This document shows positions 1 through 64,000 of a DNA stretch of 64,000 nucleotides, piece after piece; position 1 is the stretch's first letter; every line of letters starts with the position of its first letter. The notes below the pieces were generated by a model, which searched no databases, was not told where the DNA came from, and saw only the letters and a program-made list of their open reading frames with translations. The position numbers and the translations under genes were made by a program. Origin of the DNA: a virus; IMG/VR virus record IMGVR_UViG_3300009514_000888, positions 62,001-126,000 of that record; one strand, 5' to 3'.

Positions 1-1302
1 CGACTGCATAAAGGCGCATCCCCAGAATCATCTATCAGGAATACGCTTCGCGAGGGCGAAGATCGCTATGACCAAAATATCTATATGGTTGCATCCTCTT
101 TGAGCAAAATAGCTGAACGGCTCAATGAAAGAGGCGAGGAAGAGTTGGCAAAATGTATTGTTGCTGCGACGGATGAGATCATCAAAGAGTCCTGGATAGG
201 ACTCGATATGATTGAGCGTAGAAACAAAAATAAAAAGCCAGGAGATGAAGTTAAGCTGGGCGATGAAGCCAAGCCAGAAGATGAAGCCAAACCCATGTGG
301 GGCGCTAAGAAGAACTGGTTTGGCGGCAAGAAGGCTCAGCCCGTTGATCCGGCCATGTCAGATCGTGGCCCTCTAGATGATAATATGATGGGTGCATCCG
401 AGAATAAATTTAGGTATGTCTTGGGAGACCCCGAGTATAGAGAGCAAGCTATCAATCTTATTTTTTCAGAGCCTTGGCTCTTGAATCAGCTCGCAAAGGC
501 GGTTAATGCTCGCGGCAAGGTTCGGATTGCTCCAGGCCGCAGCGCTAAGCAGCATAAGGGTATTAAGACAGCCCGGCTCATGCAACCAGTTACAGATTTG
601 AACGAGGTTGCGGACCTGATTACTCAGAATCCAAGCCAGTTCATGAATTCTTTGCTGGATAGCGGCTTCGATCCAGCTGCCGAAGGTCATCGCTTTACCG
701 CCGAAGGTTATAACGTTACAGATGTTGCGACAGGTAAGCCCTTGGGGATGCAGTCCGCCGACCCTGGCTCGGTTTCTGATCCGTGGGAGGCTGCGCGGGG
801 CGAAGTTGGGCAGGGCGGATTCAATCAGCAAAACCTGGGATTCAACCCGCAGGTTGGCCAGCAAGATTTTCAAGGCGCAGATATGTCCTCTCTACATGAT
901 ACTGGCGTCATCGGAGAGGGAACTGAGGCTGCGGAGCAGCAAGCCGCTGAGCAAGCGGAGCAGCAGACAGGGGTTTCTCTTGAACAGGTTAAGTCCTTTA
1001 TGGAGAATCTGAGAGATTCGGAGTTCACCAGGGGACGATGGAGCGATGCGACTAGAACAAAGTATTTGAACGGGACTATCGCATTGCTCGATGACTTGGC
1101 TCAACAACAGTCCGTCCCTAGCCAAATAGAGGCGCTGGGCAACCCAAGACCTGCTGGCGTTACGCCCAGAGGCGTAGGCGGCAAGGAGCAGGGGCGTGGG
1201 GGAGGAAGGGCGGCTTCTGTCGATACATCATTTGTGGGTGTAAAAATAGCTAATCTAATTAAAGATTGGGAAAAGAAGGGTTTTTCAAGCAGACCCTTCT
1301 AA
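1..1302 (+). CDS. Hypothetical protein, 5' partial
   Basis: The reading frame is open from base 1 with no stop, so the gene probably begins upstream. The first ATG (position 85) has no convincing ribosome binding site before it. The visible part has 433 residues. An N-terminal helical stretch (SKIAERLNERGEEELAKCI) is followed by a charged Lys/Glu segment with a repeated GDE(V/A)K unit, a Gly/Gln-rich middle, and a Gln/Glu coiled-coil-like stretch around residues 300-330. The C-terminus contains VKIANLI; a similar VKIANLV appears in the frameshifted extension at 5457-6028. I do not recognise a family. It lies upstream of the portal among other low-complexity proteins, so a virion-associated role is possible, but that is inference. 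Confidence 0.6.
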   Translation, partial: RLHKGASPESSIRNTLREGEDRYDQNIYMVASSLSKIAERLNERGEEELAKCIVAATDEIIKESWIGLDMIERRNKNKKPGDEVKLGDEAKPEDEAKPMWGAKKNWFGGKKAQPVDPAMSDRGPLDDNMMGASENKFRYVLGDPEYREQAINLIFSEPWLLNQLAKAVNARGKVRIAPGRSAKQHKGIKTARLMQPVTDLNEVADLITQNPSQFMNSLLDSGFDPAAEGHRFTAEGYNVTDVATGKPLGMQSADPGSVSDPWEAARGEVGQGGFNQQNLGFNPQVGQQDFQGADMSSLHDTGVIGEGTEAAEQQAAEQAEQQTGVSLEQVKSFMENLRDSEFTRGRWSDATRTKYLNGTIALLDDLAQQQSVPSQIEALGNPRPAGVTPRGVGGKEQGRGGGRAASVDTSFVGVKIANLIKDWEKKGFSSRPF

Positions 1303-1345
1303 TTAACAAAGAATAACTGTCCAAACTGTTTGGGAGAAAGAACCT

Positions 1346-2158
1346 ATGCAGTTCATAACGAACAAGATCAGTACTGGAAAGGCGAAGACCTTTGAGGAAT
1401 TAGTCTCTGCGTACGTAGAGAAGAAGAACCAGGCGAAGACGGCTGATGCGTCTCAGGCAATCAAGACTGCTCAGGTCGAAGTTGTAGAAGCTTCCGGCCG
1501 CGGCGATGCTTCTGCTGGGGAGAAAGACGAAGCCGAATCTTCGGGTCAGCTGGATGTCGAACCTCTCCACCAGGAAGGCGAATCGACTCCAAGTCCCCAC
1601 AAGGATAAGACCGAATGTTCTGCTGACTCCGAAGTCAAGCAAGCAGATGTTAAGATGAGTGATCCTTGTGAAGACGAATGCGATTCCTCTGGCCATCCCG
1701 AATGGGAAGGCAAGGATGAGCATAACAACGATCCTGAGGCTGGACGACACCGCGAAGGCGATGGCGACCAGAAGGAAGCCGCTGGCGAAGCCGAGGTTAA
1801 GAAGGCTAATCTTGACAATCTTGGTGACAAGAAGGCTAAGCCGTTTGGCAAGGAAGAAAAGGAAGAGGAAGAAGAAGAAGTTAAGGCTTCTGCTGATTCC
1901 GAAACCAAGGAAGCTGCTTCCAAAAAGACGGCTGGCTGTGACTGCGGACCCGATTGCGACTGCCCAGGCAAGGCCGGCGGTGACTGCGAATGTAAGTCTT
2001 GCCATGCCGATACGAAGAAAGATGTCAAGGAAGCCGTTGCTGCTCCCAAGTTCGTCAAAGTATCTGATTTGAATGACAAGAGCAAGAGCTGGCTTAGGGA
2101 CTATTGGAGAAATATCTTCCCAGACGCTTATGTTGACGCGATGCTTGCTGACAAGTAA
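1346..2158 (+). CDS. Acidic low-complexity protein with Cys cluster
   Basis: This encodes 270 residues, with a GGGAG ribosome binding site shortly before the ATG. The N-terminal 40 residues look folded (FEELVSAYVEKKNQAK). The middle (about 50-185) is very rich in Glu, Asp and Lys, including a run of Glu. Around residues 192-218 there is a dense cysteine cluster (CDCGPDCDC, then CECKSC) resembling a small metal-binding knot. The last 40 residues look folded again (SWLRDYWRNIFPDAYVDAML). No family was recognised. Possible roles are an internal head or scaffold-like protein or a metal-binding protein. The repetitive composition produces long spurious antisense frames, which I ignored. Confidence 0.7.
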   Translation: MQFITNKISTGKAKTFEELVSAYVEKKNQAKTADASQAIKTAQVEVVEASGRGDASAGEKDEAESSGQLDVEPLHQEGESTPSPHKDKTECSADSEVKQADVKMSDPCEDECDSSGHPEWEGKDEHNNDPEAGRHREGDGDQKEAAGEAEVKKANLDNLGDKKAKPFGKEEKEEEEEEVKASADSETKEAASKKTAGCDCGPDCDCPGKAGGDCECKSCHADTKKDVKEAVAAPKFVKVSDLNDKSKSWLRDYWRNIFPDAYVDAMLADK

Positions 2159-2184
2159 TTAGTATCCTCAACGGAGATGATGGG

Positions 2185-2871
2185 ATGTGGATTGTTCCTG
2201 TAGGTCGAAAGCGATTGATGATGGCGCAGATGATGAACCCCGATCCTGTGGCATCAGGACAGGGGGAAATTGATACTGGCCTCGATCCAGAGCAGGCTCA
2301 ACAGTTTGGACAAGAAACTGCATTGGATGATCGTCCAGTCAATGAGCTGGAAGACGATCTTCATGAAGCGGAAAATCCTGAAGCCAGCTTGACCAAGAAT
2401 ATCATTGAATTCCTGGTTCAGCTGGGATATCCGCTTCGTCGTCTGCGCGACTTCAAAAGTCAATTCTATAGCGAAAAAGGCGGTAATGATGGCGGCGCTC
2501 AGGTCACCATCACACTCCCTAACCAGTTGTATGATGATCCCGATTCTGTGCTGCCAGGCAGGGCGGTCAAGGCATTTGTTCAAAAGCTACAGGAGGATCA
2601 TGGTCTGCATTATGAGGGTTATGACAAAAGCGACGAAAAGCTCATCTTGAAGCTGTCTCGAATAGGAGTCAATGACCGTATGCAGCAAATGCAGGATGGA
2701 TTTGGGGATGTTCTTGACCGCGTGTATGGAAATCCGGACAAGGGAAGCAAAGACCCAAGCAAGATCAGGGCGGCAACCATCCGGGAAATGATTAAGTCAG
2801 GCAAAGAAAGGGTGACGGTTAAGTTATTGAAAGCCCTAGGAGACTCTAATGTCGCTTCAACCAACAGGTAA
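2185..2871 (+). CDS. Hypothetical protein
   Basis: This encodes 228 residues. The ATG at 2185 has a GGAG 9 bases upstream; an internal ATG at 2218 (MMAQMMNP) is an alternative start. After an acidic N-terminal linker (residues 10-70), the region from about 75 to 160 looks like a compact alpha/beta domain, with alternating hydrophobic strands (GAQVTITLPNQLYDD, LHYEGYDKSDEKLILKLSRI). The C-terminus is basic and helical. I recognise no family. The stop overlaps the next gene by 23 nt, suggesting translational coupling within the pre-portal cluster. Confidence 0.7.
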   Translation: MWIVPVGRKRLMMAQMMNPDPVASGQGEIDTGLDPEQAQQFGQETALDDRPVNELEDDLHEAENPEASLTKNIIEFLVQLGYPLRRLRDFKSQFYSEKGGNDGGAQVTITLPNQLYDDPDSVLPGRAVKAFVQKLQEDHGLHYEGYDKSDEKLILKLSRIGVNDRMQQMQDGFGDVLDRVYGNPDKGSKDPSKIRAATIREMIKSGKERVTVKLLKALGDSNVASTNR

Positions 2872-3692
2872 ATCTAAAACCATTCCTTCACTGGAAATCG
2901 ACTACGAAGCCCTAGGGAAGGAGATTAATGCTGCCGATAAGGCTCGTAACACCAGGGAGCAGAAGCCAACTCGCGTTGCCAAGCAAACCTCGGGAACGCT
3001 TTATGCGAATGGATCGAATCCTTATAGCATCAATAAACAGCAAATGATTAACTTCCTCAACGGGCAGGAGACTCCTGCTCCAGAATCAACGCCAGTTGAG
3101 AATGTCGATCATCGACAGGCCGCAACTCCTGCCAGCTACGAAAGTAGGAAATTAGACAATAATCCTCATCTGACTGGGAAAAGTATCATGCGATCTGGAG
3201 GAGGGATTGATAATGATGGCGCTACTCCCTATCGCAGAAATAGCAATTCGGAAATGATAAATTCCATTTGGGATTCGGAAAAGATTCATAGGATGTCCAA
3301 TGAATTAGCCTCGACACCAGGAGAGCAGATATCCCAAAATAAAGAAGATAGACAGTCAGTCCTTAAGCAATTGGAGAGCGAACGTAGAGATCAGCTCGCA
3401 GATGCTCTGGAAGCAGGGGTGGAGCAGCGAAAGGACTCTCATGTGACTCATACTGGCGGATCGGGCGAACATGCCTCTCAATACAAGATGCCCAAGAGAA
3501 ATATGAGTATATTTGATACCGATAGTTTTGAGGCGTTTGCTTCTCAGCATCAGACCGATGGAGAAAAAATGTCCGAAGCCAAGAGACAAGCTCGTGCGGA
3601 CATGGATAAAACTGTTCCCAATACGGGAAGAATTGTATCTAGCAAGGGCGTTTTGAACCGACTGTGGGATGCTCTTAGCCAGGAAGGACAGG

Positions 3693-3700
<8 letters not shown>
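2849..3700 (+). CDS. Hypothetical hydrophilic protein
   Basis: This encodes 283 residues. It starts inside the previous gene and ends with an 8-nt overlap (ATGCCTAG) into the next one, so all three are probably translated together. The protein is hydrophilic and mostly predicted disordered, with few aromatic residues. It has a helical stretch rich in Lys, Glu and Arg around residues 165-185 (SVLKQLESERRDQLADALE). There are no membrane segments and no recognised domain. Position and composition suggest a structural or assembly accessory protein, but nothing in the sequence proves this. Confidence 0.65.
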
Positions 3701-5486
<1,786 letters not shown>

Positions 5487-6045
5487 AGATTGCGAATCTT
5501 GTAGACGGTCTTGGGCCTGGCGCATTCAAGGGCGGTCGTCCGCAAAAAGACCCATTCGAATTTAAGCTTCCTGGAGATAAAAACCCAAAGGGCGAGCAGT
5601 TTTCCTGTCCCGCGTGCGGTCGCGATTGCGAAACAGGAGAAATATGCCAATTTTGTAATGTCGCCTGTGAGGGAAGCGGAGAATCTAAGCCATTAAAGCC
5701 AGATGATCCTGGTTCGCAGAAAAATCCTTGGGATCAATATATCCTGGCCCCGCAAGTGCAAAGAGGGGCAGAAGTTATTTTTGATAGCCGTTCTGGTAAG
5801 TTTACAACTTCTCAGATAGACCCTGACGCTGCCTTGATGCGGCGTATGAGAAAAAAGCGCAAGGGTTATCCTCTGGATTTGCCTGATTTGCCGCAAATTA
5901 GACCTCATAAATCAGATACGAAGTATATGCTTGATCCCTCATCAACTCATGGGAAAAAAGTCGATAGAAGACCTGCGACGGAAGAGGAAGCCGATCATGC
6001 CTGCAAATGCTTGGCTATCGATGGCTAAGGAGAAGAATATAACCG

Positions 6046-9000
6046 ATGAAATTGATTCTTCCAGATACCTCCCCGCAAGGGAGGAGACGAAAAGTAGCTG
6101 CGACAGGAGCTATTAGCGCTTCATCTCCAGCAACAGGACATTCGACGGGTTACGCCCGTAGCGTGTCTAGTCTTACTCCTATCACTAAGACATCTCAGTT
6201 TACCGGCTCTGGGGCAAATACCATTTTTACCCAGCCGATGTTTTTCTCCCCATTGCATACCCCGCAGAACTGGCAGATCGCGTCAAAAAGAAGAGAGATT
6301 TATCAATGGAGCTTTATTGATAATGATATAAATCCTTGTTACTTAACGCTTAAGAGCGGACAGCAAAAAAGAATATCTTCCTTTTATACAGATAGCACAT
6401 ATGCTACTTCTTCATATATAACCGATTTGAATCAAGATTATGTGGTTCTGGATGGGCATGGAAATCTCAATAGACCTGACAAAGTATCAAAAAGGTGGGT
6501 ATCTAAGAAGGCCAACAAAATAAAGGCAGTGGGACTACCTGAGTCGCTTGTGGTCACAAGTGATCACAAGTGTAGGGTGATCAAAAGGGCGGATTTACGC
6601 TGCAAGTACCATTCTAGAAAAAATTGTGTTCATGGACACTGTGCTCCAACATGCACAAGATTTAATTGTGATCTGTATAAGAATGTAAGTTATAAAATAT
6701 CAAATGTTTTGGCTTCTGAAATAGAGGTTGGGGACTACATATTGCAGCCTTTCCCAACAGATATTATTGACAGTTGCATTTCTTCGATAGATGAGGCTAG
6801 GTTTGCTGGGCACCTGGGTGCCGATGGCTGGTATTGCAATGGAGATAATGAGACTGGATATAAGGCAGTTGGTGTTTGTATGTCCGTTGATGAAAAAGAG
6901 TATGTAGGAGGTACGGTCGATGCTATTTTCGACCAATACGGAGGATCGGATTGTGAGTATTATAACAATAAAAGCAAAACATTGACAGCGAAGCGCACTT
7001 CTAATGTAAAGACAGTTAAATTTGCTGATAAAATTCTTAAGGGCAAGGGGTCAAAAAAGCGCTTTACAGAACAGGTCACTTTGCTTGATCCTATTTTGCA
7101 AAAGCATGTACTAGGAGCCTATATACAATCTGATGGTTCATACAACAAAGCAAATGATGTTTTTGAGATTACTTCTTATTCTCCGCATCTGGCTAATCAG
7201 TTGTTGATAATGTGCTACAGATGCGGAATTTTGGCTCGTGTGCATAAGCAGCCAATTAGTCGTTCGACAAAAACATTCAAAACCGACAATCAGTATCGTT
7301 ATATACTTTGTATTCCATCATCGGAATGCCGTAAGATATCTGAATACGTTCCTGGAAAATCTTCCAATTTGTCGATCAGAAAAAAGGGGTCTTCATGGAG
7401 ATTTTTTTGGGGTAATAATGTTGTTACCAGAGTTTCGTCAAACGAAGAATTTGATTACGAGGGATTTGTCTACGACATAAGGGTTCCTCCTTCTTTTACT
7501 GTATGCGCCAACGGCGTTTCCGTTCATCAGTGCCGCTTCTATTATGAAAACGAGCCAAAGGTTGCTGCGGGCGTTGACTTCTATTGCTTCGATCCAAAAA
7601 CTCCAGTTTTAATGGCAGATGGATCGCAGAAAGCTATTGAGTCAATTTCGGTAGGCGATGCAGTTCGATCACACGATGGGAGCGTGGGCGCTGTAGAAGA
7701 AGTACATCGCCGACAAGCGGAAGAGCCTATCTATTGTATCCATATTTCTGGGGTTAATAACGGAACTCTTAAAGCAACAGGCGGGCACCGTATCCTTGTA
7801 TCTAGAAAGGAAAAAATTCAATGGATGAATGTTTGCGACTTGAAGAAGGGAGACTTCCTGTTAGCCCCATGTAATTATGAGTCGGTTATTGATGAGTCTG
7901 GAATACGTGATACTCCATACTTTGTTAATGGTAAGTATATTTATCGTCAAGTGTTGTCTGTAAAAAAGAAGCCCTACAAAGGCGATGTATATGACTTAAC
8001 AGTTCACGGGGCGCATACTTACGTGGCAAATAGGGTCGCTGTTCACAATTCGACATTCGCAATGAATGGCTTTAAGTTAGAGTGCAAATCCCAGGATGTT
8101 CTTGAATACTTTGAGCAGCTTATAGAAGATATCGATTTGGCCGATTGGCTGCAACACATCAGCCATGAATATTATCTACTTGGCGATGTTTTTCCGTTCT
8201 TGGAAATTGAGTGCCCAACGTGCAAAGGAAAGGGCGTGGACCCGAAGACCAGGGATCGTTGCAGCCATCCTGGAGGAACATTCCGGTCCATCCGCTTGAT
8301 GAATCCCGATTATATAGAAGTCCAAGACAATGTTTTGGCTGATCATCCTGTGATCGCAATGATGCCGGATGAAGAATTGAGAATGATTATTGCTCGTCGT
8401 CAGCCAAAAGAGATATATGAGAAATTGCCTCAAGAACTGGTTGACCTGGTTGCCACAGGACGACCCATTCCGCTGTCTCCGAGAAGCGTTAGCCATCTCA
8501 AGTTCAATGGCTCTGCCTACGGAACATACGGCACCTCCATGCTGCGCCGTTTGTTTACGATTCTTGCCTATAAAACCAAGATTATGACGGCCAATTGGAT
8601 CGTCGCCGAAAGGATGATCCTGCCTGTTCGCGTTGTCAAGGTTGGAGACAAAGATCGTCCAGCCAGCGAAGACGATTTGCAGGATGTTGCAAATCAGTTG
8701 GCAGCAGTTGTCAATGATCCGAACTTGACAATTATTACTCACCACGCATTTGAATACATGTGGCATGGTGCGACTGGCAAAATTCATAATATTAGCGCTG
8801 AACTTGAAGAAGTTGGTAAAGAAATTCTTGATGGGCTTATGTTGAACCAGGCTATTCTAAACGGGGAGGCAGCAGGATATAATAGTGCGCAGGTTGGCGT
8901 TGAAGTTATGATACGCCGTCTCGAGAATTGGCGCAATAAACTAGCGAAGTGGGTTCAGAATCACATCTTCAAGCCCATCGCTATGATGCAGGGATTTTTA

Positions 9001-10038
9001 GATGATGAGCAAAGCCGTAGCCTTAAGCGGAATATCTATGTTTTCCCGACCGTCAAGTTTAACGAAATGCATTTGCGGGATAAATCGAACTTTATCCAAA
9101 TCCTCATGCAGGCGTATGACAAGGGCATGGTCTCCTTACAGACTGTTTTGGACGAAATGGGTCTGGACTACGATGTCGAAATCGAACGTCGTAGAGAGGA
9201 AAACCTCGTCACCACAGCAACGGGCATGATGATGCCTGGCGCAAATGCCGGACCAATGGGTATGGGCGGCGGCGCTCCGCCAATGGGCGGCGGCGGGCCA
9301 CCTCCACCTGGAGATATGGGAGGCATGGGAGGCGGTCCAGAGATGGGCATGCCTGGCGCTCCGCCTGGCGGAGGGATGGGTGCTGGCGCAGGCGCGCCGG
9401 GCGCAGGAGCGCCTGGTGCAGGCGGGATGGGCGCAGCGGCAGCAGGTCCAGGCATGAGTCCAGAAGAAGGTGTCGCCGCGCCTTCAAAGGTCATGAAAAG
9501 AGGCAAGGGCGATAAGAAAGGCAAGGAAGAAGAGATGGCAGTGGCCCCTAAGCTGTTTAAGTTGACCAAACTTGAGCAGAAGATGAAGAAGATGCTAGAG
9601 ACCCTGGATGTTCCTTATGGGCTTTACGGCCAATATCAGATTCAGCTAGCAGGGCAGCAGCAGCCGTTCTTGCTTGATTTTGCGTATCCGAAGATTGGCA
9701 TAGGAATCGAAACGGATGGAGCTATATGGCATGAGCGACAGGACTTGAAGGAACGAGACAAGATGAGGGACCAGATGTTAGCGAATGTTGGTTGGCGTAT
9801 CCTCAGATTCAATGAGCAAGCAGTTAATGAGAATATGGATATGGTTCGCAATGTTGTCTACAAGAATATCATGGAAGCAGCCAAGGGACGCAAGAAGGCA
9901 GCAGAGAATCAGGATAGTATGTCCAAGTTTGCTGCCATGACAGAAGGCATAAATGATATAAACACAAAGGATTTTAAGGTTAGGCTTGAGGAATTAGACA
10001 ATAATATGGGATATATGTTGCTTGTAGGAACTTCGTAA
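6046..10038 (+). CDS. Portal protein precursor with two inteins and a C-terminal Vsr-like nuclease domain
   Basis: The portal is the dodecameric ring at the capsid vertex through which DNA is packaged. The 1330-residue precursor has extein sequence at residues 1-88, 496-513 and 669-1330; removing two inteins (89-495 and 514-668) leaves 768 residues. The extein carries portal-like stretches (HTPQNWQIASKRREIYQW joined to CRFYYENEPKVAAGVDFY, then STFAMNGFKLE; later YGTSMLRRLFTIL). A Cys-rich insertion follows near residue 725. Residues about 1062-1145 are a Gly/Met/Pro-rich linker. Residues about 1175-1280 form a Vsr/DUF559-like domain with D1211, E1222, D1224 and the WH pair 1228-1229. A clear AAGGAG site precedes the ATG. 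The portal call rests on motif memory and gene order; the intein boundaries are well supported. Confidence 0.85.
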   Translation: MKLILPDTSPQGRRRKVAATGAISASSPATGHSTGYARSVSSLTPITKTSQFTGSGANTIFTQPMFFSPLHTPQNWQIASKRREIYQWSFIDNDINPCYLTLKSGQQKRISSFYTDSTYATSSYITDLNQDYVVLDGHGNLNRPDKVSKRWVSKKANKIKAVGLPESLVVTSDHKCRVIKRADLRCKYHSRKNCVHGHCAPTCTRFNCDLYKNVSYKISNVLASEIEVGDYILQPFPTDIIDSCISSIDEARFAGHLGADGWYCNGDNETGYKAVGVCMSVDEKEYVGGTVDAIFDQYGGSDCEYYNNKSKTLTAKRTSNVKTVKFADKILKGKGSKKRFTEQVTLLDPILQKHVLGAYIQSDGSYNKANDVFEITSYSPHLANQLLIMCYRCGILARVHKQPISRSTKTFKTDNQYRYILCIPSSECRKISEYVPGKSSNLSIRKKGSSWRFFWGNNVVTRVSSNEEFDYEGFVYDIRVPPSFTVCANGVSVHQCRFYYENEPKVAAGVDFYCFDPKTPVLMADGSQKAIESISVGDAVRSHDGSVGAVEEVHRRQAEEPIYCIHISGVNNGTLKATGGHRILVSRKEKIQWMNVCDLKKGDFLLAPCNYESVIDESGIRDTPYFVNGKYIYRQVLSVKKKPYKGDVYDLTVHGAHTYVANRVAVHNSTFAMNGFKLECKSQDVLEYFEQLIEDIDLADWLQHISHEYYLLGDVFPFLEIECPTCKGKGVDPKTRDRCSHPGGTFRSIRLMNPDYIEVQDNVLADHPVIAMMPDEELRMIIARRQPKEIYEKLPQELVDLVATGRPIPLSPRSVSHLKFNGSAYGTYGTSMLRRLFTILAYKTKIMTANWIVAERMILPVRVVKVGDKDRPASEDDLQDVANQLAAVVNDPNLTIITHHAFEYMWHGATGKIHNISAELEEVGKEILDGLMLNQAILNGEAAGYNSAQVGVEVMIRRLENWRNKLAKWVQNHIFKPIAMMQGFLDDEQSRSLKRNIYVFPTVKFNEMHLRDKSNFIQILMQAYDKGMVSLQTVLDEMGLDYDVEIERRREENLVTTATGMMMPGANAGPMGMGGGAPPMGGGGPPPPGDMGGMGGGPEMGMPGAPPGGGMGAGAGAPGAGAPGAGGMGAAAAGPGMSPEEGVAAPSKVMKRGKGDKKGKEEEMAVAPKLFKLTKLEQKMKKMLETLDVPYGLYGQYQIQLAGQQQPFLLDFAYPKIGIGIETDGAIWHERQDLKERDKMRDQMLANVGWRILRFNEQAVNENMDMVRNVVYKNIMEAAKGRKKAAENQDSMSKFAAMTEGINDINTKDFKVRLEELDNNMGYMLLVGTS
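6310..7530 (+). mobile_element. Portal intein 1 with LAGLIDADG endonuclease (407 aa)
   Basis: This intein covers residues 89-495 of the portal precursor. It starts with Ser after the extein QW and ends in VSVHQ before Cys, so its C-terminal residue is Gln instead of the usual Asn; known inteins sometimes do this. Block A is atypical (SFIDNDINPCYLTL). Two LAGLIDADG motifs, FAGHLGADG (253-261) and LGAYIQSDG (356-364), show an inserted homing endonuclease with acidic catalytic residues in both motifs. The C-terminal splicing block FDYEGFVYDIRVPPSFTVCANG is clear. A His/Cys-rich stretch (HSRKNCVHGHCAPTC) within the intein may bind zinc. Confidence 0.88.
7585..8049 (+). mobile_element. Portal intein 2, mini-intein (155 aa)
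   Basis: This intein covers residues 514-668 of the portal precursor. It begins CFDPKTPVLMADGS, a textbook N-terminal splicing block, and ends YDLTVHGAHTYVANRVAVHN before Ser. The TxxH block (ATGGH) is present. There is no endonuclease insertion, so it cannot home by itself. It lies only 18 extein residues after the first intein. Confidence 0.93.
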
Positions 10039-10413
10039 ATGAAGCAGGTTGTCACTGAATCTTTTCTCAAATTAGCCGCATTCAACTCCGAGAAGTCAGA
10101 ATCTATTCGCAAGGGTATCATTGATTTGCGACCAGACCTGCAACAGGGCTGGTTGTATGTCAATTATTCTGGAGGAGATCTGACTTATTATCTGGACAAG
10201 CACAAGGATGTCAGGGCTACATTGCCTGCGGACCAGCTGCATGCGATGGAGGCCACTGAGATGGCGCAATGGTTTGCCAGGGAACTTGGCGGACAGGTAG
10301 ATGCATTGGGGATTAATCTTGATGAAACAGAACGGCAATGGAAAGGTGACATGGAAGAGTATCGGAGACAGGACCGAGATCCAGAGCATCCGGCTTTTAA
10401 GAGCAAGATTTGA
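10039..10413 (+). CDS. Hypothetical protein
   Basis: This encodes 124 residues and starts directly after the portal stop codon (TAA then ATG, no gap), so its translation is probably coupled to the portal. The sequence looks like a small soluble alpha/beta domain. A strand-rich middle (GWLYVNYSGGDLTYYLDKHKD) is followed by helices with EATEMAQWFARELGG and an acidic, Arg-rich tail. No family was recognised. Small genes at this position in large phages often encode head-completion or assembly factors, but no motif here supports that directly. Confidence 0.65.
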   Translation: MKQVVTESFLKLAAFNSEKSESIRKGIIDLRPDLQQGWLYVNYSGGDLTYYLDKHKDVRATLPADQLHAMEATEMAQWFARELGGQVDALGINLDETERQWKGDMEEYRRQDRDPEHPAFKSKI

Positions 10414-10415
10414 TA

Positions 10416-10901
10416 ATGTCTTTCAACCTGAGAAAACAATCTGATGGAGAGGGTTCAGGCGGCCCGAGAAGGATCAAGGATCGAGGCATCCAGTGGCAAG
10501 AGCAGTACCGAGAAAAGTCAGATGACCTAAAACATCGTTACGAACAGATATTGGGGCCTGGGTCTTATTATCGCTGGGAGGGTCATGATTACACGACTAA
10601 CAGCGATTATTTTGTCGTGGCAGGTCCAGCGATGACCAAGGAGGGTCGAAAGATGTTTTTTGCTGGCATTAAGAAATTACCTCCTGGAGAAGACCCTTCT
10701 AAGCACTTTGCTCCTGCGGGGGAATACTTTGGATCGATGAATGGCGCTTTGAGTCATGCCTCAGAAAAGTGGGGAATTAGGTTTCCGCAGGGCAATCCTA
10801 ATTATCAGAAAGAGCAGCTCGCTCCGCTGGATATTCCGAGGCACGTGAAGGCCAGTTTGTCAGATCAAAAGAAATACTCTCAGGCCAACCCGCAAGCATG
10901 A
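10416..10901 (+). CDS. Hypothetical protein with N-terminal FNLRKQ motif
   Basis: This encodes 161 residues. The ATG at 10416 is preferred over a TTG at 10410. The protein begins MSFNLRKQSDGEG; this N-terminal motif recurs three times inside the protein at 3693. The rest looks like a single alpha/beta domain rich in aromatic residues (YEQILGPGSYYRWEGHDY, YFVVAGPAMTKEGRKMFFAGIKKLPPG). No family was recognised. If the motif is a targeting or processing peptide, this protein would be a single-domain client of the same pathway. Confidence 0.68.
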   Translation: MSFNLRKQSDGEGSGGPRRIKDRGIQWQEQYREKSDDLKHRYEQILGPGSYYRWEGHDYTTNSDYFVVAGPAMTKEGRKMFFAGIKKLPPGEDPSKHFAPAGEYFGSMNGALSHASEKWGIRFPQGNPNYQKEQLAPLDIPRHVKASLSDQKKYSQANPQA

Positions 10902-10967
10902 TATATTTCTATTGAGGACAGTACCATAAAGACTATTAAAACATCAGCATACAAGAAGTCTCTATAC

Positions 10968-11315
10968 ATGCGAAAGTATGCGCAGCCCAAAAATCCCTGG
11001 AACGACGTAGGCGAGATGAATCAGAGCGTTCCAGATGATAGCGTATCTGAATTTATGGGGGTAACTGACGAACAACTGTCAGAATGGATCGATCACAAAG
11101 AAGAAAGTCTAGCAGAAATAGACGCTGAAAATGCCAGCGAAACAGCGTTGTTTGGAGACTCTGGACCTGGCTCAGCTGTTGGACTTGGGGAGCAGAGAGC
11201 GTGGCTCAGACGAGCCAAGAAAGAGCTTGCCAGAAGGCGGCCAAGCCCTCCTGCTAAACCAGATTTTGATTTTGGAGAATTTCCTCCTGGCGCAACAGAT
11301 GATGTGCCCTTCTAA
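10968..11315 (+). CDS. Hypothetical acidic protein
   Basis: This encodes 115 residues from the ATG at 10968. The frame is open upstream to the previous stop at 10899, but without a standard start, and no strong ribosome binding site is visible. The start is therefore uncertain. The sequence has an N-terminal KYAQPKNPWNDVG, a helical middle (DEQLSEWIDHKEESLAEID), a basic helix (RAWLRRAKKELARRR) and a proline/acidic tail ending DDVPF. No domain was recognised. Confidence 0.5.
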   Translation: MRKYAQPKNPWNDVGEMNQSVPDDSVSEFMGVTDEQLSEWIDHKEESLAEIDAENASETALFGDSGPGSAVGLGEQRAWLRRAKKELARRRPSPPAKPDFDFGEFPPGATDDVPF

Positions 11316-11390
11316 GCAGAATAGAGGAATTTCTCATAAATTTCGATACAACATAAGGATAGCTAGCTGGCCAGTTAGCGAGATTGATTC

Positions 11391-14300
11391 ATGAGTTTAA
11401 CAAAGACGGCTACGTCTAACAATTGTTCTATCCATCCCCTCAATAACCCAGGTTGGGATATATACAAGTTGCCAGAGATGGTCAAGATGGCTTCGCTTGA
11501 AAAATCGAAGGGCGAAGACCTCGGTGGTTTCGATCTCGGCGCAGCTGTAAAAGATCACCCAGATAACCTTTTCGTCAAGATTTTCGCCATCAAAGAAGAT
11601 GAAGTCAACGACAATGGCGACTACTTTTCAGCAGAAGAATTAGAGAAATCAGCTGGTACATTTGTTGGCGTTCCAGTATTCACCAATCACCAAAATGACG
11701 ACATCGAACGCGCCAGGGGCGAATGCGTCCACGCATGGTATGACAAGGATGCGCAGGGCATTTTCATTATTGCCAGAGTTGATAAGATCGCTTATCCGAA
11801 ATTAGCCCGAGGCATAGAAGAACAAATCATTAAATCAACCTCAATGGGCGCGTCACGCGGCCATGATCTCGTTACCATGTCCGACTATTCGTATAAGCGG
11901 GTAGACGAATTAAAAATAGGAGATCAGGTTATTACTCATACGGGAAGGACAGAGAGTGTCCATGCCCTTTGCAGAACCCAAGAACATGACGAATTATATC
12001 ACATTAAATGGAATGGCAAGAAATCTGGTCTTGCCCTAAGCCATGAACATCCCGTTCTGATACTTAGGCATGATGATCTTCATTTGGCGCAGCCAACTGG
12101 GGAAAGATGCAGAAAGACTCCGCTAGAGATCAATGAAAACATAAAGCCTGCATTCGTTGAAGCAAGCCAGGTTAGAGAAGGGGATTATGTTCTCGAGATT
12201 ATTGATGGGCCTAGGTCTGATATAGACACCGAGATAGGTAGAGTCGCCTTGAATACAGGGGCTCCAGTCACGCTTTCTGGGCATGATGTCGTTGCCTTGA
12301 CATCTACCGTCATGGACCCTGACGCCGAGTATACGGGACATCATTTTGCTATTTCTGATCCATTGTCAGCATTTTCATACAAAGTAAAGCTAAATAAGCG
12401 ATCCAAAAGACTTAAATTTGACTCATTCTTTTATGACAAATATATTGCTCACAGGGTAGAATCTGTAGATAAGATTAGGAATACAGAACCTACTTATTAT
12501 GTGCAGATAGGGGAGATAGATGATACCGAAAGTGATCATAGCTATATTCTAAACGATATTGCTACTCACAACTGCTCGGTGGAGGGCAGTGTGTGCTCTA
12601 TTTGCCATAATTACTCTACGACAGCTGATTCGTATTGCACGCATATTAGAAATCAAAAAACAAGAAAAACATCAACGACCTGCAAATGCAAATATCACGA
12701 AAGCGCAGATTTAGATGGCAGTAAAAAAGATGAGCCTTGCCCTGTTTGCGGCGCTACCAAGAGTGACTCGAAGCAACTCAAGCACTCTGATCAGGAAGTC
12801 TTTGAATACAACTACGGGCTGAAGTTCATCGAGAACTCGTTCGTGGTCAATCCTGCGTGCCATACCTGCGGCGTTGCATGTATTCTCAATGAACCAGAGA
12901 TAAACAAGAAAGTTGCTTTCCTTCAGGAGCGCATTCAGAAACTTTCTCATGATTTCAATAAGGGAATTAAACTCGGGAAAAATGCTGGGCGAGAAGAATT
13001 AGATGCCCTTCAGGAAGCAATGAACAATATCGAAAAAGTATCCAAGTCTATGTTGGCCCAAAAAGACCAAGTAGACCTGGAATTCGTCAGCGATCTCGTC
13101 AAACTCATGTCTGACTTACAGGATACAACTGACGAACTTATGGAGATGGGATATGCGCAACTCCCGTCTCCTCCAGACTTTGTGACTGGGTCGGGGGTAG
13201 AGGGCGATGTTACATTTCCTGATCCAACTGCGGGTATCCCGCAGCCTGCGCAGCAGATGGGGCCGCCACCGGCGACTCAAACGACTCAGACTCCGTCTGC
13301 GACCCAGACTGACATTATAGGCGGCCTAGGTTCGGTAACTAAGCCTGCAATGTCAACGTTAGTCAATCAAAAGAAGGAGTTTATAAGAACTTCTTCGAAT
13401 CTGGGTAAAAAGATTTCTGCGCTAGCAAGGCGCATAAACAATCTGGCAAGGAGCAGCACTGTGTCCGATGCCCATACGCATGTTTGGGATGATGGGAGTG
13501 ACCCATCTTCCCGCAATGTATTAATAGACGAAACCTATATCACAGAGTCCCAGGGGGATACGGTGCTGCGGGTTTCTGCCATTTCTGAATTACCCACTGA
13601 TCTTCAAAAGATGATTAGGTCGAATCCCCAAGAAGCGGGGAGACGTGTCCTTGCGAGCTATAAGGAGTCTGGATATACCATGAAAGATAACTCAACTGAG
13701 AAGACCGCTGCTGTCGGGCCGTTCGGCAAGGATAGCGCGTCCCAGCAAGAGGTCATTACTGAAAAGCAGTTGCGCAACGAACCTCCTGACCTGCACCCTC
13801 GCTGGGGCGATACCTATGAGCAGATTACTGAGTCCAATGAGCAACTTGGACGCAGCGATGATAAGATGCATGATACCACTTCTGATTCCCCGCAAAAAAG
13901 ACTGGGAACTTATGAAACAATCACTGAGGACCAGCTAAAGGTCGTTACTGATGGTCATATTGTGCGCGCCAATGACTGGCCCGAAGTTGTGACTGAAAAG
14001 CAATGGACTGATATGGCTCGCCTCGTCAGCGCTGAACTACCAGACGACTGGACAGAGCGTATCACCGAAGCACAAATCCGCGATCTTCTGGATCATCACA
14101 GGTTCGTCGGACCTTATGAAACTATTACCGAAGATCAGCTTAAGAATCAGGACTGGGGCATCAAGCGATGGGCCAGCGCGACTTATACACAACAGCTGGC
14201 GAAGGTTGCTGTGAATGCCATCTCTGATGCGATTGCTCGCTTTAATAAGACTCCAGAAGAGATCGACAGGGTAGCGTCATATGTGAATGATAACCCCGTT

Positions 14301-17300
14301 AATACATCAAAGATTGCGTTCCTGACGCTCATCAATGCCCTTCCTTTTAAGAAGAAAGCACGCGAGAAACTCGCCAGGAATGTTGCTTATTTCCAGAAAA
14401 GAGCGTCTAAGAGCGCAGAAATGCCGAATGCCCTCGATGCTCTGATCATTTCTATCGCCAATCATGCCCATCATGGCTTGAGGGCGGAGGATGTCTATGA
14501 AGCTATCGCTCGCTCCCTAAATAACAAGAAGGCGATGGCCAAGGTAGATAGCCTTGTGCAAACTAAATTGGCTTCCGTTCCTGGAATGGAAGATGAGATT
14601 CTTGATAAGTTTTCGGCTATTGATCGCGCCTTCGATATGGTTGATCGCCCCGAAGACGGTAAATGGCAGGTCAAGGCAACGGTTAAGGAGGTCTTGGCTT
14701 CCGCTAATAAGGAAGCTCGCACCAATAAGGCTAAGTTCATCCAGGCTGCCCATGAGTTCGCTTTGGACCAGATCGGACCTGAACTGGATAAGAAAGCTGG
14801 CGTTCTGCTAGAAATCGAAGTCCAGGATGGCACTGTGTCTGTTACTGAAGGCGATAGCGGAATGGGACTTGAGGGTCCAGATGAACTGCTAGAAGATTTC
14901 GACATGGAGCTACTGGGAGATGAGGGCGACCTCGGCGATGGCCTGGGCGGCGACCTCGGCGACGATGAAAAAGACATGGGCGGCATGGCTGGCACCGGCG
15001 GTATGGCCGGAACAGGCGGCGGCGCAGGTATGAGCTATATGGCGTCTCAGAATGCGCGATCTAAAATCACCAAGCAGGCTCAGCTCATGGGCGGGGAAAT
15101 GGGCGGCCAGGGCGGCGCAGCGCAGGCTCCTGGCGCGGGGGCAACTTTGCCCCAGCCCCCAATGGGAGAAGCGCCTCCAATGGAAAGCTTTACTGGTCAG
15201 GATGACGAGTTGGGCGGCGAATCGCATGACCTGTCTCCGAAGCCACCTGGCTCGATTTGCCCTGTTTGTGGCAGCGAAGATGTTGATGTTGCTGAAGGCG
15301 GAAGTCGTTGCGCCAACTGCGGGAGCGACTTCAGCGTCAAGGTTAATCTCGAAGTTAACGATTGGGCGAACCTCACCAGCACCGAAGATAATCTTGAAAG
15401 CGGCGAATTGGGCGGCGAGGATGAAGGGATGGGATTCGAGATGCCAGAAGGCGGCGGGGCAGGCGCTCCTGAAATGCCTATCGCGGCGATGACTCGCATA
15501 TCTCCCGAAGCTCTTCAAAAGGTTGCCAAGATGGCTGAGGCCATCAAGGGTACGAGCGAAGAGAGCTGGGGTAAGTTCTCAAAGCTTGTATCGGATGGAG
15601 GATACGGGTTAAGCCAGAAGATGGCAGAAAGCTATGCGACTAAGCAGGAAGTTAAGCTTGGATCGATTAGTCCATTGACCGGCAATGATAATACCGTCCA
15701 CATGGGCGGAAATGAATACGTTTGTCTTGCGACTGGCACGAAGTATACGGTTGACTTTGCAACCAATACCAAGAAGCCAGAGCATGTTTATGCCCAATGG
15801 GCTTATACGCCTAGGTATGCAAGCGCAATCTGCCCGTCTTGCAATAGGGCAAGAAAGCGTTTCGCTTCACAGCTTAAAGCATTCGGCGTCAAAGAAGACC
15901 AGTTCGATGCTATGAATCCTTATGAAAAGGCCAAGACCATCGTTGCTATGAAGAAGGCTGGCGTTCTCAAGGAAATCAAGACTGCTGATAAGATCGGAAC
16001 AGTGCTCCAGGATTACAAGAAGGCTTACGGCGTCTTTGGGAATGGCGACAAGTTCCCGATGGAATCTTGCCGACATAAGCTGGCTCGTAAGTGGGGAGAA
16101 AACTCCCTGGCTATTAGCGGACCTTGCGAAGGACAGCCTATCCATGAGTGCGTTTGTAATCAGCTAAAGAATGCAGGAATCTATTCAGATCAGGTTGCCA
16201 TCAAGCTCGCATCTGTTTGGAGCGGAGCTGATGGATTCGAAGATTGCGTTACCGACCAGGTCCGATCCAGACTCTCCCTGAGAGAGGCGGCGGTTGTTTG
16301 CTCGGCCCTGAAAACCGCGCTCGCCAATGATGAAGAATTCCTCGGCGACAGCCTTGGAGATGATATGGGCGGCGACCTCGGCGGCGATGATATGTCCGCC
16401 GTTGGCGATGAGCTCGGCGGCGATGAACTCGGCGACGACTTCGATCCGTTTGATGGCGGAATGGAAGGCGGCGACCTGGGCGGCGGGATGGTGACTTTGG
16501 AACTGTCCGAAGATGTTGCGAAGGAACTCGATGCCAACCTGGATGCCGCTCTTGGTAGCGATCCAACTGATGACCTCGGCGAAGGAGAAAGCCTGGGCGA
16601 GGCCGCTCCTGGGCTGGAAGGCGGCGAAGGGCTTGACGCTGGCGGAGACCTTGGCGTGGGCGGCAGCAATATTGATGAGCTAGATATGCTTGACGAGAAT
16701 GCCTGCAAGCCGTGTCATGATGCGAAGCCCATGATGGGCGGCAATAACATGGTGCCTACTGCTGGTAAGAAGGACAAGAATGAAGGAAAGAACGTCGATG
16801 AGTTTGTAAACAATGAACTTAAGGAGCCTGGCGATCTCAAGGGAGTTGAAACCAAGAAATCGTCTGACTCGGTCCAGCACAAGGAGGCCTCTCATATGAG
16901 AAGTAGCTTTAGCAGAACAGGACAGGTAGAAATGGACCTGCTCTCAGTAGCACGAAAACTCGGCCTCTCTAAAGAATCTGGCGAAAAAGAAATTCAACAA
17001 GAACTCGTTCAAGACTCCGGCGATATCGGTTCTTACTCTGCTGGCGACCCGCTCGGCAGCGATCTCCCGTCCGCAATGGGGCATGAAACCGAATCCGTCT
17101 CCACCGCAGAGCATCCCAGCGTTCCTCGCGGCGAAGCCCTGATGGGACACGAGTCTGATAATATTGATAAGTCCGAACCCCTGCCGCATATCCCGTCTGA
17201 TAAAGGCACGATGGGGCATGAGGACGAAGTCGGACTGTCCGGCGGCGATGTCCGCTTCACGGGCGGATATGGGGCTGGCGGAGCTGGCTCTCCTGGCGCT

Positions 17301-18125
17301 GGCCAGGCAGAAACTAATGCCGCCTCCGAAGAGCAACTTCGCAAAGAAGCAGAAGAAAAGGTATTGAATGAAGTTGCCCGCATGAGAGGACTCGGCGGAA
17401 ACACAAAGTCCAGTATCGATTCTCTGGTTGATCGTTTGCTGGCCAATGCCGAAAAACCGCTCAAGCAAGCAGACTTCGGAAAATTAAAGGCCCCTAAGCC
17501 TGTTGCAGATGATAAGGATATCCAGCCAGTCGATGGCGGCGGCAAGGGTATCGCGCATGAACCGAATTTCTCGGCGGATACGCCGACGAATACCGAGGGA
17601 GGCAAGACCACATCCCTGATGGGACATGAGCGAGAATCGCTCGGTGGCGCTCCCAAATCCCCCGCCGATCATCCTACGGTCCCTGCTGATAATCAGCTGA
17701 TGGGTCATGAGGAAGGCGGCGAGGTTGGACCTGAAAAAGGTAGAGAAAACAAGGGTACCGTCATCGCAGGAGACGATGGTGCGTCCGAGGCTCGTACGAA
17801 ACTCGCAACAACCGTTGCGGCTGAAATGATGCAGTCCGGCCTGATCAAGGTCAATGAACTGCATAGTAAAATTGTTGAACTCAGCAAGTATGAGCCTGCC
17901 CAGATTCAAGACATTCGTAAGGCAATGTTTTCAGGGCGTAAAGGACTCGACACGGTATCGGACGGGCTCGAGCGGCCTGTAATCATCAATGAAGCTAGTA
18001 ATCAGAGAGATGGTAATCATGAACTCTCTGAAAAGCTCCAATCGATGTTTACCCTTTCAAAGCGAACAGAAGAGGCTTTGAAAGACCCAGATTTCGCTCT
18101 CAAATATGCTCATAGAGTGTTTTGA
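11391..18125 (+). CDS. Prohead protease-scaffold-like giant protein with intein
   Basis: This encodes 2244 residues, or about 2003 after intein removal (residues 154-394). The N-terminal extein (about 45-175 after splicing) resembles phage prohead maturation proteases of the S78/U35 type. It has NDNGDYFSAEELEK, a His in VPVFTNHQ (H100), and a Ser-containing STSMG joined to CSVEG at the splice junction. Downstream are Cys motifs (about 430-457, 487-500, 1290-1312, 1479) and six (I/V)TE-type repeats (about 787-923). Two Gly/Asp-rich acidic stretches (about 1157-1207 and 1650-1764) and five MGHE repeats (about 1895-2105) follow. Its position between portal and decoration/capsid genes fits a protease fused to a scaffold or core protein. 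The protease assignment is moderate; the scaffold role is inference from size, acidity and position. Confidence 0.65.
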   Translation: MSLTKTATSNNCSIHPLNNPGWDIYKLPEMVKMASLEKSKGEDLGGFDLGAAVKDHPDNLFVKIFAIKEDEVNDNGDYFSAEELEKSAGTFVGVPVFTNHQNDDIERARGECVHAWYDKDAQGIFIIARVDKIAYPKLARGIEEQIIKSTSMGASRGHDLVTMSDYSYKRVDELKIGDQVITHTGRTESVHALCRTQEHDELYHIKWNGKKSGLALSHEHPVLILRHDDLHLAQPTGERCRKTPLEINENIKPAFVEASQVREGDYVLEIIDGPRSDIDTEIGRVALNTGAPVTLSGHDVVALTSTVMDPDAEYTGHHFAISDPLSAFSYKVKLNKRSKRLKFDSFFYDKYIAHRVESVDKIRNTEPTYYVQIGEIDDTESDHSYILNDIATHNCSVEGSVCSICHNYSTTADSYCTHIRNQKTRKTSTTCKCKYHESADLDGSKKDEPCPVCGATKSDSKQLKHSDQEVFEYNYGLKFIENSFVVNPACHTCGVACILNEPEINKKVAFLQERIQKLSHDFNKGIKLGKNAGREELDALQEAMNNIEKVSKSMLAQKDQVDLEFVSDLVKLMSDLQDTTDELMEMGYAQLPSPPDFVTGSGVEGDVTFPDPTAGIPQPAQQMGPPPATQTTQTPSATQTDIIGGLGSVTKPAMSTLVNQKKEFIRTSSNLGKKISALARRINNLARSSTVSDAHTHVWDDGSDPSSRNVLIDETYITESQGDTVLRVSAISELPTDLQKMIRSNPQEAGRRVLASYKESGYTMKDNSTEKTAAVGPFGKDSASQQEVITEKQLRNEPPDLHPRWGDTYEQITESNEQLGRSDDKMHDTTSDSPQKRLGTYETITEDQLKVVTDGHIVRANDWPEVVTEKQWTDMARLVSAELPDDWTERITEAQIRDLLDHHRFVGPYETITEDQLKNQDWGIKRWASATYTQQLAKVAVNAISDAIARFNKTPEEIDRVASYVNDNPVNTSKIAFLTLINALPFKKKAREKLARNVAYFQKRASKSAEMPNALDALIISIANHAHHGLRAEDVYEAIARSLNNKKAMAKVDSLVQTKLASVPGMEDEILDKFSAIDRAFDMVDRPEDGKWQVKATVKEVLASANKEARTNKAKFIQAAHEFALDQIGPELDKKAGVLLEIEVQDGTVSVTEGDSGMGLEGPDELLEDFDMELLGDEGDLGDGLGGDLGDDEKDMGGMAGTGGMAGTGGGAGMSYMASQNARSKITKQAQLMGGEMGGQGGAAQAPGAGATLPQPPMGEAPPMESFTGQDDELGGESHDLSPKPPGSICPVCGSEDVDVAEGGSRCANCGSDFSVKVNLEVNDWANLTSTEDNLESGELGGEDEGMGFEMPEGGGAGAPEMPIAAMTRISPEALQKVAKMAEAIKGTSEESWGKFSKLVSDGGYGLSQKMAESYATKQEVKLGSISPLTGNDNTVHMGGNEYVCLATGTKYTVDFATNTKKPEHVYAQWAYTPRYASAICPSCNRARKRFASQLKAFGVKEDQFDAMNPYEKAKTIVAMKKAGVLKEIKTADKIGTVLQDYKKAYGVFGNGDKFPMESCRHKLARKWGENSLAISGPCEGQPIHECVCNQLKNAGIYSDQVAIKLASVWSGADGFEDCVTDQVRSRLSLREAAVVCSALKTALANDEEFLGDSLGDDMGGDLGGDDMSAVGDELGGDELGDDFDPFDGGMEGGDLGGGMVTLELSEDVAKELDANLDAALGSDPTDDLGEGESLGEAAPGLEGGEGLDAGGDLGVGGSNIDELDMLDENACKPCHDAKPMMGGNNMVPTAGKKDKNEGKNVDEFVNNELKEPGDLKGVETKKSSDSVQHKEASHMRSSFSRTGQVEMDLLSVARKLGLSKESGEKEIQQELVQDSGDIGSYSAGDPLGSDLPSAMGHETESVSTAEHPSVPRGEALMGHESDNIDKSEPLPHIPSDKGTMGHEDEVGLSGGDVRFTGGYGAGGAGSPGAGQAETNAASEEQLRKEAEEKVLNEVARMRGLGGNTKSSIDSLVDRLLANAEKPLKQADFGKLKAPKPVADDKDIQPVDGGGKGIAHEPNFSADTPTNTEGGKTTSLMGHERESLGGAPKSPADHPTVPADNQLMGHEEGGEVGPEKGRENKGTVIAGDDGASEARTKLATTVAAEMMQSGLIKVNELHSKIVELSKYEPAQIQDIRKAMFSGRKGLDTVSDGLERPVIINEASNQRDGNHELSEKLQSMFTLSKRTEEALKDPDFALKYAHRVF
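11850..12572 (+). mobile_element. Intein in the prohead protease-like protein (241 aa)
   Basis: This intein covers residues 154-394 of the 2244-residue precursor and ends HSYILNDIATHN before Cys395. The N-terminus is taken as Ala154. Aligned to portal intein 2, the GD pair of block A falls at positions 24-25 only if Ala is residue 1; Ser155 is the alternative. Block B is visible as LSHEHPV. No LAGLIDADG or HNH motif is apparent, so this is a mini-intein with a somewhat long linker, possibly a decayed endonuclease region. The extein joint STSMG/CSVEG falls on the presumed catalytic serine motif. Confidence 0.87.
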
Positions 18126-18147
18126 GCAAAGCTAGGAGAAAGTACAA

Positions 18148-18738
18148 ATGGCTCTCATTGAGATTTACCATGTAGTTGCTGACTTCTTCGATGTTAACCC
18201 CCTCGCCGATTGGACGGCAACTGAAGGGCAATGGGGTTCCCTCGTCGAACAAGGCGGCAAAACCTATGTCGAACCAGCCGGTGCGACTTCAAACGTTATG
18301 GGTTGCTTAGGCGACTCGCGTTTGACCAATACCGCTGGCACGCCATATGCAGCCGATCTGATCATTGGCGCTCACCAGCCCAATCCCACGACTGGCAAGT
18401 CCCGTTCAACCCAGAACCGTGTAAGCGATAGCTTTGACGAAACTCTTGCCTCCGGCAAGATGACCGTCTATCACGGCGGCGGAAAGTTCGCGACTGACCA
18501 GTTCGAAACGTTGACTGGCGGCAACCCAATCGATTACAACCCAGGACAAGCCCTCTATGTTAGCGCTAATGCTAACCTGACTAACGTCGGAACGAGCGGC
18601 ACAAACCCGCGAGTTGGCTTCCTCGTTGAAGGTCCGAAAGACTTCCCAAGCGGAGTCCCAGGTACCGATACGCCGGATGGCTCGCTCTCTCTGGGCAGTT
18701 ATGTCACCTTTGTGATGGACATCCAGAATCCCGACTAA
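18148..18738 (+). CDS. Putative head decoration protein
   Basis: This encodes 196 residues with an AGGAGA site before the ATG. The sequence is rich in Gly, Thr, Ser, Asn and Asp and in predicted beta structure (GQALYVSANANLTNVGTSG, SLGSYVTFVMDIQNPD), with almost no helix. This composition is typical of virion surface proteins. It lies between the protease/scaffold gene and the major capsid gene, the standard place for a capsid decoration or stabilisation protein (lambda gpD position). The family was not identified by motif, so the call rests on size, composition and position. Confidence 0.55.
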   Translation: MALIEIYHVVADFFDVNPLADWTATEGQWGSLVEQGGKTYVEPAGATSNVMGCLGDSRLTNTAGTPYAADLIIGAHQPNPTTGKSRSTQNRVSDSFDETLASGKMTVYHGGGKFATDQFETLTGGNPIDYNPGQALYVSANANLTNVGTSGTNPRVGFLVEGPKDFPSGVPGTDTPDGSLSLGSYVTFVMDIQNPD

Positions 18739-18783
18739 TTTGTAATAATTAGATTCGGACTAAAAAAAGAATCATCAAATTGC

Positions 18784-18812
18784 TCCTTGAGGTTTGGAAA
18801 CGAATATTCAAG
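18784..18812 (+). other. Hairpin in capsid gene leader
   Basis: A short inverted repeat (CCTTGA and TCAAGG arms) lies in the 97-base leader between the decoration gene and the capsid start. The GGAG ribosome binding site at about 18824 lies after it. Nothing else was recognised in this gap. Confidence 0.35.
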
Positions 18813-18835
18813 GGTAATTGATAGGAGAAAGACAA

Positions 18836-21800
18836 ATGAGTCTTGCTAAGAATGGTCTTTCAGACCAAGATAAGGAAATGGTTATTGCCCAAGCGCTGAA
18901 TACCGACGAAGGTCGCACAGCTCTTGCCCAGGCAATGGTAGAGCCTATCCGCCGCTCGCTTGAGTAGATTGATGCTCCTCGTATTGGCAACAATATGAGC
19001 AAACTCGGCTTATTTGCGTGAAACCTAAATCTGAAAAGATATGGTAATACGCAGGGAAGTCTAAAGGAAACTATGATAAACGCAATCTCAAAACCTAATT
19101 ACCAAGACGTTCGCAGTATGTATTGCGAGCAGGGGTATACGTTTGCAGAAATCGCAAATGAATACGAATGCAGCTCGTCTATGATTAGAAAGATTGCGAA
19201 AAGGCATAACATCCCCATTATGAGGGGAAGAAGTAAAACAAGAAAAGTTATTGTTCAAAAATCCAAAATATCACTAGCTCTAACAAGAAATGATATTGAA
19301 CGATTTGGAAACGCCTTCTCCAGACAAGCATATGAGATGTCTATGGGATCGCTCCTGGGAGATGCGTTTTTGAAGGTAAGGCAAAATAAGTATAATTCAA
19401 GGTATAATATTTATTTTGCCCATTCTGTTGATCAGAGGCATTACCTGGAATACAAGAGAGAATTTTTCTCTGATGAAGAAGCCAATGATATCAGAATCGA
19501 ATACAGGGACAATAATGATACTTATATCAAAGGGAAAAAAGTCAACCAGAAAGACTTGGTAGTTTTTTCAACCAAGTCATACAATTTAAGTAATCTTCAT
19601 AGAATGTTATATAAAAACAATGTTAAACGCATTACGATGGAATACTTGAAATTGCTTACTCCATTATCTTTGGCTACATGGTACATGGATGATGGCAGCT
19701 ATAATAAGCAAAATCGTTTGATTAGAATCGCTACAATGTGTTTCACTAATAAAGAAAATAACATACTCAAGGATTACTTCTATAACAGGTTGAAAATGCC
19801 ATGCTTTCTTGAAAAAGTTAATTGTGGACATGGTCGTTCAATTGTATTAACACAAAACTCTACAAGAAAGTTCTTGGCTCTTATATATCCTTATGCCTGC
19901 AAGATGATGCAATACAAGTTTCCTAATGACCCCTCAGAGACTCTGAAAGCTGTTACGACAGTGAGTAAGGAAGCGCTCGCAAGAGTCGCTTAATAGCGCT
20001 GGGCATCCGTATAACGGATGATGATATAGTCCAACCCTCAATGAAAATTGAGAATAGTTGATCAAGCGGTCGGACGTAAGCTGCTGATGGTGGATTAACC
20101 TAAAAAGCTTGTCCACCTAGAATCGCGAGATTCTATCAAAAAAACCAGACTCATATCGGGGAAACCTAAATCGAAAGATAAGGCAATCCCGAGGGAAGTT
20201 TAAGGAAAGTTCTTGAAGGTTCACAATGAGTAAGAAATACGAAATTAACACTGATAAAGTCATTTCTTCTTATATGGAGAAGAATATGACCATGAAAGAG
20301 ATAGCATCTCAATATGGATGTCATCGTAGTGTTATCGCTCGTATTCTTAGTATGGCTTACAAGAATAAGCTTTCTGATAACCCCGTAGAGACTTGCCCAG
20401 ATATGGGCAGAGTGTCAGTACTGAAATGTTCTGATGCTAATACGTCTGGCTCTTCCTCTTATTGGAAGATGATGGTATAGTCCACGGCTCCCGAAAGGGA
20501 TGACCGATTGGAGCTTCCACAAGGCGCTCTTGCTCGTTACGAGCGAGACGTTGCCTCCATCGCTCACGTCGTTTCTCGTCGCGGCGCAGTGCCCGACCAG
20601 ATCGTCGAAGGCGAAGAAATCCTCGTTCCTACTTTCGAAATCGCCGCGAACCCCACGGTTCGTCTTAGCGAAATCAAGGCACGCCGCTTAATGACGATTT
20701 AAGTAGAGGTGGCGTTAAATCCGACCAAATGCTGGAAACCCCTTAGAGCCTTGAATACCAAAGCGTAACAATTTCAAGGATTGGGCAATCAGCAGGAAAG
20801 AACCCGAAAGCATTATGAAACTTATAGAACAACAAGACAAGATAGTAAGAATGTATTTGGATGAAAAGAAATCCATTCGCGCTATTGCTAGACTTTTGGA
20901 TTGTTCTATGTCTGGGATCAAAAGTATTTTGCATAAAAATAATGTCAAGATGAGAAATAAGTGTGAATCTCTAAATTTGTGCCCAGATAGTTTCAGCGAG
21001 GAAGAATTTGATATTGTATTCGGAACTACGCTTGGAGATGGACATATCACCAAGAAGAGAGGACCGAAAGGCGAATGCCAACTATATGTTGGTCATGGCT
21101 TGAAGCAAAGCGATTACTTAAACTGGAAGTACCAGAAAATGTTGCGCTTTGTTTCCGGTATGCCATATGAGCTAAAGCATTACTTGAAATCGAATAAGAA
21201 GACCTATATAACATTGAACTTTATTACTAGAAAAAGTTCATTGTTTACAAAGATGAGAGAAGCCTTTTATCCAGAAGGAAAAAAGGTAATCCCCTGCGAT
21301 TTCGAAGATAAGATTAATGCAAAATCATTAGCTATTTGGTATATGGATGATGGATATAGGTATAAGAACAAAAACAATATCGAAATTCATACTCAATGCT
21401 TTACTCATGAAGATCAATTAAGAATATTGAAAATTCTTAAGAAGAAGTTTGGAATAGTATCTCACATAAGAACCCTTCCCACAAGAAAAGAGATTGTATT
21501 TATACCCTCTGCATCTTGCGGTAAGTTTCTACAAGTTGTGAATGATCATATTGTTCCAAGCATGAGATATAAAGGGTTATCCTCAGAGGCTATTACGTCG
21601 GACATGCTCCTAAAAAAGCATGAAGATAGAGTCCGTTCTGCCAGGAAACTGGTAGAGATAACCTAACGGTTATCTGCCCAAAGAATCCAGATATGGATCA
21701 TGGGTGCAAAAATAACATTAAGTTTACATCGTAGATAGAGCCCAGATTAAGGCCAAAGAAGCTATCCAGAAGGAAGAAGATACGAATATCTTTAATGCGC

Positions 21801-22252
21801 TGATCGCTGCCGCCGATACTCGCGGCGACCAGGTTGTGACGAACGTTGGTACCCTTACCATCGCTAGCCTCAATACTGCGTTCCGCTTGATTGAACAGCA
21901 CGACTTAGTGGCTGCGAAGATTGTCCTGCATGCCAACCAGTATGCTTCCGTAAGAACGTTCGGAAAAGATTTCTACGATGAGGCGACAACTCGAGAAATC
22001 ATCACGACAGGACTTTACGGACACCTGTGGACGGCTGACCTGCATGTTTCTTCCAGAATGGATTCAAATACTGTTCTGGTAGTAGCTTCCGCAGAGAATG
22101 TTGGCGCATTCCCAATCAGGCAGGATATTACTGTCCTTCCTGCTGACGATCCAAAGAAATTAAGATTGGGTTGGGTGATCTACGAGGAAGTAGGAATTGT
22201 TGTAGTCAACGACTACGCAATCTCCAAGATTGACGTTTCCGCTGCTACCTAA
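18836..22252 (+). CDS. Major capsid protein, four exons joined by three group I introns
   Basis: Exons are 18836-18965, 20061-20095, 20511-20688 and 21723-22252. Together they give 873 nt and a continuous 290-residue protein: MSLAKNGLSDQDKEMVIAQA..., RRSLE-YQAVGRKLLMVD-ELPQGALARYERD..., KARR-FYIVDRAQIKAK..., ending ISKIDVSAAT. The protein has the features of an HK97-fold capsid protein of large phages, and it lies right after the decoration gene. GGAG precedes the ATG. Without splicing, translation ends after 43 codons, at a TAG that spans the first exon/intron border. Frames match at each junction, and introns 2 and 3 have perfect P1 pairings at the predicted splice sites. Exon 2 is only 35 nt. 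A terminator follows at 22281. Family assignment is from gene order and sequence memory; the exon structure is directly supported. Confidence 0.85.
18966..20060 (+). ncRNA. Group I intron 1 in capsid gene (1095 nt)
   Basis: The 5' splice site follows a T (18965) and the intron ends in G (20060), as group I introns do. Core elements are visible: GAAACCTAAATC then a GGTAATACGCAGGGAAG stretch before the ORF, and GATGATATAGTCC after it (P7 side). A short P1 (exon GAGT with intron GCTC at 18974) is weak. It carries the LAGLIDADG gene at 19073. Its core is clearly related to intron 2. Confidence 0.85.
19073..19993 (+). CDS. LAGLIDADG homing endonuclease of intron 1
   Basis: This encodes 306 residues with AAAGGAAAC before the ATG. 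An N-terminal helix-turn-helix (YTFAEIANEYECSSSMIRKIAKRHNI, residues about 22-47) is followed by two LAGLIDADG-type motifs: SLLGDAFL (about residue 95) and LATWYMDDGSY (about 200-210). This is the family of intron-encoded DNA endonucleases that cut the intronless allele and drive homing. Both motifs keep their acidic residue, so activity is plausible. The same HTH plus LAGLIDADG layout appears in the gene of intron 3 and, truncated, in intron 2. Confidence 0.88.
   Translation: MINAISKPNYQDVRSMYCEQGYTFAEIANEYECSSSMIRKIAKRHNIPIMRGRSKTRKVIVQKSKISLALTRNDIERFGNAFSRQAYEMSMGSLLGDAFLKVRQNKYNSRYNIYFAHSVDQRHYLEYKREFFSDEEANDIRIEYRDNNDTYIKGKKVNQKDLVVFSTKSYNLSNLHRMLYKNNVKRITMEYLKLLTPLSLATWYMDDGSYNKQNRLIRIATMCFTNKENNILKDYFYNRLKMPCFLEKVNCGHGRSIVLTQNSTRKFLALIYPYACKMMQYKFPNDPSETLKAVTTVSKEALARVA
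20096..20510 (+). ncRNA. Group I intron 2 in capsid gene (415 nt)
   Basis: The 5' site follows T20095. Exon GGTGGAT pairs perfectly with intron GTCCACC (20111-20117), giving a 7-bp P1 with the diagnostic U-G pair at the splice site. The intron ends in G20510. Core sequences GAAACCTAAATCGAAAGATAAGG, AATCCCGAGGGAAGT and GATGGTATAGTCC match intron 1 closely, so the two are paralogues. The endonuclease gene is reduced to a remnant. Confidence 0.85.
20226..20480 (+). pseudogene. Remnant of intron endonuclease (HTH only)
   Basis: This 84-codon frame has a helix-turn-helix at residues about 18-45 (MTMKEIASQYGCHRSVIARILS). It has the same design as the N-terminus of the intron 1 and 3 endonucleases. 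After that the frame runs into the intron core and stops in the TATAGTCC element. The LAGLIDADG part is missing, so this is best read as an internally deleted homing endonuclease gene. It could still make a short DNA-binding peptide. Confidence 0.7.
20689..21722 (+). ncRNA. Group I intron 3 in capsid gene (1034 nt)
   Basis: The 5' site follows T20688. Exon ACGCCGCT pairs with intron GGTGGCGT (20708-20715) to give an 8-bp P1 with a terminal U-G pair. Classical core elements follow (AAATGCTGGAAACC, GGGCAATCAGCAGG), with GAAGATAGAGTCC near the 3' end. The intron ends in G21722. Its core differs from introns 1 and 2 and represents a separate lineage. Confidence 0.88.
20815..21666 (+). CDS. LAGLIDADG homing endonuclease of intron 3
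   Basis: This encodes 283 residues. An N-terminal helix-turn-helix (KSIRAIARLLDCSMSGIKSILHKNNV) is followed by LAGLIDADG-type motifs GTTLGDGHI (about residue 70) and LAIWYMDDGYR (about 175-185), each with its acidic residue. The C-terminus overlaps the 3' part of the intron core, including the P7 strand, so part of the gene is also ribozyme. It probably recognises the intronless capsid gene around the exon 3/exon 4 joint. Confidence 0.88.
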   Translation: MKLIEQQDKIVRMYLDEKKSIRAIARLLDCSMSGIKSILHKNNVKMRNKCESLNLCPDSFSEEEFDIVFGTTLGDGHITKKRGPKGECQLYVGHGLKQSDYLNWKYQKMLRFVSGMPYELKHYLKSNKKTYITLNFITRKSSLFTKMREAFYPEGKKVIPCDFEDKINAKSLAIWYMDDGYRYKNKNNIEIHTQCFTHEDQLRILKILKKKFGIVSHIRTLPTRKEIVFIPSASCGKFLQVVNDHIVPSMRYKGLSSEAITSDMLLKKHEDRVRSARKLVEIT

Positions 22253-22280
22253 TAGACTTACGTAAAACTGAATACCTCAA

Positions 22281-22307
22281 AGCCCCCAAATTAGGGGGCT
22301 TTTTTTT
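22281..22307 (+). terminator. Rho-independent terminator after capsid gene
   Basis: A perfect 7-bp stem (AGCCCCC / GGGGGCT) with a 6-nt loop is followed by eight T residues. It closes the head gene block. Confidence 0.93.
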
Positions 22308-22315
22308 AACTCTTT

Positions 22316-22360
22316 CGTATATAACTTTTTTCCAAATATCTCTTTATATATAACTTTTGC
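22316..22360 (+). promoter_or_regulatory. AT-rich direct repeats, possible promoter
   Basis: The stretch TATATAACTTTT occurs twice between the terminator and the next gene. The position suits a promoter for the endonuclease pair downstream. No matching motif was confirmed elsewhere in the window, so this is weak. Confidence 0.3.
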
Positions 22361-22395
22361 TAAAGAGTAGTTGTGATTTAGTCGATGGTAGTGTT

Positions 22396-23583
22396 ATGTC
22401 TAAGGCAGGTAAGATTAAGGTTCTTTTTCCCCATCTTTATCAGGAGCTAGATCGTTTTTCTAATAAGGGTATAGATTTGGATGGATTAACATCTGGCTCC
22501 AATGCATACGTTTGGTGGAGATGTGTCTATGGTCACTCTTGGAAAGCCCAGGTCTATAATCGTGTTAAGGGGACAGGATGCCCTTACTGCTCTGGAAATG
22601 CCATATCAGACAATAGTCTACAAAAGAAGCAACCTGACTTGGCTTCTCAATTCTGTAAGATCAAGAACGATCTGTCTCCAGACGAGATTTCTTTCTGTAG
22701 TAATAAGAAGGTTTGGTGGAAGTGTTCTAAGGCGGATGATCACGTTTGGAAGGCAACGCCCAATGATCGAAACAAAGCATCTGGGTGTCCTTTTTGTTCT
22801 GGTCGCCGAGCATCGAAAGATAATAATTTGCTAGATAAATACCCTGAAATTGCTAATCAATGGCATCCTACAAAAAATGGCGCATTAACACCCTCAGATT
22901 TGACGCCAGCTAGCGGGAAGAAAGTGTGGTGGAAGTGTAAGGTAGCTAGCGACCATGAGTGGCTTGCCTCTCCTAACACAAGAATCAATATGACAAACAG
23001 TTTAAGCTGTCCATTTTGCACAGGTCGCAAGGTGTGTAATTCGAATTGCCTGTCTACCACTCACGAGTTTTTACTAGATAGTTGGGATTTTAAGAAGAAT
23101 GAGATATCTCCTACAGAAATAACTTATTCTTCTCATAAAAAGATTTGGTGGATATGCGACAAGAAGCATAGTTGGTGTGCAAATGTATATAGTAGATCAG
23201 CAGGGAAGGGGTGCCAGCAATGCAATTTATCCAAAGGCGAGGCAAAGGTTGCTAAAGTTTTGTCTGACATGGGGATGTACTTCCAAAAAGAGTATAGATT
23301 TAAGAAATCCAAGATTCCCAGGAGAAAGTTTGATTTTGCGGTGTTTAATCAATCTATCCATTTGATAGAGTATCATGGGATTCAGCATTATGAGCCTGTT
23401 TCTTTTGGCTCTAAGACAGTTAAGGGGCAACAAACTCTAAAAAGAATTCAGCATAGGGATCAACTGAAGAGGGAATGGGTATTGGATAATGGTTATCCTC
23501 TTTTAGAGATACCCTATTGGGATTTTGATCAAATAGAACACTTAATAAGAGATTTTCTTTATGAGCGAAAGAAAGATTCATAA
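22396..23583 (+). CDS. Zinc-finger repeat endonuclease (DUF4379 plus Vsr-like domain)
   Basis: This encodes 395 residues from the ATG at 22396; an upstream in-frame TTG at 22357 is possible. There are four repeats of a treble-clef type unit with W(W/R)xC...H.W......R..GCPxC (DUF4379-like): VWWRCVYGHSW/CPYC, VWWKC/CPFC, VWWKC/CPFC and IWWIC/CQQC. The C-terminal 120 residues have a PD-(D/E)XK/Vsr-like arrangement: E near GEAKVAKVL, FDFAVF, then IEYHGIQHY and a terminal LLEIPYWDF. Proteins of this type are free-standing homing endonucleases in phages. The gene lies between a terminator and another Vsr-like nuclease. Confidence 0.8.
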   Translation: MSKAGKIKVLFPHLYQELDRFSNKGIDLDGLTSGSNAYVWWRCVYGHSWKAQVYNRVKGTGCPYCSGNAISDNSLQKKQPDLASQFCKIKNDLSPDEISFCSNKKVWWKCSKADDHVWKATPNDRNKASGCPFCSGRRASKDNNLLDKYPEIANQWHPTKNGALTPSDLTPASGKKVWWKCKVASDHEWLASPNTRINMTNSLSCPFCTGRKVCNSNCLSTTHEFLLDSWDFKKNEISPTEITYSSHKKIWWICDKKHSWCANVYSRSAGKGCQQCNLSKGEAKVAKVLSDMGMYFQKEYRFKKSKIPRRKFDFAVFNQSIHLIEYHGIQHYEPVSFGSKTVKGQQTLKRIQHRDQLKREWVLDNGYPLLEIPYWDFDQIEHLIRDFLYERKKDS

Positions 23584-25255
23584 CTACGAGTCTGTCATCT
23601 TGGTAGAAAAAACAATCCAAGATGAAGGATATAACCCGAACAAACTGGGAAGAACATCTAGGAAGTTCATATGGGCATCTTGCCGTGTATGCGGGGAATC
23701 TCATCGCATTCGTAAGGGATTCTATAATAAGGCAGGATCGGCATGTCATAAAGAGTGTAGGATGCAGGAACAGTCCCAATTCGGCTCTCCTTTTTCTGAT
23801 CCAAAGGTGAAAAAGAAAGCTCAGGAGAATAGGACCAGGAACATATCTCAAAAAGAATTGAACAGACGCATATCTATAGGCCGGAAAAAGGCTCAGTCTA
23901 AGATAGAAGAAACCAACATGCAGAAGTATGGTGTCAGAAATACATTCCAATCTGGAGAAATTAAGGAGAAGATAAAAAAGACTAATTTGGATAGGTATGG
24001 GGTGGCTCATCCTATGCAGTCAGAGGATATTGCGTCCAGGGCGAAGGGAACAGTTAGAGAAAAGTATGGGGTTGACAATGTAATGCAATCCGAGCCGATA
24101 CGGTCTAAGGCAATTGAAACCAATAAGCAGAGATATGGGGTTGCAAATCCTATGCAAGATAAGGATATCTCAGAGAAATCTAGAGCTGGATTTCAAACTG
24201 CTGTAGACGAAGACCTTAATGACAATTATCGACTTATCAATACTTTGAGAGGTGATGATTTTTGGAACAAAATGGCAGAAGAAGAGTTAACCCTTAAAGA
24301 GTTATGTGATTTTTTTGATATTAATTATCAAAGCGCAACTTATAGGCTTGTTCAAGATGAATTCAGAGACAAGTATCATAAAACATATCATTTTCCAAAG
24401 CACCAGGAGCAAATGAGCATATGTAGAATGATTGAGTCTTGCGGGGTAAAGGTGGATGCTAATACCAGGCAAGTTATACCTCCGCTGGAGATAGATATAT
24501 ATTGTCCTGAATCAAAGCTTGCTATTGAATTCAATGGAAGCTATTGGCATTCTGAGGCTTTTTTAGACAGTAGTCAATCAAGGCATAAGCATATAGAGAA
24601 AACCAGAATGTGCAGGGAGAAGGGGATAGAGCTGATTCATGTATTTGAGCATACTTATAGAGAGCGTAAAGATCAAATATTAGGATTCATTCAATCCGCC
24701 CTTGGATCAAATACGGTTAGAATTCATGCTAGAAAATGTAATATTACTCACAATGATTCTTCATGGTTTATGAACAAACATCATGTTCAGGGATCGACCA
24801 AGAGCATTAAGTATTTTAATCTTGAATATGATGGAGAGATAGTTGGGTCTATGACTGCGGGCAAGCATCATGAAAAGGGGGGAGACAGGATGGCATGCGT
24901 ATTAAATAGACTAGCTTTCAAGAGAGGTGTTACTATTCAGGGAGGATCAGGTAGGTTATTCAAATACTTTAGGCAATGGGCCAAAGGAGAGGGATATGAT
25001 CAGATCATTAGTTGGTCAGATTCATCCTTAACCAGTGGCAAGGTATACAATACATTGGGATTTAATATGGAGGTTGAGCATGCCCCTGGATATTTCTATT
25101 TTGACATGAAAAATGGCCGATATTTGAGTCGTCAGTCTCAAAGAAAAACCAATAAGTTGAGGCCAGATGGCGTGACTATTAGAGAATGGAATAGAGCGAG
25201 AGGATTATATCCAATATGGGATTGCGGAAAGAAAAAGTGGACATATCATCTTTAG
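23561..25255 (+). CDS. Vsr-like homing endonuclease with KYGV repeats
   Basis: This encodes 564 residues and overlaps the previous gene by 23 nt. A short N-terminal zinc-knuckle-like part is followed by four repeats of the type (K/R)YGVxNxMQS (residues about 125-205), known from phage endonuclease-like proteins and probably DNA-binding. Residues about 300-375 hold a Vsr/PD-(D/E)XK-like nuclease core (EIDIYCPESKLAIEFNGSYWHSE, then the conserved Glu/Lys helix and ELIHVFEH). The last 180 residues form a separate domain with HHVQG and GGSGRLFKYFRQWA that may be acetyltransferase-like in fold. Probable role: a selfish free-standing homing endonuclease. Confidence 0.78.
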   Translation: MSERKIHNYESVILVEKTIQDEGYNPNKLGRTSRKFIWASCRVCGESHRIRKGFYNKAGSACHKECRMQEQSQFGSPFSDPKVKKKAQENRTRNISQKELNRRISIGRKKAQSKIEETNMQKYGVRNTFQSGEIKEKIKKTNLDRYGVAHPMQSEDIASRAKGTVREKYGVDNVMQSEPIRSKAIETNKQRYGVANPMQDKDISEKSRAGFQTAVDEDLNDNYRLINTLRGDDFWNKMAEEELTLKELCDFFDINYQSATYRLVQDEFRDKYHKTYHFPKHQEQMSICRMIESCGVKVDANTRQVIPPLEIDIYCPESKLAIEFNGSYWHSEAFLDSSQSRHKHIEKTRMCREKGIELIHVFEHTYRERKDQILGFIQSALGSNTVRIHARKCNITHNDSSWFMNKHHVQGSTKSIKYFNLEYDGEIVGSMTAGKHHEKGGDRMACVLNRLAFKRGVTIQGGSGRLFKYFRQWAKGEGYDQIISWSDSSLTSGKVYNTLGFNMEVEHAPGYFYFDMKNGRYLSRQSQRKTNKLRPDGVTIREWNRARGLYPIWDCGKKKWTYHL

Positions 25256-25647
25256 CAGATGATGATATTGTATCGTTGATTCAGGATAATTTAACTCCTG
25301 ATTTATTGAAGTCAAAGTTCCGAGGCAAGTCTGAAAACAGGCTTTGGGGTCATTGCTACGTGGCAAGTGAGACTTTCTATCATTTGCGCGGCGGGAAAGA
25401 GTTGTATCAGGTGAAGAGAATGAAGGTTGGGAAAGTTAATCATTGGTTTTTGCTCAGAAAAGAAGATGAAGAGATAGTGGATATTACGTCTGGTCAGTTT
25501 GATTTTGAATTAGATTATTCGACGGCGATTAATGCTGTATTTTTGACCAAGAACGCAAGCAAAAGGGCTAAGGTTTTGATTGAGAGAGTTGAGTCATGGA
25601 TACTGGCTGAAACAGGGAACAGATGGAGGAATGGGGCTTTCCAATGA
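25216..25647 (+). CDS. Small protein with possible Cys-His-Asp triad
   Basis: This encodes 143 residues and overlaps the endonuclease gene by 40 nt. The sequence contains GHCYVASE, NHWFLL and VDITSGQFD in that order, the spacing expected of a papain/transglutaminase-like Cys-His-Asp fold. Similar small proteins occur in phages without assigned function. No signal peptide or membrane segment was seen. The catalytic reading is inference from motif order only. Confidence 0.6.
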   Translation: MGLRKEKVDISSLADDDIVSLIQDNLTPDLLKSKFRGKSENRLWGHCYVASETFYHLRGGKELYQVKRMKVGKVNHWFLLRKEDEEIVDITSGQFDFELDYSTAINAVFLTKNASKRAKVLIERVESWILAETGNRWRNGAFQ

Positions 25648-25722
25648 GGTGGGATACTGCCCCTTTGTGGAATTATGAATTGAGAACCCCTATTGCTTTA
25701 GCATAGGGAGTACGTCAGAAAG

Positions 25723-26733
25723 ATGAATACGAATAAAGTTTTAGAATGGTACGCCAAGTATATCTGGCCTGCTCATCGCAAGGTCGCCAGGGGACTATCT
25801 CGTCGCTGCAATAATTGTATTATCTCAGAGAAGCAGTCAAGGCTCCTAGGAGGGCTTTGCGGGCCATGCATATTGTACGTCCCAGAGGAAAAAGAAGAAT
25901 CTCAGGTAGACCTCCAGGCTTTTGATAGGGAGATGCGATCATATGTCGGAAGCGGCAAGAAATACGATATTGCTTTGATGCTTAGCGGCGGCAAGGACAG
26001 CGCATACATTCTGCATCGATTGAGGCAAGAATATTCTGGCCTGAGAATCGCTTGTATCTTGGTTAACAACGGATTCATGAGTCCAGTTGCCATTGACAAT
26101 GCCAAGCAGACAGCATTGAAGTGCGAAGCTGACTTGATGATTGTTAATTCGTTTATCCCAGAGTTCAAGGCTGCGTTCAGGCAGGCATTTCTGGGACTCA
26201 AAGGTCAGCCGTGTTACGGCGTTGTGGACTATGCGGATGGGAGTCTTGTTTTTCAGGCTGGAGAAAAGATTGCAAAGTCGATGGGTTTGCCCGCCATGAT
26301 TGGCGGCTTGTCTTGGGTACAGGTCGAGATCATTCTGGGGATTGACGGGTTTGAGCAGATTGCAGATGACAATTTCAGGACTCTATTTCCGTTATGGGCA
26401 TGGCGAACGCATGAGCAGGACATCAGGGAGTATGTCCTGGAGCATAGACTTATTCCCAAGGGAAATGATAGTCCGGTTGTCAGTAATAGCCAATTGATCT
26501 TGGCGATGAGCGCGATAGATGTTATGAATTTGGGATATTGCAGTTTTGAGCCAGAATTCGCGAAATTGGTTCGGGAGGGCAAGGCGGACAGGAAAGTGTG
26601 GCTGCATTTGTTTGAGTTATTGGAGTATGGAGTCAAGAAAGGGCATTTGGACAAGGATGTTAAGGCGACATTGGCGAAGTTAGATTTATCCTTGGAAGAG
26701 GTAGTCGGACATTGGAGCTCAAAGCCTATGTAA
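25723..26733 (+). CDS. PP-loop ATP pyrophosphatase, N-acetyl sugar amidotransferase-like
   Basis: This encodes 336 residues. The P-loop SGGKDSAYIL (about residues 89-98) is the signature of N-type ATP pyrophosphatases that adenylate a substrate before nitrogen or sulfur transfer. An N-terminal Cys pair (RCNNCI ... GLCGPC) matches the WbpG/PseA family of N-acetyl sugar amidotransferases, which make acetamidino sugars for surface polysaccharide. The neighbour is an NDP-sugar-type epimerase, and a surface-sugar island lies downstream, which agrees with this. A tRNA-thiolation type role is the main alternative, but no RNA-binding domain is seen. Confidence 0.75.
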   Translation: MNTNKVLEWYAKYIWPAHRKVARGLSRRCNNCIISEKQSRLLGGLCGPCILYVPEEKEESQVDLQAFDREMRSYVGSGKKYDIALMLSGGKDSAYILHRLRQEYSGLRIACILVNNGFMSPVAIDNAKQTALKCEADLMIVNSFIPEFKAAFRQAFLGLKGQPCYGVVDYADGSLVFQAGEKIAKSMGLPAMIGGLSWVQVEIILGIDGFEQIADDNFRTLFPLWAWRTHEQDIREYVLEHRLIPKGNDSPVVSNSQLILAMSAIDVMNLGYCSFEPEFAKLVREGKADRKVWLHLFELLEYGVKKGHLDKDVKATLAKLDLSLEEVVGHWSSKPM

Positions 26734-27704
26734 CGGGAGCGACCGGCTGCGTAGGTCGCAATCTGATTGATGCGTTGCTTTCGAGCGGATGGGACACTAC
26801 TGTCCTTCATCGCAAAACATCTGATCTTTCTCGATTAGATGAATGCAACGTCAAGTTCAGAGAAGTCAATCTTTACGATCTGGAATCGGTTCGCTCGGCT
26901 ATCCCAGAGGACGTGAATGCGCTGTTTCATGTGGCTGGTAGCACATCATATTGGTGGAAAGATCGCAAGCAGCAATGGAAGGATAACGTTCTTGCAACGC
27001 GCAACCTTGTTCATATTGCGATTGAGAAGAAGGTAGGTAGATTCATTTTTACGTCCACAGGAGCAACTTGGTCTTATCATGATACAGTCAAGACCCATCG
27101 GGAAGCGAAGAAGAAGATTGGCATTTCATATGTGCGCACGAAGCGGATGGCGGAGATAGAAATTGAGCAAGGTATAAAGAGCGGGTTGGACGCAGTGATA
27201 CTGAACCCTGTGATTGTTCTGGGCAAGTATGATTATAGCACGTATTCCAGCCTCTTCACGGGTATCAATCGTGGAAAAATTAAGAAGGCATTGCCGGGCC
27301 AGTTCGCTTTTTGTCATGCCGAGGATGTCGCCAGGGCGCACGTGCAGGCATATAAGCATGGCAAGCCTGGGCAACGGTATTGCCTGGACGGACCTTGGGC
27401 GACCTGGCTGGAGGTTTTCTGGAGGATTGCGAGGCTTGCGGGCAGCGATCCTATTATCGAGACGATTCCTGTTTGGCAGGTTAGGCTTACATCGTATGCT
27501 ATGGTTTTCTGGTCGTTTTTCTCAGGCAAGCGTCCGCTCTTGACGCCAGAGATATCATCTCTCTTGGTGAGCGATAATAAGCATACTCCGGAATTGTGGG
27601 AAATGACTGCTATTACAAGGGAGGATTTGGATTATCGATCCAGGCCCATCTCGAATATGATTGAAGATTGCTATTCATGGATGGCGGAAAACGACAGGTT
27701 ATGA
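26712..27704 (+). CDS. NAD-dependent epimerase/dehydratase (extended SDR)
   Basis: This encodes 330 residues. A TTG start at 26712 is chosen because the Rossmann motif VTGATGCVGRN begins at residue 7. The active-site set is present: STGATW and the YVRTK (YxxxK) pair. The fold is that of extended short-chain dehydrogenases acting on nucleotide sugars or dihydroflavonol-like substrates. It overlaps the PP-loop gene by 22 nt, so the two are probably co-translated and may act on the same sugar. The exact substrate cannot be read from the sequence. Confidence 0.8.
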   Translation: MELKAYVTGATGCVGRNLIDALLSSGWDTTVLHRKTSDLSRLDECNVKFREVNLYDLESVRSAIPEDVNALFHVAGSTSYWWKDRKQQWKDNVLATRNLVHIAIEKKVGRFIFTSTGATWSYHDTVKTHREAKKKIGISYVRTKRMAEIEIEQGIKSGLDAVILNPVIVLGKYDYSTYSSLFTGINRGKIKKALPGQFAFCHAEDVARAHVQAYKHGKPGQRYCLDGPWATWLEVFWRIARLAGSDPIIETIPVWQVRLTSYAMVFWSFFSGKRPLLTPEISSLLVSDNKHTPELWEMTAITREDLDYRSRPISNMIEDCYSWMAENDRL

Positions 27705-28273
27705 GCTGGTATCATCAGTCACAAAATGACATTCATCAGCATTTGCGAGAGCGGGGCGTAGACCCTGGTCGCACGCCTGTTTACGTGGACCCCGAGAGCG
27801 GCGTAGCGACGTTTCCTATTTATGATGGACAGGGGCGTATGGTTGGTTATCAGCAGTACAACCCTGCGGGAGCCAAGAGGCCAGGGAATGATGAGGACAC
27901 TGGACGCTACTATACGTATATCTCAGACGAGTTCAAGCGGATCGGGGTTTGGGGTCTACATACAGTCAATTTGCTCTCAGATACGATCCTGTTTATCACA
28001 GAGGGCATCTTTGATGCGGTCAAGATTCATAATGCTGGATACCCTGCCATTGCGGCTTTGGGGAATGCGGCATCGAGGGAGCTGAAGGCCCAAGTGAAGC
28101 TATGGGCGATTTACACCATTGGCATTATGGACAGGGATGAAGCTGGATCGAAGTTGGCGGCGTTGGTGGATCGCGCGGTCGTTGTTCCTGAGCCATATCA
28201 TGATTTAGGGGATATGCCCCAAGAAGAGGTGAATGTCTTTCTGCAAGGTCTTTTGCAGGGAAGGGATAGTTGA
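27701..28273 (+). CDS. Toprim-domain protein
   Basis: This encodes 190 residues and starts in an ATGA overlap with the previous stop. A primase-type Toprim core is visible: TILFITEGIFDAVKIHNAG (acidic Glu), AALGNAAS, then IGIMDRDEAG (DxD metal site). An N-terminal segment (YVDPESGVATFPIYDGQGRMVGYQQYNP) resembles the domain that precedes Toprim in phage primases. There is no helicase or polymerase domain. It could be a stand-alone primase subunit or a topology-linked nuclease. The next gene is a DNA helicase, which supports a role in replication or repair. Confidence 0.78.
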   Translation: MSWYHQSQNDIHQHLRERGVDPGRTPVYVDPESGVATFPIYDGQGRMVGYQQYNPAGAKRPGNDEDTGRYYTYISDEFKRIGVWGLHTVNLLSDTILFITEGIFDAVKIHNAGYPAIAALGNAASRELKAQVKLWAIYTIGIMDRDEAGSKLAALVDRAVVVPEPYHDLGDMPQEEVNVFLQGLLQGRDS

Positions 28274-28322
28274 AAAATAGGCCGAAAGCTTGGTATAGAC
28301 TTTGCTTTGGAGCTTTCGATCT

Positions 28323-30785
28323 TTGAACTGGTATCGCAGACTCAAGACGGCTCTTGTGCTCAAGGTTCCATTATACGTTAAGCTGGCCGCTGGCTTTGAT
28401 ACGTTTACGTGGCATGGCCCGGCAGGTCTATTCTTTTCTGTTGGAGGTAGCGCGATCTGGGGCGTTCGTCCGCAGCTGGAGGGCTTGGGGTTCAGGCTCA
28501 CCAAGGGAACGGATGAGAACCCTGGTTATTGGCATTTCTATATCAAGGCTGACGCGATTACCAGCTCTCCGGAATTGCAGCAATCTCTCGCCCCTTTGGG
28601 TGTTCCGCTTGAAGAGTTGGGCATATTCCCTGGTGTGTCGCAGCAAGCCCCTGCGCCTCCTCTTCCGCAGATGCAGCCTGTTCAACAGAGTCAGCAGCCG
28701 GTTCAGAGCCAATGGTTTCTGAGCAAGGCCGTAAGATTAGAGGGCGTTCCGTCCCAATCGCCTGTTGTGGTATCCAGGAGTCCTAACGGCAGTTGGCAGG
28801 TGATGGATGAGGGCGGCAATCGAATGGAGGTCGGTAATGATCAGATTCAAAAGGCGGTTCAGTCAGTGAGAGATGATCATAACAAGCCCTATGCGTCTAC
28901 TGATCCGGAAGAACTGTTCAATCTTATTAACGAGATTGAGGGCAAACCTGATTTGGTTGAAGACACGAGCGGTCGCCCATCCCCAGAAGACGTTCGTCTC
29001 CCAGAAGAATGGATGACAGTATATAATAAGGCTATTGAGGATAAGTTCATAAATGGTGTTAGCGAGGATGGTAAACCAGCTAATATCATGATCAACGCAT
29101 TAGCTGGCACAGGTAAGACTACTACATTAAAACATCTATCATCTTTCATACAGCCTGGTGAACGCTGGTTGTATTTGGTTTTCAACAAAAAAAATCAAGT
29201 AGAAAGCGCCGAGAAGTTTCCGGCTGGCGTTGATGTGATGACCACCCATTCGTTTTTGGGCAAGGTTTTGCGGATGAATGGCCCGGATGTCGGCGGCAAG
29301 ACTGAATTACCAGATCGAGACTTCAGGGGCACCAAGGTTAGGGCGGTTGCGGACAAGATGATCGACCCGTTGTGGCCAGAGCCAACCATGACTAGCCATA
29401 ATCGTCGTTTAGGGAGAGACTTCAGCGTATTCAACTGGAAGGGAAAGAGTGCAGTAACGCATGTGGTGGAGATGGCGAAAGCGTATGCGATTGATCCTCG
29501 CTCGCCATCTCTGATGGAGGAATTGGCTGACGTAGTTGTCAAGTCCCATATCGATCTCGATTTATCCAGTGAGCGACATGAGCAGCCCAGGGATTACACG
29601 CCGGACATCTTGCAGAAGGCGGCTGATCTATTGCAGGCATCTTTGCCTGGGCAGTTGCCTCCCGGTGTGGACAGAAAATTTGCTAACATGCGGGATCAGG
29701 ATGACACGCTTTGGTATAGCGCGATTAATGCAGATATGATTCGATGGAATGCTGGCAACTTGGGGTATGATGTGGTTCTGATGGATGAGGTTCAGGACTT
29801 CAATGCTTGTCAGCTAAAGATGGCAGAAATGCTCAAGCAAAACAAGGCCAGAGTGGTAGGGGTCGGTGATCCTCACCAGTCGTTATATTATTTCAGAGGC
29901 GCAGATGAAACGGCATTTGAGCAGCTGGGGCAGATTATCTCTGGCGACGATGAGCCGATGAATTTGCCCATCAATTTTCGAAGCGGAAGCAACATCTTGG
30001 ACTATGTTGCCGCTGCTACTGGTATTAATATTTTGGCGGCCGAGCATAATCAGGGCAAGGGAGTGGTTAATACGGATACCAAATACGATGACTTCATGGC
30101 GCAGTCAACCAATGAGTATCATGAAAATGGCGGGATGATGAAAGAGGCAACAGCGATGATCTGCCCCACCAATGCCCCGCTGACGCAGGCGGCCTTGTCT
30201 TTGCTCAAGAATAACGTTGAGTTCGAGATCATGGGCAAGGAGCTGTATCGCGACATTGAAAAGATGATCAAGAAAGTAACTTGGCAGAAGCCGCAGGGAA
30301 CTGACATCTATGATTTAGCGGATGCCCTGGCATCTCACAATGCAGAGCTGCAAGACAGGTGGGGTCATAAGGTATCCAAGAAAGACGAGTTGAAGGAGAG
30401 CCAGGAATATACGGATGCCATTTTGTCGGTGATGCAATATTTGTCCGAGTCTGATTTTACTGATCCTTCTAGGGAAAATTCGCGTCCAATGCGGACAGCG
30501 ATGGATTTCCTGAAATATCTGGAAGACAAGATCGGCGGGTTGGACCCAGAAAATGCCAGAGACGCGCAAATCATCGAGGACATTGATCCTCGTAAGGTCG
30601 TGACACTGACGACTGCTCACAAGTCAAAAGGACTGGAATTCGAGAGAGTGTTTGTTATGAATCCTGACTCTTTTCTGCCCAAGGAGGGCATGAGTCCGTC
30701 AGAGATCAAGCAATTACAGAATGCATTCTATGTGTCTCTGACTCGGGCCATGAAAACTCTGTATGTTTCCGCAGACAGTCAATAA
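28323..30785 (+). CDS. UvrD/Rep-like superfamily 1 DNA helicase
   Basis: This encodes 820 residues from a TTG (MNWYRR...) with GGAG 10 bases upstream; a further upstream TTG at 28302 is possible. Residues about 258-267 carry Walker A (ALAGTGKTT), about 484-492 motif II (VVLMDEVQD), then GDPHQSLYYFRGA, NLPINFRSG (about 547), TTAHKSKGLEF (about 763) and YVSLTRA. This is the complete set for a UvrD/PcrA/FBH1-like 3'-5' helicase. The first 230 residues are an extension without a recognised domain, including a Pro/Gln-rich linker. The MNWY(R/K)R N-terminus is shared with the small gene at 34598. Confidence 0.9.
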   Translation: MNWYRRLKTALVLKVPLYVKLAAGFDTFTWHGPAGLFFSVGGSAIWGVRPQLEGLGFRLTKGTDENPGYWHFYIKADAITSSPELQQSLAPLGVPLEELGIFPGVSQQAPAPPLPQMQPVQQSQQPVQSQWFLSKAVRLEGVPSQSPVVVSRSPNGSWQVMDEGGNRMEVGNDQIQKAVQSVRDDHNKPYASTDPEELFNLINEIEGKPDLVEDTSGRPSPEDVRLPEEWMTVYNKAIEDKFINGVSEDGKPANIMINALAGTGKTTTLKHLSSFIQPGERWLYLVFNKKNQVESAEKFPAGVDVMTTHSFLGKVLRMNGPDVGGKTELPDRDFRGTKVRAVADKMIDPLWPEPTMTSHNRRLGRDFSVFNWKGKSAVTHVVEMAKAYAIDPRSPSLMEELADVVVKSHIDLDLSSERHEQPRDYTPDILQKAADLLQASLPGQLPPGVDRKFANMRDQDDTLWYSAINADMIRWNAGNLGYDVVLMDEVQDFNACQLKMAEMLKQNKARVVGVGDPHQSLYYFRGADETAFEQLGQIISGDDEPMNLPINFRSGSNILDYVAAATGINILAAEHNQGKGVVNTDTKYDDFMAQSTNEYHENGGMMKEATAMICPTNAPLTQAALSLLKNNVEFEIMGKELYRDIEKMIKKVTWQKPQGTDIYDLADALASHNAELQDRWGHKVSKKDELKESQEYTDAILSVMQYLSESDFTDPSRENSRPMRTAMDFLKYLEDKIGGLDPENARDAQIIEDIDPRKVVTLTTAHKSKGLEFERVFVMNPDSFLPKEGMSPSEIKQLQNAFYVSLTRAMKTLYVSADSQ

Positions 30786-30817
30786 TATTTCTTGCCGTAT
30801 GAGCCGATAGAACTGGC

Positions 30818-31036
30818 ATGGGCTATGCAGTCTGTCCAAAGTGTAAGACAGTGTTTGAGATTGATGACCTGTACTGTCCCAATGGGCTGGTGCCTGCCCG
30901 ATGTCTCGGTTGTCGAGAGGCTGGTGTTGATGCTCTTGGAGTTAGACTTGGACCTCTTTACTCGTCAGCACATGCTCCGCAGAACTGGGAAATCGACAGC
31001 AAGGGGCGAGTCAAATGGAGAAAATACCAGACATGA
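30818..31036 (+). CDS. Small zinc-ribbon protein
   Basis: This encodes 72 residues. Two Cys pairs (VCPKCK and RCLGCR) suggest a single zinc ribbon, with another Cys at YCPNG. The C-terminus contains SSAHAPQNWEIDSKGRVKW. Its length fits a small adaptor or transcription-related protein, but no specific family was recognised. It overlaps the next small Cys protein by 22 nt. Confidence 0.6.
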   Translation: MGYAVCPKCKTVFEIDDLYCPNGLVPARCLGCREAGVDALGVRLGPLYSSAHAPQNWEIDSKGRVKWRKYQT

Positions 31037-31248
31037 TAGGATGGGACTCGACAGAATGGGCTTGGCAGAGCCTATTGGGGAGACAGGTGGAGAGGCGGAC
31101 CTATTATGCGGTTTGCTCCAATTGTGGTAATCTACATTTGATTGAGCTGGATGATTCTACCTTTTGTCAGTCGGTCGCGCAGAATGGGGGACTGCTGCAT
31201 GATCGCTGCTCGGGCTGTTGTGTTAATATGAGGTTTGCAGATGATTAA
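31015..31248 (+). CDS. Small Cys-rich protein
   Basis: This encodes 77 residues. Cys pairs (VCSNCGN and DRCSGCC) indicate a zinc-binding fold similar in size to the preceding protein. The two may be related or work together. It ends with an 8-nt overlap into the sialidase-like gene. Function unknown. Confidence 0.6.
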   Translation: MEKIPDMIGWDSTEWAWQSLLGRQVERRTYYAVCSNCGNLHLIELDDSTFCQSVAQNGGLLHDRCSGCCVNMRFADD

Positions 31249-32296
31249 GAGAACAACTGTAACAAGAGATGATGGAGCTTGGCAGGGACATCCGGACGTA
31301 GCCTTCTTTAAGGGGAAATTCTACGTCGCTTTTCGCCAGTCCGAAAAACACAAGTCAGATAGTCATACATCTATTCGAATTGTGAAATCAGAAGATGGCA
31401 TTGGATACTCGAAGCCAAAGACGCTATTGCGCAGCAAGGACATGCGATGGAACTGTCCTCGATTGTCTGTTGTGGATGGGAGGCTTTTTCTGGTTGCTGA
31501 TTTGGTGGATCAGGGTAAGATCGATTTTGTTTTGTCCGAGAACGATCCTTCGTTGGTCAATGTTTATATGATTTCAACAGCAGACGGCAAGAATTGGTCT
31601 GATCCTGTTTTGACGGCAATCAATGGTATTGTCCCGGATCGTCTTTTGAAAGCAGGAGACAAATATCTTTTGGCAGCGCATATCTTTGAAGGCAAGCACC
31701 TGGTCCAGCGTATTTGGAGTTCAACTGATTTAGACAGATGGAAGCCTGACTTCACCTTGCGCATGGAGGGCCTGAATCTTTGCGAGGCCAGCCTGTTTCC
31801 GATCAAGGGAGATACGAGGTTGGGGTGCTTGATGCGAGAGAATTCTCAAAAGGGATTGCCTGCGTATTACTCGATGTGCGGGGCTGGTTTTGATACTGAA
31901 TGGTGGACGCAGCCCGAGCAGACTCGACTGTTTGGATGTCATCGCCCGACTGCTGGAATGCTCAGGTCAAATCGCTGGTTTGTCACTTACAGAGAACAGA
32001 CGATGCCATTTAACCAAGCTTCCTGGGCGAGGAATGTTTTCGCATGTCTATGCGAAGGCGGGATTGGTTTTGAAAGAGATGCAGCGATTTTGCCCTTGGA
32101 CCATGATGCGAGCCATAAGCCAGACGGGGGATATACGGGTTGGGTGCAGTTGGAAGACGAAAGCATCTATATTGTCAATTACATTACTGATGATGCGCCT
32201 AAGCCGTACATTGTCTCTTATCGCATCAAAGAGTCTGATATTTTTAAGGAGTCTCCAAAAACAGCTCCGCAAGAATTGCGGCTCATAGCAAGTTGA
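31241..32296 (+). CDS. Sialidase-like beta-propeller protein
   Basis: This encodes 351 residues. The ATG at 31241 overlaps the preceding stop; a TTG two codons earlier is less likely. Repeated blade-like segments are seen (GHPDVAFFKGKFYVAFRQSE, GKNWSDPVLTA, STDLDRWKPDF, RPTAGMLRSNRWFVTYREQ). Asp-box-like SxDxxxW stretches and an early Arg in FR suit the exo-sialidase/BNR fold. Such proteins cleave or bind glycans. There is no signal peptide. In a phage it could be a virion glycan-processing protein, or an unrelated six-bladed propeller such as a glycosyl hydrolase family 43/33-like enzyme. Catalytic residues could not be assigned with confidence. Confidence 0.6.
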   Translation: MIKRTTVTRDDGAWQGHPDVAFFKGKFYVAFRQSEKHKSDSHTSIRIVKSEDGIGYSKPKTLLRSKDMRWNCPRLSVVDGRLFLVADLVDQGKIDFVLSENDPSLVNVYMISTADGKNWSDPVLTAINGIVPDRLLKAGDKYLLAAHIFEGKHLVQRIWSSTDLDRWKPDFTLRMEGLNLCEASLFPIKGDTRLGCLMRENSQKGLPAYYSMCGAGFDTEWWTQPEQTRLFGCHRPTAGMLRSNRWFVTYREQTMPFNQASWARNVFACLCEGGIGFERDAAILPLDHDASHKPDGGYTGWVQLEDESIYIVNYITDDAPKPYIVSYRIKESDIFKESPKTAPQELRLIAS

Positions 32297-32420
32297 AAAT
32301 GTTTTGGAGAAACAAAAGGAAACATTCATCTTTTGTTTGGAATACAATGGGCTGGTTCCCCTAGAGGAGAGCTCTGGTTCTGCCAATAATTAGTAGAAGC
32401 ACTATATTCTGGAGGCTTCT

Positions 32421-32756
32421 ATGAAATTCTTACTGGGGTTTGGGTTGGGTGTATTGCTTTGTTGGGGTGTGGCATATCTATCGCACACTCATGAAGAGAT
32501 GGGGTTCCATGATGATCACAAGGCGAGGCTGACCATTGTGATTGGCTATGATCCGTCTTTAGAGGCTTCGGTTCAGGAGCAGTCGTTTTTGTCGCAAGAA
32601 CCCAAGTCAGCAACTCAGAATCATCAATTGATTGAAAAGAAAGTGTTTACGATTCGTGACATAGATATGTTCTTGGCGGTAAGAGCATATTTTCTACAAT
32701 TCCGTGTATTTGGGCCTGACCAGGTGCAACCGCAAAGTGCGCCGCCGGGAAAATAA
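32421..32756 (+). CDS. Small membrane-anchored protein
   Basis: This encodes 111 residues with GGAGG before the ATG. It begins with a hydrophobic segment (FLLGFGLGVLLCWGVAYL, residues 3-20), a membrane anchor or uncleaved signal. A His/Asp-rich patch (SHTHEEMGFHDDHK) and a soluble alpha/beta tail of about 75 residues follow. No family was recognised. The gap before it (32297-32420) holds no convincing gene. Confidence 0.6.
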   Translation: MKFLLGFGLGVLLCWGVAYLSHTHEEMGFHDDHKARLTIVIGYDPSLEASVQEQSFLSQEPKSATQNHQLIEKKVFTIRDIDMFLAVRAYFLQFRVFGPDQVQPQSAPPGK

Positions 32757-32837
32757 AGGAGCCTCGTATAGCGGGGCGCAAAGTTCTGTTCTCTGATGGC
32801 CGATAGCAGTGATAGCGTTTAAGGTATATCGACTGTT

Positions 32838-33014
32838 ATGAAACCATCCCAACTCGTCTACACAGCCTTGTGCATGCTGCCTGCCTTACTCTGTTTTGCG
32901 ATATCTGGTGTGCTGATTTGCGAAGAGCAACAGGGTTGGGGATGGTTTCTATTGACGGGATTGCTGGTGTTAGTCATTCCTGGTGGAACGAACAACAGCG
33001 GAGGCCGTCCATGA
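32838..33014 (+). CDS. Small two-segment membrane protein
   Basis: This encodes 58 residues. Two hydrophobic segments are clear (LCMLPALLCFAISGVLIC and WGWFLLTGLLVLVIPG), with a short EEQQG turn between them and a polar C-terminus. The stop overlaps the next ATG (ATGA). Its size and topology are compatible with a holin-like or membrane-remodelling protein, but there is no lysis gene next to it, so the role is open. Confidence 0.6.
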   Translation: MKPSQLVYTALCMLPALLCFAISGVLICEEQQGWGWFLLTGLLVLVIPGGTNNSGGRP

Positions 33015-33244
33015 CAGAGGATATGGACTACGAAGTTCAATTCGATGAAGTTCGCATCATACGGCAGCGAGGGCGCTATGCCATTGTCATTCGCAGGGAC
33101 AACGGTAATCGCGCTACGATCTGGGACGATGAGGGCGTAGCCGAAGAATTGTTCCTGGAAATTGTCGATAGGTATGATGATCTAATGGAGGATGTAATTC
33201 ATCCCATCTTAGAGCAATGCACTGATCCCGAAGATTCACAATGA
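33011..33244 (+). CDS. Small acidic protein
   Basis: This encodes 77 residues, starting at the ATG in the ATGA overlap with the membrane protein; longer versions starting upstream would run through that gene in another frame. The sequence is acidic with a beta-rich first half (YEVQFDEVRIIRQRGRYAIVIRRDN) and a helical second half (EELFLEIVDRYDDLMEDVIHPILEQC). No family was recognised. It is probably co-translated with, and may partner, the preceding membrane protein. Confidence 0.62.
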   Translation: MTEDMDYEVQFDEVRIIRQRGRYAIVIRRDNGNRATIWDDEGVAEELFLEIVDRYDDLMEDVIHPILEQCTDPEDSQ

Positions 33245-33401
33245 AGATTTTTTGCAGATCATTGATCGAGGGAAACGCGCAAGGCGAATCGGGTAATTGA
33301 AAAGGATTTGTCTTTTTTAGGGTGTAACCAGTAAGAAGTATTTTTTTCTTACGGATTATGCCATTTTTATCATCGATTGGACAACTGCGTTACTGATATC
33401 T

Positions 33402-33965
33402 TTGGGATTAATCGCTATTGCGATTCTGGTCGTTTTTTGGTGGGCAGAGACACGTTACCAGAGAGAACGATCCAAGCGTATCGGTCAATTTGCTGGCATT
33501 AAGCATCCCTATGTTTGTAATGTATGCGCTTATGACATGATTGCTCATGTTGCCAAGGGTTTGAATAAATGCCCAGAATGCGGGAATACTGTTTTTTTGT
33601 CGCATTATGATATCATAATCGCCAAAACGCTGATTACGCTGGAGCGCGTTCCAACCTCCTTTGCTCCATATCATCTTTATAAGCCTATAGCGAAAGATAA
33701 TAGAGTTGCCTATCATTATTGCCGCACGATAGTTGCAGAAAGCGCCCATACTGCTCAGATGGCTTCTGAGAGGCTTTACGGCAATGATGCTCTGTCGATA
33801 GGGGCAAGCGGGCTAAAGCATCAGGGGCGGTTCCTGGTCCAACCTGTGTTAGTCCTGTCACATCCAGCCAACGCCCTCGCTATCCTTAAAGATGACGACC
33901 TTGGGTTATCGGACATTAGTGATGTTATACCGACCCCAGGGGAGACTATAGTCGATAGTCGATAG
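33402..33965 (+). CDS. Membrane-anchored zinc-ribbon protein
   Basis: This encodes 187 residues from a TTG. The true start is uncertain, and the frame continues upstream without a standard start codon. An N-terminal membrane helix (LIAIAILVVFWWAE) is followed by a zinc ribbon (CNVCAYDMIAHVAKGLNKCPECG). A mixed alpha/beta region of about 120 residues without a recognised domain comes next. The topology suggests a membrane-tethered cytoplasmic protein. The 157-base gap upstream holds a short GTAAGAA/TTCTTAC hairpin and no gene. Confidence 0.55.
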   Translation: MGLIAIAILVVFWWAETRYQRERSKRIGQFAGIKHPYVCNVCAYDMIAHVAKGLNKCPECGNTVFLSHYDIIIAKTLITLERVPTSFAPYHLYKPIAKDNRVAYHYCRTIVAESAHTAQMASERLYGNDALSIGASGLKHQGRFLVQPVLVLSHPANALAILKDDDLGLSDISDVIPTPGETIVDSR

Positions 33966-33983
33966 TTAAGATTGCTTATGTAG

Positions 33984-34601
33984 ATGGCTATTGGTGGCCC
34001 AATGATATTCATGCACATTCCCAGGACAGCTGGGACATCGATTTACATAGCCTTGATGCGAGAGGTTTGGCTTCCTGACAAATCGATCAATCTGGATACG
34101 AGATGGGACAAGTACGCAACATACCATGAGTGTCGCGGACATTTTACGGCCGAGACAGCTTTGCTCCATTTGGGGCAGGATCGTTTTGATCGAGAGTTCA
34201 AATTTTCATTTGTCAGGAACCCGTGGGACAGGGTGGTGTCGTCTTTCGAGTACAATTGCGCATCTAATTGGTGTGAGAATTTGATATTTGACCAGTATGT
34301 TTTTCAGATATTGAGTCCCATAGAGAATGATAGGCACATTGTGCATTCCCTTAACTGCGTGGACATCTTATCCATAGATGGAGAGATGGCAGTTGATTAC
34401 ATAGGCAGATTCGAGAACTTGCAACATGACTTTAATGAGCTGTGCCAGATGCAATTGGGGCGAACGGTTCTCCTGCCTCATCTGTCCCCGACTGCCCGTG
34501 ATCATTACTCGACTTATTATACGAAAGACACCAGGGAGAGGGTGGGAGAGATTTTTCAGAAGGATATTGAGCGATTTGGGTATAAATTTGAAACAGCATG
34601 A
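33984..34601 (+). CDS. Sulfotransferase family protein
   Basis: This encodes 205 residues; the ATG at 34002 is an alternative start. The PAPS-binding signatures of the sulfotransferase 2/carbohydrate sulfotransferase fold are present: HIPRTAGTS (5'-phosphosulfate loop, about residues 11-19) and FSFVRNPWDRVVSSF (3'-phosphate-binding site, about 74-88). Enzymes of this type transfer sulfate from PAPS to sugars or proteins. No signal peptide or membrane segment was seen, so action would be cytoplasmic, possibly on glycans made by the island downstream. Confidence 0.82.
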   Translation: MAIGGPMIFMHIPRTAGTSIYIALMREVWLPDKSINLDTRWDKYATYHECRGHFTAETALLHLGQDRFDREFKFSFVRNPWDRVVSSFEYNCASNWCENLIFDQYVFQILSPIENDRHIVHSLNCVDILSIDGEMAVDYIGRFENLQHDFNELCQMQLGRTVLLPHLSPTARDHYSTYYTKDTRERVGEIFQKDIERFGYKFETA

Positions 34602-34798
34602 ATTGGTATAAAAGAGCAGAGTCCGTCCAGAAGGAAATGTCCGATCTATCTTTGGTCAATCTCGATCTCATTGCCGGTCATGTCGCAGATGTCAAGGGCT
34701 GGGTTGAGCAGGGCAAGAAGTTGAAGCCCTGGATGATTGATAAGATTGCAACAGCTAGAAACGACTTGAATGATGTGAATATGTGCCTTTCCAAATAG
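34598..34798 (+). CDS. Small helical protein with MNWYKRA N-terminus
   Basis: This encodes 66 residues and starts in an ATGA overlap with the sulfotransferase stop. It begins MNWYKRAE and continues as two amphipathic helices. No family was recognised. The N-terminal MNWY(K/R)R is also seen at the helicase start at 28323. Confidence 0.6.
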   Translation: MNWYKRAESVQKEMSDLSLVNLDLIAGHVADVKGWVEQGKKLKPWMIDKIATARNDLNDVNMCLSK

Positions 34799-34819
34799 AG
34801 GATTCTCTCTATTTTTATT
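34793..34819 (+). terminator. Probable rho-independent terminator
   Basis: A perfect 8-bp stem (AAATAGAG / CTCTATTT) with a 6-nt loop is followed by a T-rich tail. It overlaps the end of the small gene and precedes the subtilase. Confidence 0.6.
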
Positions 34820-34864
34820 GAATAAATTTATAGGAGACACTTTCTTTGTAGGAGGGGAAAGGAT

Positions 34865-36541
34865 ATGGCTAAGCCAGAACAGTGGATCGCTGCCAACGTG
34901 ACGGATCGTTACATATCGGTAGGCGACATGCCCAGGTTACCAACATTCGAACCTAGATCATCTGTCAATTTATTGGTTTATTATGACAAGAGAAATGTTG
35001 ATCAATCATCTGATCTGAAGGAGTTGGTTCGCGTTGGCTGGATCAAGATGGACAAGAAGTCTACTTTCAGCACCGTTAGGATTGTTGAGAAGCAGACGAA
35101 GGTCATTGAAAAACAAACAATTGTAAAGAACGAAGTTCGCAAGTCTGACAAATCATATCAGCCCTTGTCCCTAGAGCATTGGGACATGAATCCGCCTAAG
35201 AATATTACAGATGCCCTTGATCGTCTTGCCGAGAAAGTGCATAACTATTGTTTTAGGGTATCTGAGATGGCAGATCATCGCCTTCGTTGCCGCTTGCCTC
35301 ATATAGAGTATGGCGACTCTGTCAATGTTGCTGCGATGTCGCAGTATGTCGGTTATCAGGTAGCCGCTCATAACCTCCCCGATGTTTGGCTTGAGACGCA
35401 AGGAGAGGGCATCGTGATTGCGGTTCTTGATACGGGCTGTGATGTAGGGCATGTAGACTTGAAGAATTCGTTTGCAGAGGTAACTGGATATAGCGCTGAT
35501 GTGACGGATGGCAATGGCCACGGCACTCACTGTGTCGGCATCATCAGCGCAAACAATAATACGGCAGGTATCGTTGGCGTCGCTCCAATGGCAATGATCC
35601 TGCCGATAAAGGTGTTGAATGATGATGGCTGGGGATATGAGGACGATATCGCTCACGGCATTCATATAGCTATTGATATGGGTGCCGACATCATCAGCAT
35701 GTCACTGGGAGCGGACATGGACCTTCCCTTGGTTCACGAAGCAATCAAGAGGGCATATGACGCGAACATTCCGGTCGTTTGCGCGGCTGGCAACTCAGGC
35801 GATACTGGAACCGACATTAACTTTCCGGCGCGCTACCATGAATCTATTTCTGTTGGCGCTCTTGACAAAGATCGTTTGAGAGCAGAGTTCAGTCAAACCG
35901 GATCGAGCCTGGATTTTATGGCTCCTGGCGTTTCGATCCTGTCTACGGTCCCAGATAACCGCTACCAATATATGAGCGGGACTTCGATGGCGACTCCTTG
36001 GGTTGCTGGTGTTATTGCCTTGATGATGTCCAAGCATCGTCGCTTAGGCGGCCAGACGCCACTGGATTCGATAGATGCAATCAAGGAGCATCTGTCGCGT
36101 ACGGCCATCGACATGGGAGACGTGGGCAAGGATAATTTGACTGGGTATGGCTTAATCGATGTTCCAGAGGTTGTGAAGTCAATTGAAGCAATCGAGAAGC
36201 ATCCTGATGTGATCATTGCTGCCATTCAGGGGGATGCTCCTGGGCATGAGTTTGAGAACGTATATCATGAATGGATTCAGTTTCTCAATGTCAGCGGCAC
36301 AGCCCTTAACATGACAGGGTGGTACGTGGAGGATGCCGCAGGTTGGCATTATGACTTCCCAGAGAACTACATATTCCTCAAGGGTTCCCTGATGAGGCTC
36401 AGAACAGGAAAGGGAGAGGATACTGTATCTGATCTTCACTGGGGTTATGGTCGCCCAATTCTGAATAACGAGGGAGATACAGTTTACCTGTATAACAAGG
36501 ACGCAAGGCTCGTTACGCAATATACATACGTCGTCGAGTAA
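34865..36541 (+). CDS. Subtilisin-like serine protease with C-terminal lamin-tail domain
   Basis: This encodes 558 residues with a strong GGAGG site before the ATG. The S8 catalytic triad is intact: D189 (VLDTG), H219 (HGTHC) and S374 (GTSMATP), plus the oxyanion Asn in AAGNSG. Residues 1-165 are an N-terminal region that may act as a prodomain or targeting domain. Residues about 465-555 form a lamin-tail (LTD) immunoglobulin-like domain (EWIQFLNVSGTALNMTGWYVED). There is no signal peptide. It may process virion or host proteins, or act when delivered with the virion. A terminator follows. Confidence 0.9.
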   Translation: MAKPEQWIAANVTDRYISVGDMPRLPTFEPRSSVNLLVYYDKRNVDQSSDLKELVRVGWIKMDKKSTFSTVRIVEKQTKVIEKQTIVKNEVRKSDKSYQPLSLEHWDMNPPKNITDALDRLAEKVHNYCFRVSEMADHRLRCRLPHIEYGDSVNVAAMSQYVGYQVAAHNLPDVWLETQGEGIVIAVLDTGCDVGHVDLKNSFAEVTGYSADVTDGNGHGTHCVGIISANNNTAGIVGVAPMAMILPIKVLNDDGWGYEDDIAHGIHIAIDMGADIISMSLGADMDLPLVHEAIKRAYDANIPVVCAAGNSGDTGTDINFPARYHESISVGALDKDRLRAEFSQTGSSLDFMAPGVSILSTVPDNRYQYMSGTSMATPWVAGVIALMMSKHRRLGGQTPLDSIDAIKEHLSRTAIDMGDVGKDNLTGYGLIDVPEVVKSIEAIEKHPDVIIAAIQGDAPGHEFENVYHEWIQFLNVSGTALNMTGWYVEDAAGWHYDFPENYIFLKGSLMRLRTGKGEDTVSDLHWGYGRPILNNEGDTVYLYNKDARLVTQYTYVVE

Positions 36542-36564
36542 TCACACGAGGGCGTTCGCTACCG

Positions 36565-36586
36565 ACCCCCCGCAAGGGGGGTTTTT
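36565..36586 (+). terminator. Rho-independent terminator after subtilase
   Basis: A perfect 7-bp stem ACCCCCC / GGGGGGT with a GCAA tetraloop is followed by a T run. Confidence 0.93.
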
Positions 36587-36676
36587 CTATCAATTTGGGG
36601 GCAGGAGTCCTGACCTGATTTGGGCGGATATATAGGGCAATGGGGTATTAAATCGATTACATTAGGGAGCAGGAAA

Positions 36677-37408
36677 ATGATTATAGTTAGTTTTACGTCT
36701 ACATCTTACCGCTTGCCCCAAATGGAGCCTGCTCTAAAGTCTATTTGTGAGGGCAGCCTACACCCGAACCATATCTTTTTGCATCTGTCTACCGCTGCTT
36801 TTGGGCATGACGAGGGCGTATCGGAAGTTCCCGAGTTTGTCCTCAAGTATCCTGTCAAAATTTGTTGGGGAGAGAACCATGGCCCGTATCGCAAGCTACT
36901 GCCTACGTTGCGCAAGTTCTGGAACAAGCCAGACTACATGGTGGTTACGTGTGATGACGACTGGATATATCCTTCGTTCTGGCTTGAGAGGATGGTTGAA
37001 GCCGCAGAGTTACATACTGATAAATGCATCTGTTATGCGGCTAGGAGGATTGCGGTCGGCGGTGACGGCAAAATCAGACCTTACGTTGAGTGGGAAAACT
37101 TGCGATCATCGTATGGGCTGACTCAGGCGGACAGGGTTTTGGCTTTGGGCGGGCATGGCGTGTTGTATCGTCCCAGGTTTTTTAATTCTGAAATCTTTGA
37201 TGTTCAGAAAGCTTTTGAGGTTGCTCAGTTTTGCGATGATTTCTGGTTTTCTGGACAGTTATGCAAAAGGGGAGTTTCGGTACGTGTGCTAGAGAGCTGC
37301 TGGGAGGATTTCGATCATTTGGAGCTGGACTTTCCGCTTTGGGATGATAATAAGGATCGTAATAATCAGTACGCGATCAATGCTAAGCGGCTATTCGGGT
37401 TCTGGTGA
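36677..37408 (+). CDS. Glycosyltransferase-like protein (GT-A)
   Basis: This encodes 243 residues from the ATG at 36677. It begins like a nucleotide-sugar transferase (MIIVSFTSTSYRLPQMEPALKS) and carries a DDDW metal motif (about residue 97, VVTCDDDWIYP). A later segment (GGHGVLYRPRFF ... FCDDFWFSGQL) resembles the acceptor-side motifs of GT-A enzymes. The substrate is unknown. It stands alone at the start of this block, ahead of the sugar island. Confidence 0.72.
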   Translation: MIIVSFTSTSYRLPQMEPALKSICEGSLHPNHIFLHLSTAAFGHDEGVSEVPEFVLKYPVKICWGENHGPYRKLLPTLRKFWNKPDYMVVTCDDDWIYPSFWLERMVEAAELHTDKCICYAARRIAVGGDGKIRPYVEWENLRSSYGLTQADRVLALGGHGVLYRPRFFNSEIFDVQKAFEVAQFCDDFWFSGQLCKRGVSVRVLESCWEDFDHLELDFPLWDDNKDRNNQYAINAKRLFGFW

Positions 37409-37654
37409 TTGGTTCACGATCTTGGATTCTAGGACTTCCGCTATTTCTTTGATTGATGACTGTTCTAGTTGATCCAGCTCTTCTTCTAGGCTGATTTTGC
37501 GGTCCAGGATATCTAGAATGGTAAAGTGGCATCTACCGTATTCCTGGGAGCCGACTTCATGTTGCCCCTGCTCCCACTTGAGGCGGTGAAATTCTTGTTG
37601 CGTTTCGCTTAACGCTTGAAGCACTTTTTGAATAGGGCTAGATTCCTTATCCAC
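37391..37654 (-). CDS. Small coiled-coil protein, only minus-strand gene
   Basis: This encodes 87 residues on the minus strand. The GTG at 37654 is preceded by GGAGG at ideal spacing, which is why I prefer it to an upstream TTG. The sequence is acidic and helical (VLQALSETQQEFHRLKWEQG, ISLEEELDQLEQSSIKEIAEVLE). It fills a 345-base gap between plus-strand genes and overlaps the 3' end of the glycosyltransferase by 18 nt. No family was recognised. It may be a small regulator with its own promoter. Confidence 0.65.
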   Translation of the reverse strand: MDKESSPIQKVLQALSETQQEFHRLKWEQGQHEVGSQEYGRCHFTILDILDRKISLEEELDQLEQSSIKEIAEVLESKIVNQSPEPE

Positions 37655-37753
37655 TCTTGCCTCCGTACAAATTGTCTTCAGCAAAAAGGATTATCTATCC
37701 TTCATATTTCGTTGTGCCGATACAACTGTGTACTAAAGAAGGAGACATTAAGG

Positions 37754-38686
37754 ATGAGAATAGAGCAGGAAGTCAAACTTGATTTCAAAGACGTTCTGAT
37801 CCGCCCCAAAAGATCGACGATGGATACACGCAAGCAGGTCAGTTTGGATCGGGAATTTCAGACATTGCATTCCGGTCTTGTGGTCAAGGGTGTCCCTGTC
37901 ATTGCATCCAATATTGACACCATCGGCACATTTGCGATGGCTAAGTCATTGGCTGAATTTGGGATGTTTACTGCACTGCATAAGCATTATGCTGTTGACG
38001 ATGTGGCCAGGTTTATGGTCAATAATATTGATCTTTGGGATCGTGTTTTCTACACCTTGGGTATGACACAGAAAGATTCCGAGAAGCTAGAGGCGGTCCA
38101 GAATCGCATGGTGGATATCGCCTTGCATGAGGACGTGAAGATATTTCAGGAGGACGACTTCCTCGACAATATGCGCAAGATGAGCAGTGGATTCCCCAGG
38201 CTCTTGTGTCTTGATGTCGCCAATGGGTATATCAAACAATTCCATGAGTTTGTTAAAACGATTCGCGATGCCGCTCCGCATGCAATTATCATGGCCGGGA
38301 ATGTTGCGACACCAGAGATGGTGCAGCAGCTTTTGGAATGCGGAGCAGATATCGTCAAGATAGGCACGGGTAATGGCTGTTTTGTTCCCGGAACTAAAGT
38401 CAAACTAAAAGACGGGTGCAAAAATATAGAAGATATCGAAGTTGGAGATGAAGTGCTTACTCATCGAGGGGAATATAAGAAAGTCATAGCAACAACCAGT
38501 AGAGAAGAAAATAAAGAAGTGTACAGTATTAATGATATTCAATGTACTGGTAATCATGAGTTCTATGTGCTTCATAAAAAGTATAGGAATATAGTGAATG
38601 ATGAAAACATGGATGAGTTTGCTGAATGGATTTCAGCGGAGAATCTTACCAAAGATTATGTTCTTCTAAAAATTAAGAAGGATTGA
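37754..38686 (+). CDS. guaC: GMP reductase, N-terminal half fused to split intein N-part
   Basis: This encodes 310 residues. Residues 1-208 are the N-terminal part of GMP reductase (LDFKDVLIRPKRSTM, ASNIDTIGTFAMA, CLDVANGY, MAGNVATPEM, ADIVKIGTGNG), which converts GMP to IMP with NADPH. At residue 209 an intein begins (CFVPGTKVKLKDG) and runs 102 residues to the stop, with a block B NHEFYV. The insertion site is the conserved loop just before the catalytic Cys, and the intein resembles the IMPDH-1 split intein. The protein must be joined in trans to the product at 39644. GGAG precedes the ATG; frames extending upstream of 37754 are spurious. Confidence 0.9.
   Translation: MRIEQEVKLDFKDVLIRPKRSTMDTRKQVSLDREFQTLHSGLVVKGVPVIASNIDTIGTFAMAKSLAEFGMFTALHKHYAVDDVARFMVNNIDLWDRVFYTLGMTQKDSEKLEAVQNRMVDIALHEDVKIFQEDDFLDNMRKMSSGFPRLLCLDVANGYIKQFHEFVKTIRDAAPHAIIMAGNVATPEMVQQLLECGADIVKIGTGNGCFVPGTKVKLKDGCKNIEDIEVGDEVLTHRGEYKKVIATTSREENKEVYSINDIQCTGNHEFYVLHKKYRNIVNDENMDEFAEWISAENLTKDYVLLKIKKD
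38378..38683 (+). mobile_element. Split intein, N-terminal half (102 aa)
   Basis: It starts with Cys209 of the guaC N-gene and contains blocks A (CFVPGTKVKLKDG) and B (TGNHEFYVL). It lacks a C-terminal splicing block, and the frame stops at 38686. It resembles the IMPDH-1 type of fractured-gene inteins. Confidence 0.92.
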
Positions 38687-38697
38687 GTTAGGAATAT

Positions 38698-38735
38698 CCT
38701 AATTACTAAGTGTGGACTTGGCACTGGTAATTAGG
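38698..38735 (+). promoter_or_regulatory. Hairpin overlapping the endonuclease ribosome binding site
   Basis: A perfect 9-bp inverted repeat CCTAATTAC / GTAATTAGG (38698-38706 and 38727-38735), with a further AGTG/CACT pair in the loop, ends within the TTAGGAGA site of the next gene. It could hide that site and limit endonuclease translation. Confidence 0.55.
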
Positions 38736-38745
38736 AGACATAGAA

Positions 38746-39657
38746 GTGATTAATAAGATACATGTGGTTAATTTTGGAAATCAAGAAATATTAGGATGTC
38801 GAAAAGAAGGCAGAATGAAGTTTTGGTTATTGGAAAACGGAATTGAGATTAATAGTAATGATTTGTATAAGAAGCCAGTTAATATTGAATGTCATCAATG
38901 TCACAAAAGTAAGCGTGTTAAGTTTTATGGGGGAAATAATGGTCTTATTAAAAGGCAATACATATGCCAATCATGTAGCAAGCAGGGAGATAGGAATGCC
39001 TTTTTTGGGAAGAAGCATTCTGATGAAACAAAGAAGAGTATATCAGAGTCTAATACAGGGAATCTAGTGGGTGATAAAAATCCTATGTGGGGAAAAAGCG
39101 TTTGGGACACGTACTCTCCAAAGCAATTTGAATCTATTCGAAAGAAGATAAGTAAAAAATCGCAGGGTAGTGGTAATGCGTTTTGGGGAAGAACCCATAC
39201 AGATGAATTTAAGAAAAAGAAAGCAAAGCAAGCAAGACAATGGATAATAGATCATCCAGAGCATTTGAGGAAAATGGTGGCCCATTCTTTGGAGGCTCAA
39301 AAAAGGTTTAGGAAAACGGGGATAGAGGCAGTGACAGAGGTAGAATTGCAAAGAAGAAAGATACCTCATAAATACAATAAGATATTGCACAGGAAATATC
39401 AGTATGATTTTTTGATAGGAGATAAATTTTTGTTAGAAGTTCATGGTGATTATTGGCATGCTAACCCAGAGATATATGGACCAGGTAAGCGATCTCTAAA
39501 TGATAGACAGATATTCAAAGTTGAGCAAGATAAGTCGAAAAAAGTGTTTGCTGAAAAATATGGTTACAAGATTTTTTACATATGGGAAACGGAAATAAAT
39601 AATTTGGATTTTACTGTTATTTCTCAAATAGAAAGGATATTAAATGGCGTTATCTAA
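38746..39657 (+). CDS. Vsr-like homing endonuclease with NUMOD3 motifs, between guaC halves
   Basis: This encodes 303 residues from a GTG with AGGAGA upstream. An N-terminal zinc-finger-like region (CHQCHKSKR ... CQSCSKQ) is followed by NUMOD3-type DNA-binding motifs ([16 protein letters not shown] and [16 protein letters not shown]). The C-terminal Vsr-like nuclease core ([12 protein letters not shown]) has E231, H233, D235 and H238. This matches the endonuclease class described for fractured genes with split inteins (EDxHD type). It probably cuts uninterrupted guaC alleles, spreading the whole fractured locus. It overlaps the C-half gene by 14 nt. Confidence 0.85.
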
Positions 39658-39772
39658 ATACGAATTTGTTGAAATAGAATATATTCAGGTTTCTCCATAT
39701 TCAGGGAAAGTTTATGATTTTGAAGTGGAAGAAGATCATTCGTACAATGTGGGTGGTATAGCTGTGCATAAT
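39644..39772 (+). mobile_element. Split intein, C-terminal half (43 aa)
   Basis: This is the complete C-terminal splicing region, with block F ([16 protein letters not shown]) and block G ending VHN before Ser44. It resembles the IMPDH-1 C-intein. Confidence 0.92.
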
Positions 39773-40372
39773 TCAGTTTGCACGACTCGCGTCAAGACTG
39801 CTGTCGGATACCCGTCCTTGTCTTCGATAGCCGAGTGCGCTGATGCGGCTCATGGTTATCGTCGAGGGCTTGTATGCGCCGATGGCGGATGCGTTGATTC
39901 CGGGGATGTTTGCCGAGCATTCGGCGCTGGTGCTGATTTTGTGATGCTGGGAGGCATGTTCGCTGGAACAGATGAGTGCGACGGGGAATGGGAATACAAC
40001 TATGAAGAAAGCATGGCTTCTACAACGTTCAATGAATCAATGCACATGGCGCATGGCTTCGGTTGGGTGGGATCAGCTGTTTCTGCCACTGGAGATGCGA
40101 GACATAAGAAGTTCCTGAAGTTCTATGGCATGTCTTCCAAGGAGGCTATGCAGAAGCACGATGGAGGCGTAGCATCTCACAGAACCGAGGAGGGGAAATG
40201 CGTTAAAATTCCATATAAGGGCCCGTCTGGTGAGGTTGCCCAGGATATTATGGGAGGATTGCGATCATGTTGCACATACGTTGGGGCAACGTGTCTCAAA
40301 GAACTGCCCAAGTGTTGCACGTTTGTTCGCGTGGCCAATGGCAGAACGCATAATACAGTTTTTGGAGGATGA
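39644..40372 (+). CDS. guaC: Split intein C-part fused to GMP reductase C-terminal half
   Basis: This encodes 242 residues. Residues 1-43 are the C-terminal intein half ([23 protein letters not shown]). Residues 44-242 continue GMP reductase ([60 protein letters not shown]). The catalytic Cys46 is two residues after the splice site. Trans-splicing would give a 407-residue enzyme, longer than typical bacterial GuaC (about 347) because of an insertion around residues 115-150. AAAGGA precedes the ATG, within the end of the endonuclease gene. Confidence 0.9.
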
Positions 40373-40813
40373 ATGGCGGATGCTCAAAAAGTTCGATTAG
40401 CAACTGCTTCGGATTTGACGCAGGTTGTGGAGTTATTGGGACAATTGAGTCCCCTGAATGGTGCCTGGCCCAGGCATCGCTTGGAGCTGTTGTTGGATGA
40501 AATTTTGCATGATGACAAGCATCATCTTTTTGTTTATGATGTCGGCGGCAAGATCGTGGGAGAGGGCATGGTTATGATACGCTTAAACTTGTCGCATGGC
40601 GGCAGGGCGGTAGCATATGCCGAGAATATTGTGGTTGACCAGTCTTATCGTGGGCAGGGCATCGGCGCGCAATTAATGGCCAAGATTGCGGAAACTGCCA
40701 AGAAGCATCATTGCTATAAGTTGCTTTTGGATTGTTCAGAACAGAATGTGCCATTCTACCAGAAGTTGGGATTTGAAATCACATTCGAGAAAAATATGCG
40801 CATGGACTTTTAG
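40373..40813 (+). CDS. GNAT N-acetyltransferase, GNA1-like
   Basis: This encodes 146 residues and starts directly after the guaC stop. The acetyl-CoA-binding motif A is clear (IVVDQSYRGQGIGAQLM, about residues 85-101), as is motif B (YKLLLDCSEQNVPFYQKLGF). The latter closely follows the pattern of glucosamine-6-phosphate acetyltransferase (GNA1), which makes GlcNAc-6-P for UDP-GlcNAc. Other amine acceptors cannot be excluded. A role in supplying amino sugars for the glycosylation island is plausible. Confidence 0.78.
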   Translation: MADAQKVRLATASDLTQVVELLGQLSPLNGAWPRHRLELLLDEILHDDKHHLFVYDVGGKIVGEGMVMIRLNLSHGGRAVAYAENIVVDQSYRGQGIGAQLMAKIAETAKKHHCYKLLLDCSEQNVPFYQKLGFEITFEKNMRMDF

Positions 40814-40848
40814 CGAGGATTCTGGAGCCAAAATGAGTATTCTCCATT

Positions 40849-41526
40849 ATGGGGGATATTCGAAAAGTCCAGCGGAGAATTGCGAGGTTTATATGCGGGA
40901 AGGTTGATGCGGCAACGGCAGTGATGCAAAAGGACATTGCCGCTGGCCGACCTCCTCGTAAGTTTATGTCGGCTATCAAACGAGTTTGGAAGACTCGCAA
41001 AGATGGTCATTACAGTATTCCTGTGAGCAAGGTGCCCTATCCATATTCCCAATTGAAGGTTGCTTTCATCAAGTCTGCCACATCGAGTTTGGACGGCTGG
41101 ATGATGAAGATTAGCTCTTCGAGAATGCGTAAAGCTAATACGAAAGAGGAGGCAGAAAGAGCCAGGGTTATCATCAATGGGGTAGTTTACCATGAAGTAG
41201 AGCATATCTTTTTTAGCGGAACGCATGTGGATCGCAAGAAAAAGGATAAGATGAATGCTTATATTGAGTATCTGATTCATCCTGGAGAGATTAGAGCGTA
41301 TGCCAAGATGTACGCCTACATCTTCAGCCAAGCATTTCCGGGAGAGCCATTCGACTATCGCAAGATGTCTAGACTGTCTAGAGATTGGCAGGTTTACAGC
41401 GCCGTTTACTATTTCGAAGTGTTTAACGATGCTCATTTTGTGAAAAAATATCCGAGGGTTCGCGGGATTCAAAAGAAGGCGCGGAAATTAACGAAGAAAC
41501 TTCTAGAGAAGGAGTTTCGCTCTTGA
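40849..41526 (+). CDS. Hypothetical protein with HExxH motif
   Basis: This encodes 225 residues, very basic. The start at 40849 lacks a strong ribosome binding site. Residues 115-119 read HEVEH within VYHEVEHIFF, the zinc-metallopeptidase signature, followed by a long helical region. A third ligand such as Glu in PGEIRAYAKMYAY is possible. No known peptidase family was recognised. It may be a metal-dependent peptidase or a coincidental motif in a DNA-binding protein. It overlaps glpX by 4 nt. Confidence 0.6.
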   Translation: MGDIRKVQRRIARFICGKVDAATAVMQKDIAAGRPPRKFMSAIKRVWKTRKDGHYSIPVSKVPYPYSQLKVAFIKSATSSLDGWMMKISSSRMRKANTKEEAERARVIINGVVYHEVEHIFFSGTHVDRKKKDKMNAYIEYLIHPGEIRAYAKMYAYIFSQAFPGEPFDYRKMSRLSRDWQVYSAVYYFEVFNDAHFVKKYPRVRGIQKKARKLTKKLLEKEFRS

Positions 41527-42431
41527 AGAACTTGCATCTAGACTTAGTCAGGGTTACAGAGGGCGCGGCTATCGCGGCCTCCAAATGGGTTGGGTCTGGG
41601 GAGAAGGAATTGGCAGATAAGTTTGCGACAGAGGCTATGCGCAAGCGATTGAACAGAATGGACTTTTCTGCGATAGTATCTATAGGAGAAGGGGTAAAGG
41701 ACAATTCTTTTGGTATATTTAGAGGAGAGAAACTAGGAATTCTAAGAGATAAAGAAGAGGATTTTTGTTTAGCAATAGACCCTATCGAAGGGACTACGCC
41801 AACCAGCAAGGGTGGATATGAGGCTATGAGCGTTATTGCGCTCGGTAAGAAAAATGCCTTCTACCAGACAGATCAGTTTTACATGCACAAGCTCGCTGCC
41901 GGAGAAGAATTAGCCCAGGCTGCTAGACTGTCATTATCCGATCCTGTCCATACAACGATAGAAAAGGCGAAGATTGCTTTGCAAAAGCAGGTTACGGTTT
42001 GCGTTTTAGATCGGGACAGACATGATGAACTGGTTGCTACTTTGAGAGAGATGGGCTGTCGCGTATTCTTGATCTCTGATTGCGATGTTAGCGGGTGCAT
42101 TTCGACCTGCATGCCAGAGAGCGGCATTGATCTTTACATGGGGATTGGCGGCGCTCCTGAGGCTGTTATTACCGCAGCGGCGCTCAAGTGCATGGGAGGG
42201 TTCTTCCAGGCACAGGCTTGCGATAGAAGCGGGCAGGCAGGGGCTATCGCAGATATTCTGGGTATTGAACGATTGGTCAGTGGTCCTACTATATTTGCAG
42301 CCACCGGCATTACGGATGGCAAACTGCTGAAGGGTGTCAGATATACTTCCAAGGGTCCGGTGACGCATTCTCTGACTATGCGATCTGAAAGCGGGACAAT
42401 ACGCAAGATTGAGACAATTCATGGCAACTAA
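41523..42431 (+). CDS. glpX: Class II fructose-1,6-bisphosphatase (GlpX-like)
   Basis: This encodes 302 residues from a TTG with GGAG upstream; this start aligns with the family N-terminus (LDLVRVTEGAAIAASKWVG). Key motifs are present: SIGEGVKDN, DPIEGTTPTSKGGYEAMSV (metal and phosphate binding) and GIGGAPEAVITAAALKCMGG. The enzyme hydrolyses fructose-1,6-bisphosphate; in some bacteria it also acts on sedoheptulose-1,7-bisphosphate. As a phage-borne metabolic gene it may divert carbon to hexose and heptose phosphates for the sugar island or to nucleotide precursors. It overlaps its neighbours on both sides. Confidence 0.9.
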   Translation: MKNLHLDLVRVTEGAAIAASKWVGSGEKELADKFATEAMRKRLNRMDFSAIVSIGEGVKDNSFGIFRGEKLGILRDKEEDFCLAIDPIEGTTPTSKGGYEAMSVIALGKKNAFYQTDQFYMHKLAAGEELAQAARLSLSDPVHTTIEKAKIALQKQVTVCVLDRDRHDELVATLREMGCRVFLISDCDVSGCISTCMPESGIDLYMGIGGAPEAVITAAALKCMGGFFQAQACDRSGQAGAIADILGIERLVSGPTIFAATGITDGKLLKGVRYTSKGPVTHSLTMRSESGTIRKIETIHGN

Positions 42432-42699
42432 TAGATACCTGTCTGATGAGATGAGGGTTCTGCTTCACTATTATTCTGGACAATATGCAAGTCAGGCTAT
42501 GGCATGGGAAGAGGAGTCCCTAGAACCTCCCACGAAACATAATCTTGTGCAATTCCTGAAAGAGAGAGGAGCTTATGCTGGAGAGATATGGAGATGGGGA
42601 TATCCGGTCAGCCAAGTTGTCATGGCAGCGCAGGTGGGCGATGAAGATCATGGAGAGTATGGGCTTGGAGGGGATTGGTGGAAACAGGGAGTTGAGTGA
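42421..42699 (+). CDS. Small hypothetical protein
   Basis: This encodes 92 residues from the ATG at 42421, which overlaps the glpX stop; an upstream TTG is less likely. The sequence is rich in Trp and Tyr (HYYSGQYASQAMAWEEES, GEIWRWGYPVSQVVMAAQ). It has a helical middle and ends in GDWWKQGVE. No family was recognised. It overlaps the next gene by 4 nt (GTGA). Confidence 0.6.
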   Translation: MATNRYLSDEMRVLLHYYSGQYASQAMAWEEESLEPPTKHNLVQFLKERGAYAGEIWRWGYPVSQVVMAAQVGDEDHGEYGLGGDWWKQGVE

Positions 42700-43817
42700 A
42701 GACGATCAGTCTGTATTTTGATGGAAGCATTCTGCGCGCCGCGCGCGCCTCAGATGGACAATATCTTGTGAAGGACAACAATTACTCCGTTGGGCTATGG
42801 TCCGGAGAGCATGTCAAGGCAGCTGTGCCGCCTTCTCCGCTAGAAATGCCGCCTGTTTCGTCATTTAAGCCTTACTTAAATGGGCGATATGAAGTCTCTA
42901 TGGGTATCTATTCTATCGGGACCGATTTTGGGAATGGCGAAGCAGATAAGCGCATTTTTCAAATTGACAGAGATTTTTATCGTTACCAGGAAGCCAAGAG
43001 AGAATCTGCCAGGAGTCAGATTGGGCATATTCATTTACGTGGAGGGCTAGGCAATGACGCGGAGGCGTCGGCCACATCTTACTTTGTGCATACTTTATCG
43101 AGGGAGTATCCGGACTATTTCTCTCTAAGACGTATGAGGCATGGGTATCTTGAATTTCGTTCTTACTTAGATGGATATGTCTTAACGCTCAATCGTCGTA
43201 TGCAATTATTGGGCGTCTACAATCAATACGATCCAGGCACTTATGACAGGGATATGAGCCTGAACTTGACATCTTTGGACTGTTTGGGTTTTATGATTCA
43301 GGCAGACTTTGCAATTGTAGAATTCAACAAAAACAGGGATTGGGTCAGTTACATGCATGTATCCATGCCTTCGGGTTGGCGTCCGAAGGATAAAATTATG
43401 AAGAGCTTTTCTGATGTGCATAAGCCCGTTCCTGGCATGGGCAAGCTGCGTAAACAAGGGTTCCAAATTAGCCAGACGATTTGCCGAAAAGGACCATTTG
43501 TGCGATTTGTCTGGGGGCCAACTAGCGATTTGGACCTAGATCACCATCCAGATAGGTTTTCGCCTAAAGGTTGGGGGAATATTTACCTCCGCGTAGAAAG
43601 ACAGGTAACGGTGCCTTTTCCGGATTGTAATGCATGTTTATTCTTAATTCACGTGTATCCGGTCGATGTAGATTGGGGAGTCGATACCGAAACGAGTGCC
43701 GCTATCATATCAGCAATCGAGGGCATGACAGGGGAGGAGCTGCGCTACAAAGGGCTGGATGGCTGGGAAGACAGAATAGTTGGATATATAGAAAGGAAGT
43801 GCAAAAAGCGCATTTGA
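42696..43817 (+). CDS. DUF3445-like protein, possible heme-dependent N-demethylase
   Basis: This encodes 373 residues from a GTG that overlaps the preceding stop. The sequence fits the DUF3445 / heme-dependent oxidative N-demethylase alpha family: VHKPVPGMGKLRKQ, then near the C-terminus LRVERQVTVPFPDCNACLFLIHVYP, the family's characteristic RxERQ...LF.I segment. Family members oxidatively demethylate small amines. A phage-encoded version would be an unusual metabolic gene, and the N-terminal 60 residues are divergent. Assignment is from the C-terminal motifs and overall length; activity is not shown. Confidence 0.6.
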   Translation: MKTISLYFDGSILRAARASDGQYLVKDNNYSVGLWSGEHVKAAVPPSPLEMPPVSSFKPYLNGRYEVSMGIYSIGTDFGNGEADKRIFQIDRDFYRYQEAKRESARSQIGHIHLRGGLGNDAEASATSYFVHTLSREYPDYFSLRRMRHGYLEFRSYLDGYVLTLNRRMQLLGVYNQYDPGTYDRDMSLNLTSLDCLGFMIQADFAIVEFNKNRDWVSYMHVSMPSGWRPKDKIMKSFSDVHKPVPGMGKLRKQGFQISQTICRKGPFVRFVWGPTSDLDLDHHPDRFSPKGWGNIYLRVERQVTVPFPDCNACLFLIHVYPVDVDWGVDTETSAAIISAIEGMTGEELRYKGLDGWEDRIVGYIERKCKKRI

Positions 43818-43860
43818 ATTACAAATGAATTAGTGTATTTGCACCAAAGAAGGGGACGGC

Positions 43861-44610
43861 ATGCCTAATCGTAAGAAAGAAAAGACACAGAGCAGATCAC
43901 GGAAAGCAAAAGAGGCGGCTAATCATTTTATCCAATGCTTTGACGAGACTGATGGAGCAGAAAACCTAGAAGAGCTTACTGAAGCCGTATCTGAATCCGT
44001 ATCTGAATCCGTATCTGAATCCGTATCTGAATCTACTGCTACAGAAAATCAATCATTATCAGTTACCCGCAAGCCATACGTCGCCCAGCGAGTTCCCTAT
44101 CTACGATGGTGGTTGTTGCTGTGTAGCATTTTGGTTGGAGCATATTTGTGCTGGAAACTTGGTTTCTTTCATACAGTGATGGAACACGACATCACAAAGA
44201 TCAGCCTATTGATTGCGGCTATTTTTATATACATGACGATCTTGTGCGGCTACTTGACGTGGAGGGTCAGTTGTTATGTAGATATGCTGGGTATGAAGGT
44301 GGATGTTCGCCCTGGCGGAGAGATGGTGTCGCTGGAGAGGCTCAGACATCGGGCGGAGGTTGGTTGGTTTTTCAGCGATCAATGTTTGACGCTAGGCATG
44401 ATTGGTACTGTCGTTGGTTTTATCATCATGTTAGCTGGCGGGTTTCAGCAACTAACAGGAGGAGACACTACAGCCATACAAGCATTGATCGGCAAGATTA
44501 GCGCTGGCATGGCAACCGCTCTCTATACCACTCTTGTGGGATTGGTATGCAGCTTGCTTTTGAAGTTACAATATTTCAATCTTAGTCGAGCAATAGAAGA
44601 ATTGAAATGA
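43861..44610 (+). CDS. MotA/TolQ/ExbB-like ion channel subunit
   Basis: This encodes 249 residues. A charged N-terminus (1-75) contains four VSES repeats and precedes four membrane helices (about 83-105, 118-140, 177-197, 217-239). The last two carry the family signature: LGMIGTVVGFIIML and ISAGMATALYTTLVGLVCSL, including the conserved Thr residues that line the ion path. ExbB/TolQ/MotA pentamers couple proton or sodium flow to torque or force through a partner like the next gene. The overlap of 4 nt supports a joint complex. It is shorter than MotA and lacks its large cytoplasmic insert. Confidence 0.82.
   Translation: MPNRKKEKTQSRSRKAKEAANHFIQCFDETDGAENLEELTEAVSESVSESVSESVSESTATENQSLSVTRKPYVAQRVPYLRWWLLLCSILVGAYLCWKLGFFHTVMEHDITKISLLIAAIFIYMTILCGYLTWRVSCYVDMLGMKVDVRPGGEMVSLERLRHRAEVGWFFSDQCLTLGMIGTVVGFIIMLAGGFQQLTGGDTTAIQALIGKISAGMATALYTTLVGLVCSLLLKLQYFNLSRAIEELK
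43987..44034 (+). repeat. Four tandem copies of a 12-bp unit
   Basis: GTATCTGAATCC is repeated three times exactly and a fourth time with one change. It encodes the VSES repeats in the ExbB-like protein. It may vary in copy number by slippage in 12-bp steps without a frameshift. Confidence 0.95.
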
Positions 44611-45296
44611 GAAAATATGGCGCTCAAACTGCGTTTCTGGACGTGTTGTTCTTATCCTTATTAGGCTTCGTGGCACTGACCCTTTTGGAGTTACTGCTTA
44701 TCAATCCGATTGAGCAGAATAAGACTATTGAGGCCAGGGCAGAATTTATGATTACCGTGAGTTGGCCGGATGATCTTGCTCATGATGTAGATACATGGGT
44801 AGAAGACCCTGTTGGCAATGTTGTCTCGTTTAAGCAGAGAGAAAAAGGCTTGATGCATCTGGATCGTGATGATCTTGGACATCGGAATGACACGATTATG
44901 ACTGAATACGGGAGGGTGGAGTTCAAGGGTAATCGAGAGATTGTAACAGTTCGTGGGATAGTCCCTGGCGAATACATCGTCAATGTCCACCTGTATCGTA
45001 TGGAGAGCCAGGATGAAGCCCTGGTCACTGTTCAATTGGATAAGATCAGTCCTTTTAAGACTGTCATTGTTAAAATGGTAACGCTTGTGAGTCATGGAGA
45101 AGAATTAACAGCATTTCGTTTTTATGTCAATAGAGATGGACAGGTTTCGAATCTCAATGAATTGCCTAAGTTTGTGGCTCAACCGCAGCTGAACCCAGGG
45201 TTTGTCGGAACGCCACCGGCGTCGCGTCCGAATGCCATCAACCCGCCCAACCATGACGGAGTCCCTAACCTGATCCCTGACGAGGAAGATGAATGA
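44607..45296 (+). CDS. ExbD/MotB-like subunit with DUF2135-like domain
   Basis: This encodes 229 residues. The N-terminus TAFLDVLFLSLLGF matches the ExbD/TolR membrane helix (TPFIDVMLVLL), including the ion-carrying Asp (D12). One helix (about 9-33) is followed by a beta-sandwich-like domain, HDVDTWVEDPVGNVVSF ... HLDRDDLGHRND ... GEYIVNVHLYR. This resembles DUF2135/YfaP-type domains and not the usual peptidoglycan-binding OmpA fold. A proline-rich acidic tail ends the protein. The periplasmic domain would be the output part of an ion-driven complex with the ExbB-like protein. This combination is unfamiliar to me. Confidence 0.75.
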   Translation: MRKYGAQTAFLDVLFLSLLGFVALTLLELLLINPIEQNKTIEARAEFMITVSWPDDLAHDVDTWVEDPVGNVVSFKQREKGLMHLDRDDLGHRNDTIMTEYGRVEFKGNREIVTVRGIVPGEYIVNVHLYRMESQDEALVTVQLDKISPFKTVIVKMVTLVSHGEELTAFRFYVNRDGQVSNLNELPKFVAQPQLNPGFVGTPPASRPNAINPPNHDGVPNLIPDEEDE

Positions 45297-45904
45297 GTAT
45301 CACGATTCCCCTTGCCTTCATTATGATGAATGCCATTGTCTTGTGGCTGATCATCGGGACCAAGGGATCAAAAGTCAACCCTGGTGCCCCTGGCAGCTCA
45401 ATACTGAAGCTGATGGTACTGTTGATGGCTAACTATTTTGCTATAGCCATTTGGCATTCCTTAGATAGCTATAAAGGATGGGCAACCCCGGATGCCTTAC
45501 CAGCGGAATTTGTGGTCATAGGAGCAGATGTGATAGAACCCAAGAAGACCACTGGCGATCCAGGATATGTATACTTGTGGATCAAAATCATAGACAAGGA
45601 TACGGATCAGGATCGCATATTGTCCTGGATGGGATATCATGCCGGTCCGGGGGAGCCTCGGGCCTATGCATTGCCATACTCTCGTAAACTTCATGAGCAA
45701 GTCAACCAGATACAACAGATGTTGCGTGACGGGAAAATGGTTAAGGGACAAAATGGAAAACCAGGAGAAGGCGACGGGATCAAGGACAAAGATGGCGACA
45801 AGGATGGCAGTAGTGGTGAAGGGGATATGAGTCAAGAGCAGGAAATAGAATTTCATGAGCTGAGGCCAGGATCATTGCCAGACAAGTATAAGAGACATCA
45901 TTGA
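45293..45904 (+). CDS. Membrane protein of the ExbB/ExbD-like cassette
   Basis: This encodes 203 residues with 4-nt overlaps to both neighbours. Two membrane helices (ITIPLAFIMMNAIVLWLIIG and LKLMVLLMANYFAIAIWHSL) are followed by a soluble domain of about 90 residues (EFVVIGADVIEPKKTTGDPGYVYLWIKIIDKD, WMGYHAGPGEPRAYALPYSR). A Gly/Asp/Lys low-complexity linker and an acidic end complete it. No family was recognised. Strict coupling to the two channel genes suggests a third component of the same complex. Confidence 0.65.
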   Translation: MSITIPLAFIMMNAIVLWLIIGTKGSKVNPGAPGSSILKLMVLLMANYFAIAIWHSLDSYKGWATPDALPAEFVVIGADVIEPKKTTGDPGYVYLWIKIIDKDTDQDRILSWMGYHAGPGEPRAYALPYSRKLHEQVNQIQQMLRDGKMVKGQNGKPGEGDGIKDKDGDKDGSSGEGDMSQEQEIEFHELRPGSLPDKYKRHH

Positions 45905-46116
45905 TGATTTGGGCAGTTATTGATTTAGGGAACAACGAGCAGGTCGTGCATCGCAAGGACATCTTGTATGTAATGCTTAGTAGAGAGCAATACAGACCTC
46001 TGAGCTGGCAGGTGTTAATGGAATGGGAGGACGAGGAGATGGAGGGCTTCCTGTATTCTATGCAGGCGGCGGGTGCCTCTGACCCTGTAATTACTTATCC
46101 CTACAAAATGGAATGA
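45904..46116 (+). CDS. Small acidic protein in the cassette
   Basis: This encodes 70 residues. It starts in an overlap with the preceding stop and ends in an overlap with the E1-like gene. The sequence begins MIWAVIDLGNNEQVVHRKD and has an acidic middle (VLMEWEDEEMEGFLYSM). No family was recognised. Its position directly before a ThiF-type enzyme makes it a possible partner, but it does not end in a Gly-Gly tail like a ubiquitin-like substrate. Confidence 0.6.
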   Translation: MIWAVIDLGNNEQVVHRKDILYVMLSREQYRPLSWQVLMEWEDEEMEGFLYSMQAAGASDPVITYPYKME

Positions 46117-46997
46117 TATTTGACTACGAAACTGCTTTCTCCCGTAACCTTGGATGGTTGACTCTTGATGAGCAGCAAATTCTAAGGGGGAAATGTGTCG
46201 CCATTGCTGGGTTGGGCGGCGTAGGCGGGCATTACTTATTAACATTAGCCAGGATGGGTATCGGTTCGTTTCGCATATCTGATATTGACGATTTTGAGTT
46301 AGAAAACTTTAATCGACAAATGGGAGCAACTTTGCGGACAATTGGGAACCCCAAGGTAGGTATTTTGCGAGATCAAGCCCTGGATATCAACCCAGAATTG
46401 AATATAGAGATATTCCCCAATGGCGTGTTCCGATACAATGTGTCGGATTTTTTGAGAGGCGCAGATATCTTTGTAGATGGATTTGACTTGTTTGCCATAC
46501 AAGAGCGACAAGACACTTTTGCCATGTGTCATAGAATGAAGATGCCTGCCATTACCTCCGCGCCGCTTGGGATGGGGGCATCCTGCATTTCTTTCTTCCC
46601 GGACAAAATGACTTTTGAAGAATATTTTCGCCTAGAAGGGCATTCCCCGGTCGAGCAGCTGATCAGGTTTTTGGTGGGCATGTCTCCTCGCGCTTTGCAT
46701 GCCAAATATCTCGCAGACTTTTCTCACATTGACTTCGAAAACCGGCAGGTGCCTTCGACGGCAATGGGCTGTTATTTGGCGGCAGGCTGGGTGGGCGCTC
46801 AGGTAGTCAAGATTCTTCTGGGTCGCAGGGGCATGAAATATGCGCCTCATATTTATCATTTCGATGCCTATCGTGGCATGATGAAACATTCTTGGCGTCC
46901 ATTCGGCAATAACAACCCTTTACAGAAGATTATCTTGAGCCTGGCTCGCCGTAAATACGCCAGATTATCTAGGCAAATAAAGAAGGAATTGTCCTAG
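46113..46997 (+). CDS. E1-like ThiF/MoeB/HesA family adenylyltransferase
   Basis: This encodes 294 residues. The Rossmann ATP-binding motif GLGGVGGHYLLTLARMG (about residues 33-49) is followed by SDIDDFELENFNRQMGA, the family's conserved Asp/Asn/Arg region, and a later MPAITSAPLGMGAS. Enzymes of this family adenylate the C-terminus of a small protein or peptide (ThiS, MoaD, ubiquitin-like) or act on tRNA (TcdA). No CxxC zinc motif was seen. The C-terminal 100 residues are basic. It closes the cassette and is followed by a well-spaced new translation start. Confidence 0.85.
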   Translation: MIFDYETAFSRNLGWLTLDEQQILRGKCVAIAGLGGVGGHYLLTLARMGIGSFRISDIDDFELENFNRQMGATLRTIGNPKVGILRDQALDINPELNIEIFPNGVFRYNVSDFLRGADIFVDGFDLFAIQERQDTFAMCHRMKMPAITSAPLGMGASCISFFPDKMTFEEYFRLEGHSPVEQLIRFLVGMSPRALHAKYLADFSHIDFENRQVPSTAMGCYLAAGWVGAQVVKILLGRRGMKYAPHIYHFDAYRGMMKHSWRPFGNNNPLQKIILSLARRKYARLSRQIKKELS

Positions 46998-47036
46998 AAA
47001 AATAGTATTATTACATAGGAGATAAGGAGGGAAGAG

Positions 47037-47285
47037 ATGCGTAAACTTTGGCATTTCATCGGTATGCTATTCGGATTTTGCGTTCGTCCCAAAGGGCGAG
47101 AATGGGTCTTGGTAGACAAGACTGTTTTGCCGTCTGCTTGGCAGCAGATGATTGACAAAGGACTGACGCCGAGGACCGTGGATACGACAGAAGCAGGCGC
47201 AACATTTTTCCGCAACAAAGTAGTTTATACGTATCGTTGCAGGAGAACGAAAGAAGTAAAAAAAGTCGTAGAGTATAATCCTTGA
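47037..47285 (+). CDS. Small basic protein
   Basis: This encodes 82 residues with a strong AAGGAGGGA site before the ATG. An N-terminal hydrophobic patch (LWHFIGMLFGFCV) precedes a basic beta-rich stretch (RPKGREWVLVDKTVLP, FFRNKVVYTYRCRRTKEVKKV). No family was recognised. The strong ribosome binding site suggests high expression, as for the two paralogues that follow. Confidence 0.62.
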   Translation: MRKLWHFIGMLFGFCVRPKGREWVLVDKTVLPSAWQQMIDKGLTPRTVDTTEAGATFFRNKVVYTYRCRRTKEVKKVVEYNP

Positions 47286-47337
47286 TTTTCACAGAAATTA
47301 AGACCCAAGTTGTATAAAGCTTGCGAGTCTTAGAAGG

Positions 47338-47362
47338 AGTACTGCCTACGTAGATGGTAGTA
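47338..47362 (+). other. Hairpin in the leader of the paralogue pair
   Basis: GTACTGCC and GGTAGTAC arms (one G-U pair) flank a 9-nt loop in the 138-base leader before 47424. A TATAAAG stretch lies just upstream at about 47312 and may be part of a promoter; this is weak. Confidence 0.4.
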
Positions 47363-47423
47363 CATACCTAGATCAGCTGATCAAAAATATCAGTAAGCCA
47401 CAAACCTAATAGGAGGGTACGAA

Positions 47424-47843
47424 ATGGCTGAATTGCTCCCTGAATCCGGAGAAGAGATCAATCCTCGTAAGGGCGAGGATAATTACCAGATTCTCTTCAA
47501 CAATGCCAAGCTGACCTACGATAAGTTTCTGGATATCATCTCTCGCGAGAGTGTACGTTCCAGCGACCATTCTGCTCAGTTGAACAACATTGCTGTTCAG
47601 CACTTGCAGAATGCCGTAGAGAATGCTAACCTGATTTCCAAGAACAGCATTGTTAACCTTGACCTGTGCGACAAGCACGCCATGAACAACTTCGCTCTGA
47701 GCGTTAATAAGCTCTGGAATCTTGAGGTTCCCGAGGCTGCAAGCCAGGCTGAAGTTCTGAAGGCTGTTGGCATGGATCAGGCCACTATCGCTGCTATTCA
47801 GGCTGCCGTCGTTGCGGCTGTCCAGAATGCAGTCGCTAAGTAA
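47424..47843 (+). CDS. Tandem paralogue A, function unknown
   Basis: This encodes 139 residues with an AGGAGGG site. The sequence is helical and Asn/Ala-rich: NPRKGEDNYQILFNNAKLTYDKFLDIISRES, then HAMNNFALSVNKLWNLEVPEAASQ and an Ala-rich end (ATIAAIQAAVVAAVQNAVAK). It is clearly homologous to the next gene; the pair shares NPRKGEDNYQ, LTYDKFLD, LQNAVENAN and QATIAAIQ. No known family was recognised. The strong signals and the hairpin between the genes suggest a highly made, perhaps structural or decoy, protein. Confidence 0.78.
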   Translation: MAELLPESGEEINPRKGEDNYQILFNNAKLTYDKFLDIISRESVRSSDHSAQLNNIAVQHLQNAVENANLISKNSIVNLDLCDKHAMNNFALSVNKLWNLEVPEAASQAEVLKAVGMDQATIAAIQAAVVAAVQNAVAK

Positions 47844-47855
47844 TTGGTAATCCAC

Positions 47856-47881
47856 GTTATAGCCGGGAAACCGGCTATAAC
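47856..47881 (+). terminator. 11-bp stem with GAAA tetraloop between paralogues
   Basis: A perfect inverted repeat GTTATAGCCGG / CCGGCTATAAC closes a GAAA loop. Only GGTTTTG follows, so it may be a weak terminator, an RNA-processing site or a stability hairpin separating the two paralogues. Confidence 0.7.
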
Positions 47882-47928
47882 GGTTTTGTTAACGTTAACG
47901 TCCACTTGATATCAAGGAGAACGAAGAG

Positions 47929-48399
47929 ATGGCTGAAACGATTGAAAATGGCGAGACTCTGAATCCTGAGTCCGGAGAGGAAGTAAATCCCCGTAAGGGA
48001 GAGGATAACTACCAGAACTTGTTCAACAACTCTAAGCTCACGTATGACAAATTCCTCGACCTGATTACGCGCGATAGCCATCGCAGTAGCGATCATGGCG
48101 CGCAGATGAATCACATTGCGATGCAGGCGCTTCAAAATGCTGTTGAAAATGCAAATATGTTAGCGAAGAACAATCTTACCAATGCTGACCTGCTGAATAA
48201 GCACAGTATGAATAATTTTGCGGTAGCCACCGATAGGATGTGGAACCTAGAAGTGACGGAGGCTGCTTCTATGTCCAGTCTGCTTAAGGCGTCTGGCATG
48301 AACCAGGCCACCATTGCGGCTATACAGTCCCTAATTGTCAAGACTGTTCAAGACACGTTGGCAAATATGGCTGCCGGTGACGAAGACGGCGGCGAGTGA
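47929..48399 (+). CDS. Tandem paralogue B, function unknown
   Basis: This encodes 156 residues with an AAGGAGA site. It is homologous over its full length to the preceding gene, with a 13-residue N-terminal addition and an acidic tail (AAGDEDGGE). Conserved blocks are NPRKGEDNYQ, LTYDKFLD, RSSDHGAQMNHIA, LQNAVENAN and NNFAVATDRMWNLEV. The two arose by tandem duplication and have since diverged. Function unknown. A strong terminator ends the unit. Confidence 0.78.
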   Translation: MAETIENGETLNPESGEEVNPRKGEDNYQNLFNNSKLTYDKFLDLITRDSHRSSDHGAQMNHIAMQALQNAVENANMLAKNNLTNADLLNKHSMNNFAVATDRMWNLEVTEAASMSSLLKASGMNQATIAAIQSLIVKTVQDTLANMAAGDEDGGE

Positions 48400-48426
48400 A
48401 AGGGCTAAATGCCTAAACAGAAATCT

Positions 48427-48455
48427 AGCCCCGCTCTATGAGCGGGGCTTTTTTT
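48427..48455 (+). terminator. Rho-independent terminator after paralogue B
   Basis: A perfect 10-bp stem (AGCCCCGCTC / GAGCGGGGCT) with a TAT loop is followed by a T run. Confidence 0.95.
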
Positions 48456-48504
48456 CGTGCGATAATTTGCCGATAGAAACCAGAGACAACAGACGGAGAC
48501 AATC

Positions 48505-48918
48505 ATGCTATCCTCTACCATTGTTGATGAAGCGTTCAAGCCTATCGTTTTTGGGCTTGATTTAGGCGCGTTGCTCGTTTTGGGATGTTTTGTGGCTTAT
48601 GCTGCTTTGACGCTAGTGGTCTTCTGGAAGGCGCATGAGAAGGGCAAGAGATGCGGCGTCTATGAAGGCTACTCCACTGGATACCAGGCAGGACAATCGC
48701 CAGAACCAGAACCAGAACCAGAAGCAGAACCGTCACTGGAGCCCCTGCTAGAGATGGACCCGGAGCCAGCAAAGACGGTTCGAAGAACTGTCAAGGTCAG
48801 GACGAGCAAGAAAGGAGAGCAGACCGCAGTGGCTCCCAAGCGAAGGGGCAGACCTCCTGGGTCTAAGAATAAGAAAAAAACTCCAGCCAAGAAAGCCTCT
48901 CACAAAAAGAGGGATTAG
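48505..48918 (+). CDS. Membrane protein with AT-hook-like basic tail
   Basis: This encodes 137 residues. A membrane helix (residues about 17-42, LDLGALLVLGCFVAYAALTLVVFW) is followed by a Tyr/Gly hinge and a Pro-Glu repeat (PEPEPEPEAEP). A very basic C-terminus contains KRRGRPPGSKNKKK, a classical AT-hook for minor-groove binding to AT-rich DNA. The layout suggests a protein that tethers DNA to the inner membrane. Whether it acts on phage or host DNA is unknown. The Pro-Glu part may be a rigid spacer. Confidence 0.75.
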   Translation: MLSSTIVDEAFKPIVFGLDLGALLVLGCFVAYAALTLVVFWKAHEKGKRCGVYEGYSTGYQAGQSPEPEPEPEAEPSLEPLLEMDPEPAKTVRRTVKVRTSKKGEQTAVAPKRRGRPPGSKNKKKTPAKKASHKKRD

Positions 48919-48960
48919 CCCTATGGGTGGGCAAGGTATGCATAGGAAAGGATGCGAATT

Positions 48961-49068
48961 ATGGTTTGGTTTATCCTGGGGTTCGTATGCGGCGTCTTGT
49001 TTGCCCTTCCCGCACGCGCTTTGTGGGGCAATCTTATGCGCTGGATCAATAAGAAACTGGACAAATAA
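48961..49068 (+). CDS. Very small membrane protein (35 aa)
   Basis: This short gene has an AAAGGA site before the ATG. The protein begins with one membrane helix (MVWFILGFVCGVLFALPA) and ends with a basic amphipathic helix (LMRWINKKLDK). Single-helix proteins of this size in phages often modulate membrane complexes. No family was recognised. Confidence 0.6.
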   Translation: MVWFILGFVCGVLFALPARALWGNLMRWINKKLDK

Positions 49069-49140
49069 AGATCAATCGAGCACCAGCGCATAGCCAGGTT
49101 CGAAAGAAAGACTAATTGTTCGTGCCTCCTGTCGCTTCAT

Positions 49141-49177
49141 AACAAGCCCAGCGTTTTCTCGACGTTGGGCTTGTTTT
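49141..49177 (+). terminator. Probable terminator before the sugar island
   Basis: AACAAGCCCAGCG and CGTTGGGCTTGTT arms (one G-U pair) flank an 8-nt loop, with a T run after the stem. It separates the preceding genes from the glycosyltransferase block. Confidence 0.8.
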
Positions 49178-49198
49178 TTGTCGATATCTAATTATGCC

Positions 49199-50584
49199 AT
49201 GAAGTTTATCAACGAGACGAAAAACACTGTTTACCTACATGATATAGATAAGCATATAACTTACCAGGGAGATGAGCCTCAGGAGATAGATGCAGATACT
49301 ATTTTGAAGTCTCATGGCTTCCAAAAGCTAGTAGAGATAGGGAAGTTCAGGATCGTATCTATTGGCTCTAGTCGCATAGAGAAAAACCTGCTGCGAATAC
49401 AGAAAATGAAGATTGTTAATGCCCATCCTGTTGTCACTGAAAACCAGCACATAGCAACGGACCTGGAGGTCCTGATCAAAGGACACTTCCTGGAAGCCGG
49501 AGGATATGCCAAGGTGAACCGGAACCTCGCGCTTGGGTTGCAGAAATTGGGTGTCAACGTCAAGGTGGATATCGTAGGCGGCACAAAGTCAGAATTGACA
49601 GCACAGGAGATGAAATCTATTCTGAGGCTCAGGGGTAAGCCCAGCCGTAATGCTATTCGATTGGACAGCGTAGTCCCCACGTTTGGCGTCTGTAGTCCAG
49701 GGAAGCACAAGATACTCTATACGACGGTCGAGGCTCATTCGGTCCCAGATCAATTCATAGAAGCCGCAAATATATATGACGAAGTCTGGGTAACATCCAA
49801 CTTTTGCGCGGATATTCTAACGAAATCAGGACTTGCAAAGCCTGTATTTGTTTTGCCAGATTCGATAGATACATCCCTATATACCGAGGAAGGGGAAGAA
49901 TACGAGTTCCAGCCATCTCTTAGCAACCATTTTGTGTTTGTAAGTGTATTTGGTTGGTCTTATCGCAAGGGATACGATGTCCTGCTGAAAGCATATTTGC
50001 GGGAATTCAGCGGAGATGATCCTGTTACATTGTTGCTGGTTAGCCGATTCCAGAACCGCTCATCCAATAGACAGCATATTAAAGATGAGGTATCTTCCTA
50101 TATCAGGCAATATGGGGGCGATAACCCGCCCAATATTGTGCGATGCTCCAAAGTGATACCAGAACATCAGATGCCGTCTTTATATCGGGCATGTGATGCG
50201 TTTGTGCTTTTTACTCGCGGCGAGGGATTTTCTCTTTGTTATCCAGAGGCATCGTTGTGCGGTTTGCCTATTATTGGCACCAATTGTAGCGGGCAAACTA
50301 TGTTCTTGAATCATCAGAACTCTTATCTTTTGGAGCCAGATCGATTTGCCAAGATGCCGCCTGGGAAGATGCATGTGCATTACTGGGACAATCAAGTCTT
50401 CCCCGTGTTAACATCCGATGAAGTTATTGATGAGGCCGGCGGGCTCATGAGAGCAGTATATGAGGATGTCATAACAGCAGTTAAGAAAAATGACAAGCTA
50501 CAGAAGTGGGTAAGAGAGAATTACCCGATAGAAACAGTCGCCCAGAAAGCGAAGGATCAGCTGTTAAGGAATTGGAGACCATAA
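49199..50584 (+). CDS. Glycosyltransferase family 4 protein
   Basis: This encodes 461 residues from the ATG at 49199. A GT-B fold is indicated by the donor-side motifs: VFGWSYRKGYDVLLKAYLREF and, near the C-terminus, GEGFSLCYPEASLCGLPIIGTNCSG (the EX7E-type region). Before this lies GHFLEAGGYAKVNRNLALGL, the acceptor-side glycine-rich loop. The first 90 residues are an extra domain. The enzyme would transfer a sugar from a nucleotide donor onto a surface glycan or protein. Confidence 0.85.
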   Translation: MKFINETKNTVYLHDIDKHITYQGDEPQEIDADTILKSHGFQKLVEIGKFRIVSIGSSRIEKNLLRIQKMKIVNAHPVVTENQHIATDLEVLIKGHFLEAGGYAKVNRNLALGLQKLGVNVKVDIVGGTKSELTAQEMKSILRLRGKPSRNAIRLDSVVPTFGVCSPGKHKILYTTVEAHSVPDQFIEAANIYDEVWVTSNFCADILTKSGLAKPVFVLPDSIDTSLYTEEGEEYEFQPSLSNHFVFVSVFGWSYRKGYDVLLKAYLREFSGDDPVTLLLVSRFQNRSSNRQHIKDEVSSYIRQYGGDNPPNIVRCSKVIPEHQMPSLYRACDAFVLFTRGEGFSLCYPEASLCGLPIIGTNCSGQTMFLNHQNSYLLEPDRFAKMPPGKMHVHYWDNQVFPVLTSDEVIDEAGGLMRAVYEDVITAVKKNDKLQKWVRENYPIETVAQKAKDQLLRNWRP

Positions 50585-51273
50585 TGTTAGCTGTGGTAGA
50601 CCCGTCTCGGCACACGATAATCTTGTATGGGAGCTTTGGGGAAAGGGCTTTTACTTTTTCCCAGGTTCGAGAGTTCGAGGCGGCATTCGACAGAACTCCC
50701 ATGACTTATGTGACAGCCGCGATTCATACATCAGGGGCAGAGGTCGCAAACCTGGTGCGCAGCATGAGTGAGGGGCCTGCCACGGATGCGCCGACAGAAC
50801 CCGTGAGTCAGTTCTACTATCTTCGTTCGACAGCCAAGGGTTCATGCGTTATTAGTGGAACTAGCTTATCGTTTACAGGGCCAAGCGATGCCAAGAGGCT
50901 TGACGAAGACTTGGTTCAATTAATTCAGAATAGCGATGTTTTGCAGAACCTTATCAAGCAGGGAAGGCTTGAGATCATTAGCGAGCATCAATTCAAACAG
51001 GTTTGCAGAGATCATCAGGCGTATCTATCTAAAAGACATAAGCTAGAGCATTTGCGGGATAAGAAGGAATTGGATTCTATCCTGATCCAGAATGATAAGC
51101 CTGGGTCAGCGTTAGAGGTAGCGATTGGGGGGCGTCCAGACCCAGACGATATTGTCGTCACAGAGGATATGACGGAAGATATAAACAAAGGACGTAGGTC
51201 TTTGGAAGATTTGAATCCTGATGATTTAACGCCGGAAGAATTAGCATCTCTTTATGGCGGGGATTTCGCGTGA
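50584..51273 (+). CDS. Hypothetical protein in the sugar island
   Basis: This encodes 229 residues; the ATG at 50584 overlaps the preceding stop, and longer frames upstream run through the glycosyltransferase. It is alpha/beta in character (HTIILYGSFGERAFTFSQVREFEAAFD), with a highly charged C-terminal third ending DLTPEELASLYGGDFA. No family was recognised. Translational coupling on both sides suggests it works with the adjacent glycosyltransferases. Confidence 0.65.
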   Translation: MLAVVDPSRHTIILYGSFGERAFTFSQVREFEAAFDRTPMTYVTAAIHTSGAEVANLVRSMSEGPATDAPTEPVSQFYYLRSTAKGSCVISGTSLSFTGPSDAKRLDEDLVQLIQNSDVLQNLIKQGRLEIISEHQFKQVCRDHQAYLSKRHKLEHLRDKKELDSILIQNDKPGSALEVAIGGRPDPDDIVVTEDMTEDINKGRRSLEDLNPDDLTPEELASLYGGDFA

Positions 51274-52004
51274 CAGATATTTTGGTTGTTCATCTTGGCT
51301 CTGTGTCCGAGAATGTGGTCGCATCATCCATTTTGCGCGGTCTTTGTAAGAAATATAAGAATCCCAACATCTACTGGGTGGTTGCCAATCAGGACGCTCT
51401 CGGCTTGTGGCGACATAATAAGGATGTCCGTCGATCCATCATGCTTGATGAGTTTGTCAAACATGGGCCTCACAAGGTGGATGTCCTGATTAATTTACAC
51501 CCTAGCTTTGCCAATGATGATTGCATGTCTATTGATGCCGAAGAGCGCATGGGTTTTAATATTAACGAGGGCGCTTCGCATCTGGCCAAAGCCATGTATG
51601 GATATGAAGATAGCAAAATGAGCCTGTTTCAGATTTACTATCGCTTGGCAGGCATGAGATGGAGGGGATCGGGGTATGGCCTGGGATACTTTCCCCAGAC
51701 TAAGAGTAAGAAGAAAAGAGCCGGTATAGCAGTTGCCAACAGTAATTTGAGGCATTATATACTGCCGAAATTAAACTTATCATCGATGACGCTATGGGTT
51801 GTTCCGTTTCGAAAGAATGTATTCCGAAAGATGGATGAGATCAATAGATGTGGCACGATTGTCACAGATGATATGCTTACATTACACTTGTCAATCTTTC
51901 TTCGCAAGTATGTTTACTTCCTGGAGACCATGCCCTTGAATATACGAACAGAGTTTTTCGGCAAAGGACAGGTTTACTCTGTTCCTATGAGCTTACTGAA
52001 ATGA
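51270..52004 (+). CDS. GT9-like (heptosyltransferase-type) protein
   Basis: This encodes 244 residues from a GTG that overlaps the previous stop. The N-terminus (ILVVHLGSVSENVVASSILRGL) resembles heptosyltransferase/GT9 enzymes, which begin with a short beta strand and a GD-type loop. The C-terminal half is shorter than in true heptosyltransferases, and the donor-binding region is weakly conserved. It may be a divergent or partial GT9 domain. Confidence 0.6.
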   Translation: MTDILVVHLGSVSENVVASSILRGLCKKYKNPNIYWVVANQDALGLWRHNKDVRRSIMLDEFVKHGPHKVDVLINLHPSFANDDCMSIDAEERMGFNINEGASHLAKAMYGYEDSKMSLFQIYYRLAGMRWRGSGYGLGYFPQTKSKKKRAGIAVANSNLRHYILPKLNLSSMTLWVVPFRKNVFRKMDEINRCGTIVTDDMLTLHLSIFLRKYVYFLETMPLNIRTEFFGKGQVYSVPMSLLK

Positions 52005-52813
52005 GCAAAAGTCACAAGTACACTATTGTAGGAAATCAGACCGCCAATATCCTGGACGACATGGAGCACCCTTTCTATTACCGATCTGAATGCTTCGGAT
52101 TCGGTGAGCGGCAGGTAGGGAAGGGCGTTCGCATATGTATTATAGATACTGGGGTGCCGAGACACAAGGACTTGATCTCCGTGGCAGGCGGAGTGGACCT
52201 GAGTGATGTGTCCGTGACTTCCCGAGATACAGTTGGTCATGCCACTATGTTATCTGGTATCATTGGGGCCTGTAATCCAGATACGCTCGTTGGCATTGCT
52301 CCAGCCGCAGAACTCATCTATGCCAAAGCGGTTAACTCATATGGTAGTTGTCAATATAATGCTCTGATAGCTTCTGTGCTGTGGGCTATCATTAAGAAGT
52401 CTGATATTATCTTGATGTCACTGGGATCATCCACGGATTACTCTGTTTTTCATGATGCCATCAAAAAGGCTCACGGCCATAACGTGGCAGTGATTGCAGC
52501 GGCTAGCCAGGATGGTCAATCGCTTGCTTATCCTGCCAGATACCCAGAAGTATTTGCGGTGGGGGTTGGTAAAAGAACTAAGAGAAAGTCTCGCAAGCCA
52601 GATGATCCTAATTTGTCCGTTCCTATAGAGGAATACTATACAACCTATTTGGGACATACCTATGTCAAGAGTTATGGGGCCAGTCTGGCTGCGGCGCTGA
52701 CAGCTGGTTTGGCTGCTCTGGTCATTGAGAAAAGGACATTATTGGGAGAGGAGAGTATTCCGGTAGATAGTATTTATGAGGAATTGTCGTTTCTCAAATA
52801 CAAGGCTAGATAA
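52001..52813 (+). CDS. Second subtilisin-like protein, degenerate active site surroundings
   Basis: This encodes 270 residues and overlaps the previous gene by 4 nt. S8 fold signatures are present with Asp49 (IIDTG), His80 (VGHATM, where subtilases have HGTH) and Ser228 (GASLAAA, where GTSMA is usual). The oxyanion-hole AAGN is replaced by AAASQ. There is no signal peptide and no prodomain of usual size. It may be a protease with altered specificity or an inactive relative. It is much shorter than the intact subtilase at 34865. Confidence 0.72.
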   Translation: MSKSHKYTIVGNQTANILDDMEHPFYYRSECFGFGERQVGKGVRICIIDTGVPRHKDLISVAGGVDLSDVSVTSRDTVGHATMLSGIIGACNPDTLVGIAPAAELIYAKAVNSYGSCQYNALIASVLWAIIKKSDIILMSLGSSTDYSVFHDAIKKAHGHNVAVIAAASQDGQSLAYPARYPEVFAVGVGKRTKRKSRKPDDPNLSVPIEEYYTTYLGHTYVKSYGASLAAALTAGLAALVIEKRTLLGEESIPVDSIYEELSFLKYKAR

Positions 52814-52825
52814 AAGGCGAAGAAT

Positions 52826-53242
52826 ATGCCCAAAGAGGATAATACAAAATCATCTCCTGACGAGAATATTTCCGAGCAGAACGCTGGACAGGATGAGATT
52901 ATCAGATTGATGAAAAACCTTCACCAGGCTGAAATACGAGTCGTGAAGAATGACATAGAAGAAGTGAAAAATCAGATTGCGGCTGTTGAGGAAAGACTCA
53001 ATGTCAAGCTGGACCAAATAGACATGGCCCTTCGCGGCAATACCAAGGATGGGGCTACGAACGGGATCGGCCTGTTTGAGCAGTATCGTCGTATGAGAAC
53101 CAATCTCAAGATCATTGCTCTTGCAGTGTTTGTGCTGTATGGCGCGAAAATATACGGGTTGACTCTTGAAAATTTCGTTAAGAACCTCTTCTCCGGAGAG
53201 CAAACCTCTTCCCACGTAGAGAAAGAAATGGAATCAGAATAG
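52826..53242 (+). CDS. Coiled-coil membrane protein
   Basis: This encodes 138 residues. A long charged helix (about 25-85, EIRVVKNDIEEVKNQIAAVEERLNVKLDQID) is followed by one membrane segment (LKIIALAVFVLYGAKIYGL, about 97-115) and an acidic end. The layout resembles phage spanin, holin-associated or tail-chaperone membrane proteins, but no family match is recognised. Confidence 0.62.
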   Translation: MPKEDNTKSSPDENISEQNAGQDEIIRLMKNLHQAEIRVVKNDIEEVKNQIAAVEERLNVKLDQIDMALRGNTKDGATNGIGLFEQYRRMRTNLKIIALAVFVLYGAKIYGLTLENFVKNLFSGEQTSSHVEKEMESE

Positions 53243-53278
53243 CATATCGTTTGGCCGATTCACACTGGGGAGATTCCC

Positions 53279-54352
53279 ATGAGAATAGGCATTTTTTCAA
53301 AACTGGAAATGGCTGGGGGATCGGAGTTTCGTTGCGCTGAAATGGCGAATGGAATTGCTCGTTATTCTGATCACAAAAGTATTCTGATCTCCGAAAAAGA
53401 CATCCCCAGCCGCATATGCGAATACCTGCATCCCGATGTCGAGATGAGGACCAATATCTTTCGCGGGAACACCAGGGATATTGAGTCATTTTACGGCCTG
53501 GACTCGCTGCTGATTATCAATACGGATTCCAAGTCTTTCGCCCATTATGATTACTGGTCAGGGAAGTCCGAAAGGCATGGTGTCTCCATAGACCTTACTC
53601 GCGTGAAGCAGATGGTTTTCCTGTTCAATTTTTTGGTCAGCCCATCCCAGCATCTTCATACGCTCGAAAAGTACTGTCGTAACATACGCATCTTGACAAC
53701 CAATACCAAGTTTTTCGACGAGATCAATAAACAAGATAGGTATCTGCAAGTTCGTCATTTTCCCAGGATGATTTTGCGCAGTCCCATTGATCCTGACAGA
53801 TATACAACATCAAAGAACCATAGTTGCGAAACAGGCAAGGTTAGATTGGGGATGCACTCAAAGGGGGTTGATAATAAATGGAATGATGGATGGGCGAAAC
53901 TGATTGAGATGTGTAACGAAAGGCTGGGAGATAGGATTGAGTTCGATTTTATGGGGATGAATAGCAAAATAGCTTATACGCTTAAAGACTTCCAGAATGT
54001 AATCTGCCGCAAAGAAGACAGTATCTCTGTTAAGGAATATTTGTCAGGTATCGATATATTTACATTCCTTCCGTCCTGGAAGCGAGAGGAGCCTTGGTCG
54101 AGAGTTGTGGCCGAAGCTATGATGAGCCAATGCCCTATTATTGCGACTAATCGCGGCGGGAATGTTGACCAGGTGATACCTGGAAATAATGGCTATCTGT
54201 GCAAAGATATTGACCAGTTCTTCAAGAACACTGTTCACCTGGTTAATCATTCCGTTCTTAGGGCGCAGATGGCAGAGAATTCCAGGCGGTTATCTAGGGA
54301 TTTCAGGACGAATAAAGTGATAGAACAATTCCTTGAGTTTATTGAGGGCTGA
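53279..54352 (+). CDS. Glycosyltransferase family 4 protein
   Basis: This encodes 357 residues with GGGGAG before the ATG. The N-terminal loop is FSKLEMAGGSEFRCAEMANGIARY. The donor-side region PSWKREEPWSRVVAEAMMSQCPIIATNRGG carries the conserved Glu and Gly of GT4 enzymes, followed by GNNGYLC. It probably extends a surface glycan. It lies in series with the GT2-type gene that follows directly. Confidence 0.83.
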   Translation: MRIGIFSKLEMAGGSEFRCAEMANGIARYSDHKSILISEKDIPSRICEYLHPDVEMRTNIFRGNTRDIESFYGLDSLLIINTDSKSFAHYDYWSGKSERHGVSIDLTRVKQMVFLFNFLVSPSQHLHTLEKYCRNIRILTTNTKFFDEINKQDRYLQVRHFPRMILRSPIDPDRYTTSKNHSCETGKVRLGMHSKGVDNKWNDGWAKLIEMCNERLGDRIEFDFMGMNSKIAYTLKDFQNVICRKEDSISVKEYLSGIDIFTFLPSWKREEPWSRVVAEAMMSQCPIIATNRGGNVDQVIPGNNGYLCKDIDQFFKNTVHLVNHSVLRAQMAENSRRLSRDFRTNKVIEQFLEFIEG

Positions 54353-54353
54353 T

Positions 54354-55229
54354 ATGGATGCTGAATTACGAAAACAACTGCACGAAGCAAAGCAGAGATA
54401 TGCTGCGGAATTGGAGGAGCTGGAGAAGCATCCAACTCTGGTGTCTTTGCATCAGAACACCAGATATTGGGATGGGGAATTCACGAAACCATGTATTCGT
54501 CAATACAAGATTTCTCTTTGCACCACCTGCATGGGAAGGCTGGAATGCCTTAAGCAAACGCTGCCAAAGAATATGGAGGACAATAAAACATATCCTAACG
54601 CGGAATTTCTGATACTGGACTATAACAGCAAGGATGGACTCGGAGACTGGGTGAGGGACAATATGATGCATCATATCGAATCCGGGAGATTGGTATACTG
54701 CCGAACCGAAGACCCAGAGTTTTATAGTATGACACATTCCAGAAACTTGGCTTTCAAATTGGCAAGCGGAGAAATCGTCAATAACGTAGATGCAGATAAC
54801 TACGTGAATCAAGACTTTATTTTCTACTTGAATAGACTGGCAAACCAGGTTGGGCAAAAATCTATATTTGCCAAGGGTCGTCGCATGCTCCGCGGGCGTC
54901 TGGGATTCTTCAAGCATGAATTCATGGATATCCTGGGCGGATATGAGGAAGACATTGAGGACTATGGGCATGATGATCATGATCTGATGTATAGAGCATA
55001 TGCTTTCGGATTTACGCTGATGTGGTATGGAGGTCAGTTTTATGATAATACTGGCTCCAGTAAACATCAAACAGGTAATATGAAAAACGTTCATTGGAAA
55101 AATACAGAACTCAGAAACAAAGTGATATCTACCAGGAATTTGATTGCCGGGAAGCTCAAGGCAAACTGGGGGCGGGAATGGGGCAAGGCACATGTGGTTA
55201 AGAATTTCGCCGAGGAGATAGATGTTTGA
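54354..55229 (+). CDS. GT2-type glycosyltransferase (GT-A)
   Basis: This encodes 291 residues; the ATG at 54354 follows the previous stop. After a helical N-terminus, the GT-A core begins at YKISLCTTCMGRLECLKQTLPKN. It has ILDYNSKDG, the DXD-type metal site NNVDADNYVN (about residue 150), and the C-terminal GGYEEDIEDYGHDDHDLMYRAY characteristic of GT2 enzymes of the polypeptide GalNAc-transferase-like group. The acceptor is unknown. Its stop overlaps the remnant gene at 55222. Confidence 0.83.
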   Translation: MDAELRKQLHEAKQRYAAELEELEKHPTLVSLHQNTRYWDGEFTKPCIRQYKISLCTTCMGRLECLKQTLPKNMEDNKTYPNAEFLILDYNSKDGLGDWVRDNMMHHIESGRLVYCRTEDPEFYSMTHSRNLAFKLASGEIVNNVDADNYVNQDFIFYLNRLANQVGQKSIFAKGRRMLRGRLGFFKHEFMDILGGYEEDIEDYGHDDHDLMYRAYAFGFTLMWYGGQFYDNTGSSKHQTGNMKNVHWKNTELRNKVISTRNLIAGKLKANWGREWGKAHVVKNFAEEIDV

Positions 55230-55281
55230 AACATCAAAAGGCATATTCATAGACCTTGGGAGTCATGATGGCGATGTATAG
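55222..55281 (+). pseudogene. Truncated FkbM-type methyltransferase start
   Basis: A 19-codon frame begins MFETSKGIFIDLGSHDGDV, the start of an FkbM-family methyltransferase (compare FVDIGAHNGYN at 58258), then stops. The rest of the gene is absent, and the next gene begins 19 nt later. It is probably the relic of a deletion or of shuffling in the sugar island. Confidence 0.55.
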
Positions 55282-55299
55282 ATATCCGGACGGCCTACA

Positions 55300-56073
55300 A
55301 TGAAGAATTTTATGGTAGCCAATTTGCGCGGCAAGGGTCGGTATGATGACCAGAAAATACAGACTCTTCTCAAGGCTCAAATTGAGAATAGTATAGAGGT
55401 TGGATGGTCTAGGTCTGATATCATTGTCCTGTCTAATTTTGAGTTTGAATACATGGGCGTCCGGCCTATCCTGACAGACTTGAATAAGTTCTGCTGGACA
55501 GGCTCCAAGATGTTCGGTATGAAATACCTCATGGATAATAATCTGGTATCTGATGGCATCATATGGGCGCGCGATCTAGACGCATGGCAAGGAGTATGGT
55601 TTGAGGAACCTGATGTGGCCGATGTTGGAGCGTCATATTATAGCCGTCCCACTTTTAATGGAGGAAGCGTGTTTTGGAGATTATCTGCTAAAGATATTGT
55701 AGATGATATTGTTGACAGGCTCGTTCAGGATAAGTCCAAAAGAGAAGAGCCTACGCTGAATGAGGTATTTAAGAGCGAACAATATAGCAGCCGAGTTACT
55801 GTGCTAAATTGCACGTATAATGTAGGGTGCTCAGGATATGTTCCCAGATATGAGCGCAGTATTAAGCCCATTCGAGTCTATCATTTCCACCCGTATAATC
55901 GCATTGCGTGGGAAACGCATTGCTTAGACAGAAATGGCCTGGGAGAAAAAGGACTGAATATCAGGCTAGAAAAACTCATTCGTAGGCATTATCCCAACCT
56001 CGCCACTGAATTGAGCGAAGAGGGCAAGTTGAGAGCCAAGCAAAAACGAGAAGATAGAATGGTCAAGAAATAA
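55300..56073 (+). CDS. Putative glycosyltransferase-like protein
   Basis: This encodes 257 residues. It has a GT-A-like reading: IIVLSNFEFEYMGV, then a DXD-type ARDLDAWQGVWF (about residue 90), then GGSVFWR. The C-terminal third is basic. No exact family was recognised; the layout resembles capsular or LPS transferases that use a single domain. It overlaps the methyltransferase start (TAATG). Confidence 0.6.
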   Translation: MKNFMVANLRGKGRYDDQKIQTLLKAQIENSIEVGWSRSDIIVLSNFEFEYMGVRPILTDLNKFCWTGSKMFGMKYLMDNNLVSDGIIWARDLDAWQGVWFEEPDVADVGASYYSRPTFNGGSVFWRLSAKDIVDDIVDRLVQDKSKREEPTLNEVFKSEQYSSRVTVLNCTYNVGCSGYVPRYERSIKPIRVYHFHPYNRIAWETHCLDRNGLGEKGLNIRLEKLIRRHYPNLATELSEEGKLRAKQKREDRMVKK

Positions 56074-56663
56074 TGGGTTATGATAGCAAATATTACAGCA
56101 GACATTTGGTGCAATATCGAGATTGGGAAATGTCTATATCTCGGGATATTGTCAGCAGATATGGAATCAAGTCCATCATTGATTTGGGGTGCGGCGTCGG
56201 ATCATACCTGGAGGGGGCGCATGAGATGGGCATCCGCCCTTTACTTGGCTTAGAAATTAACTACAACATATCCAGGCATTTTACGCCTGCCGATATTTTA
56301 CCGTATATCAAAAAAGCAGATATTACACAACCCTTGGACTTCGGCAAGTTTGATTGCGCATGGTCCATAGAGGCCGCAGAGCATATTCGGACAGAAGGGA
56401 CCGAGCAATTCCTGGAAAATCTGTGTAATTCCGCCGAGAGATATGTTGTTATGTCTGCTGCTCCGCCAGGGCAAAAAGGAACAGGCCATATTAACCTGCG
56501 GCCTCAGTCATTCTGGATTAAGGAAATTGCGAGCAGAGGCTTCGCCTATCTGCCCGAGGAAGCTGAAAAAACGGTCGAGGTATGGGCGGATTGGAATCGA
56601 AAGAAAATACATAAGGTGCCTTGGTACCTGTATCGTAATCTCATGATATTCCTCAAGCCATAA
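56073..56663 (+). CDS. Class I SAM-dependent methyltransferase
   Basis: This encodes 196 residues. Motif I is clear (IIDLGCGVGSYLEGA, about residues 35-49), with the post-I acidic LGLEINYN and motif IV-like FDCAWSIEAAEHI. This is a stand-alone Rossmann methyltransferase, probably acting on a sugar or small molecule in the glycan pathway. Neighbours on both sides overlap it by 1 nt. Confidence 0.83.
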   Translation: MGYDSKYYSRHLVQYRDWEMSISRDIVSRYGIKSIIDLGCGVGSYLEGAHEMGIRPLLGLEINYNISRHFTPADILPYIKKADITQPLDFGKFDCAWSIEAAEHIRTEGTEQFLENLCNSAERYVVMSAAPPGQKGTGHINLRPQSFWIKEIASRGFAYLPEEAEKTVEVWADWNRKKIHKVPWYLYRNLMIFLKP

Positions 56664-57565
56664 TGCCAGATAAGCCAGATATCCCTAGAGAGGTCATACA
56701 GCAGAGTCGGTTGTTGAGAACGATTTATGCGGGTTCAGACAAACCGACTCTGTTTACGCCTAATTACGGGGAATTTGGGCCTGTCCCGGACAAGATTATT
56801 CCTCTAGTTCATTATTTTGACAGTCCCCATAAAGCGGTTTGCTGCAAACGCGGAGATGAAGTTTTCTATCCTACCGCAAGCGAATTCTATTATGACTGGG
56901 AAGACTATATTGAGGATGAATATCGCTGGGGAGTTTTTGCTTACAAAAATAAATCCAAGAATCCCAAGATAGATGAACACGTTCGTATTTATCACGAACA
57001 GTTTCAGAAGATATTAGACCAATATGGGAGCCAATTCACATACATCCATATTTGGAAATTCCAGGTGGATCACTTGTGGAATGAATATGGCTGTCAGTTT
57101 CCGGTAAGCCTGCAACCGCTGATCACCAGACATATTCAAGCGGATATTGTCATATCCCCTAGAAACAGAAAATCCAGACCAGAAAACAATCTCATGATTT
57201 GGGATCAATTTATTGAAGCCATGCATACACATGGACATTCCGTTGGAAGTATTGGAGTTAAACACTATTCTTTAGAATTGGCACATTGCGATGTCAACTC
57301 ATGGGACTATGAAGACAATAGTAGCGCCGTCGTAGAGATGTTGCAAAATTGTAAGCTCTATGTGGGGCTGGATACTGGATCATCGCACTTGGCGTCCCTG
57401 CTGTCTGTTCCTATGATTGTTTTTTCACATGCTAATCAAAGATACTATCATACCGAATTGATGAGCAGGAGAACGTCGGGATACTATTTGGATTTGGGGA
57501 AAACCATAGATGACATCGAAATAGTAATAGACAAGACATTGGAGTATCTGAATGGCTCACAATAA
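56663..57565 (+). CDS. GT9-like glycosyltransferase
   Basis: This encodes 300 residues. The C-terminal half carries the donor-side motif of GT9/heptosyltransferase-like enzymes (KLYVGLDTGSSHLASLLSVPMIVFSHANQ), with DADIVIS-like AADIVISPRNRKSRP earlier. The N-terminal half is divergent. Fold and context support a GT-B transferase for heptose or a related sugar, but the donor cannot be read from the sequence. It overlaps the next gene by 14 nt. Confidence 0.7.
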   Translation: MPDKPDIPREVIQQSRLLRTIYAGSDKPTLFTPNYGEFGPVPDKIIPLVHYFDSPHKAVCCKRGDEVFYPTASEFYYDWEDYIEDEYRWGVFAYKNKSKNPKIDEHVRIYHEQFQKILDQYGSQFTYIHIWKFQVDHLWNEYGCQFPVSLQPLITRHIQADIVISPRNRKSRPENNLMIWDQFIEAMHTHGHSVGSIGVKHYSLELAHCDVNSWDYEDNSSAVVEMLQNCKLYVGLDTGSSHLASLLSVPMIVFSHANQRYYHTELMSRRTSGYYLDLGKTIDDIEIVIDKTLEYLNGSQ

Positions 57566-58847
57566 ATACAATTGGGGTATTCTAACAGATACAGATGTTG
57601 AACTTATCATGGAATCTCTGTCTATGCTCGTCGAAAGATTTGGACGGGAAGAAACCCTGAAAGTCATGGAGGTTGGCGTCTGTCGCGGCAAGACCAGCCG
57701 AGGTATCAAGCATGAACTCGACAGACTGAGGGCAGTATATGAATATTGGGCCGTGGATTCAGGCGCAGGTATGGCAGGCAATGTGCTGCCGCCATTTGAG
57801 GGATGTAGGCTAGTGATTGGGAACTCGGAGGAATCATATATGGAGTTCCCTGATGATCTGCATTGGGTTTTTATTGATGGATGTCATTGTATTAATCATG
57901 TTATGTTGGATATACTGCATTATGCTCCCAAAGTTAGAGATGGCGGATTGATTGTTTTGCATGACACTAGCCCGCTTGCACAGGCTTGTAATCGACATCC
58001 GCCAGACTATCAAAAGCATGGACCCAGACATGCCGATTTTGGGACGGCTATTTTAGCGGCATTTGACAAATTGGACGTAGAGCATCGCCGAGATATGCAA
58101 TTGGTTCGATCTGCTCAAGACGAAGATGCATGTTGGGGAGGGGTATCGGTATTTAAGAAGGTCAAGAACCCAGAGGGAGCTCCGGTATATAGGGGCAAGG
58201 AGGGGCAGGACCGTTGGGCGATGGAGGTGCTGGGATATAAGCGCAATGGATACTTTGTGGATATTGGAGCACACAATGGGTACAACGATAGCAACTCCTA
58301 TGTCATGGAAAAATACTTCGACTGGGAAGGCATTTGCGTAGAGCCTAATACATATACCGAGGGCGAATTGCGCAAATATCGAAATTGCCATATCGAAACA
58401 TCATGTATTTCTGATGTCAATGGAGAAGTCGATTTTGTGCAGAGAGGGAGAAGAAAACAAGTCTCAGGTATTTATCATCCGGACGCCGACGAACATGTAC
58501 TTAGTCCGGTTGACCAATATAAACATCCACTCATCAAAAAGCCGTCGCTTACGCTAATCGCCCTATTGAAGAAATATCAGGCTCCCAGAATTATTGATTA
58601 TCTCAGCGTTGATGTGGAGGGCGCAGAACACCTGATACTCCAGGGGTTCGACTTCTCCAGATACAAGTTCTTGACTTTAACGATTGAACACAATTATTTT
58701 GAGGGCAATGGCTTTCCAAAGAAGAACCTCCAAAGAAGGCAGAAGGTGCAAGATACCCTTTTGTCCAATGGGTATCATCTGAATAAAACAGTAGTTGCCG
58801 ATGATTGGTTCTCGGTTTGGGAAGGACAGTCAACTACCCTCAGCTAA
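57552..58847 (+). CDS. Two-domain methyltransferase (Methyltransf_24-like plus FkbM)
   Basis: This encodes 431 residues. Residues about 30-205 form a class I methyltransferase of the cephalosporin-hydroxylase/Methyltransf_24 type (LKVMEVGVCRGKTSRGIK, HWVFIDGCHCINHVMLDI, GGLIVLHDTSP). Residues about 230-425 are an FkbM-family methyltransferase (GYFVDIGAHNGYNDSNSYVME, GICVEPNTY, IIDYLSVDVEGAEHLILQGFDF). The fusion joins two enzymes that often occur separately in glycan-modification clusters. It may methylate two positions on one sugar. The structured RNA region follows directly. Confidence 0.85.
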   Translation: MAHNKYNWGILTDTDVELIMESLSMLVERFGREETLKVMEVGVCRGKTSRGIKHELDRLRAVYEYWAVDSGAGMAGNVLPPFEGCRLVIGNSEESYMEFPDDLHWVFIDGCHCINHVMLDILHYAPKVRDGGLIVLHDTSPLAQACNRHPPDYQKHGPRHADFGTAILAAFDKLDVEHRRDMQLVRSAQDEDACWGGVSVFKKVKNPEGAPVYRGKEGQDRWAMEVLGYKRNGYFVDIGAHNGYNDSNSYVMEKYFDWEGICVEPNTYTEGELRKYRNCHIETSCISDVNGEVDFVQRGRRKQVSGIYHPDADEHVLSPVDQYKHPLIKKPSLTLIALLKKYQAPRIIDYLSVDVEGAEHLILQGFDFSRYKFLTLTIEHNYFEGNGFPKKNLQRRQKVQDTLLSNGYHLNKTVVADDWFSVWEGQSTTLS

Positions 58848-58854
58848 AGCACGA

Positions 58855-59127
58855 GGGCTTGTCAGAGAGAGCTGACATCTTGAAAGATTCGTAGAATCTT
58901 TCAAGAGTTGACTAGACTAAGCAGAAAGGAGTGTTCTCCTAATATGCTACGTTAAGAGAGCTACAAGTACCAAGGGATGCCGCCCTAGTCCCCTGCTCTA
59001 CGCTAGACCTCTTTAATAGCACGTTTCCTGCAAAAGCAGGAAACTAAGCTCTCTTAACATTGTCGAAGGGCAATATACACAGGTTCCCAGTCCTGGCTTA
59101 CCGCATTAAAACTGGAACAAAAACACT
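58855..59127 (+). ncRNA. Putative omega RNA of the IsrB element
   Basis: This roughly 270-base non-coding region holds several strong helices: GTCAG/CTGAC (58861-58876), an 11-bp stem CTTGAAAGATT/AATCTTTCAAG (58879-58905) and AGGAG/CTCCT (58927-58940). A 12-bp long-range stem GTTAAGAGAGCT/AGCTCTCTTAAC (58951-58962 and 59047-59058) encloses a TTTCCTGC/GCAGGAAA hairpin (59024-59043). A helix GTTCCcAGT/ACTGGAAC lies just before the ORF (59083-59118). Omega RNAs of IscB/IsrB elements are located upstream of the nuclease gene and are of this size. The guide would be at the 5' end, derived from DNA flanking the element. Confidence 0.75.
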
Positions 59128-60144
59128 ATGTTCATGCCAGTAGTTCATTCTGATCAGCAGCCCTTGATGCCAACAACGTCGAGCAGGGCGAGGCGTTGGA
59201 TGGCTCAAGGCAGGGCTACTGGATTCTACAAGAAAGGAGTATTCTGTGTTCGACTCAACGTAACTCCATCAGACACCAAAACCCAGACAATCGCTGTAGG
59301 CATCGATCCAGGATCAAAGCGAGAAGCTTACACAGTTAAATCGCAATCTCATACATACCTCAATCTGCTGTCTGACGCAGTAGATTGGGTGAAGGAAGCA
59401 GTAGAACAACGCCGTAACATGCGACGAGCAAGACGCTCCAGGAAAACCAGATATCGAATTGCCAGATTCAATAACAGAAAAAAGAGCAAGATTGCGCCTT
59501 CCACGAAATCCAGGTGGCACCTGAAACTTAGAATCTGTGATTTATTGTCACAGATATTCCCTGTATCACAGTTCGTTGTTGAAGACATCAAAGCTAAAAC
59601 AACTGGTAAAAAGCGCTGGGACACCAGTTTCTCCCCTCTTGAAGTAGGCAAGCAGTGGTTTTATGAGCAGCTGAGTAGTTTTGCTCATGTTGTGACCAGA
59701 CAGGGATATGAGACAAAAGCGTTGAGAGACGAACTGGGACTCAAGAAGTCGAGTTCTAAGTTAGCTGACAAGTTTGAGTGTCACAATGTAGACAGTTGGG
59801 TTCTTGCGAATGCCGCCGTTGGCGGTCATTCGCATCCGGACAACAAGAGGATACATAGGCTACATCTGATCAGGTTGCACAGGAGACAGTTGCATGCGTT
59901 TCAGCATGGTAAGGGCGGCGTTCGCCGCCCTTACGGAGGGACGCGTAGTTTGGGATTTAAGCGAGGAAGCTTCGTACAGCACAAGAGGAGAGGAGTATGC
60001 TTTGTAGGCGGGACGAGCAAGGACAGGGTCAGTTTGCATTGTATGCAAACTGGCAAGCGTTTAACGCAATCAGCTGAAGTTGTTGATTGCAGATTTTTGA
60101 GTTATTCTAGTTGGAGAGTAGGCATCGTTTCCTCCCCACACTAA
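59128..60144 (+). CDS. isrB: IsrB-like RuvC nuclease (IscB family without HNH)
   Basis: This encodes 338 residues. The N-terminal PLMP domain is present (PLMPTTSSRARRWMAQGRATGF, residues 12-33, then FCVRLN). RuvC-I is GIDPGSKRE (D60), the Arg-rich bridge helix RRNMRRARRSRKTRYRIARF spans 95-114, RuvC-II is FVVEDIKA (E152), and RuvC-III is HNVDSWVLANA (H219, D222). No HNH domain lies between RuvC-II and -III; this is how IsrB differs from IscB and is the usual length for IsrB. IsrB nicks DNA guided by omega RNA and is related to the ancestor of Cas9. No TnpA gene is nearby, so mobility would depend on a helper or be lost. Confidence 0.9.
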   Translation: MFMPVVHSDQQPLMPTTSSRARRWMAQGRATGFYKKGVFCVRLNVTPSDTKTQTIAVGIDPGSKREAYTVKSQSHTYLNLLSDAVDWVKEAVEQRRNMRRARRSRKTRYRIARFNNRKKSKIAPSTKSRWHLKLRICDLLSQIFPVSQFVVEDIKAKTTGKKRWDTSFSPLEVGKQWFYEQLSSFAHVVTRQGYETKALRDELGLKKSSSKLADKFECHNVDSWVLANAAVGGHSHPDNKRIHRLHLIRLHRRQLHAFQHGKGGVRRPYGGTRSLGFKRGSFVQHKRRGVCFVGGTSKDRVSLHCMQTGKRLTQSAEVVDCRFLSYSSWRVGIVSSPH

Positions 60145-60156
60145 AGTATTGGGGGT
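60132..60156 (+). other. Possible right-end hairpin of the IsrB element
   Basis: CCCCA and TGGGG arms around the ORF stop could be the right-end subterminal structure of an IS200/IS605-type element. Element ends could not be fixed from one copy. Confidence 0.35.
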
Positions 60157-60163
60157 TTCCACG

Positions 60164-60934
60164 ATGCTGATCACTATGATTTTTCTGCATAATGGTGCAA
60201 CAGGAGATATCGTTTATTCTCTGCCCTCGGCAATCGCAATGGGAGGAGGGCACTACCAGGTCAAAAAGCCAGGCCAGTTCCGCCTTCTCAAACGGCTCCT
60301 CGAAGCACAGCCCTACCTGACGCAAGTATCTCATTACAATAAGCTCACTGGATATGCACAGTTCGGAGATCAGCCCTTTTTCGACTTTGATAGATATAGG
60401 GAACATCCCAGGGTCAAGAGGTTTTATGACCATCCAGAAGAGGCGATTAATATCGCCAAAGCCCATCTGGAAACCGCCAATGTTCATTTTGATCTTGCCC
60501 AACAATGGCTATTCAATATAGAACCAAAAACGGAGGCAGATATCGTCATCCATAAGACCGAGAAGTATCGTAACTTTGAAGGCAAGAACTATATTCCTAC
60601 AATCGACTGGACGCTTTTGGAGGCATATGCAGATCGGTGCGTGTTTGTGGGATATGAGAAGGAACAAAAGATATTTAATCGCTGGTATACAGACCGCAAA
60701 TTCGAAGTCCCCTGGTATGGCTGCCAAGATATCTACGAAATGGCTCAGATCATTGCTGGGTCGAAGATGTTCATAGGCAATCAGTCCATCGGATTTGCTG
60801 CGGCAGAAGGCATGAAACACCCCAGGGTTCAGGAAACATGCCTGCGCATACCGAACTGTTTGCCGCATGGCAAGGACGGCCATACAGAATTGAGCATAGA
60901 GCTGATTGAGAAATACCTGAATAGGACAGCATGA
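60164..60934 (+). CDS. GT9-like glycosyltransferase
   Basis: This encodes 256 residues from the ATG at 60164; 60176 is an alternative start. It begins MIFLHNGATGDIVYSLPSAIAM, the heptosyltransferase-like N-terminal loop (GDxxxxxP). It has a donor-side AGSKMFIGNQSIGFAAAEGMKHPRV typical of GT9 enzymes (compare LYVGLDTGSSHLAS at 57360). The length is shorter than RfaC/RfaF. The transferred sugar is probably a heptose or related donor, in line with the heptose epimerase downstream. Confidence 0.72.
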   Translation: MLITMIFLHNGATGDIVYSLPSAIAMGGGHYQVKKPGQFRLLKRLLEAQPYLTQVSHYNKLTGYAQFGDQPFFDFDRYREHPRVKRFYDHPEEAINIAKAHLETANVHFDLAQQWLFNIEPKTEADIVIHKTEKYRNFEGKNYIPTIDWTLLEAYADRCVFVGYEKEQKIFNRWYTDRKFEVPWYGCQDIYEMAQIIAGSKMFIGNQSIGFAAAEGMKHPRVQETCLRIPNCLPHGKDGHTELSIELIEKYLNRTA

Positions 60935-61536
60935 TGCATAACTTGGAAATCCAGAAATTAGCGCAAGATACGGTTGTCGGTAGATATGATATCTACAAAC
61001 TCGTTAAAAAGATTGGGCTTAATAACAATGTTGCCGAGATAGGGGTGGCAAAAGGTAAGAACTTCGCCAAAATCGTCTGGTATGCTCTGCCCAAGTATGC
61101 GGTGGGCATTGATCTTTGGGAATGGACAGAAGACAATTTGTGGTGGACACAGGAGTTCTTTGATAGTTACCGACGTAAAATAATAGAAGCAAAACCCGCT
61201 CTGGAAGAAAAGACCGGGGCTAAAATTGACTACATCAAGGGCGACTGCCACAAAATAGTTCATCAGTTTGAGGATGAATTTTTTGACTTCATATACATCG
61301 ACTGCGACCATAGATACGAATATGTCAAAAGAGACCTGAATGACTGGTGGCCCAAGCTGCGATCTGGAGGGATCATGGCAGGGCATGACTATCTAGAGAA
61401 ATCTTGCTGGAAAGGCGCGTGGACCTACGGAGTCGTGACTGCCGTGAATGAGTTTGTGAAGGAACATGAACTTTCCTGGATGCATTTAACTACTAAAGAT
61501 AGCGATCCTAGCTATATGTTCCTGAAACCAGAGTGA
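60931..61536 (+). CDS. Class I SAM-dependent methyltransferase
   Basis: This encodes 201 residues; two adjacent ATGs (60931, 60934) overlap the previous stop. Motif I is NVAEIGVAKGKNFAKI, followed by GIDLWEW and, at motif IV, FDFIYIDCDHRYEYVKRDL. LRSGGIMAGHDY marks the Methyltransf_24-like group, also seen at 57552 and 61558. It probably methylates a sugar in the glycan pathway. Confidence 0.8.
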   Translation: MMHNLEIQKLAQDTVVGRYDIYKLVKKIGLNNNVAEIGVAKGKNFAKIVWYALPKYAVGIDLWEWTEDNLWWTQEFFDSYRRKIIEAKPALEEKTGAKIDYIKGDCHKIVHQFEDEFFDFIYIDCDHRYEYVKRDLNDWWPKLRSGGIMAGHDYLEKSCWKGAWTYGVVTAVNEFVKEHELSWMHLTTKDSDPSYMFLKPE

Positions 61537-61557
61537 GTGTAAGCAACGGGGGACAAA

Positions 61558-62244
61558 CTGAGCCATATCGAATTTGCCAATGCATTTCGCGGTTTCAGCC
61601 CCCAACAACTGACGAGCGTTAAGCACCTTTCTAACTTCATTTGCTGCCAGGCTGGTTTGGCTCTCAATCGAAAATCAATCGATATGGACCTTTCCCGTTT
61701 GATAGAATGTTGGGGCGGCGTCAAATGCAAACAGTATCCCGATGAGCTGGCTCGATTACTGGTTTATATCTATAATAATAAGCATAAAATCAATAGTTAC
61801 CTGGAAGTGGGTATAGAAAATGGGGGAACGTTTTTTGTGATAGACAGCTTCTTGAGAGCAGTCAATCCGAAATACGAAGGGGGGTACGGGGTGGATGTGC
61901 GATATCGTCGCGGTAGCCTCAATATGATCTTGGACTACCAGATGGCGTACCCTGATAGCTATATCAAGATAGTTCATGCCAACCATGTTTATGAATGGAC
62001 GGTTCCCAAAACCTTTGACCTGTGTTTCATCGATGCAGAACATCGCTATCATGCAGTTCTTAGGGATTACACGAAGTATAAGCCGTTCTCAAAGATTATG
62101 GCTTTTCATGATATTGCGTTGCCTATGCGAGAGAAGTCCACATCGGATTTGTGGGAAGAAATTAAAACAGAAGATTCGATAGAAATATTGAATGAGGACG
62201 ATAGATTTCGTACTCCGGTTGGAATCGGAATACTGAATCCGTGA
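61558..62244 (+). CDS. Class I methyltransferase-like protein, probable CTG start
   Basis: This encodes 228 residues if translation begins at CTG 61558, which has GGGGGA five bases upstream. No ATG is available before codon 43, and the frame is open and protein-like from 61558 (SHIEFANAFRGFSPQQLTSVKHLSNF). The core has SYLEVGIENGGTFFVIDSFL (motif I), GVDVRYR, FDLCFIDAEHRYHAVLRDY and MAFHDI, the Methyltransf_24 pattern with DAEH. A TTG at 61657 is an alternative start. It is the third such enzyme in the island. Confidence 0.68.
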   Translation: MSHIEFANAFRGFSPQQLTSVKHLSNFICCQAGLALNRKSIDMDLSRLIECWGGVKCKQYPDELARLLVYIYNNKHKINSYLEVGIENGGTFFVIDSFLRAVNPKYEGGYGVDVRYRRGSLNMILDYQMAYPDSYIKIVHANHVYEWTVPKTFDLCFIDAEHRYHAVLRDYTKYKPFSKIMAFHDIALPMREKSTSDLWEEIKTEDSIEILNEDDRFRTPVGIGILNP

Positions 62245-62984
62245 AACCAACTCAGAAATCAGCAGATATCTACCGATGCTTCGGCACTGGACTCGGGGAC
62301 ATTCTTATATCCCTGAGTGTTTATTATGACTACAGTCAGAACCGCAATGAGATCATGCAACTGTCCTCGTGGTATCCTAAATATATAGGAGAATCCTGCA
62401 AACATCGAAACTGCGATCTTAAATTAAGAGAGATATATTCCCTGATTGAGGAACCCGAAAATGCCGCGATAGAAATTGTCAAAGATGAGCCTACGCATAT
62501 ATTTAATGTGGATGCCATGAATCAAACAGTATTTAAGAGATCAAGGCCATGTTGGCTACCGCGTCAGCATAAGACTATATCTTATCAATTGAATGCATCC
62601 TCCAAAAGGCGTTACAATATGTCTCAGGAACAGCAGGGAGAGTTGATATGCCAATGGCAGAAAAAGGGATATGAGACAGTGGGTTTGGGGACTCGCTTCT
62701 CTTTGGAAGAATGCGCCAAAGTGTTGTCGAACAGCTGGGCGTTCGTGGGGGCTGCAAGCGGAATGGCTTCTCTCGGATATGCGGTAGGCGTGCCTGTGTT
62801 TTTGATACGTAATGGATTCTGCTTGGACTATCTGATGCAAATCAGGCATGGTCATTTTGTTATTGTCGAGGATTATGACGAGTTCCAGGAGACGTTCCCT
62901 CAATATCTGTCGCATGGCATGGATTATTATAGACAGATCGCTTGTAATGCAGACCTCCTGAATCATCCGATACAAACGTCATGA
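62241..62984 (+). CDS. Putative GT9-like glycosyltransferase
   Basis: This encodes 247 residues from a GTG overlapping the previous stop. The N-terminus has a GTGLGDILISLSVYYD loop of the GT9 type. A donor-side-like stretch (LSNSWAFVGAASGMASLGYAVGVPVFLIRNG) matches the C-terminal half of such enzymes. The remainder is divergent. Its position before the heptose epimerase supports a heptose-type donor. Confidence 0.65.
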   Translation: MKPTQKSADIYRCFGTGLGDILISLSVYYDYSQNRNEIMQLSSWYPKYIGESCKHRNCDLKLREIYSLIEEPENAAIEIVKDEPTHIFNVDAMNQTVFKRSRPCWLPRQHKTISYQLNASSKRRYNMSQEQQGELICQWQKKGYETVGLGTRFSLEECAKVLSNSWAFVGAASGMASLGYAVGVPVFLIRNGFCLDYLMQIRHGHFVIVEDYDEFQETFPQYLSHGMDYYRQIACNADLLNHPIQTS

Positions 62985-63748
62985 ATGTATTAGTCACAGG
63001 CCATAGCGGATTCATTGGCTCGCATCTCTATCGTGCTCTTTTGGCTGACGGCCATTATGTTCTGGGATGGGATGATGTCCGGAACCCATCTTCCATTACC
63101 ATGGCCGTCAGTCAAGCAGATGTCATTTTTCATCTAGGCGCTCGCGTCAATACATTGGAACAGGATGTGAATCGCATTATGTTCGAGAACTACCATATCA
63201 CAAAGATATTGGTTGATGAGGCAGAAGAAAATGGAGCAAAGGTTGTATTCGCATCTTCTGCGGCGACTTATGGCGTCTCTGGTACACCAGCAAATGCCTA
63301 TGGATGGAGCAAGTATTGCGCCGAGCAATATGGACTTAAAGCTTGCTCTAGATTTGTCTCCTTACGCTACTTTAATGTCTATGGACCAGGAGAGGGGCAC
63401 AAGGGAGCGATGGCGTCCGTGGCTACACAGTCGATGCAGAAAGGAAGTTTTACACTATTTCCAGGTAAACCATCAAGAGATTTCGTTTATGTCTTTGATG
63501 TTGTTAACGCGAATATCTGGGCCATGGAAAATATTGAGCATGGAGTTTATGAGGTAGGTAGCGGAGAATCCAGAACCTTTGAGGATGTATTAAGCATATT
63601 GGGCATTCCATTCGATTACCATGACGCATCATCCATTCCGCATGGATATCAGATGCGAACACAGTCTGATTGCGAACAATGGATGCCTGGCTGGAGTCCA
63701 CGCTATACGCTAGAATCCGGGTTAACGGAATATTTGAGATCGCCATGA
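62981..63748 (+). CDS. ADP-heptose 6-epimerase-like (HldD/RfaD) NDP-sugar epimerase
   Basis: This encodes 255 residues. NAD-binding VTGHSGFIGSH opens the Rossmann fold. Catalytic SSAATYG and the YGWSK (YxxxK) pair follow, then RYFNVYGPGEGHKGAMASVATQ and KPSRDFVYVFDVVNANIWAME. The last segments match ADP-L-glycero-D-manno-heptose 6-epimerase closely, which supplies ADP-heptose for LPS inner core. It is somewhat shorter than bacterial RfaD (about 310). Other NDP-sugar 4-epimerases are the main alternative. Confidence 0.8.
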   Translation: MNVLVTGHSGFIGSHLYRALLADGHYVLGWDDVRNPSSITMAVSQADVIFHLGARVNTLEQDVNRIMFENYHITKILVDEAEENGAKVVFASSAATYGVSGTPANAYGWSKYCAEQYGLKACSRFVSLRYFNVYGPGEGHKGAMASVATQSMQKGSFTLFPGKPSRDFVYVFDVVNANIWAMENIEHGVYEVGSGESRTFEDVLSILGIPFDYHDASSIPHGYQMRTQSDCEQWMPGWSPRYTLESGLTEYLRSP

Positions 63749-64000
63749 AGAAAGCATATATCATTGGTATATCTGGCCAGGACGGTTCTTTGATGGCGGA
63801 TTTGTTGCATCGAAAGGGATACCAGGTGGCGGGCTGCTGCCGAAACGAACGGCAAGCATCCGCCTATCTCAGGGAGAAAGCAAAAGTCAATCGCGTTGAC
63901 TTGAATGTAGATATCAAGAAGATTGTCCATCGTATCGCTAGATTCTGTCCAAACGAAATATATAATTTTGCAGGCGTAACAGAACTGGAAACATCTCTTG
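63745..64000 (+). CDS. GDP-mannose 4,6-dehydratase-like protein, 3' partial
   Basis: This encodes 85 codons up to the window edge and starts in an ATGA overlap. The N-terminus KAYIIGISGQDGSLMADLLHRKGYQVAG carries the Gmd-type GxxGQDGS motif, and VNRVDLNVDIKKI and NEIYNFAGVTELETSL follow the family pattern. Gmd makes GDP-4-keto-6-deoxymannose for rhamnose or fucose synthesis. The rest of the gene lies outside the window. Confidence 0.75.
   Translation, partial: MKKAYIIGISGQDGSLMADLLHRKGYQVAGCCRNERQASAYLREKAKVNRVDLNVDIKKIVHRIARFCPNEIYNFAGVTELETSL

What the first reader, a model, noticed from the sequence alone, without database searches (positions are those of the whole stretch)
18836..22252. 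Major capsid gene split into four exons by three group I introns, one exon only 35 nt
The exons rebuild a continuous 290-codon capsid protein. Introns 2 and 3 have perfect P1 helices with U-G at the predicted splice sites. Introns 1 and 2 are only 35 nt apart and share core sequence. Three introns in one essential, highly expressed gene, with such a short exon, is extreme for a phage.
Basis: partly seen in the sequence, partly recalled or inferred. Interest (0 to 1): 0.85.

Follow-up and report, generated by a model that had tools for sequence, protein, structure and literature searches.

The report
Phage capsid gene with three introns
The main shell-protein gene of a very large bacterial virus is cut into four pieces, one only 35 letters long, by three self-splicing RNA parasites, and relatives of the virus show that this one gene is a repeated target for such parasites.

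Summary
Confirmed. The exons are 18836-18965, 20061-20095 (35 nt), 20511-20688 and 21723-22252. They rebuild a 290-aa major capsid protein of the phage G gp27 family. All three junctions match, residue for residue, uninterrupted genes of about 77 distinct relatives. Each intervening sequence reads as a complete group I intron. Each intron's guide pairs only with its own two exons. The structure of intron 2 is supported by 31 compensatory base pairs across six alleles at the same site. Introns 1 and 3 carry intact LAGLIDADG endonuclease genes. Intron 2 keeps only an 84-codon remnant, in which the endonuclease domain has been deleted in frame.

Three group I introns in one phage structural gene have a precedent (Twort tail tube gene), and so does an intron in a capsid gene (mycobacteriophage LittleE). 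In 96 contigs, 11 carry introns, at ten sites. One relative (L209) has at least four introns, with exons of 39, 45 and 27 nt. Alleles without introns, with endonuclease introns, and with decayed endonuclease introns coexist: the homing cycle in one gene. Splicing itself was not tested.

The parts
18836..18965 (+). Exon 1 of the major capsid protein gene (130 nt, codons 1-43 and first base of codon 44)
   Evidence: dN/dS about 0.1-0.2 against relatives where computable
18966..20060 (+). Group I intron 1 (1095 nt): P1 18962-18965/18974-18977, P10 18969-18973/20061-20065, P3 19004-19009/19998-20003, P4 19015-19020/19048-19053, P6 19054-19056/19931-19933, P7 19937-19942/20028-20032, P7.1, P7.2, P8 20004-20009/20015-20020, P9 20037-20042/20047-20052
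   Evidence: shares core with intron 2
19073..19993 (+). Intron 1 homing endonuclease ORF, 306 aa, LAGLIDADG_2 (PF03161, E 6.8e-30) with N-terminal HTH; starts next to P6 and overlaps the P7 5' strand, P7.1 and P7.2
20061..20095 (+). Exon 2, 35 nt (last two bases of codon 44 to codon 55, YQAVGRKLLMVD)
   Evidence: dN = 0 against seven of eight relatives
20096..20510 (+). Group I intron 2 (415 nt): P1 20089-20095/20111-20117, P10 20105-20110/20511-20516, P2 20118-20124/20129-20135, P3 20145-20150/20444-20449, P4 20156-20161/20187-20192, P6 20193-20195/20382-20384, P7 20388-20393/20479-20483, P7.1, P7.2, P8 20451-20456/20464-20469, P9 20489-20492/20497-20500
   Evidence: covariation over six alleles at the same site: 31 of 62 pairs with compensatory change, 0/500 shuffles
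20226..20480 (+). 84-aa ORF in intron 2: remnant of a LAGLIDADG homing endonuclease, N-terminal HTH (residues 1-41) fused in frame to the C-terminal tail; LAGLIDADG domain deleted
   Evidence: 63% to L207 HEG residues 1-41 and 65% to L078 HEG residues 254-287; no LAGLIDADG match
20511..20688 (+). Exon 3 (178 nt, codons 56-114 and first base of codon 115)
   Evidence: dN/dS about 0.04-0.06
20689..21722 (+). Group I intron 3 (1034 nt): P1 20681-20688/20708-20715, P10 20703-20707/21723-21727, P3 20720-20725/21597-21602, P4 20730-20735/20789-20794, P7 21586-21591/21630-21634, P8 21603-21608/21617-21622, P9 21638-21644/21649-21655, P9.1, P9.2
   Evidence: 81% over 43 nt to the intron at codon 268 of L206
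20815..21666 (+). Intron 3 homing endonuclease ORF, 283 aa, LAGLIDADG_2 (PF03161, E 6e-35); runs through P7, P3', P8 and P9
21723..22252 (+). Exon 4 (530 nt, rest of codon 115 to stop codon)
   Evidence: dN/dS about 0.04-0.06 where computable
22275..22306 (+). GC-rich inverted repeat followed by T run just after the capsid gene (probable terminator)
   Evidence: read directly from the sequence; not tested

Best explanation
This is the single-copy major capsid protein gene of a phage G-like large phage, interrupted by three group I introns. The pre-mRNA folds so that each intron's guide pairs with the end of its own upstream exon (P1) and the start of its own downstream exon (P10). Guanosine-initiated self-splicing then joins exons 1-2-3-4 into an uninterrupted 290-codon message. 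Introns 1 and 3 are mobile through their LAGLIDADG endonucleases, which should cut intron-free capsid alleles in coinfecting relatives and copy the intron across. Intron 2 has lost its endonuclease by an internal deletion and now persists by splicing cleanly, or is co-copied when a neighbouring intron homes. Shown: anatomy, frame, conservation, structure and distribution. Inferred: splicing, endonuclease cutting and homing.
For: Capsid identity: PHROG 2522 major head protein E 1.9e-64; phage G gp27, 54.5% identity; solved structure 6WKK, Gp27 major capsid protein, E 1.7e-94. Gap-free junctions against about 77 distinct uninterrupted relatives. Purifying selection in each exon where computable. 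Only one copy in the 186-kb record. Rfam group I matches E 2e-9 to 4.5e-6. Complete P1-P10 in all three. Intron 2 structure: 97.8% of cells paired, 31 pairs with double-sided change, P10 co-varying with synonymous exon changes. The guide/exon matrix is diagonal: own exons 4+5, 7+6, 8+5 bp, all others at most 2. LAGLIDADG domains. Same-site alleles with and without intron or endonuclease.
Against: No RNA data. P1 of intron 1 is only 4 bp, and its guide fit alone is not significant (p about 0.06). All three score below the Rfam curated cut-off. Introns 1 and 3 have no same-site alleles, so no covariation test was possible for them. Their endonuclease ORFs overlap core helices, which could make splicing and translation compete.
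Confidence: 0.93

Rival explanations
1. The introns splice, but not only in order: because introns 1 and 2 are related, some transcripts skip the 35-nt exon 2, giving a frameshifted message that lowers or times capsid production, as in Twort orf142 or SIOphi.
For: Introns 1 and 2 share core sequence. Exon skipping between group I introns is documented in Twort and SIOphi (PMC11878797). P1 of intron 1 is weak.
Against: P1 and P10 are intron-specific, with at most 2 bp for any wrong exon. Skipping 35 nt breaks the frame, so it has no obvious product.
Confidence: 0.2
2. Intron 1 (or the whole gene) is decayed: at least one intron no longer splices and this genome is a dead or defective copy.
For: P1 of intron 1 is 4 bp; the endonuclease of intron 2 is deleted.
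Against: All core helices of intron 1 are intact, including the P7 guanosine site. The exons show purifying selection and no stop or frameshift. An essential gene present once must be expressed if the phage is viable.
Confidence: 0.06
3. Assembly artefact: pieces of different phages joined.
For: The record is a metagenomic contig.
Against: Five other contigs carry an intron at exactly the codon 55 site with the same guide. Each window guide matches its own exons on both sides.
Confidence: 0.01
4. The insertions are not group I introns but another element, such as group II introns, inteins or ribosome-bypass gaps.
For: Rfam gathering search is negative.
Against: Stops lie in the insertions, so they are not inteins. 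RF00028 is the best Rfam match in each insertion. P3/P7 pseudoknot, P10 and terminal G are all present.
Confidence: 0.01

Closest known systems
Staphylococcus phage Twort orf142 (tail tube gene) with three group I introns and exon skipping (Landthaler and Shub 1999, as cited in PMC11878797)
   Same: Three group I introns in one virion structural gene; related introns side by side
   Different: Here the capsid gene, LAGLIDADG endonucleases, a 35-nt exon, and guides that look specific for their own exons
Mycobacteriophage LittleE capsid gene intron (PMC3706429)
   Same: Group I intron in a major capsid gene, endonuclease inside, splicing shown
   Different: One intron, HNH endonuclease on the opposite strand, unrelated phage
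Bastillevirinae introns (PMC11878797)
   Same: Mostly IA-like, some genes with two or three introns, a small exon in phiNIT1, Rfam model known to be incomplete for them
   Different: Those lie in polymerase, terminase and nucleotide genes; here a capsid gene
Bacillus phage G gp27 major capsid protein (PDB 6WKK)
   Same: Same capsid protein family, 54.5% identity over 96%
   Different: Matched in phage G as one uninterrupted stretch

Membership tests
Group I intron | P1 between 5' exon end and internal guide, with U-G at the splice site | tested here: met
   4, 7 and 8 bp; intron 1 weakest
Group I intron | Terminal G of the intron and P10 with the 3' exon | tested here: met
   All three end in G; P10 5, 6 and 5 bp
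Group I intron | P3-P8 / P4-P6 core with P7 guanosine-binding helix | tested here: met
   All helices found in all three; covariation for intron 2
Group I intron | Match to Rfam RF00028 | tested here: inconclusive
   E 2e-9 to 4.5e-6 but 27-38 bits against a cut-off of 50
Group I intron | Guanosine-dependent self-splicing | not testable with these tools
   needs RNA
Group I subgroup IA | P7.1/P7.2 insertion between P7 and P3' | tested here: met
   Introns 1 and 2 have both; intron 3 lacks them and was not assigned. The subgroup definition is from general knowledge
LAGLIDADG homing endonuclease | LAGLIDADG domain with both motifs | tested here: met
   PF03161 E 6.8e-30 and 6e-35 in introns 1 and 3; motifs read directly. 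Absent in intron 2
LAGLIDADG homing endonuclease | Cuts the intron-free site | not testable with these tools
   needs enzyme assay
Phage G-like major capsid protein (PHROG 2522) | Full-length sequence match | tested here: met
   E 1.9e-64, residues 9-284; PDB 6WKK E 1.7e-94
Twort orf142-type multi-intron gene | Exon skipping between related introns | not testable with these tools
   Guide matrix argues against it

The most novel reading that the evidence does not exclude
The capsid gene of phage G-like phages is a standing battleground. Intron endonucleases act as weapons against coinfecting relatives by cutting their capsid genes, and successive invasions have split the first 55 codons into exons of 27-45 nt. 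Splicing of several introns would then gate or time the making of the shell protein.
Probability: 0.2. Interest if true: 0.78.

Novelty: new member of a known kind. Interest (0 to 1): 0.57.

Why it matters
A recent survey asks why phage introns sit almost only in nucleotide and DNA metabolism genes (PMC11878797). Here a major structural protein is invaded again and again: ten sites, up to at least four introns, exons down to 27 nt. The many related alleles (no intron, intron plus endonuclease, intron plus deleted endonuclease) make the homing cycle and the cost of introns in an essential gene directly testable. Micro-exons this short also test how group I introns avoid splicing to the wrong neighbour. 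It also shows that many phage genes will look broken, and introns be missed, when only Rfam cut-offs are used.

Tried and rejected
Rfam at gathering threshold: none of the three introns called; with E-values all three appear. Alternative 3' ends of exon 3 (+3, +6, +9, +12 nt) keep the frame but add residues absent from all relatives; rejected. I first read the P7 5' strand of intron 2 as UGCUA just before P3', which would have spoiled the guanosine site. Comparison with the other alleles placed P7 at GAGACU, with P7.1/P7.2 in between; pairing and covariation of the surrounding helices fit this. Relatives of the intron 1 endonuclease were not found in IMG/VR by pattern search; only distant relatives of the intron 3 one. 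A covariance model call failed on a length error and was not repeated, because pair counts were already decisive. P1/P10 for the L209 and L206 introns were not significant with the simple contiguous scan; these introns were accepted on Rfam matches and frame instead. Exact borders of the codon-33 introns (L053, L055, L196) were not resolved. In the genome collection only one contig of a metagenome bin carried this gene.

Full report
Observation. Joined, 18836-18965, 20061-20095, 20511-20688 and 21723-22252 give 290 codons and a stop. Read straight through from exon 1, the frame stops at the start of intron 1.

The protein. The joined product matches PHROG 2522 'major head protein' over residues 9-284 (E 1.9e-64), phage G gp27 at 54.5%, and the solved phage G Gp27 capsid 6WKK (E 1.7e-94). 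Three scans of IMG/VR gave 95 distinct contigs by my count, most with an uninterrupted gene (77 distinct full-length coding sequences), up to 90% identical. At all three junctions these relatives align without gap to the joined protein. In computable comparisons dN/dS is about 0.04-0.2 for exons 1, 3 and 4, and exon 2 has no amino-acid change against seven of eight relatives. The 186-kb record has no second copy.

Why group I. RF00028 matches all three (27-38 bits, E 2e-9 to 4.5e-6 in the record), below the curated 50 bits. Reading the folds by hand gives a full set of helices in each: P1, P3, P4, P5, P6, P7 with its bulged A, P8, P9 and P10. For intron 3, the script picked a wrong copy for the 5' strands of P6 and P6a; read directly they are 20795-20797 and 20801-20805, facing 21580-21582 and 21574-21578. 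Introns 1 and 2 also have P7.1 and P7.2, the mark of subgroup IA (general knowledge).

Covariation. Five other contigs have an intron at the very site of intron 2 (after codon 55): L072, L078, L193, L207, L209. On an alignment of six alleles with open reading frames and parts of the P5 loop removed, 97.8% of cells pair. 31 of 62 pairs have compensatory changes (shuffles 11.2, 0 of 500 reach it), and sliding the partners by one base drops pairing to about 50%. P10 changes together with synonymous changes in the exon: GAGCUU/AAGCUU, GAGUU/AACUU, GAAUUGC/GCAAUUU. This is strong evidence that the pairings are used.

Specificity. Each window intron's guide pairs with its own exons (P1+P10: 4+5, 7+6, 8+5) and with at most 2 bp of the others' exons. 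Ordered splicing is thus likely even with a 35-nt exon between two related introns. Intron 1 has the weakest P1 and is the most likely to splice poorly or need help.

Endonucleases. Introns 1 and 3 encode 306- and 283-aa LAGLIDADG_2 proteins with HTH-like N-termini. The 84-aa frame in intron 2 is 63% identical to the first 41 residues of the endonuclease in the L207 intron and 65% identical to the last part of the one in L078. The whole LAGLIDADG domain is gone, in frame. L193 shows a similar loss, and L207 a broken endonuclease frame. In L209 the endonuclease lies in the P1 loop instead of P6. So the stages of the homing cycle (empty, active-looking, decayed) are all seen at one site.

A hot spot. 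Introns occur after codons 18, 31, about 33, 43, 46, 55, 114, 121, 220 and 268. Eleven of 96 contigs, window included, carry at least one; five carry two or more. L209 has four within the first 55 codons, leaving exons of 54, 39, 45 and 27 nt. Three of these introns pass the Rfam cut-off and the exons rejoin in frame. The nine resolved sites lie in better conserved stretches of the gene than random (p about 0.009 for DNA, 0.003 for protein), as expected for homing endonuclease targets.

Known or new. Three introns in one phage gene, and exon skipping, were described in Twort; one intron in a capsid gene in LittleE; two or three introns and a small exon in Bastillevirinae (PMC11878797, PMC3073962, PMC3706429). 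I found no paper in the held library on multiple introns in a phage major capsid gene, but subscription papers are missing from it. I file this as a new member of a known kind, with an unusual concentration of introns in one structural gene.

Not shown. No RNA was examined; splicing, cutting and homing are inferred. Rfam missed both introns in the L207 record, so intron counts based on Rfam alone are too low.

Noticed in passing
L209 (IMGVR_UViG_3300025122_005837) 2902-5430: Capsid gene with at least four group I introns (after codons 18, 31, 46, 55) and exons of 39, 45 and 27 nt; three introns are only 205-244 nt long. The contig ends at codon 197 at GGAAAGGATT|AGA, possibly a further intron start.
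   Followed up: yes
L206 5492-6193: Capsid allele with two short, endonuclease-free introns after codons 220 and 268, both over the Rfam cut-off.
   Followed up: partly
L053, L055, L196: Introns near codon 33/34; those in L053 and L196 carry a different endonuclease (LAGFFDAEGS-type double motif). Exact borders not resolved.
   Followed up: partly
window 58829-60144: HEARO RNA (RF02033, 111 bits) followed by a 338-aa RRXRR protein, the pattern of an IscB/IsrB-type RNA-guided nuclease with its guide RNA.
   Followed up: no
window 6046-10038: Portal gene in one frame with an intein (Intein_splicing E 8.5e-18, weak LAGLIDADG) and a DUF559/MTES nuclease-like C-terminus.
   Followed up: no
window 37616-38686: IMP dehydrogenase/GMP reductase domain followed by a Hint (intein) start at residue 255; the gene may continue downstream.
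   Followed up: no
window 11391-18125: 2244-aa frame in the head gene cluster with a weak Hint match near residues 153-301, possibly an intein.
   Followed up: no
window 22357-25255: Directly downstream of the capsid gene: a 408-aa protein with four DUF4379 treble-clef fingers and a 564-aa DUF7487 protein, both possible free-standing homing nucleases that could help move the introns.
   Followed up: no
L237-L294: A 16-base motif of the intron 2 family (J8/7 and P7 3' strand) occurs in 58 stretches of viral contigs; only four of them are in this capsid gene, so the family is probably widespread in other genes.
   Followed up: partly
L229 4-4753: Distant relative of the intron 3 endonuclease (28%) about 3 kb downstream of a distant capsid homologue (35%).
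   Followed up: no
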